From: a virus
Virus record (IMG/VR): IMGVR_UViG_3300025282_000073
Span: 1-44,438 of that record
Reading direction: 5' to 3' (one strand)
DNA: 44,438 bases
The translations under genes were made by a program, and so were the position numbers. The notes under the pieces were generated by a model. It searched no databases. It saw only the letters and a program-made list of their open reading frames with translations, and had not been told where the DNA came from. Below, one piece after another: positions 1-44,438 of this stretch (position 1 is the stretch's first letter; the number at the start of each line of letters is the position of its first letter).

Positions 1-717
1 ACAAGTACAACGGGAGAAGGCACAACGGGAGAAGGCACAACGGGAGAAGGCACAACGGGAGAAGGCGGCACAACAGAAATTGAAGAAATAGTTGTTACCG
101 GAAGTCCTCCTGACTGGTCTTGGCCTAGTTTTCCTCAAATTTTAACAGGTGCTGGTGTAATCGGAGGTCTGGGCGGTTTTGGTGGTGGAAGCAGTTGGAC
201 GGATTACGCAAAGAATGCCTTCAACGCTTATAATATGCTTGGTGGCGGCGGTCCTGGTGGCGGCGGACAAGGGGGCTCTATGTTGGCTGCCGGCGGTGTT
301 TCTCCAATAGGCGGTGGCGGTCTTTCTCCAATAGGCGGTGGCGCTCCTGGCGCTATGCCAGCAGGCCTTGGTTCATTGAACACCGGTTTTGGTTCTCCTG
401 ACGCACTTGCAGAAGCTTTAAGAGACGTTAATCGATCTAAAATTGGTCTACAAAACTTCCCTGTTTTTGCTAATGAAGGTGGACCAATCGCTGATTTAGT
501 TAGCCCTGAAAACGATAGAGACACCATTCCAGCAATGTTGACAGAAGATGAAAACGTAATCACCCGTCGTGCGGTTCTAGGTTTAGATTTAATGAACGGA
601 GGTCAAGGGGATTTTGCAAAAGGGCATGAAATACTAGATAATATAAACAAGCAAGGTGAAGATTACTTAAGCTCTGTCTTAGATCGTCCTTTGTTTAACG
701 GAGGATACTATGGCTGA
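1..717 (+). CDS. Virion/tail protein, 5' truncated, TTGEG repeats
   Basis: The frame is open from base 1, so the N-terminus lies outside the window; 238 codons are visible. It opens with four copies of the pentapeptide TTGEG, each encoded by a 15-bp repeat (7-66). A Pro/Trp patch and a long Gly-rich hinge (about residues 55-115) follow. The C-terminal part holds NEGGPIADLV followed by IPAMLTEDENVITRRAV. The latter resembles the AMLTPGEFVV-type motif known from many phage virion and tape-measure-like proteins (recalled from the family, not searched). The stop overlaps the start of the next gene by 8 bp, so it belongs to the late tail operon. It is probably a structural or adsorption-apparatus protein; the exact role is unknown. 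Confidence 0.75.
   Translation, partial: TSTTGEGTTGEGTTGEGTTGEGGTTEIEEIVVTGSPPDWSWPSFPQILTGAGVIGGLGGFGGGSSWTDYAKNAFNAYNMLGGGGPGGGGQGGSMLAAGGVSPIGGGGLSPIGGGAPGAMPAGLGSLNTGFGSPDALAEALRDVNRSKIGLQNFPVFANEGGPIADLVSPENDRDTIPAMLTEDENVITRRAVLGLDLMNGGQGDFAKGHEILDNINKQGEDYLSSVLDRPLFNGGYYG
7..66 (+). repeat. Four tandem 15-bp repeats (TTGEG codons)
   Basis: The unit ACAACGGGAGAAGGC occurs four times head to tail, without a mismatch, in frame with the virion gene. It encodes Thr-Thr-Gly-Glu-Gly. Exact identity suggests recent slippage expansion. More copies may lie upstream of the window. Confidence 0.95.
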
Positions 718-1879
718 GTCATTTCAAGATACAATAAGTTATAAAGGCCCAACACAAGGCATTAGAGACTTCTACTTTGGTGGAGGCGCTGGTGTTCCGG
801 GCATGTATCCTTTATTGAACCAAGCAACAGCGAATTACTTTAACACTATGGGCACTCCTGGTGCCAATCCGTATACTTACCAAGGCGATAGAATTTCTGG
901 TTTCACTCCGGCACAACAAGAAGGTATGTCTATGGCTGCTGGGGGCGTTGGCTCTTATCTGCCTTATTACCAAAAAGCGGAAGGTATGTACGGACAGGCT
1001 GGAGACATAGCCCAAGGTGCTTACGGAACAGCAGCAGGAATGTACGGACAGGGTTTACAAGCTTCTATGCCTGCTTTGGGACAAGGTTTTGGTGCTTTAG
1101 GTAGCGCACAACAATTCACTCAAGACGCAGCCGGGCTATACGATCCGGGTAGAACCAGTGATTTTATGAACCCTTACATACAAGATGTAATTGACCCGAC
1201 AGTTCGGGATTTAAGGGAACAAACAGAACAACAAAAACAATCTATAGCTGATAAAGCCGTTAGTTTAGGTGCTTTTGGTAATCGACGCGCTGACTTATTA
1301 ACAGCAGATGTGGAAAGGGAAGGACAACGCGCTATAGGGGATGTTACAGGAAAATTGAGAGCGGGTGGTTACGGTCAGGCGGTACAAGACCGATTAGCCA
1401 GTGCTCAAGGTCTAAAGGGTCTGGGCGGTCAAATGGGTACTTTGGGTGGAGCTTATGGTTCACTCGGGGGACTTGGAGCTGACATTTATGGTCAGTACGG
1501 AAGAAATTTAGGAACGATGGGCATGAACCTGGGTACAACCATGGGTAATCTTGCCGGTCAATACGGAAATATGGGCAGTACGCTGTACGGTCTCAGAGGC
1601 CAAGACGCAAACACCATGATGAATATCGGTAATTTACAACAAGCTCAAGATCAGAAATTTAAGGATCTTGCTTATCAGAACTTTGTGGGACAGTACGCAT
1701 TGCCTTATCAAACACTAGGACAAGCCTTTAATATGGCTAATTCTGCCGCTCCTTATATGGGAGGGGTTCAAGGAACGTCTGCTTATACACAAGAGACGGG
1801 AGGTTCAAACCCGTGGCTTGATGCTGCCGGTCTTGGATTACAAGGCTACGGTCTTTACCAAAACACACAACAGCAATAA
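710..1879 (+). CDS. Gly-rich virion protein (podovirus-like family)
   Basis: 389 aa with a GGAGG-type ribosome site just upstream, overlapping the previous gene. The N-terminus contains DRISGFTPAQQEGM. The middle contains MNPYIQDVIDPTVRDLREQ followed by GAFGNRRADLL. This combination recurs in large marine podovirus virion proteins (recognised from memory). Residues about 225-300 are short Gly/Tyr/Met repeats of the type YGxxGxxLGGLG, with tyrosines spaced along a flexible chain. No enzyme motif is visible. Its place in a run of giant late genes suggests a tail or internal virion component. Its stop is fused to the next start as TAATG. Confidence 0.75.
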   Translation: MAESFQDTISYKGPTQGIRDFYFGGGAGVPGMYPLLNQATANYFNTMGTPGANPYTYQGDRISGFTPAQQEGMSMAAGGVGSYLPYYQKAEGMYGQAGDIAQGAYGTAAGMYGQGLQASMPALGQGFGALGSAQQFTQDAAGLYDPGRTSDFMNPYIQDVIDPTVRDLREQTEQQKQSIADKAVSLGAFGNRRADLLTADVEREGQRAIGDVTGKLRAGGYGQAVQDRLASAQGLKGLGGQMGTLGGAYGSLGGLGADIYGQYGRNLGTMGMNLGTTMGNLAGQYGNMGSTLYGLRGQDANTMMNIGNLQQAQDQKFKDLAYQNFVGQYALPYQTLGQAFNMANSAAPYMGGVQGTSAYTQETGGSNPWLDAAGLGLQGYGLYQNTQQQ

Positions 1880-4419
1880 TGGCTAACGGACTACAAGACT
1901 TTTTAGGGGCTCCTAACCCTTTTGGTGTTCAACCTAATATGGAACCTGCAGGACCGGCCATGGAACCCGGGCCTTTAGCTTATGATCCAATGAACACGGG
2001 CCAAGGTTCAATGGGTATGGGTATGGGTGCCGGAGGTCCAGGCGCAACAAACTTTATGTCTGACACTGAGGAAACGTTTAAAGACAGGTTATTAAACCCA
2101 CAAAGCGAAGTCGATCAGCTTTTTACACTACAAGCTAGAGCGAATATGGAAGATTCCACTAAATCACCAGACGAAAAAAGACAAGATTGGCGAAGCACTT
2201 TTGATTTTTTGCGTACGATGGATACCTACGATATTCCCACACAACAAGAAATTGTAACAAGCATTAAAGCAGACATGTTGGACATGGGGATTGATCTTGA
2301 TGCGTACAGTAAAATTAACCGTACTGGAGACAAGTACATTGCAGCAGGAAGCACTTTGACTGAAGCAACTCGTGCAGGTTACACGCCGTTGCAGGCTATC
2401 TCTAAGGCCCTTGGTGCGTATGGTGCGGCTGAAAGAGCTGCTCAACTTCCTGATCCGGATCAAGTTAATATGGCCTTTCAGTTATATGGAATGGCTAGTG
2501 ATACTCGAAAAGCCATGCTTGAGGCGGGAGCCACGGGTGCGGAAAGAGACACTTTTGTTGTTGGTCCAGAAGGGGACCAATCAGTTATGGCGTTAAACGG
2601 GAATGACCAGAAGACACTGGACATGATGGCTGTGCCGTATAGAAGCGCACAAGAATCTGATATTAAAGGAACACCTTATTCTTTTCTTAAAAACGGTGAA
2701 GTTGTTACAGAGTTTTTAGACCCGTATGCCTACGCTCGAAAACAAACTAACGGCATTGATATGATTGAAGCAACTCCAGAAAACCTGAACAAAGAAATGA
2801 GTTGGGCAGGTAAAGATGGAGCGATCGAAAGCGGAACTGTAAACGAATACTTAGTGGCTAGGGATCTTGGTGAAGATGTACGCATGGTTGAACCGTCTGA
2901 GTCAATGGATGTTGTAATTAGTGCAACAGGGCAACGCGGCGTTGTAACAAAACGAAAATATTTGGAGGAGCTTAACAAGTTTGACAAAGATCCCAATTAT
3001 GATATGAAATATTTTCCAGCAGACAAAACCAGTACAATACCTCAGATAGATGTTAGTAGTTCTCCTGAAGGGGGTTTTGATTTAAGTTTAGGTCCTGCGC
3101 AAACCAATCCAACAGCAGGTTTGATTACGGGTGAAGTAACAGACAACACTCAAGTCACTAAAGAAAACAAAAAACAGTACGAAAAAATTGAAGACTATGT
3201 TGCAGCAGAGTCAGCAGTTTTTAAACAAAGAGCAGCAGGGATGGAACAGTTCGCTAATATTGGTACAAAACTATTAAACGGTCTCGAAGGCACCAGAAAA
3301 GCCGGTACAGCTCAAAGAATTGTCGGCAAAGTAGTGGGACTTGGAACTTCGATCCAAGACGTTATTACTTTTGTAACCACAAAAACAGCCAACAAACCTT
3401 ATGTTGACAAATTTCAATCTGTATTTGATGCGGGTGGTGATATTTATGAGGATATACTCGATGCAAACGGTGACGTTATAGGTCAATCGGATGTCGTTAT
3501 GGGCACTTGGAACGACTTTAAGCTAACAGATAATGCACCGTTGTGGGAAGACCTTCAAAAGATTGGATTAACCGATTTACAACAAATGAACACGTTGTCT
3601 TTTAATTTAGCCATTGCTTCATTACGATCAAAAGGAATTGAGGACAGAGGAATAACCAATCAAAAAATTGCTTTGGAAATGCAGTCTCTAGGGTTTGGTG
3701 GAACCACCAGGACTAACGAAGAAGCAGTGGCTGGGTTAAAAACTTTCTTGGGCCTAGCTTTAGATGATTACGATCGCTACAACAGAGACTTTTATGATGC
3801 TGCTCCTATGACCATTACAGACTCAACTTATGTACCAGGAAAAGGAAATATTCGAGGCGGTTCTGTGTCAACAAATAGGTCTGTCAATCCTTGGGTTCAA
3901 AGCGGTTTTGCTAGAGAACTTGACGACGGCACTTTTGAAAGTTTAGGTACATTAAAACCTTTTGATACAGGTCCAATAAGAGAACAGTTGGGGATGAAAA
4001 CTCCTGGAGAAACAGAAACAGAAAAAGTAACGGTTCGAGTAGGTGATGATCCTTCGCTGGTCAATGCTCATTTCTCAAAACCTCAATATCAAACTACTTT
4101 TATTAGAGCACCTTTAATGAAACCTACTGTTGAAACAACTGTCTTAAATCAACCACTAACCATACCCCTAGACCTTCAGAATTGGGGGGATATGGCTATT
4201 AGTTATACAAACCAAATAAATGCTGCTTCTGAGCGAGCAAAAAATGACGGCCTCCAGCCAGGGACACAAGCGTACGCCAACAGGATGGGCAAGGCCGAAA
4301 ATAGTTTTTACACGCAATACGCAGTGGGATATTTTGGTGAAGCGGCTGCGATCGATGCACCCTCACCGGAACGAGAGGCTTTTAACGAATGGATTAAGTA
4401 TGTAAGGACTTTTAAATAA
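1879..4419 (+). CDS. Large virion protein, 846 aa, unknown function
   Basis: 846 aa, translationally coupled to its neighbours through TAATG junctions at both ends, with no clear Shine-Dalgarno of its own. The first 55 residues are rich in Pro, Gly and Met (repeated GMGMG), like a flexible linker. The rest is a mixed-charge soluble protein without membrane segments or a motif I recognise. Size, late position and the adjacent membrane-active 1155-aa protein suggest an internal or ejected virion protein comparable in position to T7 gp15/gp16, but no sequence similarity is claimed. Confidence 0.7.
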   Translation: MANGLQDFLGAPNPFGVQPNMEPAGPAMEPGPLAYDPMNTGQGSMGMGMGAGGPGATNFMSDTEETFKDRLLNPQSEVDQLFTLQARANMEDSTKSPDEKRQDWRSTFDFLRTMDTYDIPTQQEIVTSIKADMLDMGIDLDAYSKINRTGDKYIAAGSTLTEATRAGYTPLQAISKALGAYGAAERAAQLPDPDQVNMAFQLYGMASDTRKAMLEAGATGAERDTFVVGPEGDQSVMALNGNDQKTLDMMAVPYRSAQESDIKGTPYSFLKNGEVVTEFLDPYAYARKQTNGIDMIEATPENLNKEMSWAGKDGAIESGTVNEYLVARDLGEDVRMVEPSESMDVVISATGQRGVVTKRKYLEELNKFDKDPNYDMKYFPADKTSTIPQIDVSSSPEGGFDLSLGPAQTNPTAGLITGEVTDNTQVTKENKKQYEKIEDYVAAESAVFKQRAAGMEQFANIGTKLLNGLEGTRKAGTAQRIVGKVVGLGTSIQDVITFVTTKTANKPYVDKFQSVFDAGGDIYEDILDANGDVIGQSDVVMGTWNDFKLTDNAPLWEDLQKIGLTDLQQMNTLSFNLAIASLRSKGIEDRGITNQKIALEMQSLGFGGTTRTNEEAVAGLKTFLGLALDDYDRYNRDFYDAAPMTITDSTYVPGKGNIRGGSVSTNRSVNPWVQSGFARELDDGTFESLGTLKPFDTGPIREQLGMKTPGETETEKVTVRVGDDPSLVNAHFSKPQYQTTFIRAPLMKPTVETTVLNQPLTIPLDLQNWGDMAISYTNQINAASERAKNDGLQPGTQAYANRMGKAENSFYTQYAVGYFGEAAAIDAPSPEREAFNEWIKYVRTFK

Positions 4420-7400
4420 TGGCTACGGACGACAATCCCCAAAGTTTCGGAGATATCCGTGATATGCAGTTACTAGAATATCTTCGAGAAAGATACCCTG
4501 TAGACGAAGCACCTGAAGAAATCTATCCCGGAGACGCGGCTTATTTGACTTCCATGGGCTACAACCCAAACAACCTTAGTCCTGATCTGGATTATCAACA
4601 AAGACAAGATTTAAGCGATCAATTACAAAAGGCTTGGTTTTCAAGGACCAGAGTTAATAGAGAGGCACGAGAAAGCGGTTTTTTAGAAGAGACCGAACCC
4701 CAATATCAGTTTCAATCACCGATGGGCCGAATGATGACTTCTGCTCAAGGACAAAGGGCCACTCCAGCAGAAACAGAGCTCTTTTTTGATGAATCAAAAT
4801 ACATGGGTGATCCAGATAAACTAGCAGCCGCGTCTGGCGTAAGAACCCTTCCTCAAGCTCCAAGACCAATGATACAAGAAGGAGCTCCAACAGAGCCTGG
4901 GTTCAAAGGAACCCAACAACCAGATGACCGTATTGTTTTTGCCAGTGCCCCTGAAGACGTTCAAAGTAAACTGTTTCATGTTCCAGAAAGTCCAGACTAC
5001 GCCAGAGCTGTAGAAAAAGCCTTGGGAGAAAGTCCTGAGTTTAAAAACGTGCCTGAAGGGTATGATTGGGGCGTTAAATTAGAGCCTCATAACGACAGAG
5101 TAATGTACCGTGACCCAAACCACGGGGGTCAATACACTTACCTGTATGAACCCGGCCTTAATGCGCCGGACATTAAAGAAGAATTACCTAAGTTGGGAAC
5201 CATGCTTGGCGCGGGCATTGTTGCTGCACTGGGTTCCGGTTGGCCCCTCTTAGCCCCCGCACTAACAGACGCGGCTATTTGGCAAGGTTTTAGAATGAAA
5301 GAACTCCGAGAGGCACGAGAAGGCGGTTTTTTAAGAACAACAACAATGGATGAGAGTGGAAAAGAAGTAACAAGAGACTGGACCAATCGGGAAATAAACA
5401 TCCAAGGAGCCAAAGAGTCCGCTATGGTTTTTGGAATCAGTTTAGCCACACCCGTTGTGATTTGGGCTCTTGGCAAAGGGGGAAGAACCATTGCTCCCGG
5501 AGACCCTAGATTTGAACCTGTTGGCGGCCTTGGTATGGATAAAGAAGCTCTTGAGTCTGGATACGATATAGTTAAGAAGGTGTTTGACAATATAGAGTCA
5601 AAAGAAAGTCGGGAAGCGTCTCTTGAACTTTTATCCACGCTTTCCGGGCCTGAGATTCTTGCTTATGCAAGAACTTTAGAAAAAACAGGTAAACTCGGTG
5701 CTCTTACAAATGTTCCACGAGAAATGGTGGACGGTTGGCTCACTAAAATATATGGGGGCGACAAGATAGAGGGCGGTGCCTTGCAAGCACAAATGATTAA
5801 GTTTGGCGAGGAACAATCCGGGCCAGAAGCAAGATTAATTAGGGCGGCGCTTCAACGAAAGGAAGCGCTTATAACTAAACACAGGAAAGCGTTATTAACC
5901 AAAGAGGAAAATGACGAGCTTGCAAACCTACTGGTGTTGACTGAAAAAGACGTTATAGAGGGTGAAACAAGGGGCGGTCTTGACATAATTAGTGCGGTAG
6001 AGGCCGCAAAAAAAGGTGAGATTGAAGGTGCAGAAAAAGCACTAAAAGACATAGAAGCAGATGCCTTCGGAGCAGGGCGAGTAGTAGCAAAGGGTGGGGT
6101 TCCTGGAATACAGGTTTCGACACAAATGAGAGGCGCGTTACAAGACCTTAGAGACGACGTTTTTGAAGACACAACAAAACGCTATACCGATTTTTATAAA
6201 CGAATAGAAGCGGAAAGCGCTCGTGACGAATTGCGTCCTTTTATGGTTGATATAGAGCCGTTAATGAATTACGCGGCCAATAAGGTTAAAAAGATGGACC
6301 AATCTCTTCTTGCCGATCTTTTAGACAAAGAGGGTGGTGGGAGTATATTAAAGAAATTGGGCCGTAAACGTGCAATAAAAGACAAGAAGGGTAGAATAAC
6401 TGGATATAAGCCTTCTGATTTTGCATCGTTCCAAGATGATCTTATAGCGATTCGTAAGTTTAAAAGACAAGCGTATGATGAGCAAAAATGGCAACTTGCA
6501 AGTGAGCTTAAAGCTCTGGAACAAGAAATGAAGCAGCTTCGTACAGACACCTTGTCAAGTGCTGCACGAAACATAGGTGGCGGAAGAGGAGATAAACTTC
6601 TTAAAGAAATCACCGATCTTGAAAGAACTTACGCTAGGAACAAAGCCGAATGGGATGCCGGGTTTATTGGTTCTCTCTTAAAAAGAGTCCCAGGCGCTCA
6701 AAAGGGTGTCTTTGGAGAATACACCACGACCGACATGGCGTTTCTTAATAAAATATTAGACAAAAACATTGACGATAAAGCAATAGAGCCTTTAGTTGAT
6801 TTAGCAAACAAGAACGCAGACATTAAAGAAATGTTTGTCAATGCCATCAAGGGCAGATACAAAACAGAATTAGATCTGAACAACGGTGCACCTTTAACGC
6901 CTGCACAGCACAAAACTTTTATGGCAAAAAACGATGTGGCAATGAACCGTTTTTTGACCAAAGCTGAACGAGAACCGTTTAAAAACGCTCAAAGTATGTC
7001 CCTTAAAATTAAAACAGATCAAAGAGAAGCAAAAACAATACTTGATCGAATTAATAAAACACCTTGGGGCAAAAGCCTTACTGATGAAACGCAACTTACA
7101 GCAGAGCCTCAAACCATCTTTAAAAAATTATGGACATCAGACAAATTTAACGCAAACAGAGAGCTCTATGACATTTTGAACTCTAAAGAGGCCGGAGAAC
7201 AAGGTCAAATTGCTCTTAAGTCGTTTAAATCCAGAATCATTAGAGACATGGATAAGAAGACCAATTTTTTTGGAACAAAAGGAGAGGGGGACGTTAATAC
7301 AACCGCTCTTGCCAAATACATGGAGGACAACGGAGCTCTCGTAGACCTTTACATGGGAACAACTTTCCGTAACGGTGTAAAAACATTAGAAACAATGTCT

Positions 7401-7886
7401 CGTTTTATTAATTCTTTGCCGACAACGGGGGCTCGAGCCGGGGAAAGAGGCTTTTTACAGGGCGTTATCTCAAATTTAACCCGGGTTTATGTGGGTATGT
7501 TTACTCGTGAAGGTCGTGCTTTAACCGCAATCCAAGTGTTGGGGGGAAGATGGTTTACAAAAAAAATAATGAGTGATCTTGCCGAGGGTGAAAAAACTGT
7601 TACCCGACTAAAAGCCACTAAATGGCTGCGTGATCGGGAAACCCTAGAGGCAATAAGACGGTCCTTGGTTTTTCTTGATCTTTACACAGGAAAGCCGAGC
7701 CTTATCGGGATTGAGGATATTCCAAACGCCAACAGACCTGCAGGAGAATTGGATATTGAAACAGCACCGAAGATTCCACCGATTTTAAGAGGTCTTGAGG
7801 GTGGGACTTATGACACCTATGAATCATACAATGTTGGTGGTAAAGTAAAACGAAGTAAATTAATGAACCTGAAACACGGAATATAG
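4419..7886 (+). CDS. Giant internal/ejection protein with two hydrophobic segments
   Basis: 1155 aa, the longest protein in the window. Two hydrophobic stretches (about residues 259-290 and 334-355) could insert into or span a membrane. The region from about 470 to 900 is highly charged, Lys/Glu-rich and predicted by eye to be mostly helical, with coiled-coil-like repeats. The C-terminus contains the short GG-V motif NVGGKVKRSK, echoing the GGPV tails of the two proteins at 27866-30522. Such a protein fits a DNA-ejection or cell-envelope-crossing role in a short-tailed phage. No peptidoglycan hydrolase motif was recognised. The start is coupled to the previous stop (TAATG). Confidence 0.7.
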   Translation: MATDDNPQSFGDIRDMQLLEYLRERYPVDEAPEEIYPGDAAYLTSMGYNPNNLSPDLDYQQRQDLSDQLQKAWFSRTRVNREARESGFLEETEPQYQFQSPMGRMMTSAQGQRATPAETELFFDESKYMGDPDKLAAASGVRTLPQAPRPMIQEGAPTEPGFKGTQQPDDRIVFASAPEDVQSKLFHVPESPDYARAVEKALGESPEFKNVPEGYDWGVKLEPHNDRVMYRDPNHGGQYTYLYEPGLNAPDIKEELPKLGTMLGAGIVAALGSGWPLLAPALTDAAIWQGFRMKELREAREGGFLRTTTMDESGKEVTRDWTNREINIQGAKESAMVFGISLATPVVIWALGKGGRTIAPGDPRFEPVGGLGMDKEALESGYDIVKKVFDNIESKESREASLELLSTLSGPEILAYARTLEKTGKLGALTNVPREMVDGWLTKIYGGDKIEGGALQAQMIKFGEEQSGPEARLIRAALQRKEALITKHRKALLTKEENDELANLLVLTEKDVIEGETRGGLDIISAVEAAKKGEIEGAEKALKDIEADAFGAGRVVAKGGVPGIQVSTQMRGALQDLRDDVFEDTTKRYTDFYKRIEAESARDELRPFMVDIEPLMNYAANKVKKMDQSLLADLLDKEGGGSILKKLGRKRAIKDKKGRITGYKPSDFASFQDDLIAIRKFKRQAYDEQKWQLASELKALEQEMKQLRTDTLSSAARNIGGGRGDKLLKEITDLERTYARNKAEWDAGFIGSLLKRVPGAQKGVFGEYTTTDMAFLNKILDKNIDDKAIEPLVDLANKNADIKEMFVNAIKGRYKTELDLNNGAPLTPAQHKTFMAKNDVAMNRFLTKAEREPFKNAQSMSLKIKTDQREAKTILDRINKTPWGKSLTDETQLTAEPQTIFKKLWTSDKFNANRELYDILNSKEAGEQGQIALKSFKSRIIRDMDKKTNFFGTKGEGDVNTTALAKYMEDNGALVDLYMGTTFRNGVKTLETMSRFINSLPTTGARAGERGFLQGVISNLTRVYVGMFTREGRALTAIQVLGGRWFTKKIMSDLAEGEKTVTRLKATKWLRDRETLEAIRRSLVFLDLYTGKPSLIGIEDIPNANRPAGELDIETAPKIPPILRGLEGGTYDTYESYNVGGKVKRSKLMNLKHGI

Positions 7887-7888
7887 CT

Positions 7889-8962
7889 ATGGCCTACTAC
7901 AGCCCTTTTGGATTACAAGGAATGCGTGGAATGCGTGGGCAGATGAATACTATGAATCCGTACGGTATGCAGGGGCAACAACAAGCACAACAACAACTGG
8001 GTGGAATGAAAGAACAAATAGCGCCAGCACAAGGAACGACGGGTGAACCTATAAAAGACTATAGACCACAAGCACCTCAACCCAACTATCCAATGTACGG
8101 TATTCCCAGGATGCCTCAAGTGCGTCCTTCTTATGGAACCACCTGGCAAAACTTTAGAGGCGGTCGACAAGGACCACCGAGCATGTATGGCGGTCTAGGT
8201 TCCTATGGAAATATGATGGGTGGCTACGGTGGCGGTGGAATGGGTGGTATGTATGGTGGTGGAATGGGTGGAATGTATGGCGGCGGTGGAATGCCTGGAT
8301 ACGGTGATCCTAGAATGCTGTCAAGTCTTTCCCCACAAAGACCACCCCCAGGTGTTCCAGGGATTAATCCTCCAGGACAATACGGCTCTCCTTTAACCAA
8401 TCAGTTTCAATATGGGCTCATGGGCGCAAACCCTGCGGCCTATTCACAAAGTTTAAGGCAAATGGGTTATTTTCAACCGCAAATGCCTGCACAAACAGAT
8501 TTACAAAACTTGATGGGGTATCAACAAGCTAGTTTTAATCCTTATATGACGGGACCAACAACGACTCCTGACCCCAACACAACTACAGAGACGTATACCA
8601 CAGGAGCTGCAACAACAGGAGCTGCAACAACAGGGGCTGCAACAACAGGGGCTGCAACCACAGGAGCTGCAACCACAGGAGCTGCAACAACAGGGGCTGC
8701 AACAACAACACAAGGGCCTTACGCAACAACAACACAAGACTATATGAATCCAGTATACGCACAAGGTCCTAGTGGCTATGGCGGAATGGGTGGTTATGGT
8801 GGTGGCTATGGCGGAATGGGTGGTTATGGCGGAATGGGTGGTTATGGTGGCGGAATGCCAATGATGGGTGGCTACGGTGGCGGAATGCCAATGATGGGTG
8901 GCTACGGTGGTGGCTACGGTGGTGGTTTAGGCTCTATGTATAGAAACTACCCTATCTATTGA
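7889..8962 (+). CDS. Gly/Met/Tyr-rich virion protein with TTGAA repeats
   Basis: 357 aa of low complexity. Two blocks of MGGYGGG-type repeats (about residues 95-135 and 290-350) flank a PQ-rich middle and seven exact tandem TTGAA pentapeptides (8597-8701). It is the last gene of the late virion operon and begins 2 bp after the previous stop. Its end overlaps the convergent helicase gene by 7 bp. Gly/Tyr-rich chains of this kind act as flexible or adhesive structural linkers in other systems, but the role here is unknown. The pentapeptide closely matches TTGEG in the truncated gene at the window start. Confidence 0.7.
   Translation: MAYYSPFGLQGMRGMRGQMNTMNPYGMQGQQQAQQQLGGMKEQIAPAQGTTGEPIKDYRPQAPQPNYPMYGIPRMPQVRPSYGTTWQNFRGGRQGPPSMYGGLGSYGNMMGGYGGGGMGGMYGGGMGGMYGGGGMPGYGDPRMLSSLSPQRPPPGVPGINPPGQYGSPLTNQFQYGLMGANPAAYSQSLRQMGYFQPQMPAQTDLQNLMGYQQASFNPYMTGPTTTPDPNTTTETYTTGAATTGAATTGAATTGAATTGAATTGAATTGAATTTQGPYATTTQDYMNPVYAQGPSGYGGMGGYGGGYGGMGGYGGMGGYGGGMPMMGGYGGGMPMMGGYGGGYGGGLGSMYRNYPIY
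8597..8701 (+). repeat. Seven tandem 15-bp repeats (TTGAA codons)
   Basis: Seven copies of a 15-bp unit close to ACAACAGGAGCTGCA encode Thr-Thr-Gly-Ala-Ala. Copies differ only at synonymous sites (aca/acc, gga/ggg), so the peptide is conserved more strictly than the DNA. Confidence 0.95.
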
Positions 8963-10413
8963 ATCCAGTCTTTCCAAACAGCTTCCCCTAAAACTTGAGC
9001 AGCAATACTCTGTTTGGCTAATAGGGCTTTAACAATCTTTTCATCAACGGTGTCTTTGCATATAATATCAATGTAAGTGACCTTGTTCACTTGCCCGATC
9101 CGATGGGCTCTGTCTTCTGATTGTAAACGCTTTTCAAGATCAAAGTTGTTTGAATAATAGACCACGGTTGAGGCCGCAGTAAGATTAATCCCGTATCCGG
9201 CTGTTTGTGTATTGCCTACAATGAAACGCATAGGCGAATCCAGGTCTTGAAACTTTTTAAGGTTTTTAGCTCTATCTGCGTCCGAAGTGTCTCCAAAGTA
9301 AGAACCCACTGAATTATCGCCATACGTTTTTCTAATTTCGTCTATAATTCGTTTAATATCGTATCTATAATTAGCCCAGATAACGGCTTTCCCTTCAACC
9401 TCTTCAAGAATACTCATTAGTTCTTCAATTCTTTTAGATTTCAGTTCTATGTTTTCTTCCTCGTCTGTGGTTGTAAAGCCACAAGCGATCTGATGCAGTC
9501 GCAGCATTTTAGTTAAAACAGAGGTTACAGAAACCTGCTGTTTTTGTTTTTCTTCGTTATAAAGGTCTGTGATTGCGTATTTTTTTAGTTCTTCATAGGT
9601 CTTTCTTTGTTCCGGAGTGAGCTCTATGGTTCTGGTGATATAAATCTTATCCGGCAGGTCCAAACAATCTTTCTTTAAAACTCTTGAACTGAACGCTTTT
9701 AGTAGCTCGTTGAGCTCGTCTAGTCGCTTATAACCAATAACCTGTTTAAAAGACCGTCCTCCAGCGCTCCTATTGATCATTTCAGCGTATCTTGCTCTAA
9801 AACTATAGTAACTACTATACCCAAGCAACTCAGGGTCTAAAAACTCACATTGCGTGTAAAGATCCAAAGGGCTCCTGGTTACAGGAGACCCAGTTAATAT
9901 TCTTCGATACTGTGCGTATTTTGATAATCGCACAATATTTTTTGTACGATTGGCACTTGGAGATTTAATCGTGGTGCTTTCATCAACGGCAAACAGGGTG
10001 TTTTTATTAAACAAAAAGTCAAAAGCAAACTTACTGCCTTTTTTGGTACTCAAAGCCTCTACGTTCATTATTAGAAAACTTAACTTTTCCGTAGATTCAA
10101 GGGCCTTTTTTCTGGCTAGTTGGTTTTTCTTTGTTTCTGTAGGGGACCATTTCAATAACTCATACTCAATATGATCGGGCAAATGATCAGGTATCTCTCC
10201 CACCACCCAGTTGTTATAGACTCCTTTAGGTGCAACAATCAATACGCTGTCTATCTTTCCTTGTTGGAAGAGCCACGCTATGTTGTCGATTAGTATTTTG
10301 CTCTTACCACAACCCATTTCTAAGAAAAGGGCGTGTTCTTTTTTTGACCAGGTGTCTTCTAAAACTTCTTTTTGGTGTTCATAAGGCTTTGTTTTGTAGG
10401 TGTAGCCTTTCAT
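8956..10413 (-). CDS. SNF2-family (SF2) DNA helicase/translocase
   Basis: 485 aa, ATP-driven DNA translocase of the phage SNF2-like group. Visible motifs: Q-region YEHQKEVLED (11-20), Walker A EMGCGKSK (32-39), Walker B VDEST (about 144-148), motif III TGSPV, and motif VI EDRAHRIGQ (433-441). The following YIDIICKDTVDEKI is the usual C-terminal extension. Length is typical for phage single-subunit SNF2 proteins without accessory domains. It lies on the opposite strand to all neighbours. It overlaps the upstream methyltransferase by 4 bp and converges on the end of the late operon. Likely roles are replication restart, recombination or displacing bound host proteins; which one is not visible in the sequence. 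Confidence 0.93.
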   Translation of the reverse strand: MKGYTYKTKPYEHQKEVLEDTWSKKEHALFLEMGCGKSKILIDNIAWLFQQGKIDSVLIVAPKGVYNNWVVGEIPDHLPDHIEYELLKWSPTETKKNQLARKKALESTEKLSFLIMNVEALSTKKGSKFAFDFLFNKNTLFAVDESTTIKSPSANRTKNIVRLSKYAQYRRILTGSPVTRSPLDLYTQCEFLDPELLGYSSYYSFRARYAEMINRSAGGRSFKQVIGYKRLDELNELLKAFSSRVLKKDCLDLPDKIYITRTIELTPEQRKTYEELKKYAITDLYNEEKQKQQVSVTSVLTKMLRLHQIACGFTTTDEEENIELKSKRIEELMSILEEVEGKAVIWANYRYDIKRIIDEIRKTYGDNSVGSYFGDTSDADRAKNLKKFQDLDSPMRFIVGNTQTAGYGINLTAASTVVYYSNNFDLEKRLQSEDRAHRIGQVNKVTYIDIICKDTVDEKIVKALLAKQSIAAQVLGEAVWKDWIQ

Positions 10414-10925
10414 TTTTCTTTCACATAATACCCGTATTGTTCATCGCGCCAGAGCTCCTTTAGTGCAGGGTATCTTGTCAACATGTTCTCTGGGGTTAGG
10501 TCTGCTTGTTTGTGTTCTTCGTGTGGATTGACCAGTTTTATTCCCTCGTGTTCAAATTCCACACCGGATTGAGGGCAAAGATAAGGAACAGCAACCAAAC
10601 ACCTACCTATTCGGCCTAAAAGAGATTGTGCGTCCTTCTCTTCTAAATGTTCTAAGACATCTCCTAGAATGATAAAGTTGTAACGAGAGGTGTTAAAAGT
10701 CATTATGTCGTCACAAAAAACCAAACGATACTTATTGTGTAGGTCATACGCTTTAATGTAGCCCATGTATATCTCAACGCCGTCTAATACATAGCCGTGC
10801 GGTGTTAATAAGTCGCTGTAGGTGCCGACACCAGGGCCAACATCCAATATTTTAGCCTTCTTGCTTACGTTTTTTAAGATATAGTCAACAGCTTCTGGTT
10901 TTCCAAGCGAATAGGAATGGGGCAT
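10410..10925 (-). CDS. Class I SAM-dependent methyltransferase
   Basis: About 171 aa from the ATG at 10925, chosen because AAAGGAG lies 11 nt upstream; an in-frame GTG nine codons earlier has no ribosome site. Motif I is LDVGPGVGTY (27-36). An acidic residue (E51) sits where the SAM ribose binds. ILGDVLEHL is the UbiE/Coq5-like post-II region. The small C-terminal part has no recognisable DNA target-recognition domain. The substrate may therefore be a small molecule, nucleotide, lipid or protein rather than a DNA sequence. It is co-transcribed with the SNF2 helicase. Confidence 0.85.
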   Translation of the reverse strand: MPHSYSLGKPEAVDYILKNVSKKAKILDVGPGVGTYSDLLTPHGYVLDGVEIYMGYIKAYDLHNKYRLVFCDDIMTFNTSRYNFIILGDVLEHLEEKDAQSLLGRIGRCLVAVPYLCPQSGVEFEHEGIKLVNPHEEHKQADLTPENMLTRYPALKELWRDEQYGYYVKEK

Positions 10926-10955
10926 CTTTCTAATTTCTCCTTTATATAACACAAT

Positions 10956-10983
10956 AGTATAGGGTCTTTGTCGTATAAGTAAA
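10956..10983 (-). promoter_or_regulatory. Putative promoter for methyltransferase-helicase operon
   Basis: On the minus strand, TTTACT (10983-10978), a 16-bp spacer and TATACT (10961-10956) precede the methyltransferase ribosome site. The 15-mer starting at this -10, TATACTATTGTGTTA, recurs exactly before the portal gene (33381-33395). Confidence 0.6.
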
Positions 10984-10988
10984 GGAGA

Positions 10989-11131
10989 TATTGGCAGAAA
11001 CTAGCCAATACCCTGCCAATACATCAAAACAATACATCAAAAAACTATATAGAACAAATACATATACTAAAAGGTATTGGCTTATTGGCTGAAACAGAGA
11101 TTTCTTAAAAAAAAGAACTTTACTTTTTGTC
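10989..11131 (+). repeat. Iteron block A, inverted copy of block at 26.1 kb
   Basis: Five exact TATTGGC/GCCAATA heptamers start at 10989, 11004, 11015, 11075 and 11083. Two sub-blocks are nearly identical to the reverse complement of 26098-26221: one around CCAATACCCTGCCAATACAT, and one around TTGGCTTATTGGCTGAAACA running into an A-tract. The stretch between them is diverged but of similar length. It lies between the divergent helicase operon and early operon, a position expected for a master operator or replication origin. Confidence 0.85.
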
Positions 11132-11148
11132 ACTAGGCAATATACAAT
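11119..11148 (+). promoter_or_regulatory. Putative early promoter, rightward operon
   Basis: TTTACT (11119-11124), 16 bp, TATACA (11141-11146), with an alternative -10 TACAAT at 11143-11148. The -35 and the 16-bp spacing match the divergent minus-strand promoter. Transcription would start just before the stem-loop at 11156. The 12-mer TTTACTTTTTGT recurs at 26838. Confidence 0.55.
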
Positions 11149-11155
11149 AGCTTTA

Positions 11156-11193
11156 ACGAAAGCGTTATAGGTCCCCCTTTATAACGCTTTCGT
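11156..11193 (+). promoter_or_regulatory. Perfect 14-bp stem-loop in early 5' leader
   Basis: ACGAAAGCGTTATA (11156-11169) and its exact complement (11180-11193) are separated by a C-rich 10-nt loop. No T-tract follows, and the ribosome site AAAAAGGAG lies about 8 nt downstream. It would sit at or near the 5' end of the early mRNA. It could stabilise the transcript, serve as an RNase III-type site, or act as a dyad operator in DNA. Confidence 0.8.
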
Positions 11194-11215
11194 AGAACTT
11201 AAAAAGGAGAATTAA

Positions 11216-11515
11216 ATGACTGTTTATGTTGTGCAAGAACCCAAAGGTATCAACATCGTGTCTGCAACGAAGTATGGAGACATCGAAATTATCTTACCGG
11301 CCACAGAACACATCACTTTTAATACAAAAGGCGTTGTGGAAAAAATCAGAGAAAAACTTAAACACTTTACCGAAGACGATTACTTACTTCTTCTAGGGGA
11401 CCCTGCAGCAATCGGGGTGGCTACCTATTTTGCATTAAATGCAAACAAAAGGGCCCAGTTCCTTAAATGGGATCGGCAAGAAAAAATGTACTATGTTGTT
11501 GAGGTAACAATATGA
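11216..11515 (+). CDS. First early gene, conserved phage protein, 99 aa
   Basis: 99 aa, strong AAGGAG site, first gene after the early promoter. It has a compact alpha/beta pattern with KYGDIEIILP and an EDDYLLLLGDPAAIG segment. The second segment looks like a regular beta-loop-helix but matches no enzyme family I can name. The stop overlaps the next start (ATGA). Being first in the replication operon, it may be regulatory or a takeover factor; no function is assigned. Confidence 0.7.
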   Translation: MTVYVVQEPKGINIVSATKYGDIEIILPATEHITFNTKGVVEKIREKLKHFTEDDYLLLLGDPAAIGVATYFALNANKRAQFLKWDRQEKMYYVVEVTI

Positions 11516-12063
11516 AAGAACAAATAGATTTTGAAAACGAACAGGTCAATGTTACAGACGACGGGATACAAAGCATCTCAGTGTTGGCAGAGACACAGGT
11601 TGACCTGGAGAACCAAATGGAAGAAAAAGAAAATGAGTTAAAGGTTCTCAAAGAAAAACACAGAAGAATTTCCCAAGACCTACTCCCTGAAGCCTTGATG
11701 GAAGCAGGGGTTTCTGAATTTAAATTAAAAGACGGCACAAAAGTAAGCACCCTTACTTACTACAGTGCACGAATCTCTCCTGATATGAGAGAAGAAGCTT
11801 TTGGTTGGCTCCGTGAAAACAATTTTGCGGATCTGATTAAAAATACAGTGTCGGCTAGTTTCGGAAGAGACGAAGACGAGACTGCAAACGAACTCCTTAA
11901 CGAGCTAAACAGCAAAGGGTTGAACACCACTCAAAAAGAGTGGGTGGAACCTATGACGCTTAAGGCTTTTGTTAGAGAGCAGGTTGAAAAAGGGGCTGAC
12001 CTACCTTTGGAAACCTTTAATGTTTATATAGGCCAGAAAAGTAAAATAACAAAGGAAAAATAA
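11512..12063 (+). CDS. Conserved phage replication-module protein, 183 aa
   Basis: The N-terminal half (residues about 28-60) is a heptad-patterned, Glu/Lys-rich coiled coil. After it come KLKDGTKVSTLTYYSARISP and a helical segment with FGWLRENNFADLIKN. The C-terminal part has EPMTLKAFVREQVEKGADLP followed by FNVYIG. This arrangement recurs in many phages beside single-strand-binding and primase genes (recalled). I know no established biochemical function. It is ATGA-coupled to the gene before and lies 2 bp ahead of the gene after. Confidence 0.7.
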   Translation: MKEQIDFENEQVNVTDDGIQSISVLAETQVDLENQMEEKENELKVLKEKHRRISQDLLPEALMEAGVSEFKLKDGTKVSTLTYYSARISPDMREEAFGWLRENNFADLIKNTVSASFGRDEDETANELLNELNSKGLNTTQKEWVEPMTLKAFVREQVEKGADLPLETFNVYIGQKSKITKEK

Positions 12064-12065
12064 CC

Positions 12066-12803
12066 ATGAATGAAAAATCATCGACAAAAGAAATCGTTTC
12101 CTCGGCCGCAGAAATGTTTGCAGAAGACGCAGGCGCAGGGCTTGAGAACGTAACACCGGAAGACTTAATAATTCCGCAACTAAAAATAGCACAAAAGACC
12201 AGTAAAGAAGTAGATGCCAACGATGGTTCTTATCTCCCCGGCATACAAGTTGGAGATATAATGAACAACATCACCGGAGAAGTCTATCGTAGTGATAAAG
12301 GTATAATTGTAGTCCCAATCGCTTACAAACGTGTGTTTCTTGAGTTTAAACCCAGAGAAGCGGGCGGCGGATTCATAGCACTACACGAGAACCCCGGTAT
12401 ATTGAGCGAAACAACCCGAACGAAAGGTTTAGATCTATTAGCAAACGGCAACTATATCCAAACAACAGCAAACCATTATGTGTTGCTTGTTGAGGACGGT
12501 AAAGCGGTGCCTGTAATGATCGCAATGTCTTCCACACAATTGAAAAAATCAAGACGGTGGTTGGCCAACATGACTTCAATTCGTAAGACCACAAAGGACG
12601 GCATGTCTTACACGCCCCCTTCTTACAGTCACCTTTATCAGTTGACTACGGTCCCTGAGAAAAACGACAAGGGGTCTTGGTATGGTTGGAAAATAGATTT
12701 GCTTAGTGAAGTTGAGGAAGTTGCTCTTTATAATCAAGCAAAAGCCTTTGCAGCAACCGTAAACGAACCACAGCTTACGGAACCAGAAGACGTTCCTTTT
12801 TAG
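12066..12803 (+). CDS. Conserved replication protein; ssDNA-binding candidate
   Basis: 245 aa. An acidic N-terminus is followed by LIIPQLKIAQ and GDIMNNITGEVY, then a beta-rich core (GIIVVPIAYKRVFLEFKPR). SRRWLANM, TPPSYSHLYQL and DKGSWYGWKIDL follow. The tail ends in acidic residues plus a terminal Phe (EPEDVPF), as in many bacterial and phage SSB proteins whose acidic aromatic tails bind partners. Position just before the primase also fits an SSB analogue. This is inference from layout and tail; no OB-fold signature was proven. Confidence 0.6.
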   Translation: MNEKSSTKEIVSSAAEMFAEDAGAGLENVTPEDLIIPQLKIAQKTSKEVDANDGSYLPGIQVGDIMNNITGEVYRSDKGIIVVPIAYKRVFLEFKPREAGGGFIALHENPGILSETTRTKGLDLLANGNYIQTTANHYVLLVEDGKAVPVMIAMSSTQLKKSRRWLANMTSIRKTTKDGMSYTPPSYSHLYQLTTVPEKNDKGSWYGWKIDLLSEVEEVALYNQAKAFAATVNEPQLTEPEDVPF

Positions 12804-12814
12804 AACCATTTAGA

Positions 12815-12840
12815 GGGTGGAAGGATTCGTTCTTCCACCC
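12815..12840 (+). promoter_or_regulatory. Intercistronic hairpin with UUCG tetraloop
   Basis: GGGTGGAAGGA (12815-12825), TTCG loop, then TTCTTCCACCC (12830-12840) form an 11-bp stem with one G-U pair. No U-tract follows; the primase ribosome site (GAGGAAAAAG) abuts the 3' arm. It is more likely a 3'-end stabiliser, processing site or translational control element than a terminator. Confidence 0.75.
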
Positions 12841-12851
12841 GAGGAAAAAGA

Positions 12852-14360
12852 ATGCAAGAAACCTTCACTAGATTTTTTACCCTGTTCAAAGGCTCAAACA
12901 GAGCACACGGAATTTTTCAAATAGAAACCTCTATTGATGCAAAACAAAAAGGCAAAGCAAAGACAGTTAGAAGCGGTGGAGCAGAACTAGAACATTGGGA
13001 AGAACACATTAAAGGAAACAATGGTTTAGGGGTAATCCCCATTACAGAAAAGAACAAAGTGTGTTGGGGATGTATCGACATCGACGTTTACCCTTTAGAC
13101 ATTCCTCACATTGTGCATCTAGTTGAGCACCAGAAGTTTCCCATGGTTGTTTGCCGCAGTAAAAGCGGTGGCGCTCATGTTTTTTTGTTTACAAAAGAAT
13201 TGGTTCCTGCCGGGGATATGCAAGATAAACTCAGGGAACTCTCTGCCGCACTGGGTCACGGTGGGGTAGAAATATATCCAAAACAAAGAGAAATATTAGT
13301 AGAAAGAAGTGACGTAGGGTCTTGGTTAAATATGCCTTATTTTGGAGGAGACGGTTCTACGAGATATGGTTTTGATCCAAAGGGCAAACATTTATCAATG
13401 GAAGACTTTCTTGCCTTTACCGATAAAAGGAAGATTACGCATAAACAACTTTTAAAAATAAAAGCACCTGAAACAAAAGACCTAGAAGAAGGGCCACCGT
13501 GCTTAAAGATACTGTTGAAACAAGGCTTTCCAGAAGGCACCAGGAACAACGGGTTGTTCAATGTTGGTGTTTATCTAAAAAAAGCAACACCGGATGAATG
13601 GGAAAAGAAGATAGAAGACTACAACCGTAAATATGTGGTTCCACCATTACCAGCACAAGAAGTGCTTACTCTTATAAAAACACTGCAGAAGAAAGACTAC
13701 AACTATAAATGCTCTGACGAACCGATCCGTTCTTACTGCAACCGAAACAAATGCCTCACTTGCCGTTTTGGTGTGGGCGAGGACCACGGTACACCGACCT
13801 TTTCAAGTTTGGCAAAACTTAATACCGATCCGCCGCTTTGGTTTTTATCGATCAGCGATCGAAGAATAGAATTAAACACAGAACAACTACAGAACCAGCT
13901 ACGCTTTCAAAGAGTTTGCATGGAACAACTAAACCTTATGCCGCCTAGATTGAATGAGAAGGATTGGCAAAACCTGATCCAACACTTAATGGAAAACGGT
14001 ATGGAGATTATAGAGGTAAGCACCGATGTTTCCATTGAAGGACAATTTATGGAGCTTTTGGAGTCCTTTTGCACGGACCTGGCTCAAGCCACAGTTAGAG
14101 ATGAGATTCTTTTAGGAAAACCGTGGACTAAAGAACATTACACTTATTTCAGGCTTAAAGACCTCAAAGACTATTTAACAAAACACCGGTTCACGGACAT
14201 GGGCACCAATCAAATTGCTTCTAAACTAAGAGACCTTGGTGGGGAGCACTCTTTTTGGAACATTAAAAAGAGAGGGGTCAATGTCTGGAAAATAAACGCT
14301 TTTGAATACGAAGAGGAGCTCTATCTTGATACACCGGACATGGACCAGGAGGGTTTTTGA
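12852..14360 (+). CDS. AEP-superfamily (TOTE-type) DNA primase
   Basis: 502 aa. The N-terminal 180 residues match the archaeo-eukaryotic primase domain first noted in TOTE conflict systems. The catalytic pair is IDID (D76, D78), preceded by CWGC. The sugar-binding SGGAH motif is at 105-109. A conserved EIYPKQREILVERSDVGSWL block follows, then NMPYFGG. After a linker, CSDEPIRSYC followed by CLTCRFGVG is a likely zinc-binding module of the same family. The C-terminal third is helical and may be a helicase-loading or DNA-binding tail. It starts after GAGG and ends in a TGATG overlap with the UvrD-like helicase, so the two are coupled. The likely role is replication priming; no TOTE endonuclease neighbour is seen. 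Confidence 0.85.
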   Translation: MQETFTRFFTLFKGSNRAHGIFQIETSIDAKQKGKAKTVRSGGAELEHWEEHIKGNNGLGVIPITEKNKVCWGCIDIDVYPLDIPHIVHLVEHQKFPMVVCRSKSGGAHVFLFTKELVPAGDMQDKLRELSAALGHGGVEIYPKQREILVERSDVGSWLNMPYFGGDGSTRYGFDPKGKHLSMEDFLAFTDKRKITHKQLLKIKAPETKDLEEGPPCLKILLKQGFPEGTRNNGLFNVGVYLKKATPDEWEKKIEDYNRKYVVPPLPAQEVLTLIKTLQKKDYNYKCSDEPIRSYCNRNKCLTCRFGVGEDHGTPTFSSLAKLNTDPPLWFLSISDRRIELNTEQLQNQLRFQRVCMEQLNLMPPRLNEKDWQNLIQHLMENGMEIIEVSTDVSIEGQFMELLESFCTDLAQATVRDEILLGKPWTKEHYTYFRLKDLKDYLTKHRFTDMGTNQIASKLRDLGGEHSFWNIKKRGVNVWKINAFEYEEELYLDTPDMDQEGF

Positions 14361-15859
14361 TGTGGAACATTGTTTTAGGACCACCGGGCACTGGAAAAAC
14401 AACCTTTCTCTTGGAGAAAGTAGAAAAATTCTTGGAAGAAGGCACCGACCCACGAAGCATTGCTTATTTGGCTTTCACCAAGAAAGCGGCAACCGAAGCC
14501 TTGGATCGGGCCGTGGAGAAGTTTATGTTTGATGCAGAAGACTTGCCTTATTTCAGAACCATACACTCTTTGTGTTATAGACAACTGAACCTAAAGAAGT
14601 CTGATGTTTTAGGCAAACAAGACTTAAAAGAATTTGGCACCATTATTGGAGAAAAAATGACAGGGGCTTGGGGGTCTATTGAAGGAACCCCTACCGTTCT
14701 AACAAAGGCGGATAAAATGTTGTTTTCTGAAAACATTGCCAGAAACAGACAAATCTCTTACAAAAAAGAATGGTCTCAAGGGCTTTCCGATTTTAACTGG
14801 ACACATTTTGATTGGTTCTGTCGCTCTTATCAAAGCTATAAAGACTCTCGTTTTTTGAATGACTACACCGACATGTTGCAACACTTTTTGGAATCAAACA
14901 ATGCACCCAGTCTTGATGTGTTGTTTATTGATGAGGCCCAAGACCTCTCTGCTTTGCAGTGGGCGTGTGTAAGAAAGATTGCAGAAAACACAGAGAGCGT
15001 TTTTGTTGCCGGAGATGATGACCAGGCGATATACAACTGGGCCGGAGCCGATGTGCAACAGTTTATAGACCTTGAAGGAATTGAAATACAGCTTGAACGG
15101 TCCTATCGTGTGCCTAAAAAAGTACATGAACTCGCCAATCAAATCATTACACGCACAAAAAACAGAAGAAAGAAAAAGTGGCTACCCAGAAAAGAAGAAG
15201 GAACACTAACGTTTCATTCTTCTTATGAACATGTAGACCTTTCCGAAGGCGAATGGCTGATTTTAGCAAGAAATAACTACTCGTTGAACGCCGTAGAAGA
15301 ATATTTGAAGCTCACAGGTGTTTTTTACCAGAGAAATGAGAGATACTCGGTTAGAAAAGTGCTTTTAGAGGCTATAGTTGCTTGGGAAGCCCTTAGAAAA
15401 GACAAGAAAGTGTCTTTAAAACAGGTAAAAAGAGTATATTCTTGTATTTCTTCTGGAAAAGGCATTACACGAGGTAAGAAAAACTTAAAAACAGCAGATG
15501 AAGATCTGTTTTACGACATGGAAACATTAAAAAAGGAACACGGCCTTCTGGTGGATTGTATTTGGCACGAGGCGTTTGACTTAATTGGTGTCCAGGAACG
15601 AGAATATTTGATCTCTTGTTTGAGAAAAGAAGAGAAAATAAGCAAACCCCGCGTTAAATTGAGCACGATTCACGGTGCAAAGGGTGGTGAGGCAGACAAT
15701 GTGTTGGTCTTAACTGATATTGCCAATAGTGCTTGGGTGGAGATGGGGAGAAACCCGGAAGGAGAAAACAGAACCTTTTATGTGGCCGTTACTAGAACAA
15801 GAGAAAACTTACACATTGTACAACCCATGACGAATAAATATTTCCAGGTGGCTTACTGA
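14360..15859 (+). CDS. UvrD/Rep-like SF1 DNA helicase
   Basis: 499 aa from the ATG at 14360; GGAGG lies 7 nt upstream, and the ATG shares bases with the primase stop. Motif I is GPPGTGKT (7-14), Ia YLAFTKKAA, II IDEAQD (about 190-195), III AGDDDQAIYNW, IV around LERSYRVP, V TIHGAKGGEADNV, VI YVAVTRTRENL. All hallmark residues of a 3'-5' SF1A helicase are present. It is shorter than host UvrD (about 720 aa), with reduced 1B/2B subdomains, as in phage forms. Likely the replicative or recombination helicase, since no DnaB-type helicase is present. Confidence 0.93.
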   Translation: MWNIVLGPPGTGKTTFLLEKVEKFLEEGTDPRSIAYLAFTKKAATEALDRAVEKFMFDAEDLPYFRTIHSLCYRQLNLKKSDVLGKQDLKEFGTIIGEKMTGAWGSIEGTPTVLTKADKMLFSENIARNRQISYKKEWSQGLSDFNWTHFDWFCRSYQSYKDSRFLNDYTDMLQHFLESNNAPSLDVLFIDEAQDLSALQWACVRKIAENTESVFVAGDDDQAIYNWAGADVQQFIDLEGIEIQLERSYRVPKKVHELANQIITRTKNRRKKKWLPRKEEGTLTFHSSYEHVDLSEGEWLILARNNYSLNAVEEYLKLTGVFYQRNERYSVRKVLLEAIVAWEALRKDKKVSLKQVKRVYSCISSGKGITRGKKNLKTADEDLFYDMETLKKEHGLLVDCIWHEAFDLIGVQEREYLISCLRKEEKISKPRVKLSTIHGAKGGEADNVLVLTDIANSAWVEMGRNPEGENRTFYVAVTRTRENLHIVQPMTNKYFQVAY

Positions 15860-16020
15860 TGAACTGTTGGCACTGTAATAACGAATTAACTTGGGACGGG
15901 GACCACGATATAGATGAAGAAGACACAGACTATATGATGGTAACAAACTTATCTTGTCTTAAATGTGATGCTTTTGTATTAGTTTATTTACCTAGAAAAA
16001 ACGAAGGAGAAAAGAAATAA
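15859..16020 (+). CDS. Small zinc-ribbon protein, 53 aa
   Basis: 53 aa, start overlapping the helicase stop (TGATG). It contains CWHC near the N-terminus and CLKC about 33 residues later, four cysteines that could bind one zinc, separated by an acidic stretch. It ends directly before the Cas4-like nuclease start. The tail supplies GAAGGAG as that gene's ribosome site. Function unknown; probably a DNA- or protein-binding accessory factor of the replication operon. Confidence 0.7.
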   Translation: MNCWHCNNELTWDGDHDIDEEDTDYMMVTNLSCLKCDAFVLVYLPRKNEGEKK

Positions 16021-16695
16021 ATGATACCCCGTTGGTCACATAGTCGATTAAGTACCTACGAGAGTTGTCCTAAGAAGGCCTATTATCGTTACGTTAAAAA
16101 AGTTTCCGAGGAACAGCACCCGGCGGCAGAGCGCGGTGTCCGGATCCACGGCCTAGCAGAAGAATACATAAAAGGAGAAATTTCCGAAATGCCTTCTGAA
16201 TTGTACTTATTCTATGAGGGTTTCGAGCAACTTCGTCTTGAGTATGAAGAGGGTTCTGTGTGTGTCGAAGAACAATGGGCCTTTAATCTTAGCTGGGAGA
16301 AGACCGATTGGGACAGCGAAGACACTTGGGGACGATACATTGTCGATGCGCTCATTATGCAAGGAACACACGCCAAAGTTATTGATTTTAAAACAGGACG
16401 CTACAAAGACTATAATGAAGGGTACAAGGGTCAATGTGCTCTGTATGCCTGTTGCGTGTTCATGCGTTTTCCGGAGCTTAAAACCATACAAACAGAACTT
16501 TGGTATTTAGACCACCATAAAATCACTAAATATTCATTCACCAGGGATGATGCAGAAAAACAAAAGAAGGAGTTTCATGCAAGAGGGCTTGCCATGACCA
16601 CTGACGAAAAGTTTGAGACCCGTCCTTCTGAAACATCTTGTCGGTTCTGTTCTTTTACTAAAATATGTAAGGATAATTTCTATGAAAGGTCTTAG
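16021..16695 (+). CDS. Cas4/RecB-like PD-(D/E)XK exonuclease
   Basis: 224 aa. It begins with the classic WSHSRLSTYESCPKKAYYRY (C16). H43 sits in the RGVRIHGLAEEYI helix; catalytic D109 (IVDALI) and D122-x-K124 (IDFKTG) follow. The QxxxY-type helix is GQCALYA (from Q138). Three cysteines at 207, 210 and 216 join C16 as a likely 4Fe-4S ligand set. This is the Cas4/AddB nuclease architecture. No CRISPR array or other Cas gene is present, so the role is phage recombination or end processing. The next gene starts inside its 3' end. Confidence 0.9.
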   Translation: MIPRWSHSRLSTYESCPKKAYYRYVKKVSEEQHPAAERGVRIHGLAEEYIKGEISEMPSELYLFYEGFEQLRLEYEEGSVCVEEQWAFNLSWEKTDWDSEDTWGRYIVDALIMQGTHAKVIDFKTGRYKDYNEGYKGQCALYACCVFMRFPELKTIQTELWYLDHHKITKYSFTRDDAEKQKKEFHARGLAMTTDEKFETRPSETSCRFCSFTKICKDNFYERS

Positions 16696-16996
16696 TAGAG
16701 AAACCCTTCTTCAAATAGCAAACGGCGATGTTGAGGGGCTACTTAAAGCAGAACAATCTTATGGAGACTCCTGGAAGAAAAGAGGAGGAGTGGGTGCTTT
16801 TATGATGTTGGCCAGGAAATGGGACCGAATTGAAAACCAAGTAAAAAAACACGGCTGGAACGTGTTTCTGGCAATGGAAAGAGACAGAAGACCGGAAGGA
16901 ATTGCAGACGATATAAAAGACCTGCGTTGCTATTTACTTTTGATTGAAGACTTTATTAACACAACAGGAGCGTCAAATGAAACCAACTACGATTAA
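16682..16996 (+). CDS. Small helical protein, MazG/Nmad1-like pattern
   Basis: 104 aa from the ATG at 16682, within the nuclease 3' end. Residues about 26-100 read YGDSWKKRGGVGAFMMLARK, then WDRIENQ, then GIADDIKDLRCYLLLIEDF. The YGDSW + RKxDR + acidic helix + DLRxYLLL order resembles the DUF1599/Nmad1 and all-alpha NTP-pyrophosphatase-like proteins of phages (from memory, weak). If correct it would act on nucleotides. It overlaps the next gene by 20 bp. Confidence 0.5.
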   Translation: MKGLSRETLLQIANGDVEGLLKAEQSYGDSWKKRGGVGAFMMLARKWDRIENQVKKHGWNVFLAMERDRRPEGIADDIKDLRCYLLLIEDFINTTGASNETNYD

Positions 16997-17141
16997 AGAA
17001 ATAGTTAAAGGCTTAGAAAAAACAATCAAAGAAAACAAAAAAAACATTGATCGGATAGAAGTTTTAACAACATATTCAGAACCAAACAGGGAGTTAAGTC
17101 GTATCGAGGTTTTATGCACATTTAATACAACAGGAGAATAA
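16977..17141 (+). CDS. Small Lys-rich protein, 54 aa
   Basis: 54 aa from the ATG at 16977, chosen for the AGGAG 6 nt upstream. It has a Lys/Glu helix (IKEIVKGLEKTIKENKKNID) and a short beta segment. It overlaps the previous gene in another frame; the next gene starts 1 bp later. Not recognised. Confidence 0.55.
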   Translation: MKPTTIKEIVKGLEKTIKENKKNIDRIEVLTTYSEPNRELSRIEVLCTFNTTGE

Positions 17142-17142
17142 C

Positions 17143-17454
17143 ATGATTCGTAAACTTTATATCATTGCAAAACGCTGGTGGAGAACCACGCTTTATTTGA
17201 AAAAATGGAAGCCCCAAGTACCCTTAGAGCCCCTTAATTTAGATAAATGGAAACCTAACGAAAAACAAGTGCTTCCTGAAGAAATCACAAAAGGTATTTC
17301 TTTAAAGAAAGTTCCATCAAGTAAACGTGTTGTCAAAAAAGGCCCAGCAAAGAAAAAGAAGGCTAGTGATACACCTCTTGTTTCTAAAGAAGAAATAACA
17401 ATACTTGCGGACTATACTAGCCCACGTCTTTCCCGAAAAAAAGGAAAGAAATGA
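17143..17454 (+). CDS. Basic protein, 103 aa, possible DNA-binding
   Basis: 103 aa with a good AGGAG site. Strongly basic: an aromatic/basic N-terminus (RKLYIIAKRWWRTTLYLKKW) and a Lys-rich segment KKGPAKKKKA near residue 70. No fold recognised. It ends in ATGA overlap with the polymerase gene, so translation is coupled. A polymerase accessory or nucleic-acid-binding role is a guess from charge and position. Confidence 0.6.
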   Translation: MIRKLYIIAKRWWRTTLYLKKWKPQVPLEPLNLDKWKPNEKQVLPEEITKGISLKKVPSSKRVVKKGPAKKKKASDTPLVSKEEITILADYTSPRLSRKKGKK

Positions 17455-19352
17455 GAGATCCAGTACAAATACCTTTAATTGAAACAGAGTCCTCTTGGGC
17501 TCCTCCGTCTTTGTTGCCAGACCTAACACACGCAACAGAAATAGCTGTCGACTTGGAAACAAGGGACCCTAACTTACTACAGCTCGGTCCTGGTTGGGCA
17601 ACCAACGATGGCGAAGTTGTGGGTGTGTCGATTGCGACGAACGACTGGTCTGGCTACTTGCCTTTTAAGCACGAAGGCGGAGGAAACCTCGATAAAGATT
17701 TTGTTTTGGCTTGGGTTAAGCGGCAAATGAGTAGCCCGGCGGATAAGATCTTTCATAATTCTCTCTATGACGTGGGGTGGCTTAAACGCGAGGGTATTGA
17801 AATTCAAGGTAAGATCCAGGACACCATGATTGCCGCGCCTTTAATCAATGAAAATCGACATCGATACTCCCTGGATTCTTTAGGTTTTGAGTATTGTGGC
17901 GACAGAAAAGACGAAACATTATTAAAACAGGCGGCTAGAGACTGGGGAATTAATCCCAAAGCCGAGATGTGGAAGTTGCCGTCAAAATATGTGGGCCCTT
18001 ATGCTGAACAAGACGCGGTGCTAACGCTTAAACTGTGGAATAAAATGAAACCGGTGCTTGAAAAACAGAATTTAACGAAGATTTATGCCTTGGAAAGCGG
18101 TATTTTGCCGTTGTTGATCGAGATGCGTTGGCGCGGTATAAAAATAGACCAGGATAAAGCACAAAAGACCATGGAGCAGTTAAAAGTAAAAGAAGAACAA
18201 ACCGTTAAACAAATAAAGAAAGACTACGGCTATGAAATTGATCTTTGGGCGGCGGCCTCTATTGCTAAAGTGTTTGAAAAAAACTCTTTAACTTATCCTA
18301 GAACCGAGAGAACCAATGCGCCTAGTTTCACAGCAGAGTGGTTAGAAGGACATTCTCATCCTTTACCGCAAGCGATTGTTAAAGCCAGAAGACTCAATAA
18401 ACTGCGAACCACATTTATTGAGAAAATGGTCTTTGGTCATATGCGAAACGGCAAGATTCACGGTCAAATTAACCCATTGCGTTCTGATGGTGGGGGGACG
18501 GTTAGTGGTCGGTTCAGTTACAGCAGTCCAAACCTGCAACAAGTCCCGGCACGGGACCCAGAATTGGGTCGATTGGTCCGAGATTTATTTATCCCGGACG
18601 GCCAAGAGTATTGGGGCGCGTTTGATTACTCGCAACAAGAACCACGGATCACGGTGCATTATGCCGCATTGACTAAACAACTCGGTGCAGAAGAAGCGGT
18701 TGAAGCCTACCAGGGCCAAGATGCAGACTTTCATCAGATTGTTGCAGACATGGCCGGAATTGATCGTAAAAAGGCAAAAACAATCAATCTAGGGTTGTCT
18801 TACGGCATGGGAAAACAGAAATTGACCCAAGCCTTAGACATTCCCGGACCAGAAGCCGAGGCCTTGTTTGCCCAGTACCATAGAAAAGTCCCTTTTATTA
18901 GAGGCTTATCCAATTCTTGTATGCGTAGGGCCTCTAATAAAGGCTTTATCACTACTTTGTTGGGACGCAAATGTCGATTTAATATGTACGAGGCTCGAAA
19001 CGAGAACAGTATTCCACTTTCTTACGAACAAGCTGTAGAAAAATGGGGTAAAGAAGATTTGGTCAGGGCCTATACCTATAAAGCCTTGAATCGTTTGATC
19101 CAGGGTTCTGCTGCTGACATGACCAAACAAGCGATGTTGAACCTTTGGAAAGAAGGCTATGTGCCGTATGTTCAAGTTCACGATGAATTGGATATTGGTG
19201 TTTCAACAAGAAAAGAAATAGAGCACATTAAGGAAATCATGGAGAATTGTGTTACTTTAAAAGTGCCTAATGTTGTGGATGCAGAGATCGGTACTACCTG
19301 GGGGAAAGCAACAAAAGATTATAAAGAGGTTTTAAATGAAGGGGATCAGTGA
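17451..19352 (+). CDS. polA: Family A DNA polymerase with 3'-5' exonuclease
   Basis: 633 aa. Exo I is VDLET (D34, E36), Exo II FHNSLYD (N103, D107), Exo III YAEQD (Y184, D188): an intact proofreading domain. Polymerase motif A is FDYSQQEPR (D392), motif B KKAKTINLGLSYG with Leu447 at the position of E. coli Phe762, motif C VQVHDEL (H577, D578, E579). There is no 5'-3' exonuclease domain, as in other phage Pol A enzymes. The Leu form is common in marine viral Pol A. It is coupled to the basic protein before it and overlaps the HTH gene by 17 bp. It is the replicative polymerase of this phage. Confidence 0.97.
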   Translation: MRDPVQIPLIETESSWAPPSLLPDLTHATEIAVDLETRDPNLLQLGPGWATNDGEVVGVSIATNDWSGYLPFKHEGGGNLDKDFVLAWVKRQMSSPADKIFHNSLYDVGWLKREGIEIQGKIQDTMIAAPLINENRHRYSLDSLGFEYCGDRKDETLLKQAARDWGINPKAEMWKLPSKYVGPYAEQDAVLTLKLWNKMKPVLEKQNLTKIYALESGILPLLIEMRWRGIKIDQDKAQKTMEQLKVKEEQTVKQIKKDYGYEIDLWAAASIAKVFEKNSLTYPRTERTNAPSFTAEWLEGHSHPLPQAIVKARRLNKLRTTFIEKMVFGHMRNGKIHGQINPLRSDGGGTVSGRFSYSSPNLQQVPARDPELGRLVRDLFIPDGQEYWGAFDYSQQEPRITVHYAALTKQLGAEEAVEAYQGQDADFHQIVADMAGIDRKKAKTINLGLSYGMGKQKLTQALDIPGPEAEALFAQYHRKVPFIRGLSNSCMRRASNKGFITTLLGRKCRFNMYEARNENSIPLSYEQAVEKWGKEDLVRAYTYKALNRLIQGSAADMTKQAMLNLWKEGYVPYVQVHDELDIGVSTRKEIEHIKEIMENCVTLKVPNVVDAEIGTTWGKATKDYKEVLNEGDQ

Positions 19353-19674
19353 ATCAAAGGCCGCGTTTTATAAGAATAGAAATTTAAGTATTTATGAAGA
19401 ATACTTAAATGAAGACACCACCATGGAATCAATAGCCACTCGATACGCTTTGACCAAACAAAGGGTTTGGCAGATCATCAGGCGTTGCCAGGTGGGTGAA
19501 GGCAACTATTACGAAGGGTACCAAGCCTTTAAAGACAAAAAAGACTCCTTTATCGCCTCCGGACTCACGGAAGAAGAAATACACGAAGAAATGAGGGATT
19601 GGCTTTCTGAAGAACACGGAGTAAAAACGATTAAAAGAAAGCATGAAAGAATACGGTCTTTGGCAAAACCTTAA
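19336..19674 (+). CDS. Helix-turn-helix protein, sigma region 4-like
   Basis: 112 aa starting inside the polymerase 3' end after GAGG. Residues 29-51 (TMESIATRYALTKQRVWQII) are a typical HTH of the sigma-70 region 4/Mor type. The C-terminal half is charged and ends in a Lys/Arg-rich helix. It is a candidate transcription regulator, the only clear HTH protein in the window. It could recognise the repeated promoter cassettes or the TATTGGC sites, but that is speculation. It overlaps the next gene by 32 bp. Confidence 0.7.
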   Translation: MKGISESKAAFYKNRNLSIYEEYLNEDTTMESIATRYALTKQRVWQIIRRCQVGEGNYYEGYQAFKDKKDSFIASGLTEEEIHEEMRDWLSEEHGVKTIKRKHERIRSLAKP

Positions 19675-20029
19675 ACGAAACTTAAAAAAACCTCTTTGGC
19701 AACGCATTGAAACCGGAGGCACGGGCCGAGGGATCGCTGATGTTTTTGGTGTGCTTGAGGGTCATTGTTGCTGGGTTGAGTTAAAGATCGCCAGGGGCAA
19801 CAAAGTGGCTTTGAGCCCGGAACAAGTCGGTTGGTTGATTAAATTTTCTCGTGCCGGAGTCAGAACCTTTATCCTGGTGGGTACCGATAAGAAAACCATG
19901 TATTTATTCCTAGGGGAAGAGGCCAGAGAAGTCTTGGACTTGGGCCTTAAACACGAACCACGGCTCAAGTTAAAACTGCCTTATGACTGGGAGCTCTTGC
20001 AACAAACACTGTTCTTTGATGGGTATTAA
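19643..20029 (+). CDS. VRR-NUC (PD-D/EXK) nuclease, resolvase-like
   Basis: 128 aa. GGTGRGIADVFGVLEG (D33) followed by CWVELK (E46, K48) and LSPEQVGWL (Q61) is the VRR-NUC signature G-x-x-D...E-x-K...Q. Stand-alone VRR-NUC proteins of this length in phages are structure-specific nucleases, some cutting Holliday junctions. It is the last gene before a promoter cassette and completes the replication/recombination set. Its start lies within the HTH gene; the ribosome site is weak. Confidence 0.85.
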   Translation: MKEYGLWQNLKRNLKKPLWQRIETGGTGRGIADVFGVLEGHCCWVELKIARGNKVALSPEQVGWLIKFSRAGVRTFILVGTDKKTMYLFLGEEAREVLDLGLKHEPRLKLKLPYDWELLQQTLFFDGY

Positions 20030-20034
20030 AGTCC

Positions 20035-20061
20035 TTTACTTTGGGGGTTATTTCCTATATT
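20035..20061 (+). promoter_or_regulatory. Putative promoter cassette 1
   Basis: TTTACT (20035-20040), 15 bp, TATATT (20056-20061), then the leader TAACTTAGAA (20071-20080) shared with the other cassettes. The spacer is shorter than ideal, so the assignment relies partly on the conserved leader. Confidence 0.5.
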
Positions 20062-20097
20062 GTTATTACATAACTTAGAAATAAAATGGAGAAAGAT

Positions 20098-20331
20098 ATG
20101 TTGCCAGGAGTGTTTTGCGAATATATTGCCCGGGAGATACAGAAGACCTTGAAAGACTGTATTGTTGAACCCACATTGGTCCAAGAACCCATCATTAAAA
20201 AAGTAGGCTATGTCAGTGCAGAAGAATCAAACTATGCTGTGGGCCCTTTAACAAAAACAATAAAAGTTATCGATGTTTACGGTACACGGTACAAGGTTAG
20301 TATCGAAGACATGGAGAGGAATTATGAGTGA
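20098..20331 (+). CDS. Unknown small protein, 77 aa
   Basis: 77 aa from the ATG at 20098, preferred over an in-frame ATG at 20086. The GGAG inside that upstream ATG codon region is correctly spaced, and the arrangement matches the other cassettes. It has an N-terminal helix, then TKTIKVIDVYGTRYKVSIED, a short beta-hairpin pattern. The last bases overlap the next start. Not recognised. Confidence 0.6.
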   Translation: MLPGVFCEYIAREIQKTLKDCIVEPTLVQEPIIKKVGYVSAEESNYAVGPLTKTIKVIDVYGTRYKVSIEDMERNYE

Positions 20332-20557
20332 ACCAAAACCTATATTCCAAAACCCTGAGTTGCAGAACATTCTATCTCAGTTGAATAATCTGAGCAGGGC
20401 GGAATTAACCCTTCTTCAGTTCATCATTCAAGGTTTTATCGAAGAACGACCAAAATTCACACCGGAAGAAGTAACCGAGATCAACCAGAAGAATCAAAAA
20501 GCTGTTGATGAATTGTTCACTACAACGATTGAAAGAATCACGGGGGTGTCTGAATGA
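20324..20557 (+). CDS. Unknown small helical protein, 77 aa
   Basis: 77 aa from the ATG at 20324 with AGAGGA upstream, overlapping the previous gene by 8 bp. Almost entirely helical by composition: NILSQLNNLSRAELTLLQFI followed by an acidic helix with Gln/Asn/Lys repeats. Not recognised. ATGA coupling to the following gene. Confidence 0.6.
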   Translation: MSEPKPIFQNPELQNILSQLNNLSRAELTLLQFIIQGFIEERPKFTPEEVTEINQKNQKAVDELFTTTIERITGVSE

Positions 20558-21039
20558 ACATATTTTACTTTGATGAAAGTCCGATTCAATCGGCCCAGGC
20601 ACAGCCTGATAAGCTGTTGGTCAAGATGCCGCTTGAAACAGCCCAGATGTTAAGCACCGCACACAGAGAATTAGACGGTGATGAGTATGCAGATGCCAAC
20701 GGACTTTACAAACGCGCTTACTGGAACCATCCCTGCACGATATGGGCCAGAGCCGGTGTTATTAACTATGCGTGGTTGTATAAACATTTCTTGGCTCTTG
20801 GTAAAGAGTACGCTTATAGATATGGAAGAGAACACGCAAGCATTACAAAACTTAGAGAGGCATTACAGCCTCATCCAGAAAATATAGCTCCTAATCCTGT
20901 TATGACACCCATAGCACAGGCCATGCCTGACGAATACAAGGACAAAGATCCAGTCAAAGCGTACAGAAACTACTGTATCAACGAAAAAACCTATGCGAAA
21001 TGGGAAAAAGGCAGAAAAAAACCGGAGTGGTGGACATGA
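20554..21039 (+). CDS. Conserved phage protein, DKxxVKMxxETAQML family
   Basis: 161 aa. Conserved blocks: MNIFYFDESP, DKLLVKMPLETAQMLSTAH, YKRAYWNHPCTIWAR, GKEYAYRYGREHAS and a C-terminal PEWW. I recall this protein in many T4-like, T7-like and marine phages without an assigned function. The dense invariant His/Lys/Glu/Tyr residues suggest an enzyme. It was considered and rejected as a T4 endonuclease V relative. It is coupled through ATGA overlaps to genes on both sides. Confidence 0.75.
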   Translation: MNIFYFDESPIQSAQAQPDKLLVKMPLETAQMLSTAHRELDGDEYADANGLYKRAYWNHPCTIWARAGVINYAWLYKHFLALGKEYAYRYGREHASITKLREALQPHPENIAPNPVMTPIAQAMPDEYKDKDPVKAYRNYCINEKTYAKWEKGRKKPEWWT

Positions 21040-21146
21040 CTAAATTACTAGACATCATCTTAAATCTTTACGACTGGATCAACCAGACAATAATCAAAAT
21101 CAAGAAAGACCCTGTACAAAGGGTTAAAGGAGGAAACAATGAGTGA
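21036..21146 (+). CDS. Very small protein, 36 aa
   Basis: 36 aa, ATGA-coupled to the preceding gene, with GGAGTGG upstream. It has an amphipathic N-terminal helix (MTKLLDIILNLYDWINQTII) and a basic tail. Its end encodes the strong AAAGGAGG ribosome site of the next gene. It may be a membrane-peripheral peptide or simply a translational relay. Moderate support from coupling only. Confidence 0.45.
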   Translation: MTKLLDIILNLYDWINQTIIKIKKDPVQRVKGGNNE

Positions 21147-21408
21147 AATAATTTTAGACGGAGAACCTATAGAAATGCACGATTTGGTCAATCAGTTAAA
21201 CAATGAACAGATTGTAGGGCTACTCAGAACTATATTCCACAATAGACCAACTGAAGTGTTTGTGGGGATGTACCCTAAAGGCATCATGCGAAGTGCGGCC
21301 CTGGACCAAGAAATCCCTGTTTGTTTGAACGGGACCCTAATTCAAATTAACACCGAGTTTTCGTTCACAGAAGGTGTGATTGGATGGATGGAGGGGAAGG
21401 ATGAGTAA
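21139..21408 (+). CDS. Unknown small protein, 89 aa
   Basis: 89 aa with a strong AAAGGAGG site. Acidic; helix MHDLVNQLNNEQIVGLLRTI, then a beta-rich part with VFVGMYPKGIMRSAAL. Not recognised. It overlaps the next gene by 8 bp. One of about a dozen short genes of takeover type between the polymerase and the clamp. Confidence 0.6.
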   Translation: MSEIILDGEPIEMHDLVNQLNNEQIVGLLRTIFHNRPTEVFVGMYPKGIMRSAALDQEIPVCLNGTLIQINTEFSFTEGVIGWMEGKDE

Positions 21409-21592
21409 AACTGAAATTAGATACAGGTTAGTGGAAGAAGAAGGGCCCTATCTTGAAAACAAAGAAGAAACCAGAGGCTTCACTTTAATTCATGGGCACA
21501 ACCCGAAACTACCCTTTAAAGAGGTGTTGAAAGAGTTTTATAACTCCGTTTTCAAACCAACAATTATTTATAATATGGAAAGGGGGAAGTAA
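21401..21592 (+). CDS. Unknown small protein, 63 aa
   Basis: 63 aa from the ATG at 21401, with GGAGGGGAAGG upstream deciding the start. Contains RYRLVEEEGPYLENKEETRG and a conserved-looking FTLIHGHNPKLPF. Not recognised. It shares its last base with the next start (TAATG). Confidence 0.55.
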   Translation: MSKTEIRYRLVEEEGPYLENKEETRGFTLIHGHNPKLPFKEVLKEFYNSVFKPTIIYNMERGK

Positions 21593-21903
21593 TGAGCATA
21601 GAAGTTGAAATACATTATTATGAAGTCGTAGAAGCCATTGAATTGTATATAAAAGAAAACTACAACATGGATTTAGACTTGGATATTTACTCCGAGAATT
21701 GTGTGTTAGCGGAAGGTATCGTGGAGGTGGAATATCGTGAACTGGAACCTGTTTACAAAAAACACAAGAACGGGAAGGTGGTCAAAAATCAATACGGGCA
21801 TCCTGTTGTTGATCGTGAAAATTCTGAGTATGTAAAAAGACACCTTTCTTTTGATGAAAGAGCCTCGTTTGTTTTTAACATTAATAATAAAAGCGGGTAT
21901 TGA
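21592..21903 (+). CDS. Unknown acidic protein, 103 aa
   Basis: 103 aa, AAGGGGG site. Rich in Glu and Tyr: a helix ending YIKENYNMDLDLDIYSENC, then EVEYRELEPVYKKHKNGKVV. The acidic, Tyr-rich surface recalls DNA-mimic or inhibitor proteins but no family is recognised. It is followed within 2 bp by the next gene. Confidence 0.6.
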   Translation: MSIEVEIHYYEVVEAIELYIKENYNMDLDLDIYSENCVLAEGIVEVEYRELEPVYKKHKNGKVVKNQYGHPVVDRENSEYVKRHLSFDERASFVFNINNKSGY

Positions 21904-21904
21904 T

Positions 21905-22093
21905 ATGAGTAATAATTACGTTGATTATGTTATGGAACTGATCTACCAGGACCTAGACTCAGCAGACGAGAAGGGTTTATTGGACGAGAAGATAGACCAG
22001 ATTTCAAAAGAACACGGTCTTGATGCAGATGATGACCGAGATGATATTAAAGTAAAGATTGCAGAGGAAGTTTATGAGGAGAGTTTTCAGTGA
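21905..22093 (+). CDS. Unknown acidic protein, 62 aa
   Basis: 62 aa from the ATG at 21905; longer in-frame starts would run deep into the previous gene. Extremely acidic and helical (LIYQDLDSADEKGLLDEKID). Its end supplies GAGGAG for the next small gene. Not recognised; could be an antirestriction-type or inhibitor peptide, but only its charge suggests this. Confidence 0.5.
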   Translation: MSNNYVDYVMELIYQDLDSADEKGLLDEKIDQISKEHGLDADDDRDDIKVKIAEEVYEESFQ

Positions 22094-22218
22094 GCATGAA
22101 GAAATATTGGGAAAGAAGGGCAGCAGCCTTTGAACGTCAAAACAAAAAGAACAAACAAATAATCAAACGTATGCAGAAAAGTATTGCAGAGTTTAAGGGG
22201 ATAGTATGGGACAACTAA
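22090..22218 (+). CDS. Very small basic protein, 42 aa (GTG start)
   Basis: 42 aa from GTG at 22090, 8 nt after GAGGAG; an ATG two codons later (22096) is possible. Strongly basic: KKYWERRAAAFERQNKKNKQ and further Lys/Arg. It overlaps genes on both sides. The charge suggests nucleic-acid binding; not recognised. Confidence 0.45.
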   Translation: MSMKKYWERRAAAFERQNKKNKQIIKRMQKSIAEFKGIVWDN

Positions 22219-22418
22219 AGAACGAGATGGTTGACGCTGAACAGGCCCTTTACGACATTAACCCAGAAACCATAACAACACAAAACCGAGACCTTTTCTA
22301 TGAAGAAGTTATGGTGCGCCTGGGCAAAGCCAAACACCCTCAAACCTATAACATAGCGATTGGTTGGGCTGTCGATAAGTATTTAAGAGAAGAAGGTATT
22401 TCCTTTGGTCTATTATAA
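22206..22418 (+). CDS. Unknown small protein, 70 aa
   Basis: 70 aa with AAGGGG upstream. Helical; DRDDIK-type charge is absent and it ends with NIAIGWAVDKYLREEGISF. It overlaps the preceding gene by 13 bp. A weak 6-bp hairpin (GTCTAT/ATAGAC, 22408-22430) spans its stop. Not recognised. Confidence 0.55.
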   Translation: MGQLKNEMVDAEQALYDINPETITTQNRDLFYEEVMVRLGKAKHPQTYNIAIGWAVDKYLREEGISFGLL

Positions 22419-22435
22419 ATCGTGATAGACTAAAG

Positions 22436-22510
22436 ATGATTAAACTTATATGGATGGTTGTCAGTCGCGGGCTAGGTTTTATCCTGTGTTTAATGGCAAT
22501 CCTTTTTTAG
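22436..22510 (+). CDS. Possible 24-aa hydrophobic peptide
   Basis: An ATG-to-TAG frame encodes a mostly hydrophobic peptide, MIKLIWMVVSRG followed by LGFILCLMAILF, one potential membrane helix. It fills the gap between two coupled genes, but has no clear Shine-Dalgarno. Low support. Confidence 0.3.
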   Translation: MIKLIWMVVSRGLGFILCLMAILF

Positions 22511-22514
22511 CCTT

Positions 22515-22727
22515 ATGACTAAATTAAGAATAAAAGCAGTCTTTCAAGATGATCTTGTGGAAGAACTACAAAAAGTAATTGAAGAACTTGACGTGATTCA
22601 AGGCCGCTATGAAAAACTAGAGATTTTATTTTGGCAAATGTCACAAAGACTTAAAGCCTATAACACGGAAGAAGTGGACAAGTTTTTAGAGGCTCAATAC
22701 AGGAATAATGGAGAAACACTACACTAA
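22515..22727 (+). CDS. Small coiled-coil protein, 70 aa
   Basis: 70 aa, weak ribosome site. A heptad pattern (DLVEELQKVIEELDVIQGRY) continues into EKLEILFWQMSQRLKAYN, suggesting a dimeric coiled coil. TAATG-coupled to the next gene. Not recognised. Confidence 0.5.
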   Translation: MTKLRIKAVFQDDLVEELQKVIEELDVIQGRYEKLEILFWQMSQRLKAYNTEEVDKFLEAQYRNNGETLH

Positions 22728-23095
22728 TGGAAACCTTTGTTTATGATGCAAAACAAAGCTATGCGGCTAATTATACTCGTTGGCGACTAATGAACAATGA
22801 TGAACGACAGGAAGAAGGTTTGATGAATTACTCAAATAAGGAAGCTAAAGAAGTTTTTGATAAACAATACAAAGACAGGGTTTGGAGAAAAAAAGAAGAT
22901 TGGATCAAGGACCACGAGCCAGAAACAGAGGACTTTGAAAAGATTGAATCTGTTTTAGCGGTTTATACTTCTTTTATCTTGGACCTTAAACCTATTATTC
23001 CAAAACACATCTTGGACCAAATGATTAATGTAGAAGTCGCTCTAAGACTACACGCAAAAGAACTTGAGGAAAATAATGGCCCGTTGTCCTCTTGA
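22727..23095 (+). CDS. Unknown helical protein, 122 aa
   Basis: 122 aa, coupled to the previous stop. Charged helices with several Trp and Tyr residues: YAANYTRWRLMNNDERQEEG, KDRVWRKKEDWIKDHEPETE. Its last helix ends in HAKELEENNG. No family recognised. It overlaps the next gene by 20 bp. Confidence 0.55.
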   Translation: METFVYDAKQSYAANYTRWRLMNNDERQEEGLMNYSNKEAKEVFDKQYKDRVWRKKEDWIKDHEPETEDFEKIESVLAVYTSFILDLKPIIPKHILDQMINVEVALRLHAKELEENNGPLSS

Positions 23096-23249
23096 AGTCT
23101 TAAAAAAAGCAGAACAGTTTGAAGAAACAACGCCCCCCGCTATTGATAACGACCTGTTGTCATATAACTTATGGCTAAAAAGACACTTTCCTAGACCGTG
23201 GAAAGGGAGGAGTGTCAACTTTAGGTACAAGAAAAAATTGTCTTTTTAG
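23076..23249 (+). CDS. Unknown small protein, 57 aa
   Basis: 57 aa from the ATG at 23076, after GAGG at proper distance. Contains ARCPLEVLKKAEQFEETTPP and a basic end (FPRPWKGRSVNFRYKKKL). The sequence over its stop forms the -35 of promoter cassette 4. Not recognised. Confidence 0.5.
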   Translation: MARCPLEVLKKAEQFEETTPPAIDNDLLSYNLWLKRHFPRPWKGRSVNFRYKKKLSF

Positions 23250-23266
23250 TGGCTTTAAGCTAATCT
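23238..23266 (+). promoter_or_regulatory. Putative promoter cassette 4
   Basis: TTGTCT (23238-23243), 17 bp, TAATCT (23261-23266), then AACTCATTTA and TTTAGAAAGGAG. The downstream blocks match those at 24424 and 25307. Confidence 0.6.
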
Positions 23267-23304
23267 AGCAACTCATTTACTTTATTTAGAAAGGAGAAAG
23301 GAAA

Positions 23305-23694
23305 ATGTATAAGAAAAAAGAAATCAAACAACACTTTGAGGATTTCCTAGAAGAACAAGGGCCTGAGTGGGTACAAGAACACATTGACGAGATCCACCAC
23401 TATGCCTTTAATGAGAATTATTACATCATTGGTTATTATCGAGCAGAACAATGGCTGGGTAGTGCGTCCAATGTTTTTGATGTGCTTACAACAATCCAAG
23501 AATATGAGGATATGCACTTTGGGGAGCGTACAATAGACCTTGGCGACTCTGAGAAAGTGGTCAATATGTATGCCTACATTGTAGGGGAAGAAGTGGTTAA
23601 TGAATGGTTAGAGGACCGTAGAGAAATAGAAGTATTAACCAACCCAACACCAGTAGAGATAGAACAAGCGGTGGAGGTGGGTAATGAGCATTAA
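23305..23694 (+). CDS. Unknown acidic protein, 129 aa
   Basis: 129 aa, first gene of cassette 4, strong AAAGGAG. Highly acidic and Tyr/Trp-rich: FEDFLEEQGPEWVQEHIDEI, YYIIGYYRAEQWLG, and a C-terminal EVVNEWLEDRREIEV. Charge and promoter strength suggest a DNA-mimic or inhibitor of a host protein, but no family is recognised. It overlaps the next gene by 11 bp. Confidence 0.6.
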   Translation: MYKKKEIKQHFEDFLEEQGPEWVQEHIDEIHHYAFNENYYIIGYYRAEQWLGSASNVFDVLTTIQEYEDMHFGERTIDLGDSEKVVNMYAYIVGEEVVNEWLEDRREIEVLTNPTPVEIEQAVEVGNEH

Positions 23695-23917
23695 ATACTT
23701 TTGTGATGACTGTGATAAAGAACTAAAGTTTGATGGTTTTGCTGAAGAATCAGAAAGCGCGGGTTGGGGATATGCTACTCATTTTCACGACATTGGAATT
23801 GTCCATGAGGACAGAGAAAATGAAGACATGAACGCTAGATACCAACATACCTGTAGAGAGTGTGATTTAAAGAATGAGGGTAAAGACTCTTGGTATTTTG
23901 AGGAGGTGTCCAAATGA
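23684..23917 (+). CDS. Small zinc-finger-like protein, 77 aa
   Basis: 77 aa, GGAGG site. Two Cys pairs, CDDCD near residue 7 and CRECD near residue 58, with HFHD between, could form one zinc site. Acidic otherwise. Not assigned to a family. ATGA-coupled to the next gene. Confidence 0.6.
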   Translation: MSIKYFCDDCDKELKFDGFAEESESAGWGYATHFHDIGIVHEDRENEDMNARYQHTCRECDLKNEGKDSWYFEEVSK

Positions 23918-24129
23918 GTGATAAAATAGATCAAGGTGATGTTGCTATTATGCTCGGCTCATTCAATGAGTTTGATGAAATAGATTACAGAATTAGAGAC
24001 TGTGCCACAAAAGGGGTGGTGTGTGTTGTTTACTTCTATGAAGACAAACTGAGTGAAATAGACCAAATAACTGCCTACAATCCAGAAGAAGGAATTGAGC
24101 AAGCATTAGCCGAAAGGCGGGGTGCATGA
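23914..24129 (+). CDS. Unknown small acidic protein, 71 aa
   Basis: 71 aa, very strong GAGGAGGT site. Contains GDVAIMLGSFNEFDEIDYRI and GVVCVVYFYEDKLSEID, an alternating alpha/beta pattern. Not recognised. Coupled by overlap to the membrane protein downstream. Confidence 0.55.
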   Translation: MSDKIDQGDVAIMLGSFNEFDEIDYRIRDCATKGVVCVVYFYEDKLSEIDQITAYNPEEGIEQALAERRGA

Positions 24130-24389
24130 TGCTTGAAGGTTTAGTGTTTGGGTTGGTTGATAATGGGGTTCTTATTGGTGGGGCCGTTACCGGACTAGAA
24201 ATTGAAAGATTTTTCAAAAAAGGTAACGGTGCCATGGGTGCTGTTTGGGGCGGTGGTGTTGGAAATACAATATCTGACCTAATGGGTAGCCTTTTAGACC
24301 CTACAATGCACAATATGGCCCTTGGGATTGTTATTGGCTGTTTAATACCGTTAATCTTTATTCCTTTCTTAAGACGGTTTATTAAATGA
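24126..24389 (+). CDS. Small membrane protein, 86-87 aa
   Basis: Two adjacent ATGs (24126, 24129) are equally placed. Two or three hydrophobic stretches: residues 3-25 (LEGLVFGLVDNGVLIGGAVT), a Gly-rich middle (GAMGAVWGGGVGNTISDLMG), and 66-82 (LGIVIGCLIPLIFIPFL) followed by a basic end. The shape would suit a holin-like or inner-membrane takeover protein. However, it sits in the early region far from the lysis genes, so holin is only a possibility. Confidence 0.6.
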   Translation: MMLEGLVFGLVDNGVLIGGAVTGLEIERFFKKGNGAMGAVWGGGVGNTISDLMGSLLDPTMHNMALGIVIGCLIPLIFIPFLRRFIK

Positions 24390-24400
24390 TTAAGTGGTTT

Positions 24401-24429
24401 TTGACAGTTCCAAGGGTTTTTGCTATTTT
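24401..24429 (+). promoter_or_regulatory. Strong sigma70-like promoter, cassette 2
   Basis: A perfect TTGACA (24401-24406), 17 bp, then TGC-TATTTT (-10 at 24424-24429 with an extended TGn). It is followed by GACTCATTT and TATAACTTAGAAAGGAG before the clamp gene. Confidence 0.8.
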
Positions 24430-24465
24430 AAAGACTCATTTATAACTTAGAAAGGAGAATTTGTA

Positions 24466-25230
24466 ATGTACAATGAAAACATAAATATCCACTTATTAGG
24501 ACTAGCCAGCACCTGTTCGGCTAAGAACGATGTCCGATTTTATCTAAAAGGCGTTTGTATAAAACCTATTGATACCGGCGGGGTTGCCATTATTGCAACT
24601 GACGGTCACCGGTGCGTTTTTTATTTTGATCCGGAAGGGTTCGTAGAGGATGAAATTATAATCTCAACCACTGAAGGTGATGGTAAAGATTTTTTTAGAG
24701 AGGCTAAAAAGGCCCCTAAATTATTTGACCGTGAACCTTTAGTTGTAATGCACGATAAGGACGGGTGGTTAAACACTTTTAATAAAACCACGGGCCAACG
24801 GTTCACACTGAAAGCTATTGACGGGAACTTCCCAGACACTAACGGCCTTTTTAACGGTCTAAACCACTTGGTACCTGAAATGAGTAATAAAGACTTTACC
24901 GGTAGTTTCTCAATATCGTCCACTTACTTAAAAGACTTAAAGGGATTGATTCCAAAAAGTAAAACAATGCCTAAAAAACTTGACGGGTTTACCGTGGTCC
25001 CCGGCCCAACACCAGAAAAGGCCGTTACATTTTATAATGTAGATTATAAATTCATTGTAATGATCATGCCGCTTAAAGCTGAAAAGGAAAAAATTTCACA
25101 GCTTCCAGACTGGGCCGTTGATATGTTGGGTTATGGACTTGAAGAAGTAGAAGACGACTATTTAACTAATTACAATAATGCTGATGAAATTGAACCTTAC
25201 GGGGTTAATCCTTTGGACTATGAAAAATAA
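24466..25230 (+). CDS. DnaN-like sliding clamp lacking domain I
   Basis: 254 aa. NDVRFYLKGVCI followed by IATDGHR (44-49) and IDGNFPD (118-124) match the core and end of domain II of bacterial beta clamp (ATDGHR, DGRFPD). FIVMIMPLK (196-204) matches the VVMPMRL end of domain III. The three-domain bacterial clamp has about 366 aa; here domain I is absent and an acidic 50-residue tail is added. Two domains per subunit would need a trimer for a six-domain ring, as in PCNA or T4 gp45. It has its own strong promoter and is followed by an intrinsic terminator, so it is expressed as a single gene. No clamp loader gene is visible. Confidence 0.75.
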   Translation: MYNENINIHLLGLASTCSAKNDVRFYLKGVCIKPIDTGGVAIIATDGHRCVFYFDPEGFVEDEIIISTTEGDGKDFFREAKKAPKLFDREPLVVMHDKDGWLNTFNKTTGQRFTLKAIDGNFPDTNGLFNGLNHLVPEMSNKDFTGSFSISSTYLKDLKGLIPKSKTMPKKLDGFTVVPGPTPEKAVTFYNVDYKFIVMIMPLKAEKEKISQLPDWAVDMLGYGLEEVEDDYLTNYNNADEIEPYGVNPLDYEK

Positions 25231-25251
25231 GGTTTAAAAAGTCTTTTGATT

Positions 25252-25285
25252 AAGGCCCTAGGTATTCATTGCCTAGGGCCTTTTT
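25252..25285 (+). terminator. Strong intrinsic terminator after clamp gene
   Basis: An 11-bp perfect stem, AAGGCCCTAGG (25252-25262) with CCTAGGGCCTT (25272-25282), has a 9-nt loop and a run of five T. Confidence 0.93.
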
Positions 25286-25312
25286 GCATAACGCGGGGTT
25301 TTTTGCTATTTT
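25284..25312 (+). promoter_or_regulatory. Putative promoter cassette 3
   Basis: TTGCAT (25284-25289) begins within the T-run of the preceding terminator. Then 17 bp and TGC-TATTTT (25307-25312, extended -10). The leader TATAACTTAGAAAGGA (25323-25338) is the same as in cassette 2. Confidence 0.7.
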
Positions 25313-25346
25313 AAAAACTCAATATAACTTAGAAAGGAATAACAAC

Positions 25347-25595
25347 ATGAAAATACTAATAGAAATAGATCTTGATAATGATGCGTTCTGGATATCAGAA
25401 GAAGAACGGGATCTAAAAGAAGCCCAGCGCATTTTATCAGATGTTGGCAATATGATTGATAGCCATGCTTACTTTGGTTCTGGTCGAATGTATGAGGCAA
25501 TTGAAATTATGAAGAATAAAAACCTTCAAGATATTAACGGGAACACCGTTGGTTCTTTTAAGTTGGTTGATGATCAAGGGAGGGTTCTATCATGA
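25347..25595 (+). CDS. Unknown small protein, 82 aa
   Basis: 82 aa from the ATG at 25347, set by the AGAAAGGA leader of cassette 3. Starts MKILIEIDLDNDAFWISEEE with an acidic helix; ends GSFKLVDDQGRVL. It resembles small early phage proteins of the form IxIDxDNxAF (recalled from many phages, function unknown). ATGA-coupled to the next gene. Confidence 0.65.
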   Translation: MKILIEIDLDNDAFWISEEERDLKEAQRILSDVGNMIDSHAYFGSGRMYEAIEIMKNKNLQDINGNTVGSFKLVDDQGRVLS

Positions 25596-25915
25596 AAAAC
25601 ATTAAGATCAAAAAATTTGGATCAGGTAATAATCATTTGCTAATCAGGGAAAACCTAGGGCGGGATCCAGACGGCGGGCCGTCAATGATTGCTTATTGGT
25701 TACAGTCTTATGATTCCATTATTGCTTTGGCTCTGCATAGACCGCATGGGTTCCATAGTCTTTGTTTAGATGCTAAGACTTGGGATTATTCCAAAACCAC
25801 GGCCAAGCACCGGAACGCCTTTATGGATCGGTTCACGCCTTGGGCTGTGAATAATACTAATAGCACCACTAAACGCATTAGTACGGGTGATATTATTCTG
25901 GAAAATCTTAACTAA
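25592..25915 (+). CDS. Unknown protein, 107 aa
   Basis: 107 aa, GGGAGGG site. Contains GSGNNHLLIRENLGRDPDGG, LHRPHGFHSLCLDAKTWDYS and an Arg/Asn-rich end. His, Trp and Asp spacing could suggest an enzyme or metal site, but none is recognised. Last gene of the early half, closed by a strong terminator 19 bp after the stop. Confidence 0.6.
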   Translation: MKNIKIKKFGSGNNHLLIRENLGRDPDGGPSMIAYWLQSYDSIIALALHRPHGFHSLCLDAKTWDYSKTTAKHRNAFMDRFTPWAVNNTNSTTKRISTGDIILENLN

Positions 25916-25933
25916 GCACTAATAACCCAGCTT

Positions 25934-25961
25934 AAAGGCCACGGGATCCCGTGGCCTTTTT
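25934..25961 (+). terminator. Perfect palindromic intrinsic terminator
   Basis: AAAGGCCACGGG (25934-25945) and its exact complement form a 26-bp palindrome centred at ATCC-GGAT-type core, followed by T residues to 25961. It ends the early transcription unit and may also work in the opposite direction. Confidence 0.93.
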
Positions 25962-26059
25962 ATTGCCTGTTTAAGCCATTAGTTATTGATTTGGTACTTA
26001 GGCAATAGGTCAGGCAATTGGACCACGGTACACGGTTCACGGGCGGTCCAGCTTAAATG

Positions 26060-26221
26060 TATTGGCTGATAGTGTTCTGTAGTGAATAAATAAAACTTTT
26101 TTTTAAAAAAATCTCTGTTTCAGCCAATAAGCCAATATCTTTTTTTGAAAGGTATAACAGTTATGGTTTTCTGAGCAATTGGCTGATGTATTGGCAGGGT
26201 ATTGGCTGGTTTTAGCCAATA
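26060..26221 (-). repeat. Iteron block B, inverted copy of block at 11.0 kb
   Basis: Six exact TATTGGC/GCCAATA sites start at 26060, 26123, 26131, 26189, 26200 and 26215, with a near-match (AATTGGC) just after 26176. The reverse complement of 26098-26221 matches 10989-11115 in two long sub-blocks. Site spacing is preserved: 8 bp in one pair, 11 bp in the other. Confidence 0.85.
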
Positions 26222-26318
26222 CATTTTTGTTAGCTGCCGTTTTAATTTGCCCTGGCCTCGTTGTTTTTAGTTGTTGTTCAATGTTTATTGGGCTGTAGCC
26301 TGCCATTTTCTATATTTT

Positions 26319-26373
26319 GATCTGTGTTACCGTCTGGATCGGGCGGCAAGCTCATGTCCAGATATCACAGATC
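26319..26373. repeat. Nested inverted repeat (cruciform/RNA hairpin)
   Basis: Outer arms GATCTGTG (26319-26326) and CACAGATC (26366-26373) enclose inner arms TCTGGA (26333-26338) and TCCAGA (26357-26362). Both are perfect complements. Confidence 0.75.
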
Positions 26374-26439
26374 GGGGTGCAAGCTCCCATCCAGAAATTA
26401 AAAACTGGATCGAGAATTTGTATAAAAACTGTACAGTTT

Positions 26440-26455
26440 AACGGGAGCTCCCGTT
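26440..26455. repeat. 16-bp palindrome AACGGGAGCTCCCGTT
   Basis: A perfect palindrome followed by TATTGTTATTTT, so it may act as a rightward terminator; it could also be a dyad protein site. Confidence 0.7.
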
Positions 26456-26695
26456 TATTGTTATTTTAGCGCGTTATTCCTTGTTTAAAGCCCTTTTCAT
26501 CCTTCTGGGTATATTGGGTTATTTACTTTATTAATTAACTTAAAAAAGGCCCTTGGTTAGCCTCACACATAAAATATATACCAGTGCACCATAACCCGTG
26601 AATATTTAACGGCTAATCATGGACCGTGAACCGTGGTCCGTGGATCATGCACCAGTGGTCCAAGGGTTAGATCGTGGGCGCTAGACCGTGGCCGT

Positions 26696-26713
26696 AGCTG
26701 CAGCGCTGCAGCT
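26696..26713. repeat. 18-bp palindrome AGCTGCAGCGCTGCAGCT
   Basis: Perfect dyad made of nested GCTGCAGC units, with GTGGATC words on both sides (26640, 26716, 26730). Confidence 0.85.
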
Positions 26714-26930
26714 GCGTGGATCATGGACCGTGGATCGTGCATATAGGCCCTTTATTGCATGGGGCACCCCCCTTTATTCATGGATTGTATAGCGTTGACC
26801 CTGTGCTGAGTTTTTGAGACTCATGGACCTAAACTTATTTACTTTTTGTAATATGTGTTTTTTTAGTGTAAAAAGGACTTTGACATGTAAAAATTTTTTT
26901 GCGAAATTTTTTAAAATACAGGAGTAAATT

Positions 26931-27098
26931 ATGGCTATTGGTTTAAGTAAGTGGTTTAAAGAAACATTCCTTGGATATGAGGAGAAAGTAGTGAGAAATC
27001 GTACCAAAAAGGGAAGGTATGTAGCAGACGATAAGTCAACACCTAATATTAATGAGGCTTACACAACTGTAAACGTCAAAATAAAAAAAGATAAATGA
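26931..27098 (+). CDS. Small basic protein, 55 aa, first late gene
   Basis: 55 aa, ACAGGAG site 6 nt before the ATG. Amphipathic N-terminus (MAIGLSKWFKETFLGYEEKV), then a Lys/Arg-rich part with RTKKGRYVADDKSTPN. ATGA-coupled to the spanin gene. The motif FLGYEEKV...TKKGRYVADDKSTPNINEAY recurs, as I recall, just upstream of lysis genes in other marine phages; function unknown. Confidence 0.65.
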   Translation: MAIGLSKWFKETFLGYEEKVVRNRTKKGRYVADDKSTPNINEAYTTVNVKIKKDK

Positions 27099-27517
27099 AG
27101 CTGGCTATAGCTCTAGGGGTAGCTTTCTTTGTATCAGCGTCTATTAATGCGATTATGTTCGCTAAATTAGACACAGCAAAAGTTGAACTACAAACCGCCA
27201 TTAATAATCAAGCGGTGCTTGAAAGAACTGTTCAAGAGCAAAACGAACAGATCGTAAAAGCCCTTGAATCGGCTAAAAAGACTCAAGCTCAGATTCAAAA
27301 CTTGAACACTCAATACTCTGCAAGCCAAGCGCAAGTAACGAACCTAAGAAATAAGTTTGCTAAACATAATCTTGAAGGCATGGCCCTCGCTAAACCTGGA
27401 TTATTACAAGGTAAAGTTAATAAGGCTTCGGCAAGAGTAATGGTCAACCTAACCACAATAACCAATCCGGACCAATTTGATGAAAAAGCTACTGATAATA
27501 CCACTACTACTAATTAA
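27095..27517 (+). CDS. Inner-membrane spanin (Rz-like)
   Basis: 140 aa. One N-terminal membrane segment (LAIALGVAFFVSASINAIMF, residues 3-22) with the rest presumed periplasmic. A long Gln/Ala/Glu coiled coil covers residues about 28-90. RNKFAKHNLEGMALAKPGLL then matches the C-terminal pattern of phage Rz-like i-spanins. With the lipoprotein gene starting inside its 3' end, this is the standard spanin arrangement. It would disrupt the outer membrane at lysis, implying a Gram-negative host. Confidence 0.8.
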   Translation: MKLAIALGVAFFVSASINAIMFAKLDTAKVELQTAINNQAVLERTVQEQNEQIVKALESAKKTQAQIQNLNTQYSASQAQVTNLRNKFAKHNLEGMALAKPGLLQGKVNKASARVMVNLTTITNPDQFDEKATDNTTTTN

Positions 27518-27866
27518 CGGTTGCTCTTCGTTCTCTTTGTTCGGAGATAGAACCAGTCCACAACCACAAGTCAAGCCCGTGGAAGTGGTCAGTGTGGCAA
27601 AAAGAGCGCCAATCTACCATCCGCCACTCCCAGAACCCATTGAATCGGCTGCGATTGAGTGGAGAATACTCTCTCCTGATGTGATGCAGGAATATTTAAT
27701 CGCAATTGAAGCTGGAGAAGAGCCAAGAGTCGCGTATTATGGACTAACTTCCCAAGGTTATGAGAATTTATCGATGACCATGGGCGAAATTACCCGATAT
27801 ATAGAGCAAATACTACATATTGTGGGTTATTACAAGGAAATGGACGAGGAGGAAGAGGAAAAGTAA
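27480..27866 (+). CDS. Outer-membrane spanin, lipoprotein
   Basis: 128 aa from the ATG at 27480 (a TTG precedes it). A signal peptide ends in the lipobox LLINGC, lipid-anchored at Cys15. A Pro-rich linker (RAPIYHPPLPEPI) and a helical acidic domain ending in Glu repeats follow. It is offset by 38 bp within the i-spanin gene in another reading frame, the usual Rz/Rz1-like overlap. It is larger than lambda Rz1 but similar to lipoproteins of other marine phages. Confidence 0.75.
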   Translation: MKKLLIIPLLLINGCSSFSLFGDRTSPQPQVKPVEVVSVAKRAPIYHPPLPEPIESAAIEWRILSPDVMQEYLIAIEAGEEPRVAYYGLTSQGYENLSMTMGEITRYIEQILHIVGYYKEMDEEEEEK

Positions 27867-28465
27867 TGGAACAAACTATGGCGTATATAGACGCTCAAAT
27901 AGACCGTATGGTTGAAAGTGGTTTAGAAATAACAGATCGAGAGGCTTTTACAAACAATATTTTAGATTATATGAATGTCGTAAGAGAAATTGAATCCAGT
28001 AACGATAATTCTCAGGTAAATCCCGACAGTGGAGCAGCAGGACTCTATCAATTTTTAGGAAGCACCGTTCCAACAGCTAGAAATAGAGCTGGGCACGACG
28101 CGAGTAATGTGGCACATAAAAACAGAGACTATGTAGATCATATCTCTGAAAACCCCTTGGATTGGGATGAGGATCAAGCTGGTCTAATGTTCCTGGCCCA
28201 TGCGTTTGGAGCACCGGTTAATAAAAAAAGAAGTCCAGTAATCGGTTCAGATGAGCTATTTCACCGTATCGGCACGGATTTTGACCCAGATGCTCAAAAA
28301 GATTTATATATGAACTATCATTATCGAGCCCTTCCCGATGAAGCGACTTATGATCGAGCTACAGAGAAAATATTCGAGAACTATATGCTTAGATTCCCTG
28401 AAACTAAAAACCTCGGCGGCCCCGTTACTCAACCTCTATATTCAGACAAAAGGTACCTGATCTAA
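27866..28465 (+). CDS. SLT-fold transglycosylase with GGPVT tail
   Basis: 199 aa. REIESSNDNSQVNPDSGAAG with E43-S44, then GLYQF (59-63), is the active-site region of lytic transglycosylases (catalytic Glu43 presumed). No signal peptide or membrane segment. Position after the spanins fits an endolysin, yet it ends in a GGPVT-x-PLYSDK tail shared with the next, unrelated protein. That would suit a virion-carried muramidase used at entry. Coupled by TAATG to the next gene; strong GAGGAGG upstream. Confidence 0.8.
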   Translation: MEQTMAYIDAQIDRMVESGLEITDREAFTNNILDYMNVVREIESSNDNSQVNPDSGAAGLYQFLGSTVPTARNRAGHDASNVAHKNRDYVDHISENPLDWDEDQAGLMFLAHAFGAPVNKKRSPVIGSDELFHRIGTDFDPDAQKDLYMNYHYRALPDEATYDRATEKIFENYMLRFPETKNLGGPVTQPLYSDKRYLI

Positions 28466-30522
28466 TGCCGCTTAGACCCATAGAAACCTACGAACAACGT
28501 CTCGCGGAGCAGGAAAGGCAAACGAGGGCAAAAGCTATGGTCCCGGGCGGGCTTTCTTCTATGCTGCCAATGGCAGCCTGGATGGGAGGTTTGATCGCCC
28601 CAAGCTCTGGGATCACCGATTACTCAGGACTTTATCCTAAACCACCCACAGACGAGGGCTTCACAGGTGAAACAATGCCCAGTTTTGCTGAAAATATCCG
28701 AGAAAAACGCTATTTAGACGCATTTTACCAAGGTTTGGGGCTTACAGGTGATCTTGCTATAGGCGCTGGAGCTGTTTACCCTCCAGCTTTGGCATTGGGT
28801 GCCGGGATGAAAGTGATAAGCGGTATGGGCAAAGCAGCCAAAACCCAAGAACAAGCGGACATGGCAAGAAGGATCCTTCCTAGATACTTTGTAAATGAAG
28901 CCGGCGGTGTTCCAAATGCAGATGTTTTACGAATAAAATTACCAAAATCACACAATACCACGATAGAAGCAAAGTATGTCGAAACGAGAGACGGTAAGAT
29001 TATAATGGCTCCTAGTATTACGACCCCTTCTGGGGGTACCCATTTAGCACTGGACCCTAAGTCTTTTATTTACCGTGACTTGGACCAGGCTAAAACTGGC
29101 TTAATAGATTTTGCTTTGACCGACGAAACACTTCAATTAGGGAAGCCGGCCCGATCAAAATCAAGAGAAGAAACGGTTTCCAAAATTCGTAAAAATTTGG
29201 AATCTGAAAGACATGCTTCTGTCCTACCTGATGAAACAGGGATTATTGATGAAAACTTCGATTTTATACCGTTTACAGAAAAGCCTCTTCTCGATACAGA
29301 AATGAGCATTAAAGGTGATCGTGCAAAAATGACTAGAGAAGATATAGATAGGATGTGGGCAGAGAATGCAAAGCAAGATATTGGCCGCATAGACGAGCTC
29401 ATGGACAGAGCGGCTGCGAGGAAGCGGGGCATAACAGTATCACAAGCGGCTGAAGAACGTAAAGCGAAGAATGTTGCGTTTGAAATATCTACACCACGAA
29501 GACCAGACGTTTTTGCCAAAGCAGACCAATTAGGAGCCAAAGCCGATGAATTATTGGAGTGGCAGAAGCCATTAACGGAACAACAACCGGGAGTACAAGA
29601 AAAAATTAAAAATTTAATTGGTGAAGATTCTTTTAACAAAGCTGCTGCTGATGGGCTCACCGGCGAAGACGTTTATGGAAACTTTGAGGAGGTAATGTTA
29701 AATGATGATTTAGCACAGTATGGTTTGGAGTTTTTAAAACCTAAACTGTCTACAGAGAAACTTGGTGCAGGCGCTTATCTCAACGAGGCAGGGATCAGGG
29801 GTATTGTGTATGGTCCCGAATCTGTTGAGGTTTTTGACCCCGTAAAATATAGAAAAGCAGAACCCGGAGCCAAACTTCCAGGGTCGTTACAACCACCGAA
29901 AAAACCCATTGGTTTAACAAACAAGAGGATTACGGCAAGACAACTTATTTCTGGGCGCATAGACCCTGATTTTTATGCGAAAGACGACTTAATGGATGGT
30001 GTTGGTTCGATTCGGATAAAAAAGAAACCACATAAGTATTCAACAAGCGCGAGAGAGGTTGAAAAGGTGGCCCCTTGGGTGTTTCAGAAGAAAGGGACAG
30101 TAAGCAAACAGGGCCAACCAGGCATAATGGATTACGATGAAATAATAGAGCTGTTTTCTGAAGCAGACCCAACTTGGGCTGCACAACTAGACGAAGCAAC
30201 ACGAGTACGCTTAGACGTTGATACACCAGGTCTTACTCCCGAGGAACTCATAAATAAGTGGCTTAGAAACGATGATTTAATACCAAGCCAGGCAGACGAG
30301 GTTGCTGAGTACAACAGGATGGTTGAGTACCAAGACGAAGTTAGTGAAACACTTAAATCAAAGGGTTATACCCCGGAAGGGATGGCTGATGATGAAGTTA
30401 GTAGCGTTTATTACGAGGCAGAAGACGTCTTTGTAGACGTTGAAGAGGATGGACTACCACCCTTTAATCGCGGCGGCCCTGTCACCAATCCCCTATACTC
30501 AGACAAGAAGTACATTATCTAA
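28465..30522 (+). CDS. Large ejected/polyvalent-like protein, 685 aa
   Basis: A hydrophobic stretch at about residues 85-115 follows a Pro/Gly-rich start. The middle contains DELLEWQKPLTEQQPGVQEK and, further on, LNEAGIRGIVYGPESVEVFD. I recall this pair of motifs (LLDWDxPLSEQ ... GIxGIxY...VFD) as the C-terminal half of ART-type domains in phage polyvalent proteins. The usual N-terminal half (HGSPHxFDxF) is not seen. The C-terminus GGPVT-N-PLYSDK is almost identical to that of the transglycosylase before it. Likely packaged in the virion and injected; enzymatic activity is unproven. Confidence 0.6.
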   Translation: MPLRPIETYEQRLAEQERQTRAKAMVPGGLSSMLPMAAWMGGLIAPSSGITDYSGLYPKPPTDEGFTGETMPSFAENIREKRYLDAFYQGLGLTGDLAIGAGAVYPPALALGAGMKVISGMGKAAKTQEQADMARRILPRYFVNEAGGVPNADVLRIKLPKSHNTTIEAKYVETRDGKIIMAPSITTPSGGTHLALDPKSFIYRDLDQAKTGLIDFALTDETLQLGKPARSKSREETVSKIRKNLESERHASVLPDETGIIDENFDFIPFTEKPLLDTEMSIKGDRAKMTREDIDRMWAENAKQDIGRIDELMDRAAARKRGITVSQAAEERKAKNVAFEISTPRRPDVFAKADQLGAKADELLEWQKPLTEQQPGVQEKIKNLIGEDSFNKAAADGLTGEDVYGNFEEVMLNDDLAQYGLEFLKPKLSTEKLGAGAYLNEAGIRGIVYGPESVEVFDPVKYRKAEPGAKLPGSLQPPKKPIGLTNKRITARQLISGRIDPDFYAKDDLMDGVGSIRIKKKPHKYSTSAREVEKVAPWVFQKKGTVSKQGQPGIMDYDEIIELFSEADPTWAAQLDEATRVRLDVDTPGLTPEELINKWLRNDDLIPSQADEVAEYNRMVEYQDEVSETLKSKGYTPEGMADDEVSSVYYEAEDVFVDVEEDGLPPFNRGGPVTNPLYSDKKYII

Positions 30523-31019
30523 TGGCTAATAAGAAACAAGAGGATTTAACCTCCAGGCAAGAAATCTTTGCTCAAAACATCGCGTTGGGTATGACTAAGA
30601 CCAAAGCCGCACTAAAAGCCGGATATTCTCCCAAAACCGCTTCTAATACAGCGTCTTCTTTAACTTCAGACAAAAACCATAAAGTACAAGAAAGAATTAC
30701 ATTCTTACAAAAAGGAGCAGCCAATCGGGTGATGCTCAGTTTGTCTACACACTTACTTGATTTGATGGAGATTCGAGACAAAGCCCTTTCCAAAGGCTCT
30801 TTTTCTGCAGCCGTTGCAGCCGAAGTAGCTAGAGGCAAAGCGGCAGGGCTCTATGTCACTAAATCAGAACTAACGATCAATAAGATAGAGAGCATGAGCA
30901 AAGAAGAGATTATTGAGCGCCTCAATGATATGTATAAGCAAACAGGAGGGGTTTTGCCCGATACTAAAATCATTGACTTAAAACTAAAAGATGAAACAAA
31001 AATTAACGGAACTACCTGA
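30522..31019 (+). CDS. terS: Terminase small subunit
   Basis: 165 aa. LTSRQEIFAQNIALGMTKTK, then AALKAGYSPKTA, is the DNA-binding HTH of Terminase_2-type small subunits (residues 9-40). A central helical oligomerisation region and a C-terminal segment follow. It overlaps the large subunit gene by 29 bp. The role is recognition of packaging start sites and regulation of the motor. Confidence 0.88.
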   Translation: MANKKQEDLTSRQEIFAQNIALGMTKTKAALKAGYSPKTASNTASSLTSDKNHKVQERITFLQKGAANRVMLSLSTHLLDLMEIRDKALSKGSFSAAVAAEVARGKAAGLYVTKSELTINKIESMSKEEIIERLNDMYKQTGGVLPDTKIIDLKLKDETKINGTT

Positions 31020-32508
31020 AGAAACCCTCAAAGAGTTTTTTGAGTTAAGTGAGCGGTATAAAGAGATTACTGAGGTCGATGAGGCCCAGAATGATTTTTT
31101 ATCGTTTGTAAAATCCCAATGGCCTTCGTTCATACAAGGACATCATCATAAGATTGTGGCAGAGTCCTTTGACCGTATAGCCACAGGCAAATTAAAACGG
31201 CTCATTATCAATATGCCACCAAGACACACAAAAAGTGAGTTTGCGAGTTTCTTACTTCCTGCTTATTTGATTGGTCGCAACCCAGCACTTAAGATTATCC
31301 AAGCAACACATACATCCGATCTTGCCGTACGGTTCGGTCGTAAGGTCAGGGATTTAATACAATCTGATATATACAAACGTATTTTCCCCAACACCAGGCT
31401 TAACCCGGACTCAAAAGCGGCAGGAAAATGGGAAACCATGGCAGAAAATCAACCCACAGTACGCGGGGAATATTACGCGGTAGGTACAGGAGGCGCGATC
31501 GCTGGACGGGGTGCCGATCTGTTTATTATTGATGATCCGCACTCGGAGCAAGATGCGATGTCGAAATCTGCATTAGACGATGCTTACGAATGGTACACCT
31601 CTGGACCACGGCAACGGTTACAGCCTGGAGGTGCAATTGTAGTGGTTATGACGCGGTGGAGCGTTAAAGATTTAACCGGAAGACTGGTTAAGGACATGTC
31701 TCGAAGTTCTCAAAGTGATCAGTGGGAAGTGATAGAATTGCCTGCGATACTGCCGAGTGGTGATGCCGTTTGGCCAGAATATTGGAAAGTTGAGGAATTG
31801 GAAGGCATTAAAGCAGCTCTGGGCAATGGACCAAAATGGTTTGCCCAGTATATGCAGTCTCCGACTTCTGAAGAAGGAGCTTTGATTAAACGAGAGTGGT
31901 GGATGGATTGGCCTGATAAAACACCACCGGAATGTGAATACACGATACAAAGCTATGATACGGCGTTTTTAAAGTCAGAAACATCTGACTATTCTGCTAT
32001 CACTACCTGGGGCGTGTTCTATCCGCATGGCCGAATAAACGATAATATATACTCAGGAGATGTTGCTCATCTAATTTTATTAGATTCAGTAAAACAACGA
32101 CTAGAGTTTCCAGAACTAAAAAGAAAAGCCCTAGAACTTTACGAATATTGGGAGCCCGACACCGTGATTATTGAGTCAAAAGGAAGCGGCACCCCTTTAA
32201 CGCAGGAGCTCCGGCAAATCGGCGTTCCTGTGCAAAACTTTACACCAAGCAAAGGCGCGGACAAAATAGCCCGGGTGAATGCTTGCACTCCTTTATTTGA
32301 GTCAGGAATGGTTTGGAAGCCTGACGAACATTGGGCAACCGAAGTGGTTGAAGAATGTGCTTCTTTTCCAAACGGAGACCATGATGACTTGGTGGATTCC
32401 ATGTCGCAAGCTGTTTTACGCTTTCGACAAGGCGGTTTTGTTCGACTTCCCTCTGATTATGAAGATTATTTTGAAGGAAATCGCCATAAAAATATGACTT
32501 ATTACTAG
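30991..32508 (+). CDS. terL: Terminase large subunit
   Basis: 505 aa, two-domain packaging motor. ATPase: PPRHTKSE (76-83, atypical Walker A) and LFIIDDP (178-183, Walker B with D181/D182). RNase H-like nuclease: SYDTAF (D323), VIIESKGSG and GDHDDLVD near residue 465 supply the acidic metal ligands. Complete and full length. It overlaps terS, and the glycosyltransferase gene follows after 14 bp. Confidence 0.96.
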   Translation: MKQKLTELPEETLKEFFELSERYKEITEVDEAQNDFLSFVKSQWPSFIQGHHHKIVAESFDRIATGKLKRLIINMPPRHTKSEFASFLLPAYLIGRNPALKIIQATHTSDLAVRFGRKVRDLIQSDIYKRIFPNTRLNPDSKAAGKWETMAENQPTVRGEYYAVGTGGAIAGRGADLFIIDDPHSEQDAMSKSALDDAYEWYTSGPRQRLQPGGAIVVVMTRWSVKDLTGRLVKDMSRSSQSDQWEVIELPAILPSGDAVWPEYWKVEELEGIKAALGNGPKWFAQYMQSPTSEEGALIKREWWMDWPDKTPPECEYTIQSYDTAFLKSETSDYSAITTWGVFYPHGRINDNIYSGDVAHLILLDSVKQRLEFPELKRKALELYEYWEPDTVIIESKGSGTPLTQELRQIGVPVQNFTPSKGADKIARVNACTPLFESGMVWKPDEHWATEVVEECASFPNGDHDDLVDSMSQAVLRFRQGGFVRLPSDYEDYFEGNRHKNMTYY

Positions 32509-32522
32509 GAGTTTAATAAAAA

Positions 32523-33374
32523 ATGAAGAAGCTGACTGTGGGTATGGCTACCTACGATGATTTTGACGGTGTGTTTTTCTCTGTTCAAGCCCTTAAAATG
32601 TATCACCCTGAAGTTATGGATCAAGTTGAAATTTTGGTGGTGGATAATAACCCCGATAGCCCAAGTGGAAAAGCAGTTAAGAAGTTTATGGAAAACTCTG
32701 TTCCTAATGGTCGTTATACAACATTTAAACAATACAAAAGTAACTTTGTTAAAGAGCGGGTTTTTGTAGAAGCAGAAGGCGAGTTTGTGTTATGTATGGA
32801 TTGTCATGTGCTTTTACCACCAGGAGCTCTAAAAAAACTGATTTCTTATTATGAGTTGTTTCCCAACAGCAGAGATTTAATCCAGGGCCCCATGATGCAC
32901 GATAATTTAACCGATTTTTCAACACACTTTAAGCCGCGTTGGAGAGGCATGATGTACGGAACATGGGACACGGACCAGGAGCTTTTAGAAAGAAGCGATC
33001 CTTTTGAGATACCGATGCAGGGCTGTGGTCTGTTTTCTTGTAAAAAAGAATATTGGGTGGGGTTTAATCCTAATTTTAGAGGGTTTGGTGGTGAAGAGTG
33101 GTATTTACAAGAAAAGTTTAGAAAATTTGGTGGTCGAAACATTTGCTTGCCGTTCTTAAAGTGGAACCATCGTTTTGGACGACCGGCAGGGCCGCCGTTT
33201 AAAGTTGTTATCGAAGATAAAATAAGAAACTATATTATTGGTTGGATGGAACTTTATAACGATGTATCGCATCCAGGCATTCAAGAAATGCTGCATTATT
33301 TCACAGAAGAAGGCCACGGTGAAATAGTAGATAAGGTGTTTCGTGAGAATTTCGATAGTTTCCAAAACTGGTAA
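32523..33374 (+). CDS. Family 2-type glycosyltransferase
   Basis: 283 aa, GT-A fold. MKKLTVGMATYDDFDG starts the nucleotide-binding fold; LVVDNNPDSPSG (38-49) is the sugar-nucleotide loop. FVLCMDCHVLLPPG (88-101) replaces the DxD motif with D-C-H. MQGCGLFSCKKEYW and FRGFGGEEWYLQEKF are the acceptor-side and catalytic-base regions typical of GT2/GT27-like enzymes. No membrane segment, so it probably acts in the cytoplasm on a phage protein, DNA base or host glycan. It stands between terL and the portal gene, where it could modify virion proteins. Confidence 0.85.
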   Translation: MKKLTVGMATYDDFDGVFFSVQALKMYHPEVMDQVEILVVDNNPDSPSGKAVKKFMENSVPNGRYTTFKQYKSNFVKERVFVEAEGEFVLCMDCHVLLPPGALKKLISYYELFPNSRDLIQGPMMHDNLTDFSTHFKPRWRGMMYGTWDTDQELLERSDPFEIPMQGCGLFSCKKEYWVGFNPNFRGFGGEEWYLQEKFRKFGGRNICLPFLKWNHRFGRPAGPPFKVVIEDKIRNYIIGWMELYNDVSHPGIQEMLHYFTEEGHGEIVDKVFRENFDSFQNW

Positions 33375-33386
33375 GAATAGTATACT
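33359..33386 (+). promoter_or_regulatory. Putative promoter for portal/head operon
   Basis: TTTCCA (33359-33364), 16 bp, TATACT (33381-33386). The -10 lies in a 14-bp palindrome AATAGTATACTATT (33376-33389) and starts the 15-mer TATACTATTGTGTTA, shared exactly with the minus-strand promoter near 10950. Confidence 0.55.
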
Positions 33387-33417
33387 ATTGTGTTAATTCT
33401 ATTTAGAGAAATCATTT

Positions 33418-35793
33418 ATGGCGATTGATAAACAAGTTCAGCCAATGGAAAGTCCCATACCTATGGACGAGTTCAACGGTCCGATGGAAATAGAACTTGA
33501 ACTCTTAGGCGAAGAGGGAGAGATGATGCCGGAGGAAATGCCGGTAGAACAAGGCCCTCAATTTAATGAAAATTTAGCTGATTTTTTAGAAGCCGATGTT
33601 TTAAGTATTTTAGGTAGCGAACTCACGGCACTTTACTCTGAAGACAAAGAATCCAGGCAAGACTGGTATGAGTCGTTTAGAAAGGGTCTTGATCTTTTAG
33701 GCATAAAACAAGAAGAGCGAACACAGCCCTTTCAAGGCTCAAGTGGCGTTAATCACCCGCTTTTAGCAGAAGCCGTTACTCAATTTCAATCTCAAGCCTA
33801 TAAAGAACTTCTTCCTCCAAGTGGTCCGGTTCAAGTCCAAGTAGTGGGGGAACATAATCCAGACATAGTGTCTCAATCAACTCGTGTTAAAGAGTTTATG
33901 AATTATCAGATAACCCATGTCATGGAAGAATATGATCCAGAGATGGATTCCATGTTGTTTTATCTACCTTTATCAGGCAGTGCGTTTAAGAAAATATATT
34001 TTGACATGATGCTGGACCGTGCAGTAAGTGAATTTGTCAAAGCAGAAGATTTAGTGGTGAGTTATTCGACAACAGATTTGTCCACGTCCCCGCGTGTTAC
34101 ACATGTAATGACCATGACTAAAAATGATTTATTGAAAATGCAGCTTAACGGCACTTATTCACAAGTGGATCTAATGGACCCAGGGCTTATTGAAACAAAT
34201 GAAGTCCAGGAGAAAATGGAAGAACTCGAAGGCATTAATCCGTCTTACGCTGAGAACAATGAGCTTTATACGATTTTAGAAATGCACGTTGATTTAAGGC
34301 TTACTGAAATTGAAGACCATGGTTTTGCTTGTCCCTATATTGTAACGATTTGTGAAGACATGAACCAAATACTGGCTATTCGTCGTAATTGGGAAGAGGG
34401 GGATCAACTTTATAAAAAAGTAGATTATTTTGTTCAATATAAGTTTCTTCCTGGTTTAGGGTTCTATGGTTTTGGTCTAATTCATATGATTGGTGGTTTA
34501 ACTAAATCGGTTACGTCTATATTGAGACAGTTAATTGATGCAGGGACCTTGGCCAATTTACCTGCTGGCTTTAAAGCAAGAGGTATGAGAATACAGGGAG
34601 AAGACGAACCACTGCAGCCCGGAGAGTTCAGAGATGTTGATGTAGCTGGGGCCACGATTAAAGAATCTTTATTGCCGTTGCCTTACAAAGAACCTTCGGC
34701 AGTTTTATCTCAACTGTTAGGTATTTTAGTTGATTCCGGAAGACGGTTTGCTTCAATTGCTGACATGCAGGTTGGAGACATAGGGTCTCAACAACTACCG
34801 GTAGGTACGACCATTGCTATGTTGGAAAGAGGCACTAAAGTAATGTCGGCTATACACAAACGCTTACATTTTGCTCAGAAAAAAGAATTTAAACTTCTTG
34901 CACGAACATACGCTAAATTTTTACCTGCAGAATACCCCTATGTGACACAAGGCGGGCAACAAGTCGTTATGGCGCAGGACTTTGATGAGCGTGTCGATGT
35001 TTTGCCAGTTAGTGACCCAAACATATTTTCAATGTCGCAAAGAGTAATGATTGCTCAACAACAACTACAAATGGCTCAAGCTGCTCCCGACATCCACAAC
35101 TTAAAAGAAGCGTATCGTCGAATGTATGAAGCGCTTGAAATTAAAAACCCAGAAACATTGTTTAAACCAGAGCCGCAAGTTCCAGAAGTACCGCCCAGGG
35201 ATCCGATCAGTGAACAACAAGCAGCCATGTTGGGACAGCCGATTAAAGCGTTTGAGTGGCAAGATCACGAAGCTTATATCGCTTCACATTCTTCGTTTAT
35301 ACAGAACCCTATGGTTTCTCAAAACCAGAACGCCGTGCAAATGGTTAGTGCAAACATACAAGAACATCAAGCGATGTTGTATAAGCTCCAGATTGAAGAG
35401 GCCATGGGCCAACCTTTACCCCCATTAGAAGAGTTACAACAAATGCCGCCGGAACAATCGCAACAAATTATGAATGAAATTGCTCAAGCAGCAACCCAAG
35501 CAACAGCACAAGTTACAGGTAGAGCAGAGGCTATGGCTAAAGCTGAAGAAATCGAGAAGATGGACCCAATTATTGAGCTTCAAAGAGCAGAAATACGGCA
35601 AAAAGCAGTGGCTGCAGACCAAAAAGCAGAAGTAGATAGAGAGAAAATTGAATCTCAAGAAGCTATTGCTGAAATGAAAATTGCTCAACAGAGAGAAAAA
35701 GACGTACAATCCTCTATATTAGAGGCTGATAGAACGTATGCAGATATTTTAAACACTGTCCGAGAGGCAGACGAGAAAACTAGAGGAGAATAG
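33418..35793 (+). CDS. Portal protein (P22-like)
   Basis: 791 aa. The signature region FQGSSGVNHPLLAEAVTQFQ and AYKELLPPSGPVQVQV (about residues 105-145) is that of portal proteins of marine podoviruses. The stem/clip region and GGLTKSVTSILRQLIDAGTL follow. The last 130 residues are a Gln/Glu/Lys-rich coiled coil that could be the internal barrel. It forms the dodecameric vertex through which DNA enters and leaves. The acidic N-terminus (EGEMMPEEMPVEQ) is unusual but common in this group. First gene after the 33.36-kb promoter. Confidence 0.9.
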   Translation: MAIDKQVQPMESPIPMDEFNGPMEIELELLGEEGEMMPEEMPVEQGPQFNENLADFLEADVLSILGSELTALYSEDKESRQDWYESFRKGLDLLGIKQEERTQPFQGSSGVNHPLLAEAVTQFQSQAYKELLPPSGPVQVQVVGEHNPDIVSQSTRVKEFMNYQITHVMEEYDPEMDSMLFYLPLSGSAFKKIYFDMMLDRAVSEFVKAEDLVVSYSTTDLSTSPRVTHVMTMTKNDLLKMQLNGTYSQVDLMDPGLIETNEVQEKMEELEGINPSYAENNELYTILEMHVDLRLTEIEDHGFACPYIVTICEDMNQILAIRRNWEEGDQLYKKVDYFVQYKFLPGLGFYGFGLIHMIGGLTKSVTSILRQLIDAGTLANLPAGFKARGMRIQGEDEPLQPGEFRDVDVAGATIKESLLPLPYKEPSAVLSQLLGILVDSGRRFASIADMQVGDIGSQQLPVGTTIAMLERGTKVMSAIHKRLHFAQKKEFKLLARTYAKFLPAEYPYVTQGGQQVVMAQDFDERVDVLPVSDPNIFSMSQRVMIAQQQLQMAQAAPDIHNLKEAYRRMYEALEIKNPETLFKPEPQVPEVPPRDPISEQQAAMLGQPIKAFEWQDHEAYIASHSSFIQNPMVSQNQNAVQMVSANIQEHQAMLYKLQIEEAMGQPLPPLEELQQMPPEQSQQIMNEIAQAATQATAQVTGRAEAMAKAEEIEKMDPIIELQRAEIRQKAVAADQKAEVDREKIESQEAIAEMKIAQQREKDVQSSILEADRTYADILNTVREADEKTRGE

Positions 35794-35794
35794 G

Positions 35795-35950
35795 ATGGCT
35801 AAGAAGTCTAAACTTTACCCAGGTCCGCAAAAAAACCCTGTCAAGTTGAATACCGACGGCGACGGAAAACTAAAAGCGGTGAAAGGCAAGGTTAAAGGTG
35901 GCGGAGCTGCCACAAAAGGGCTTAGTTTTATCCAATGGGTTAAAGAATAA
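35795..35950 (+). CDS. Small basic virion-associated protein, 51 aa
   Basis: 51 aa; the ATG is at 35795 after GAGGAGAATAGG. Lys/Gly-rich, with KLYPGPQKNPVKLNTDGDGK and ending GGGAATKGLSFIQWVKE. Short proteins ending in GAATKG-x-x-F occur next to portal genes in related marine phages (recalled). It may bind DNA or the portal; function unknown. Confidence 0.65.
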   Translation: MAKKSKLYPGPQKNPVKLNTDGDGKLKAVKGKVKGGGAATKGLSFIQWVKE

Positions 35951-35953
35951 CCT

Positions 35954-36154
35954 ATGGATTGGCTAACAGCGACTGAATTTTTACTAAAACAGTCCCGAAC
36001 AAGACAAGAAGAACTGAAAAGCACTCTTGTGAGTGGTGGAGTTGCTGACTATGTTCAGTATCAGCGCCTTGTTGGAGAAATTGCGGGACTAAATTTCATT
36101 GAAAATGAAATAATTGGATTACATAGACGAATGGAGACCCCAGATGGCGACTGA
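35954..36154 (+). CDS. Small helical protein between portal and GroES-like gene
   Basis: 66 aa, 3 bp after the previous stop. Helical: TEFLLKQSRTRQEELKSTLV, then LVGEIAGLNFIENEIIGLHR. Helix-turn arrangement similar to small phage proteins found before head assembly genes. Not recognised. It overlaps the GroES-like gene by 11 bp. Confidence 0.6.
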   Translation: MDWLTATEFLLKQSRTRQEELKSTLVSGGVADYVQYQRLVGEIAGLNFIENEIIGLHRRMETPDGD

Positions 36155-36599
36155 AACAGAAAAAACTAAAACAATACCACCTTTTGTTCAAAATTTTGGC
36201 AGTGAAGAGCCAAAAAAAGAAAAACCAATCACATTTACCCCGGAGGACTTAAAAAACGGCAGTTCTGCTCATAAATTGCCTAAACCTACCGGTTATCGTA
36301 TGCTAATTTTACCTTTTGCCCCTGCTGAGAAGACAAAAGGTGGGATCTATCTGGCTAAACAAACTGTAGATAGGGAGCGTTTGACTACAGTTGTGGGCTA
36401 TGTTGTAGCTCTTGGACCAGATGCCTATAAAGACTCAAATAAATTTCCTGAAGGCCCTTGGTGCAAAGCAGGAGATTGGGTTATTTTTGGACGCTACGCA
36501 GGAGCTCGTATTCAGATTGATGGAGGAGACTTGCGCCTTTTAAACGACGATGAAATCTTAGCTTTAATAAACGACCCCGAAGATATATTAGGGGGTTAA
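36144..36599 (+). CDS. GroES-like co-chaperonin
   Basis: 151 aa from the ATG at 36144 after GGAG. Residues about 46-142 match the Cpn10 fold: PTGYRMLILPFAPAEKTKGG with mobile loop KTKGGIYLAKQ (64-73), VVGYVVALGPDAY, AGDWVIFGRYAGARI and a C-terminal strand. Like T4 gp31 it has extra residues (a long N-terminal tail and an insertion KDSNKFPEGPWCK). It likely joins host GroEL to fold the capsid protein, whose gene lies 2 kb downstream. Confidence 0.88.
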   Translation: MATETEKTKTIPPFVQNFGSEEPKKEKPITFTPEDLKNGSSAHKLPKPTGYRMLILPFAPAEKTKGGIYLAKQTVDRERLTTVVGYVVALGPDAYKDSNKFPEGPWCKAGDWVIFGRYAGARIQIDGGDLRLLNDDEILALINDPEDILGG

Positions 36600-36694
36600 T
36601 GTTTACTATTGAAAAGATTCGCGCTAAACTCAAATTAATTCATGGAGGAAACCATGCCACAAGCAGCACAAGAAAACCTAGAAAAAGAAATTGA
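36599..36694 (+). CDS. Possible 31-aa peptide before scaffold gene
   Basis: Starts TAATG-coupled to the GroES-like stop, with AGGGGG upstream. Encodes MFTIEKIRAKLKLIHGGNHA and a basic end. It overlaps the scaffold start in another frame. Coupling and the helical pattern are the only support. Confidence 0.3.
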   Translation: MFTIEKIRAKLKLIHGGNHATSSTRKPRKRN

Positions 36695-37487
36695 AATAGA
36701 AAACGAAGAAGGGACCACAGAGGTCGAAGTAGAAGCTTCCGGTCAGGAACACGAACAAGAAGTCGAGCAATATAGTGACAAAGTTCAAAAAAGAATCGAT
36801 AAGCTTACTTATAACCAAAGAGAAGCCGAACGACAACGAGACGAAGCCGTTAGAGTTGCACAAACGCTAAGAGACCAAGTTAAAGAATTTGAACAAAAAG
36901 CTGAAAGCACTGATCAGGCTCTTTTTCAAGAATATAACGGCAGGGTAAACACCGAACTGCAACAAGCAGAAGATAAATATCGGGATGCTGTAACCTCTGG
37001 GGACTTAGACGCTCAAGTAAACGCTCAACGAAATATCGCTAAATTGTCTGTTGAACAAGAAACTTTAGCCAGGGCTAAAAAACAAAGAGAGAACGGTGAA
37101 GTACCTAATGGTGCTGTAGCAAATCAGGCTCCCCCTCTTGACCCACGAGCGACTGAATGGGCACAAAGAAAAGAGAACGTTTGGTTTGGTAGAGATAATG
37201 TTATGACGGCTGCGGCTTTTGCAATTGATAAAGAGATGCAAGATATGGGTATAAACCCGACTGCGCCGGATTATTATGAGAAACTAAGCAACAAAATTAA
37301 AGAAGAGTTTCCACACAAATTTGAACAAGAGGAAGGTAAAGCTCCTCTTGTGCAAGCTGTTGGACGAAATAGTGCTGGGACAAACCCCACTGCTAGGAAA
37401 TCCAAAACAGTAAAACTCACAGCAAGTCAGCAAGCAATTGCTAAAAAGCTTGGTGTGCCATTAAAAGAGTACGCAAAGTATGTCTAA
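36654..37487 (+). CDS. Capsid scaffolding protein
   Basis: 277 aa from the ATG at 36654, chosen because GGAGG lies 5 nt before it inside an upstream ATG codon. Very acidic N-terminus, then a long heptad coiled coil (about residues 30-155; YNQREAERQRDEAVRVAQTL). The C-terminal domain is basic and contains KSKTVKLTASQQAIAKKLGV, a likely capsid-binding helix-loop-helix as in P22-type scaffolds. Position between the GroES-like gene and capsid gene supports the call. Confidence 0.85.
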   Translation: MPQAAQENLEKEIEIENEEGTTEVEVEASGQEHEQEVEQYSDKVQKRIDKLTYNQREAERQRDEAVRVAQTLRDQVKEFEQKAESTDQALFQEYNGRVNTELQQAEDKYRDAVTSGDLDAQVNAQRNIAKLSVEQETLARAKKQRENGEVPNGAVANQAPPLDPRATEWAQRKENVWFGRDNVMTAAAFAIDKEMQDMGINPTAPDYYEKLSNKIKEEFPHKFEQEEGKAPLVQAVGRNSAGTNPTARKSKTVKLTASQQAIAKKLGVPLKEYAKYV

Positions 37488-37502
37488 ATATAGGAGTATA
37501 AT

Positions 37503-37967
37503 ATGACAGATCGCAACTCCCGTTCTGCTGAAGTTCGAGAAAACAAAACTCGCAGAAAACCTTGGCAACCCCCGTCCAGTTTGGACGCACCTAAACCACC
37601 TCCAGGATACAAGTATCGCTGGATTCGTGAAAGCATTCTTGGGCAAGATGACAAAACGAATATGTCTAAGCGTATTCGTGAAGGATTCGAGCCGGTTAGA
37701 GCTGAAACTCATCCTGAGTTTCAAGGCCCTACGGTTGAGGATGGAAAACACGCAGGTGTTATTGGGGTTGGCGGTTTAATCTTAGCAAAAATAGATGAAT
37801 CGATTGTAGATGAACGCAAAGAATATTTCCAAGAAATGAACGATGCGTCCATGGAAGCAGTTGATTCTGAATTAATGAGGGAAAGTAATCCTATTATGCC
37901 TATCGAAAAACCGGTTCGTCAAACGAAAACGGAATTTGGTAGCAAACGGAACCTTTCTGAAGATTAA
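37503..37967 (+). CDS. Conserved head-gene-cluster protein, 154 aa
   Basis: 154 aa, AGGAG site. N-terminal Arg/Lys-rich segment with KPWQPPSSLDAPKPPPGYKY, then RWIRESILGQDDKTNMSKRI. The central HAGVIGVGGLILAKIDESIV is followed by an acidic helix. This PPPGYxYRWIR pattern upstream of the capsid gene is common in marine podoviruses (recalled) and of unknown function. It may be a minor head protein or assembly factor. Confidence 0.7.
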   Translation: MTDRNSRSAEVRENKTRRKPWQPPSSLDAPKPPPGYKYRWIRESILGQDDKTNMSKRIREGFEPVRAETHPEFQGPTVEDGKHAGVIGVGGLILAKIDESIVDERKEYFQEMNDASMEAVDSELMRESNPIMPIEKPVRQTKTEFGSKRNLSED

Positions 37968-37992
37968 CCTTTTAACTATGGGTAAATAAATT

Positions 37993-38529
37993 ATGGCAAA
38001 CACTAATGATCCCAACGGATTTACACCAGCATATCATTTGACTGGTGGAACTATTAGACCTGCCCAAATGAGAATCGCTAGTGCGACAAATGCTTCTATT
38101 TTTAGTGGCGATGTTGTCAATCTATCAAGCGGATATATCATTCAAGGGACGGCTACTGGTGCTCCTGTTGGCGTTTTTGCTGGCGTTTATTACGAGGCAA
38201 GTGATGGCACTCCAACGTTTGCAAAACATTGGACTGCTGACACTGCTACATTAGGAAGTGTAGATGCTAAAGCTTATATATATAACGATCCTGACATCGT
38301 TTATGAAGCTCAATTTACTGCTGGTACACCGGCTGTAAGTTTTATTGGCAATAAGTATACTCTTTCAACAACTTCTGGTAGTACATCTACTGGTCGTTCT
38401 GCTGAAGGCGTAACTGCTACAACATCTTCTGGCGTAGCTCTTTGTGTTGGTTTTGTGGATACACCAAGCAACTCAATCGGAGCTAGTGCTAGAGCATTCT
38501 TCCGTTTCCCAGCTAATCCATTTGAATAA
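37993..38529 (+). CDS. Putative head decoration protein
   Basis: 178 aa, beta-rich, low in Lys/Arg. Starts MANTNDPNGFTPAYHLTGGT; Thr/Ser/Gly-rich strands include VVNLSSGYIIQGTATGAPVG; ends ARAFFRFPANPFE. Position directly before the major capsid gene and composition fit a decoration or cement protein. Ribosome site is weak. This family precedes the capsid gene in several marine phages (recalled). Confidence 0.7.
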   Translation: MANTNDPNGFTPAYHLTGGTIRPAQMRIASATNASIFSGDVVNLSSGYIIQGTATGAPVGVFAGVYYEASDGTPTFAKHWTADTATLGSVDAKAYIYNDPDIVYEAQFTAGTPAVSFIGNKYTLSTTSGSTSTGRSAEGVTATTSSGVALCVGFVDTPSNSIGASARAFFRFPANPFE

Positions 38530-38541
38530 GGAGAATAAGTA

Positions 38542-39450
38542 ATGGCAATTAATAGAGCGCAGCTCGTTAAAGAACTTGTCCCAGGACTTAATGCTTTATT
38601 CGGACTAGAGTATTCAAGTTATTCTGACGAGCATACGATGATTTTCGATACAGAAAATTCTGATCGTGCTTATGAAGAAGAAGTGATGCTCTCTGGATTC
38701 GGGGAAGCAGCAGTTAAAGGCGAAGGCGCTGCAGTTAAGTATGACACTGCCCAAGAAACTTGGACAGCTCGTTATACTCACGATACTGTGGCTTTAGCTT
38801 TCTCCTTAACTGAAGAAGCGATGGAAGATAATCTCTATGATACCCTATCTGCAAGATACACTCGTGCTCTTGCTCGTTCTATGCAACAAACAAAGCAGGT
38901 TAAAGCTGCTAATGTGTTGAATAACGGATTCAGTAGTACATATCCAGGAGGAGACGGTAAAGAACTTTTCGCTACCGATCATACTTCTTTGACTGCTGGT
39001 GATCTCAAGAACGAACTAAGTACGGCTGCAGACCTTAATGAAACATCAATGGAACAAGCATTAATTGATATTGCTGGTTTTAAAGATGAAAGAAATTTAA
39101 AGGTCAATGCACAAGCACAACGACTAATTGTGCCGCCTGCATTGCAGTTTATCGCAGATCGGTTGTTAAACACTCCAGGTCGAGTCGCAACTTCAGATAA
39201 TGACATCAATGCAATTAGAAATATGGGAATGATCCCAGATGGCTACGCTGTGAATCATTATTTGACAGACACCGACGCTTGGTTTGTTAAGACAGATGTA
39301 CCTAATGGTCTCAAGCACTTTGTTCGAACCGCAGTTTCCACTAACATGGAAGGCGATTTCGAAACAGGAAATGTTAGATATAAAGCAAGAGAAAGATACA
39401 GCTTCGGCTGGTCTGACTGGCGCGGTATTTTTGGCTCTCCTGGTGCATAA
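38542..39450 (+). CDS. Major capsid protein (HK97 fold, Mu gpT-like)
   Basis: 302 aa, very good AAGGAG site. AINRAQLVKELVPGLNALFG, then FSLTEEAMEDNLYDTLSARY (spine helix region), and KEFATDH-like KELFATDHTSLTAGD are typical of Mu gpT-related major capsid proteins. It ends RERYSFGWSDWRGIFGSPGA, a form common to marine podovirus capsids. It assembles the icosahedral shell, helped by the scaffold and GroES-like proteins encoded upstream. A structured 150-bp gap follows. Confidence 0.92.
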   Translation: MAINRAQLVKELVPGLNALFGLEYSSYSDEHTMIFDTENSDRAYEEEVMLSGFGEAAVKGEGAAVKYDTAQETWTARYTHDTVALAFSLTEEAMEDNLYDTLSARYTRALARSMQQTKQVKAANVLNNGFSSTYPGGDGKELFATDHTSLTAGDLKNELSTAADLNETSMEQALIDIAGFKDERNLKVNAQAQRLIVPPALQFIADRLLNTPGRVATSDNDINAIRNMGMIPDGYAVNHYLTDTDAWFVKTDVPNGLKHFVRTAVSTNMEGDFETGNVRYKARERYSFGWSDWRGIFGSPGA

Positions 39451-39488
39451 CGCTGTAGAGCATTAAAACGCAAGCAATATGGAACCTA

Positions 39489-39520
39489 TGATGCGGGGGT
39501 TTCTCACTCAACCCGCATCA
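39489..39520 (+). promoter_or_regulatory. Hairpin after capsid gene
   Basis: TGATGCGGG (39489-39497) pairs perfectly with CCCGCATCA (39512-39520). No T-run directly follows; probably protects the 3' end of capsid mRNA or works with the next element. Confidence 0.75.
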
Positions 39521-39538
39521 ACTTTCTAGGGTTAACTT

Positions 39539-39590
39539 GTCCTACAGACTGACCTAGCAGACAATGCCAAGACGGTAGGACTTATTTTTT
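39539..39590 (+). terminator. Terminator-like structured element
   Basis: GTCCTAC (39539-39545) and GTAGGAC (39575-39581) pair across a 29-nt insert that can hold a smaller CTG/CAG stem. It is followed by TTATTTTTT. TAGG at 39528-39531 offers an alternative partner for CCTA, so an attenuator-like switch is possible. It would lower transcription after the highly expressed capsid gene. Confidence 0.55.
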
Positions 39591-39603
39591 CGGGAGAAAA
39601 ATT

Positions 39604-40110
39604 ATGGCAAAATCAACCTTTTCAGGTCCAGTTAGATCCCTCGCTGGTTTTATTTCCGCAGGGAACGCTGCTGTTGTGAGTCTCACAGCAGACACATCAA
39701 TAACAGTGGCATCACACGCAGGAAAAATACTTCTTTGTAATGACGCAGACGGTAAATTTACACTACCTTCTATAGTTACAACGGCTCCAGGTGAAGACAC
39801 CGACCCAAATCAAACTAATAATTTAGGGGCTCAATTCATGTTTGTTGTTGTTACAGCAGCTACAGATATGGACATCTTAACGGATGGCACAGACAAGTTT
39901 GTTGGTGGTACTTATACAGGAGTAACTGACGCAACAGGCAAAACCTTTATTTCTGGCGCAAGCAATGATGTTATAACTATGAACGGAACTACCAAAGGAG
40001 GACTTGCAGGAAGCATCGTAAGATGTACTGCAATAGCTTCTGCGAAGTATTCAATAGAAGGAATTATACTTGGTTCAGGTACTTTAGTAACACCATTTGC
40101 TGACGCTTAA
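39604..40110 (+). CDS. Structural protein, beta-rich, 168 aa
   Basis: 168 aa, GGGAG site. Thr/Ala/Gly-rich strands: GPVRSLAGFISAGNAAVVSL, then a Cys-Asn-Asp loop and NNLGAQFMFVVVTAATDMDI. Composition and location after the capsid gene suggest a head fibre or decoration subunit. Ends with a hydrophobic strand (SIEGIILGSGTLVTPF). No named family. Confidence 0.65.
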   Translation: MAKSTFSGPVRSLAGFISAGNAAVVSLTADTSITVASHAGKILLCNDADGKFTLPSIVTTAPGEDTDPNQTNNLGAQFMFVVVTAATDMDILTDGTDKFVGGTYTGVTDATGKTFISGASNDVITMNGTTKGGLAGSIVRCTAIASAKYSIEGIILGSGTLVTPFADA

Positions 40111-40123
40111 TAGGAGGTGACGC

Positions 40124-40549
40124 ATGGCTAATTCAGTCACAGGACCAACTAATCAATTAGATGGTGAGAAAAAACTTATAGTCTATTGCTCGGTGTATTC
40201 TGATGGAAGTGCAAGCAGCACGACTCTAGTAGATGTTTCGGCATTAAATGCTTCAACATTGAACGGTGAATCTTGTGCCCATGTTTCTCTGAATAGAATT
40301 TGGTACACCTGTAGTGGTGCTCCAGATGCACCTGCTTCTCTTGATTGGGACGCAACAACTGATGTTACTTTTTTAACACTGGCTTACGATAATTCGTTTG
40401 ACTTTAGTGATATTGGTGGTTTAGAGAATACTGCTGCTTCAGGGTATTCAGGGGATGTACTTTTTGTTGTTCCCTCTACTTCTGATGCAGGTAATGAATA
40501 CACGGTTTGGTGTGAATTTTTGAAATACTACGAAGCTCCAGGGTCTTAG
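40124..40549 (+). CDS. Structural protein, 141 aa
   Basis: 141 aa with an ideal AGGAGGTGA ribosome site, suggesting high expression. Beta-rich; contains LIVYCSVYSDGSASSTTLVD, DWDATTDVTF and NTAASGYSGDVLFVVPSTSD. Similar proteins follow the capsid gene in other marine phages (recalled). Likely an abundant minor head or head-tail joining protein; function unproven. Confidence 0.65.
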   Translation: MANSVTGPTNQLDGEKKLIVYCSVYSDGSASSTTLVDVSALNASTLNGESCAHVSLNRIWYTCSGAPDAPASLDWDATTDVTFLTLAYDNSFDFSDIGGLENTAASGYSGDVLFVVPSTSDAGNEYTVWCEFLKYYEAPGS

Positions 40550-40552
40550 ATC

Positions 40553-41221
40553 GTGGCAACTTCGGGCACTAAAACATTCGCCCTAGACACAGGTGAAGTA
40601 ATAGAAGAGGCGTATGAACTTGCTGGGCTAGAAGCTCGGACAGGATATGATGCGGCAACCGCTCGGCGGTCTTTAAACGTTATGTTTGCAGACTGGTCGA
40701 ATCGAGGCATTAATATTTGGACGATTGCTGAAGTTAGCTTAACGCTAACCGAAAGCACGGCAAGTTATACGTTGAATGCTTATGATATTGATGTTCTCGA
40801 AGCCGTTATTCGAAGAACCGTTAACGGCATACAGACAGATTATCAACTTTCCAGGATTGGTCGTATGGAATATTTGAATATTCCAACTAAAACAACTGAG
40901 GCTAGGCCTACAGAGTTTTTTGTTGATAGACAAAGCACTCCTGTATTATACCTTTGGCCGACACCGGAGAACTCAACGGATATATTTCTTAGTTATCGTA
41001 TTCAAAGAATTGATGATGTAACGGCTTCTGCTCAAGACCAAGAAGTACCGAGTCGGTTTATACCGCCTATGGTTTCTGGTTTGGCTTATTATATGGCTCT
41101 TAAAAAGAATCCTGAACGAGTTCCTATGTTATTACAAATATATGAGCAAGATTTAAGAAGAGCACAAGATGAGGACAGAGGCAGAGCTAGTCTTCATTTA
41201 GTCCCAAAGGCTAGTTATTAA
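40553..41221 (+). CDS. Head-tail adaptor, P22 gp4-like
   Basis: 222 aa, GTG start at 40553 (no better in-frame start). DTGEVIEEAYELAGLEARTG, then ARRSLNVMFADWSNRGINIW, is the helical core of P22 gp4/tail accessory proteins. FFVDRQSTPVLYLWPTPENS and the C-terminal helix with KKNPERVPMLLQIYEQDLRR complete the family pattern. It binds beneath the portal as a ring. TAATG-coupled to the next gene. Confidence 0.85.
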   Translation: MATSGTKTFALDTGEVIEEAYELAGLEARTGYDAATARRSLNVMFADWSNRGINIWTIAEVSLTLTESTASYTLNAYDIDVLEAVIRRTVNGIQTDYQLSRIGRMEYLNIPTKTTEARPTEFFVDRQSTPVLYLWPTPENSTDIFLSYRIQRIDDVTASAQDQEVPSRFIPPMVSGLAYYMALKKNPERVPMLLQIYEQDLRRAQDEDRGRASLHLVPKASY

Positions 41222-41556
41222 TGGCTTATGCTAAAGGCACTCATTCGTTAGCGATTTGTGATCGTTGTGGCTGGTCTTATCCCTATCTTTCTATGATGGT
41301 TGAGTGGGATAATTTAAAGGTGTGTCCCGAATGTTATGAACCTAGACAACCTCAAGATATTCCAGCTAAAGATGTCCAGGACCCAGAAACTTTGTATCAA
41401 GCCAGACCTGAAGTGTCTTTACCTCAAGCTCAGTTGGGGGTTGTGACTGCGGGAGCTGCGTCTCCAATGACAGATACGACGGCGGATACAATAGGAACAT
41501 ATTTTACGGGACTTGAGGCAACAGCAAGTCTAGGAACATTAACGGTGACAACATGA
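41221..41556 (+). CDS. Zinc-ribbon protein with Ig-like repeat tail
   Basis: 111 aa. CDRC (residues 13-16) and CPEC (35-38) form a likely zinc ribbon (ICDRCGWSYPYLSMMVEWDN). The C-terminus YFTGLEATASLGTLTVTT matches the repeat unit TGLAGTTSLGTITLTT of the protein at 43659. Zinc-ribbon proteins of this size lie between connector genes in related phages. Likely a minor tail or connector protein. Confidence 0.7.
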   Translation: MAYAKGTHSLAICDRCGWSYPYLSMMVEWDNLKVCPECYEPRQPQDIPAKDVQDPETLYQARPEVSLPQAQLGVVTAGAASPMTDTTADTIGTYFTGLEATASLGTLTVTT

Positions 41557-42203
41557 GTTTTACATATTCGGGTTTAAAAACAGCTATCCAAAACTACATG
41601 GATAACGATGAAACAACGTTTACAAGCACTTTGGACACCTTTATTAAGCTGTCCGAAGAGAAAATTTTAAAAACGGTACAGTTAGATGAGTTTCGTAAAA
41701 ACGTAACAGGGACAGCCGCTTCTGGGAACGCTTATCTATCCAAACCTAGTGATTACTTAGATCCATTAAGTTTAGCGGTTCTTGATTCAAGTAGTAATTA
41801 TACCTATTTGTCTTTAAAACAAGTTACTTGGGTAAGAGACTATACTCCAGCCGCCGCTACAACAGGAGCTCCTAAATATTATGCCTCGTTTGATGAAGAC
41901 ACGTTTATTTTGGCTCCTTCACCTAACGGCAATTTAACGTTTGAGCTTCATTATGTATACCGACCTGCTTCATTAACTGCTGCAGGAGATAGCGGGACAA
42001 CTTGGCTTTCAACAAACGCTGAAGATGCTTTGCTATATGGCGCTTTAGTCGAAGCGGCTATTTTTATGAAAGAAGACCCAAATGATCTTCAATATTTTGA
42101 AACTCGTTTTCAAGAAGCTCTTATGAAACTTAAAAACTTTAATGAGGCTCTTGGAACCAGGGATCAATATAGGTACGATAAACTTCGACCTCAACCACAG
42201 TAA
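41553..42203 (+). CDS. Tail adaptor protein (SU10-type)
   Basis: 216 aa, ATGA-coupled. FTYSGLKTAIQNYMDNDETT, FIKLSEEKILKTVQLDEFRK, LSKPSDYLDPLSL, then FELHYVYRPASLT and the C-terminal helices ALLYGALVEAAIFMKEDPND. This is the SU10-like adaptor family of phages with P22-like portals. It is the second connector ring after the gp4-like protein. Confidence 0.85.
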   Translation: MSFTYSGLKTAIQNYMDNDETTFTSTLDTFIKLSEEKILKTVQLDEFRKNVTGTAASGNAYLSKPSDYLDPLSLAVLDSSSNYTYLSLKQVTWVRDYTPAAATTGAPKYYASFDEDTFILAPSPNGNLTFELHYVYRPASLTAAGDSGTTWLSTNAEDALLYGALVEAAIFMKEDPNDLQYFETRFQEALMKLKNFNEALGTRDQYRYDKLRPQPQ

Positions 42204-42928
42204 TGTTTGAAGACGACAAGATGCCGTTAACAGGCAAGAAAATTGCTATAGTCGCCATGGGCAGAAGTCAATTGGACTATCATTTGTCCATTAGCCACAG
42301 TCAAGAATACGATGAAGTTTGGGCCATAGGCTCAATGTGCGCTGTTGTTAAAGCAGATAGGGCGTTTGTTATGGACCCAGCTACTCGGTTTTTTGATACG
42401 TTTGACGCGGGCCCACAAACAAAAGTAATGTGTAGAACGCTTCCTAGGCTAGAAATTCCTGTTTATTCTTGTGTAAAAGATAATCGAGTCCCTGCTATTG
42501 AGCTTTATCCTTTAGAAGAGGTTGTAAAAGCAACTGGGTGTGCATATTTTAATAACTCAATAGCTTATGCGATTGCTTTTGCTCTGTATCAAGAGGTGGG
42601 GACAATCAACATGTTTGGTGCAGATTTTACCTACAAGACAAATGTTCATTTTGGTGAGATGGGAAGAGCCTGTTGTGAGTTTTGGTTATCAAAATGTATA
42701 CAGAAAAATATTGATGTGTCCATTGCTCCTTCATCTTCATTATTGGACACTAATGTTTCAATAGAGGAAAAATTATATGGATACCATAGGCTAGAGGATT
42801 CCCCTGTGGTATATTTAGAAAAGGGTGAATTGGTTGTTGGATCTCTTTCTGATGTTTTGGAGGAAGAAAAGCCTTCGGGTGTTTCAGGAAGAAAAGACAT
42901 TGGTCCACCAGAACCAGAGAAATATTGA
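42203..42928 (+). CDS. Conserved Rossmann-like phage protein
   Basis: 241 aa. KKIAIVAMGRSQLDYHLSIS begins a Rossmann-like beta-loop-helix. YDEVWAIGSMCAVVKADRAF, FVMDPATRF, GCAYFNNSIAYAIAFALYQE, and INMFGADFTYKTNVHFGEMG with ACCEFWLSKC are conserved in many marine phages next to connector genes (recalled). The fold recalls DUF115/glycosyltransferase-like enzymes. Activity is unknown; nucleotide or sugar binding is a hypothesis. Confidence 0.7.
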   Translation: MFEDDKMPLTGKKIAIVAMGRSQLDYHLSISHSQEYDEVWAIGSMCAVVKADRAFVMDPATRFFDTFDAGPQTKVMCRTLPRLEIPVYSCVKDNRVPAIELYPLEEVVKATGCAYFNNSIAYAIAFALYQEVGTINMFGADFTYKTNVHFGEMGRACCEFWLSKCIQKNIDVSIAPSSSLLDTNVSIEEKLYGYHRLEDSPVVYLEKGELVVGSLSDVLEEEKPSGVSGRKDIGPPEPEKY

Positions 42929-43218
42929 TGGAAACAGACGCATTTACAATCTCCATAGGAAACCTCGGAGTAAAGACAACTCATGGTAGGGGTCATACAG
43001 CAGAAGAAGTTGCTGAAATGGCCACTAATAAATTGATTTCGGTGAGCGACACAGCACCAGAACCAATTAAAGCGCAAGCTCATGCTTTTAAAAATAAGTG
43101 TCACTTGATAATTACTTATTATATACAAGAGGCTATAAAAAACCATATGTGTACAATAAGTAATCAATTAGAGGCGCAAGGGAATAAAGACCTTGCGGAA
43201 ATTATTAGGAGACTATAA
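42928..43218 (+). CDS. Small conserved protein, 96 aa
   Basis: 96 aa from the ATG at 42928, overlapping the stop before it. NLGVKTTHGRGHTAEEVAEM is a short conserved start; the rest is helical with AHAFKNKCHLIITYYIQEAI. In related marine phages a similar THGRGHTPEEVAE protein sits beside connector genes (recalled). Possibly a tail or packaging accessory protein. Confidence 0.65.
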   Translation: METDAFTISIGNLGVKTTHGRGHTAEEVAEMATNKLISVSDTAPEPIKAQAHAFKNKCHLIITYYIQEAIKNHMCTISNQLEAQGNKDLAEIIRRL

Positions 43219-43649
43219 TGGCGATTACGCAAGCAATGTGTACTTCTTTCAAAAGTGAGCTTCTGCAAGCGGTACATAACTTTAAAGCATCTGGAGGAAA
43301 CTCTTTTAAGCTGGCTTTATATACAAGTTCAGCGACAATGAGTGCTTCTACTACAGCTTATAGTACAAACCAAGAAGCATCGGGAACAAACTATTCTGCG
43401 GGAGGATCAGCTTTAACAAACGTTAACCCTACAACATCAGGAACAACTGCGTTTACTGATTTTTCTGATTTGACGTTTGGCACTTGTACAATTACTGCAA
43501 GAGGTTGTATGATCTATAATGATACAGCTACTGGTGATCCAGCAGTTGCCGTGTTTGATTTCGGTGGCGACAAAACAAGCACAGCAGGTAGTTTTACCAT
43601 ATCTTTCCCAACCGCAGACGCAAGTAACGCTGTTATTAGAATAGCGTAG
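43218..43649 (+). CDS. Structural protein, 143 aa
   Basis: 143 aa, GGAG site, TAATG-coupled. ITQAMCTSFKSELLQAVHNF, then SFKLALYTSSATMSASTTAY, a Ser/Thr/Gly-rich loop, and FTDFSDLTFGTCTITARGCM. The SFKxALY...LxFGxxTITARG pattern is widespread in marine phage structural genes (recalled). Probably a tail component. Confidence 0.7.
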   Translation: MAITQAMCTSFKSELLQAVHNFKASGGNSFKLALYTSSATMSASTTAYSTNQEASGTNYSAGGSALTNVNPTTSGTTAFTDFSDLTFGTCTITARGCMIYNDTATGDPAVAVFDFGGDKTSTAGSFTISFPTADASNAVIRIA

Positions 43650-43658
43650 AGTTAGCCA

Positions 43659-44354
43659 ATGGCTAATATCACTGGCTGGGGTCGGAGTACCTGGAACTCT
43701 GGCACTTGGGGTAATCCAGTACCTGTTGAACTGACTGGTTTAGCGGGAACCGGTGCTGTAAGTTCTTTAACCATTACCTGTGATGCAAATGTTGCAGAAA
43801 CAGGAGTGGCAGCTACGGGTGCGGTAAGTTCGCTCACAGTTACTGGTGTTGCTAATCTTTCGGTTACAGGACTAGCAGGAACCACTGCTTTAGGGGTTGA
43901 AACGGTTAGCGCTGATGCAAATGTTAGCGAAACCGGCCTAGCAGCAACAGGAGCAGTTGGCACAGTTATTGCTAATGGTGTCGCTCTTGTTGGAGTTAGC
44001 GGAACAGCCTCGACAGTTTCTCAAGGTGATGAAACTGTTACCGGTGCTGCCAATGTTTATCCAACAGGATTAGCGGGCACCACCTCGTTAGGCACTATAA
44101 CCCTAACCACTGATAATGTTATATCAGTCACTTTGGGTGCTATGACAAGCAGCCTGGGCGATATAACGGCCACAACGCATGTGACTATTGCAGTTACCGG
44201 GCTCGCAGGAACAGGGAACATTAGTCAATTATTGGTTTGGAGTGAAGTTATTCCAGGACAAGACGCTGAATGGGCCGTAATTGATGATTCTCAAACACCA
44301 AATTGGTCGGCAATTGATGATGCTCAAGACGCAGATTGGAAGGAAGTGGCATAG
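43659..44354 (+). CDS. Repeat virion protein (Ig-like units, W-repeat end)
   Basis: 231 aa. N-terminus ANITGWGRSTWNSGTWGN, then seven or eight degenerate units of about 22-25 aa built on TGLAGTxxLGxxTV: units near residues 28, 52, 72, 97, 118, 143, 163 and 185. The last 40 residues contain three 11-residue units with Trp (EWAVIDDSQTP, NWSAIDDAQDA, DWKEVA). A surface-exposed fibre or adhesion role is likely. The repeat also ends the protein at 41221. Confidence 0.7.
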   Translation: MANITGWGRSTWNSGTWGNPVPVELTGLAGTGAVSSLTITCDANVAETGVAATGAVSSLTVTGVANLSVTGLAGTTALGVETVSADANVSETGLAATGAVGTVIANGVALVGVSGTASTVSQGDETVTGAANVYPTGLAGTTSLGTITLTTDNVISVTLGAMTSSLGDITATTHVTIAVTGLAGTGNISQLLVWSEVIPGQDAEWAVIDDSQTPNWSAIDDAQDADWKEVA

Positions 44355-44357
44355 ATA

Positions 44358-44387
44358 TTGGAAAACAGACTATATACAAGCTATAAT
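44358..44387 (+). promoter_or_regulatory. Putative promoter before last tail gene
   Basis: TTGGAA (44358-44363), 18 bp, and a consensus TATAAT (44382-44387), placed 23 bp before the next ATG. Confidence 0.55.
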
Positions 44388-44410
44388 CAAAAAAGATTGG
44401 AGGAATCTAA

Positions 44411-44438
44411 ATGGCAACTTATGTAAATGATCTAAGAT
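44411..44438 (+). CDS. Start of tail protein gene, 3' truncated
   Basis: GGAGG lies 7 nt before the ATG, and only MATYVNDLR is visible. Proteins starting MATYxNxLRLxE are common tail or fibre proteins of marine phages (recalled). If the genome is circular, this gene lies upstream of the truncated gene at base 1, and could even be the same gene. Confidence 0.6.

Follow-up and report, generated by a model that had tools for sequence, protein, structure and literature searches.

The region at 26060–26221 of this phage genome raises the question of why one noncoding block stands at both ends of an early gene module, in opposite orientations. The window, i.e. the whole stretch of DNA analysed here, is a 44,438-base virus record (IMG/VR IMGVR_UViG_3300025282_000073). 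Its terminase and primase place the phage near the Pelagibacter phages HTVC027P and HTVC023P, phage 023Pt_psg01 and DSL-LC04. As judged from the sequence, the two blocks and an HTH protein encoded between them probably constitute a two-ended switch or, alternatively, twin start sites for DNA copying.

An inverted pair of blocks in the window

Block A (10989–11115, plus strand) and its inverted copy, block B (26098–26221, minus strand), were defined by a repeat search, blastn and a site scan. The repeat search revealed two inverted arm pairs, one of 46 nt (11069–11114 and 26098–26143; 93% complementary) and one of 38 nt (10989–11026 and 26184–26221; 92%). In a pairwise blastn alignment, 26060–26221 matches 10989–11115 on the minus strand with 79% identity (E = 2.8e-24), and no other match to the blocks was found by blastn in the whole record. 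The earlier note had described the reverse complement of 26098–26221 as matching 10989–11115 in two near-identical stretches, inverted and about 15 kb apart. Its coordinates proved right, and the diverged middle with conserved site spacing that it had proposed is borne out by the site offsets given below.

A chance origin of the pair was ruled out by shuffling and by alignment scores. The word TATTGGC occurs 16 times in the contig versus 5.65 expected, a count reached by none of 100 shuffles. Eleven of these 16 copies fall inside blocks A and B, the only two clusters found in a whole-genome scan for TATTGGC and related words. Block A aligned with reverse-complemented block B scores 70, compared with a mean of 10.7 (sd 1.6, maximum 20) for random windows of the same contig, and scores only 13 in direct orientation. 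The inverted pair in the window is real.

An assembly artefact, which the earlier note had named as a possible refutation, was rejected because block B is found in the independent contigs L004, L005 and L006. The match to L004 is 99.8% over 9,767 bases. Block B is 86–91% identical in L005 and L006 versus 72–77% in nearby coding DNA, and the noncoding block is thus more constrained than its neighbours. Both copies are continuous with their flanking genes in the window, L004, L006, G001 and G002. Terminal inverted repeats of a linear genome were also rejected, since both copies are internal. The start of the contig falls inside a 15-bp tandem repeat and is a likely assembly break; such 15-bp repeats, at 1–81 and 8594–8714, correspond to Thr-Thr-Gly-rich stretches in two late proteins.

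Architecture of the site arrays

Block A contains outer sites at 10989–10995 (+), 11004–11010 (−) and 11015–11021 (−) and a degenerate fourth near 11027–11034 (−). A 40-bp spacer leads to a direct pair (11075–11081 and 11083–11089, plus strand), beyond which lies an A/T-rich tract (11090–11134). Block B mirrors this arrangement with outer sites at 26215–26221, 26200–26206, 26189–26195 and 26177–26183 (one mismatch), a pair at 26131–26137 and 26123–26129, and an A/T-rich tract at about 26078–26122 on the early-module side. An extra TATTGGC site (26060–26066, plus strand) is located past the tract of block B, and its one-mismatch equivalent at block A is GGCAATA at 11136–11142.

In blocks of the TATTG type, the sites occupy offsets 0 (+), 15 (−), 26 (−), 39 (−), 86 (+) and 94 (+), constant to one or two bases. 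The A/T-rich tract follows the sites, and several copies carry a further (−) site past it. At no more than one mismatch, the window, G001, G002 and, for their B copies, G013 and L006 retain at least three of the four outer sites, whereas G016 and G006 retain two and the A copy of G013 none, against a null mean of 0.02–0.04. Erosion is greater in A copies than in B copies. The tract is A/T-rich in both copies (AT 67–89%) and mostly ranks in the top 10% of 45-nt windows of its contig, with weak enrichment in some copies (0.67 in block B of G013). Pairing of the outer sites can give a terminator-like hairpin, but not consistently from contig to contig.

Gene and promoter context

Block A lies between leftward and rightward genes. 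On its left, the methyltransferase (10410–10952, minus strand) and SNF2-type helicase (8956–10413, minus strand) genes point outward. On its right, the early/replication module (11216–25915, plus strand), assigned by gene scan and profile matches, starts with Pam3 gp32-34-like genes, which are followed by genes for an AEP-type primase, a UvrD-like helicase, an exonuclease and PolA. The module also encodes the HTH protein, an Hjc-like nuclease, a pyrimidine-dimer-glycosylase-like protein and a clamp-like protein. The last of these may be a phage sliding clamp: the 254-aa product of 24466–25230 weakly resembles the beta clamp of DNA polymerase III (PF02767, below the cut-off) and matches the processivity factor family phrog_947 (E = 3e-4), with a stronger match to phrog_3007, labelled RusA-like resolvase.

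Block B is located past the last early gene and a terminator-like hairpin read from the sequence (AAAGGCCACGGGATCCCGTGGCCTTT TTATTG; 25934–25966, plus strand), and ahead of the lysis and late genes. Beyond block B, about 600 bp of noncoding DNA (26320–26930) contains many palindromes and GGACCACGG/CCGTGGTCC-type repeats. The segment 26023–26042 pairs with 26624–26643, and similar words occur at 13775, 15891 and 24986.

Two promoter-like elements, both consensus matches, flank block A. The outward element PL (TTTACT-16-TATACT; 10956–10983, minus strand) adjoins the block upstream of the methyltransferase and SNF2 helicase genes, and the early element PR (TTTACT-16-TATACA; 11119–11148, plus strand) lies on its inner side. 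Divergent TTTACT-N16/17-TATRCT matches flank block A in five contigs. No inward TTTACT promoter was found at block B, and no TTTACT match was found at block A of G008, although this contig carries the arrays and the HTH gene; a simple operator of TTTACT promoters was rejected on these two grounds. The first early gene has an inverted repeat (AACGAAAGCGTTATA ... TATAACGCTTTCG) in its leader, at 11155–11195.

Conservation and concerted change of the pair

The pair was found in 22 contigs (~15 distinct lineages), always inverted and 14.7–24.3 kb apart. The layout is shared, with A between the SNF2-helicase and Pam3_gp32-like genes and B where the early module ends, so that the bracketing of this module proposed in the earlier note holds for the window as well as for 21 related contigs. 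Seven of the 22 (the window, G001, G002, G008, G013, G016 and G017) have copies 14.7–23.5 kb apart, with z scores of 7.9–37 against random windows of the same contig. The same array is also observed beside the SNF2 gene at 1113–1214 of L304 (DKQR01000054), a contig binned in a Marinimicrobia MAG (UBA7303), which gives a weak hint of Marinimicrobia as host.

The site itself changes between lineages, reading TATTGGC, TATTGAG (G016 and block A of G006 and G014), TATTAGA (G008) or GATATCA (G017). In distant contigs, A and B of one genome resemble each other more closely than either resembles its counterpart in a second genome: A against reverse-complemented B scores 70 in the window, 52 in G008 and 33 in G017, versus at most 41, 20 and 13, respectively, for A against A. 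This concerted change would reflect one binding protein that reads both copies, sequence exchange between them, or both. In the 40 nt past the direct pair, which hold no strong site match, the likeness is 0.78 between A and B of the window versus 0.55 between the A copies of the window and L304, a difference that hints at exchange.

An HTH protein as the likely partner of the arrays

The HTH protein (112 aa; 19336–19674, plus strand) is encoded directly after DNA polymerase A. It matches the Pfam family Mor (PF08765; E = 4.2e-06), whose members activate middle or late transcription, with 27.1 bits, above the curated cut-off of 24.9, and its homologue in G008 scores 19.5 bits, below the cut-off. 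Matches to UPF0122 (YlxM-like) and, more weakly, to Sigma70_r4 and KorA (E = 0.0068) were also obtained. The HTH comprises residues 10–52 and aligns only to positions 56–96 of the Mor profile (~43 residues). Neither the whole Mor-like architecture, a dimerisation part followed by an HTH, nor a matching fold was found (1rr7, E = 1.4, 52 columns). When an AlphaFold2 model of the protein (pLDDT 83) was compared with the PDB, no structure matched its whole fold significantly (best E = 0.56). Its HTH locally resembles that of the plasmid regulators KorA/ArdK (foldseek 7bca, 34 columns, rmsd 0.9), but the whole-protein match is not significant. KorA/ArdK regulators act on single operators and are not known to use paired distant arrays.

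Gene-content comparison links this gene to the arrays; it is present in contigs with TATT-type arrays and absent from pelagiphage-type contigs. In a profile search, the HTH protein was identified in nine of 49 contigs (the G017 match is weak, 2.1e-6), and all nine carry an array at A, where arrays were also looked for in the HTH-negative contigs. PolA was identified in 24 of the 49. Those PolA-bearing contigs that lack the HTH gene and have a measurable gap at A show 17–133 bp and no array. Array presence requires two changes on the SNF2 tree, and the link between array and HTH gene is thus a correlation over few independent events.

The earlier note had held that relatives with the module and without a copy of the block would count against the pair. 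Such relatives exist: the module is present in HTVC027P, HTVC023P and many pelagiphage-type contigs, which show a short gap at A and no array, but they also lack the HTH gene; regulator and arrays therefore appear to come and go together. In the cultured relative HTVC027P, every early-expressed gene is of unknown function (PMC12753301).

The association was used predictively. Contigs were retrieved by the HTH gene alone, region A was located via the SNF2 gene, and an inverted copy was sought. Six contigs that were too short were left out. An inverted pair was found in 15 of the 16 contigs of sufficient length, 19.5–24.3 kb away, with within-contig E values of 5e-6 to 2e-21; the 15 include near-duplicates and add about eight lineages. 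The exception, G085, stops 21.2 kb from A. In 13 of the 15, a small-terminase-like gene, recognised by motif, directly follows B.

On this sequence evidence, we infer that the HTH protein binds both arrays. Its recognition helix, compared by eye, is nearly invariant between the TATTGGC and TATTGAG lineages, so that the helix alone does not explain site specificity. Two further small genes are linked to the arrays, 16685–16996 (including G017) and 26931–27098 (not G017). The former encodes a 103-aa protein of unassigned family that is kept in every array-bearing contig of the gene-content comparison that covers the region. Its product may be the array partner and is not preferred because no DNA-binding domain was recognised in it.

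Possible functions of the paired arrays

Of the functions put forward in the earlier note, coordinated shut-off and paired origins are both possible, as is a loop. The reading that we favour, at a probability of roughly 0.48, is that the HTH protein assembles on the arrays at both borders of the early module and switches transcription. The approximately six 7-bp sites would form a near-fixed array of ~100 bp, followed by the A/T-rich tract, on which the protein would assemble. Array A would separate two divergent promoters, PL for the SNF2 operon and PR for the early operon, and the mirror array B would occupy the gap from the early terminator to the first late genes. Each array would face its own outward transcription unit, and the inversion of the copies would follow. 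In the direction that we infer for the switch, the HTH protein would build up alongside the replication genes and fill both arrays. The promoters at filled array A would then be damped or redirected, and an outward late promoter at filled array B would be activated locally and possibly also by looping the two arrays together.

Promoter-like features of the TATTAGA clade bear on this proposal. In this clade, the likeness between A and B extends outward nearly to the start codons of SNF2 and small terminase. A −10-like box lies 44–46 bp beyond GAGGGCA in A and B (with one deviating A copy), and A copies, unlike B copies, also have a −35-like box, TTGG, at 23–25; these are consensus matches, and the outward element and the −10 comparison were picked after inspection of the sequences. 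B copies with a −10-like box and no −35-like box would fit an activator-dependent promoter. Mu Pm has no −35 hexamer and requires Mor, whose binding site, a single dyad with two 5-bp repeats, lies at −43.5 (PMC4390567). The system described here shares with Pm/Mor a small HTH protein of phage origin that passes the Pfam cut-off for Mor and, in one clade, a putative outward B promoter of this kind. It differs in its arrays of about six 7-bp sites in two inverted copies, instead of one dyad, and in its protein, which has an N-terminal HTH and a C-terminal part unlike Mor. In phi29, the single protein p4 represses early promoters and activates the late promoter (PMC3100819). The proposed switch resembles the p4/p6 system in using an early protein with several sites to repress early and activate late transcription, and in a multi-site nucleoprotein complex with A/T tracts. 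However, the early and late promoters of phi29 lie in one region, whereas the arrays are 15–24 kb apart here, and the p4 fold differs.

These Mor- and phi29-like features favour a transcription switch at both borders. Against it, no outward promoter is visible close to block B in the window, where close relatives diverge just outside the block, and the shared outward promoter is confined to one clade. The partial coverage of the Mor profile and the lack of a whole-fold PDB match for the HTH protein also count against it, and an array followed by an A/T tract looks equally like an initiator site.

Twin replication origins are the leading alternative, possible but less likely than the switch. 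The HTH protein or another replication protein would act as the initiator, bind the arrays as iterons and melt the A/T tract; one site would start theta replication, and the other would serve as a second origin or a fork barrier, like SPP1 oriL/oriR. In SPP1, two origins of repeats and AT-rich DNA ~13 kb apart are bound by one protein, gp38 (PMC6316719). The window and its relatives likewise have two separated copies, 15–24 kb apart, of repeats with an A/T-rich tract, and the putative binder is encoded among replication genes, directly after PolA. Block B is moreover well conserved without a consistent promoter. The likeness is incomplete, since SPP1 oriL lies inside gene 38, whereas both copies here are intergenic and inverted, and the 112-aa HTH protein does not resemble an origin-binding protein. 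No replication initiator was recognised among the early proteins scanned. Several results weaken the origin reading. The ranking by unwinding energy is mixed, as A ranks high, whereas B falls within the 12 least stable 80-bp windows of its contig in three of seven contigs and outside them in four. GC skew tracks the coding strand only, with no switch at the blocks, and the HTH protein matches transcription regulators. Pelagiphage-type relatives, furthermore, run the same replication apparatus (primase, UvrD-like helicase, PolA and SNF2 helicase) without the HTH gene and the A array. These relatives are not decisive against an origin role, because tandem repeats of other kinds (GCTTG-type, 33-bp and 58-bp) occur at the early/late border of HTVC027P, 023Pt_psg01 and HTVC023P. 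The repeats, at 16499–16635 and 17396–17446 of L119, 15366–15470 of L121, and 12469–12567 and 14918–15089 of L122, are candidate origins or control sites.

A combined device is unlikely, in which the HTH protein would join the fixed-geometry arrays at the two module borders and couple replication firing to the early-to-late switch, with regulator and sites coevolving through near-complete site turnover between lineages. Still less probable is a looped or handcuffed domain, in which the protein would join the arrays over 15–24 kb and thereby isolate the early module or limit copy number. Such a loop could act together with either the switch or the twin origins. The two multi-site arrays have the same polarity relative to the module, are the sole site clusters in the contig and co-vary in sequence, but two independent binding sites would leave the identical signature.

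The remaining readings are barely credible. Flipping of the 15-kb module by site-specific or homologous recombination, suggested in the earlier note, is compatible with the inverted 38–46 nt arms and, as some exchange, with the non-site likeness of 0.78 versus 0.55, but all 22 paired contigs show the module in one orientation with the SNF2 helicase and the late genes as reference, the scan of early-module genes revealed no recognisable recombinase or integrase, and the array is too complex for a simple crossover site. A packaging (pac) signal for recognition by small terminase, duplicated at A, would suit the TATTAGA clade, where B directly precedes the small-terminase gene, but most relatives have this gene with or without arrays, and in the window (30522–31019) it is 4 kb from B.

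Novelty and implications

Searches of cultured phages returned no counterpart of the system. Block B has no match in a 50,697-record collection, and the HTH protein has none there over more than one-third of its length (best E = 8e-3, a sigma factor). Cultured phages also gave no matches to window positions 1–25000 by megablast or to one late protein by tblastn, and no described gene-control or origin element was found for this uncultured marine phage group. The components, an HTH regulator and iteron-like arrays, are of known kinds; what is new is the inverted, distant, coevolving pair.

The pair provides a testable cis-regulatory system, together with a likely protein partner, for a large uncultured marine phage group. 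Site turnover with the pairing kept is a natural experiment in the coevolution of a DNA-binding protein and its sites, and the regulator can be predicted from sequence with the paired array as a marker.
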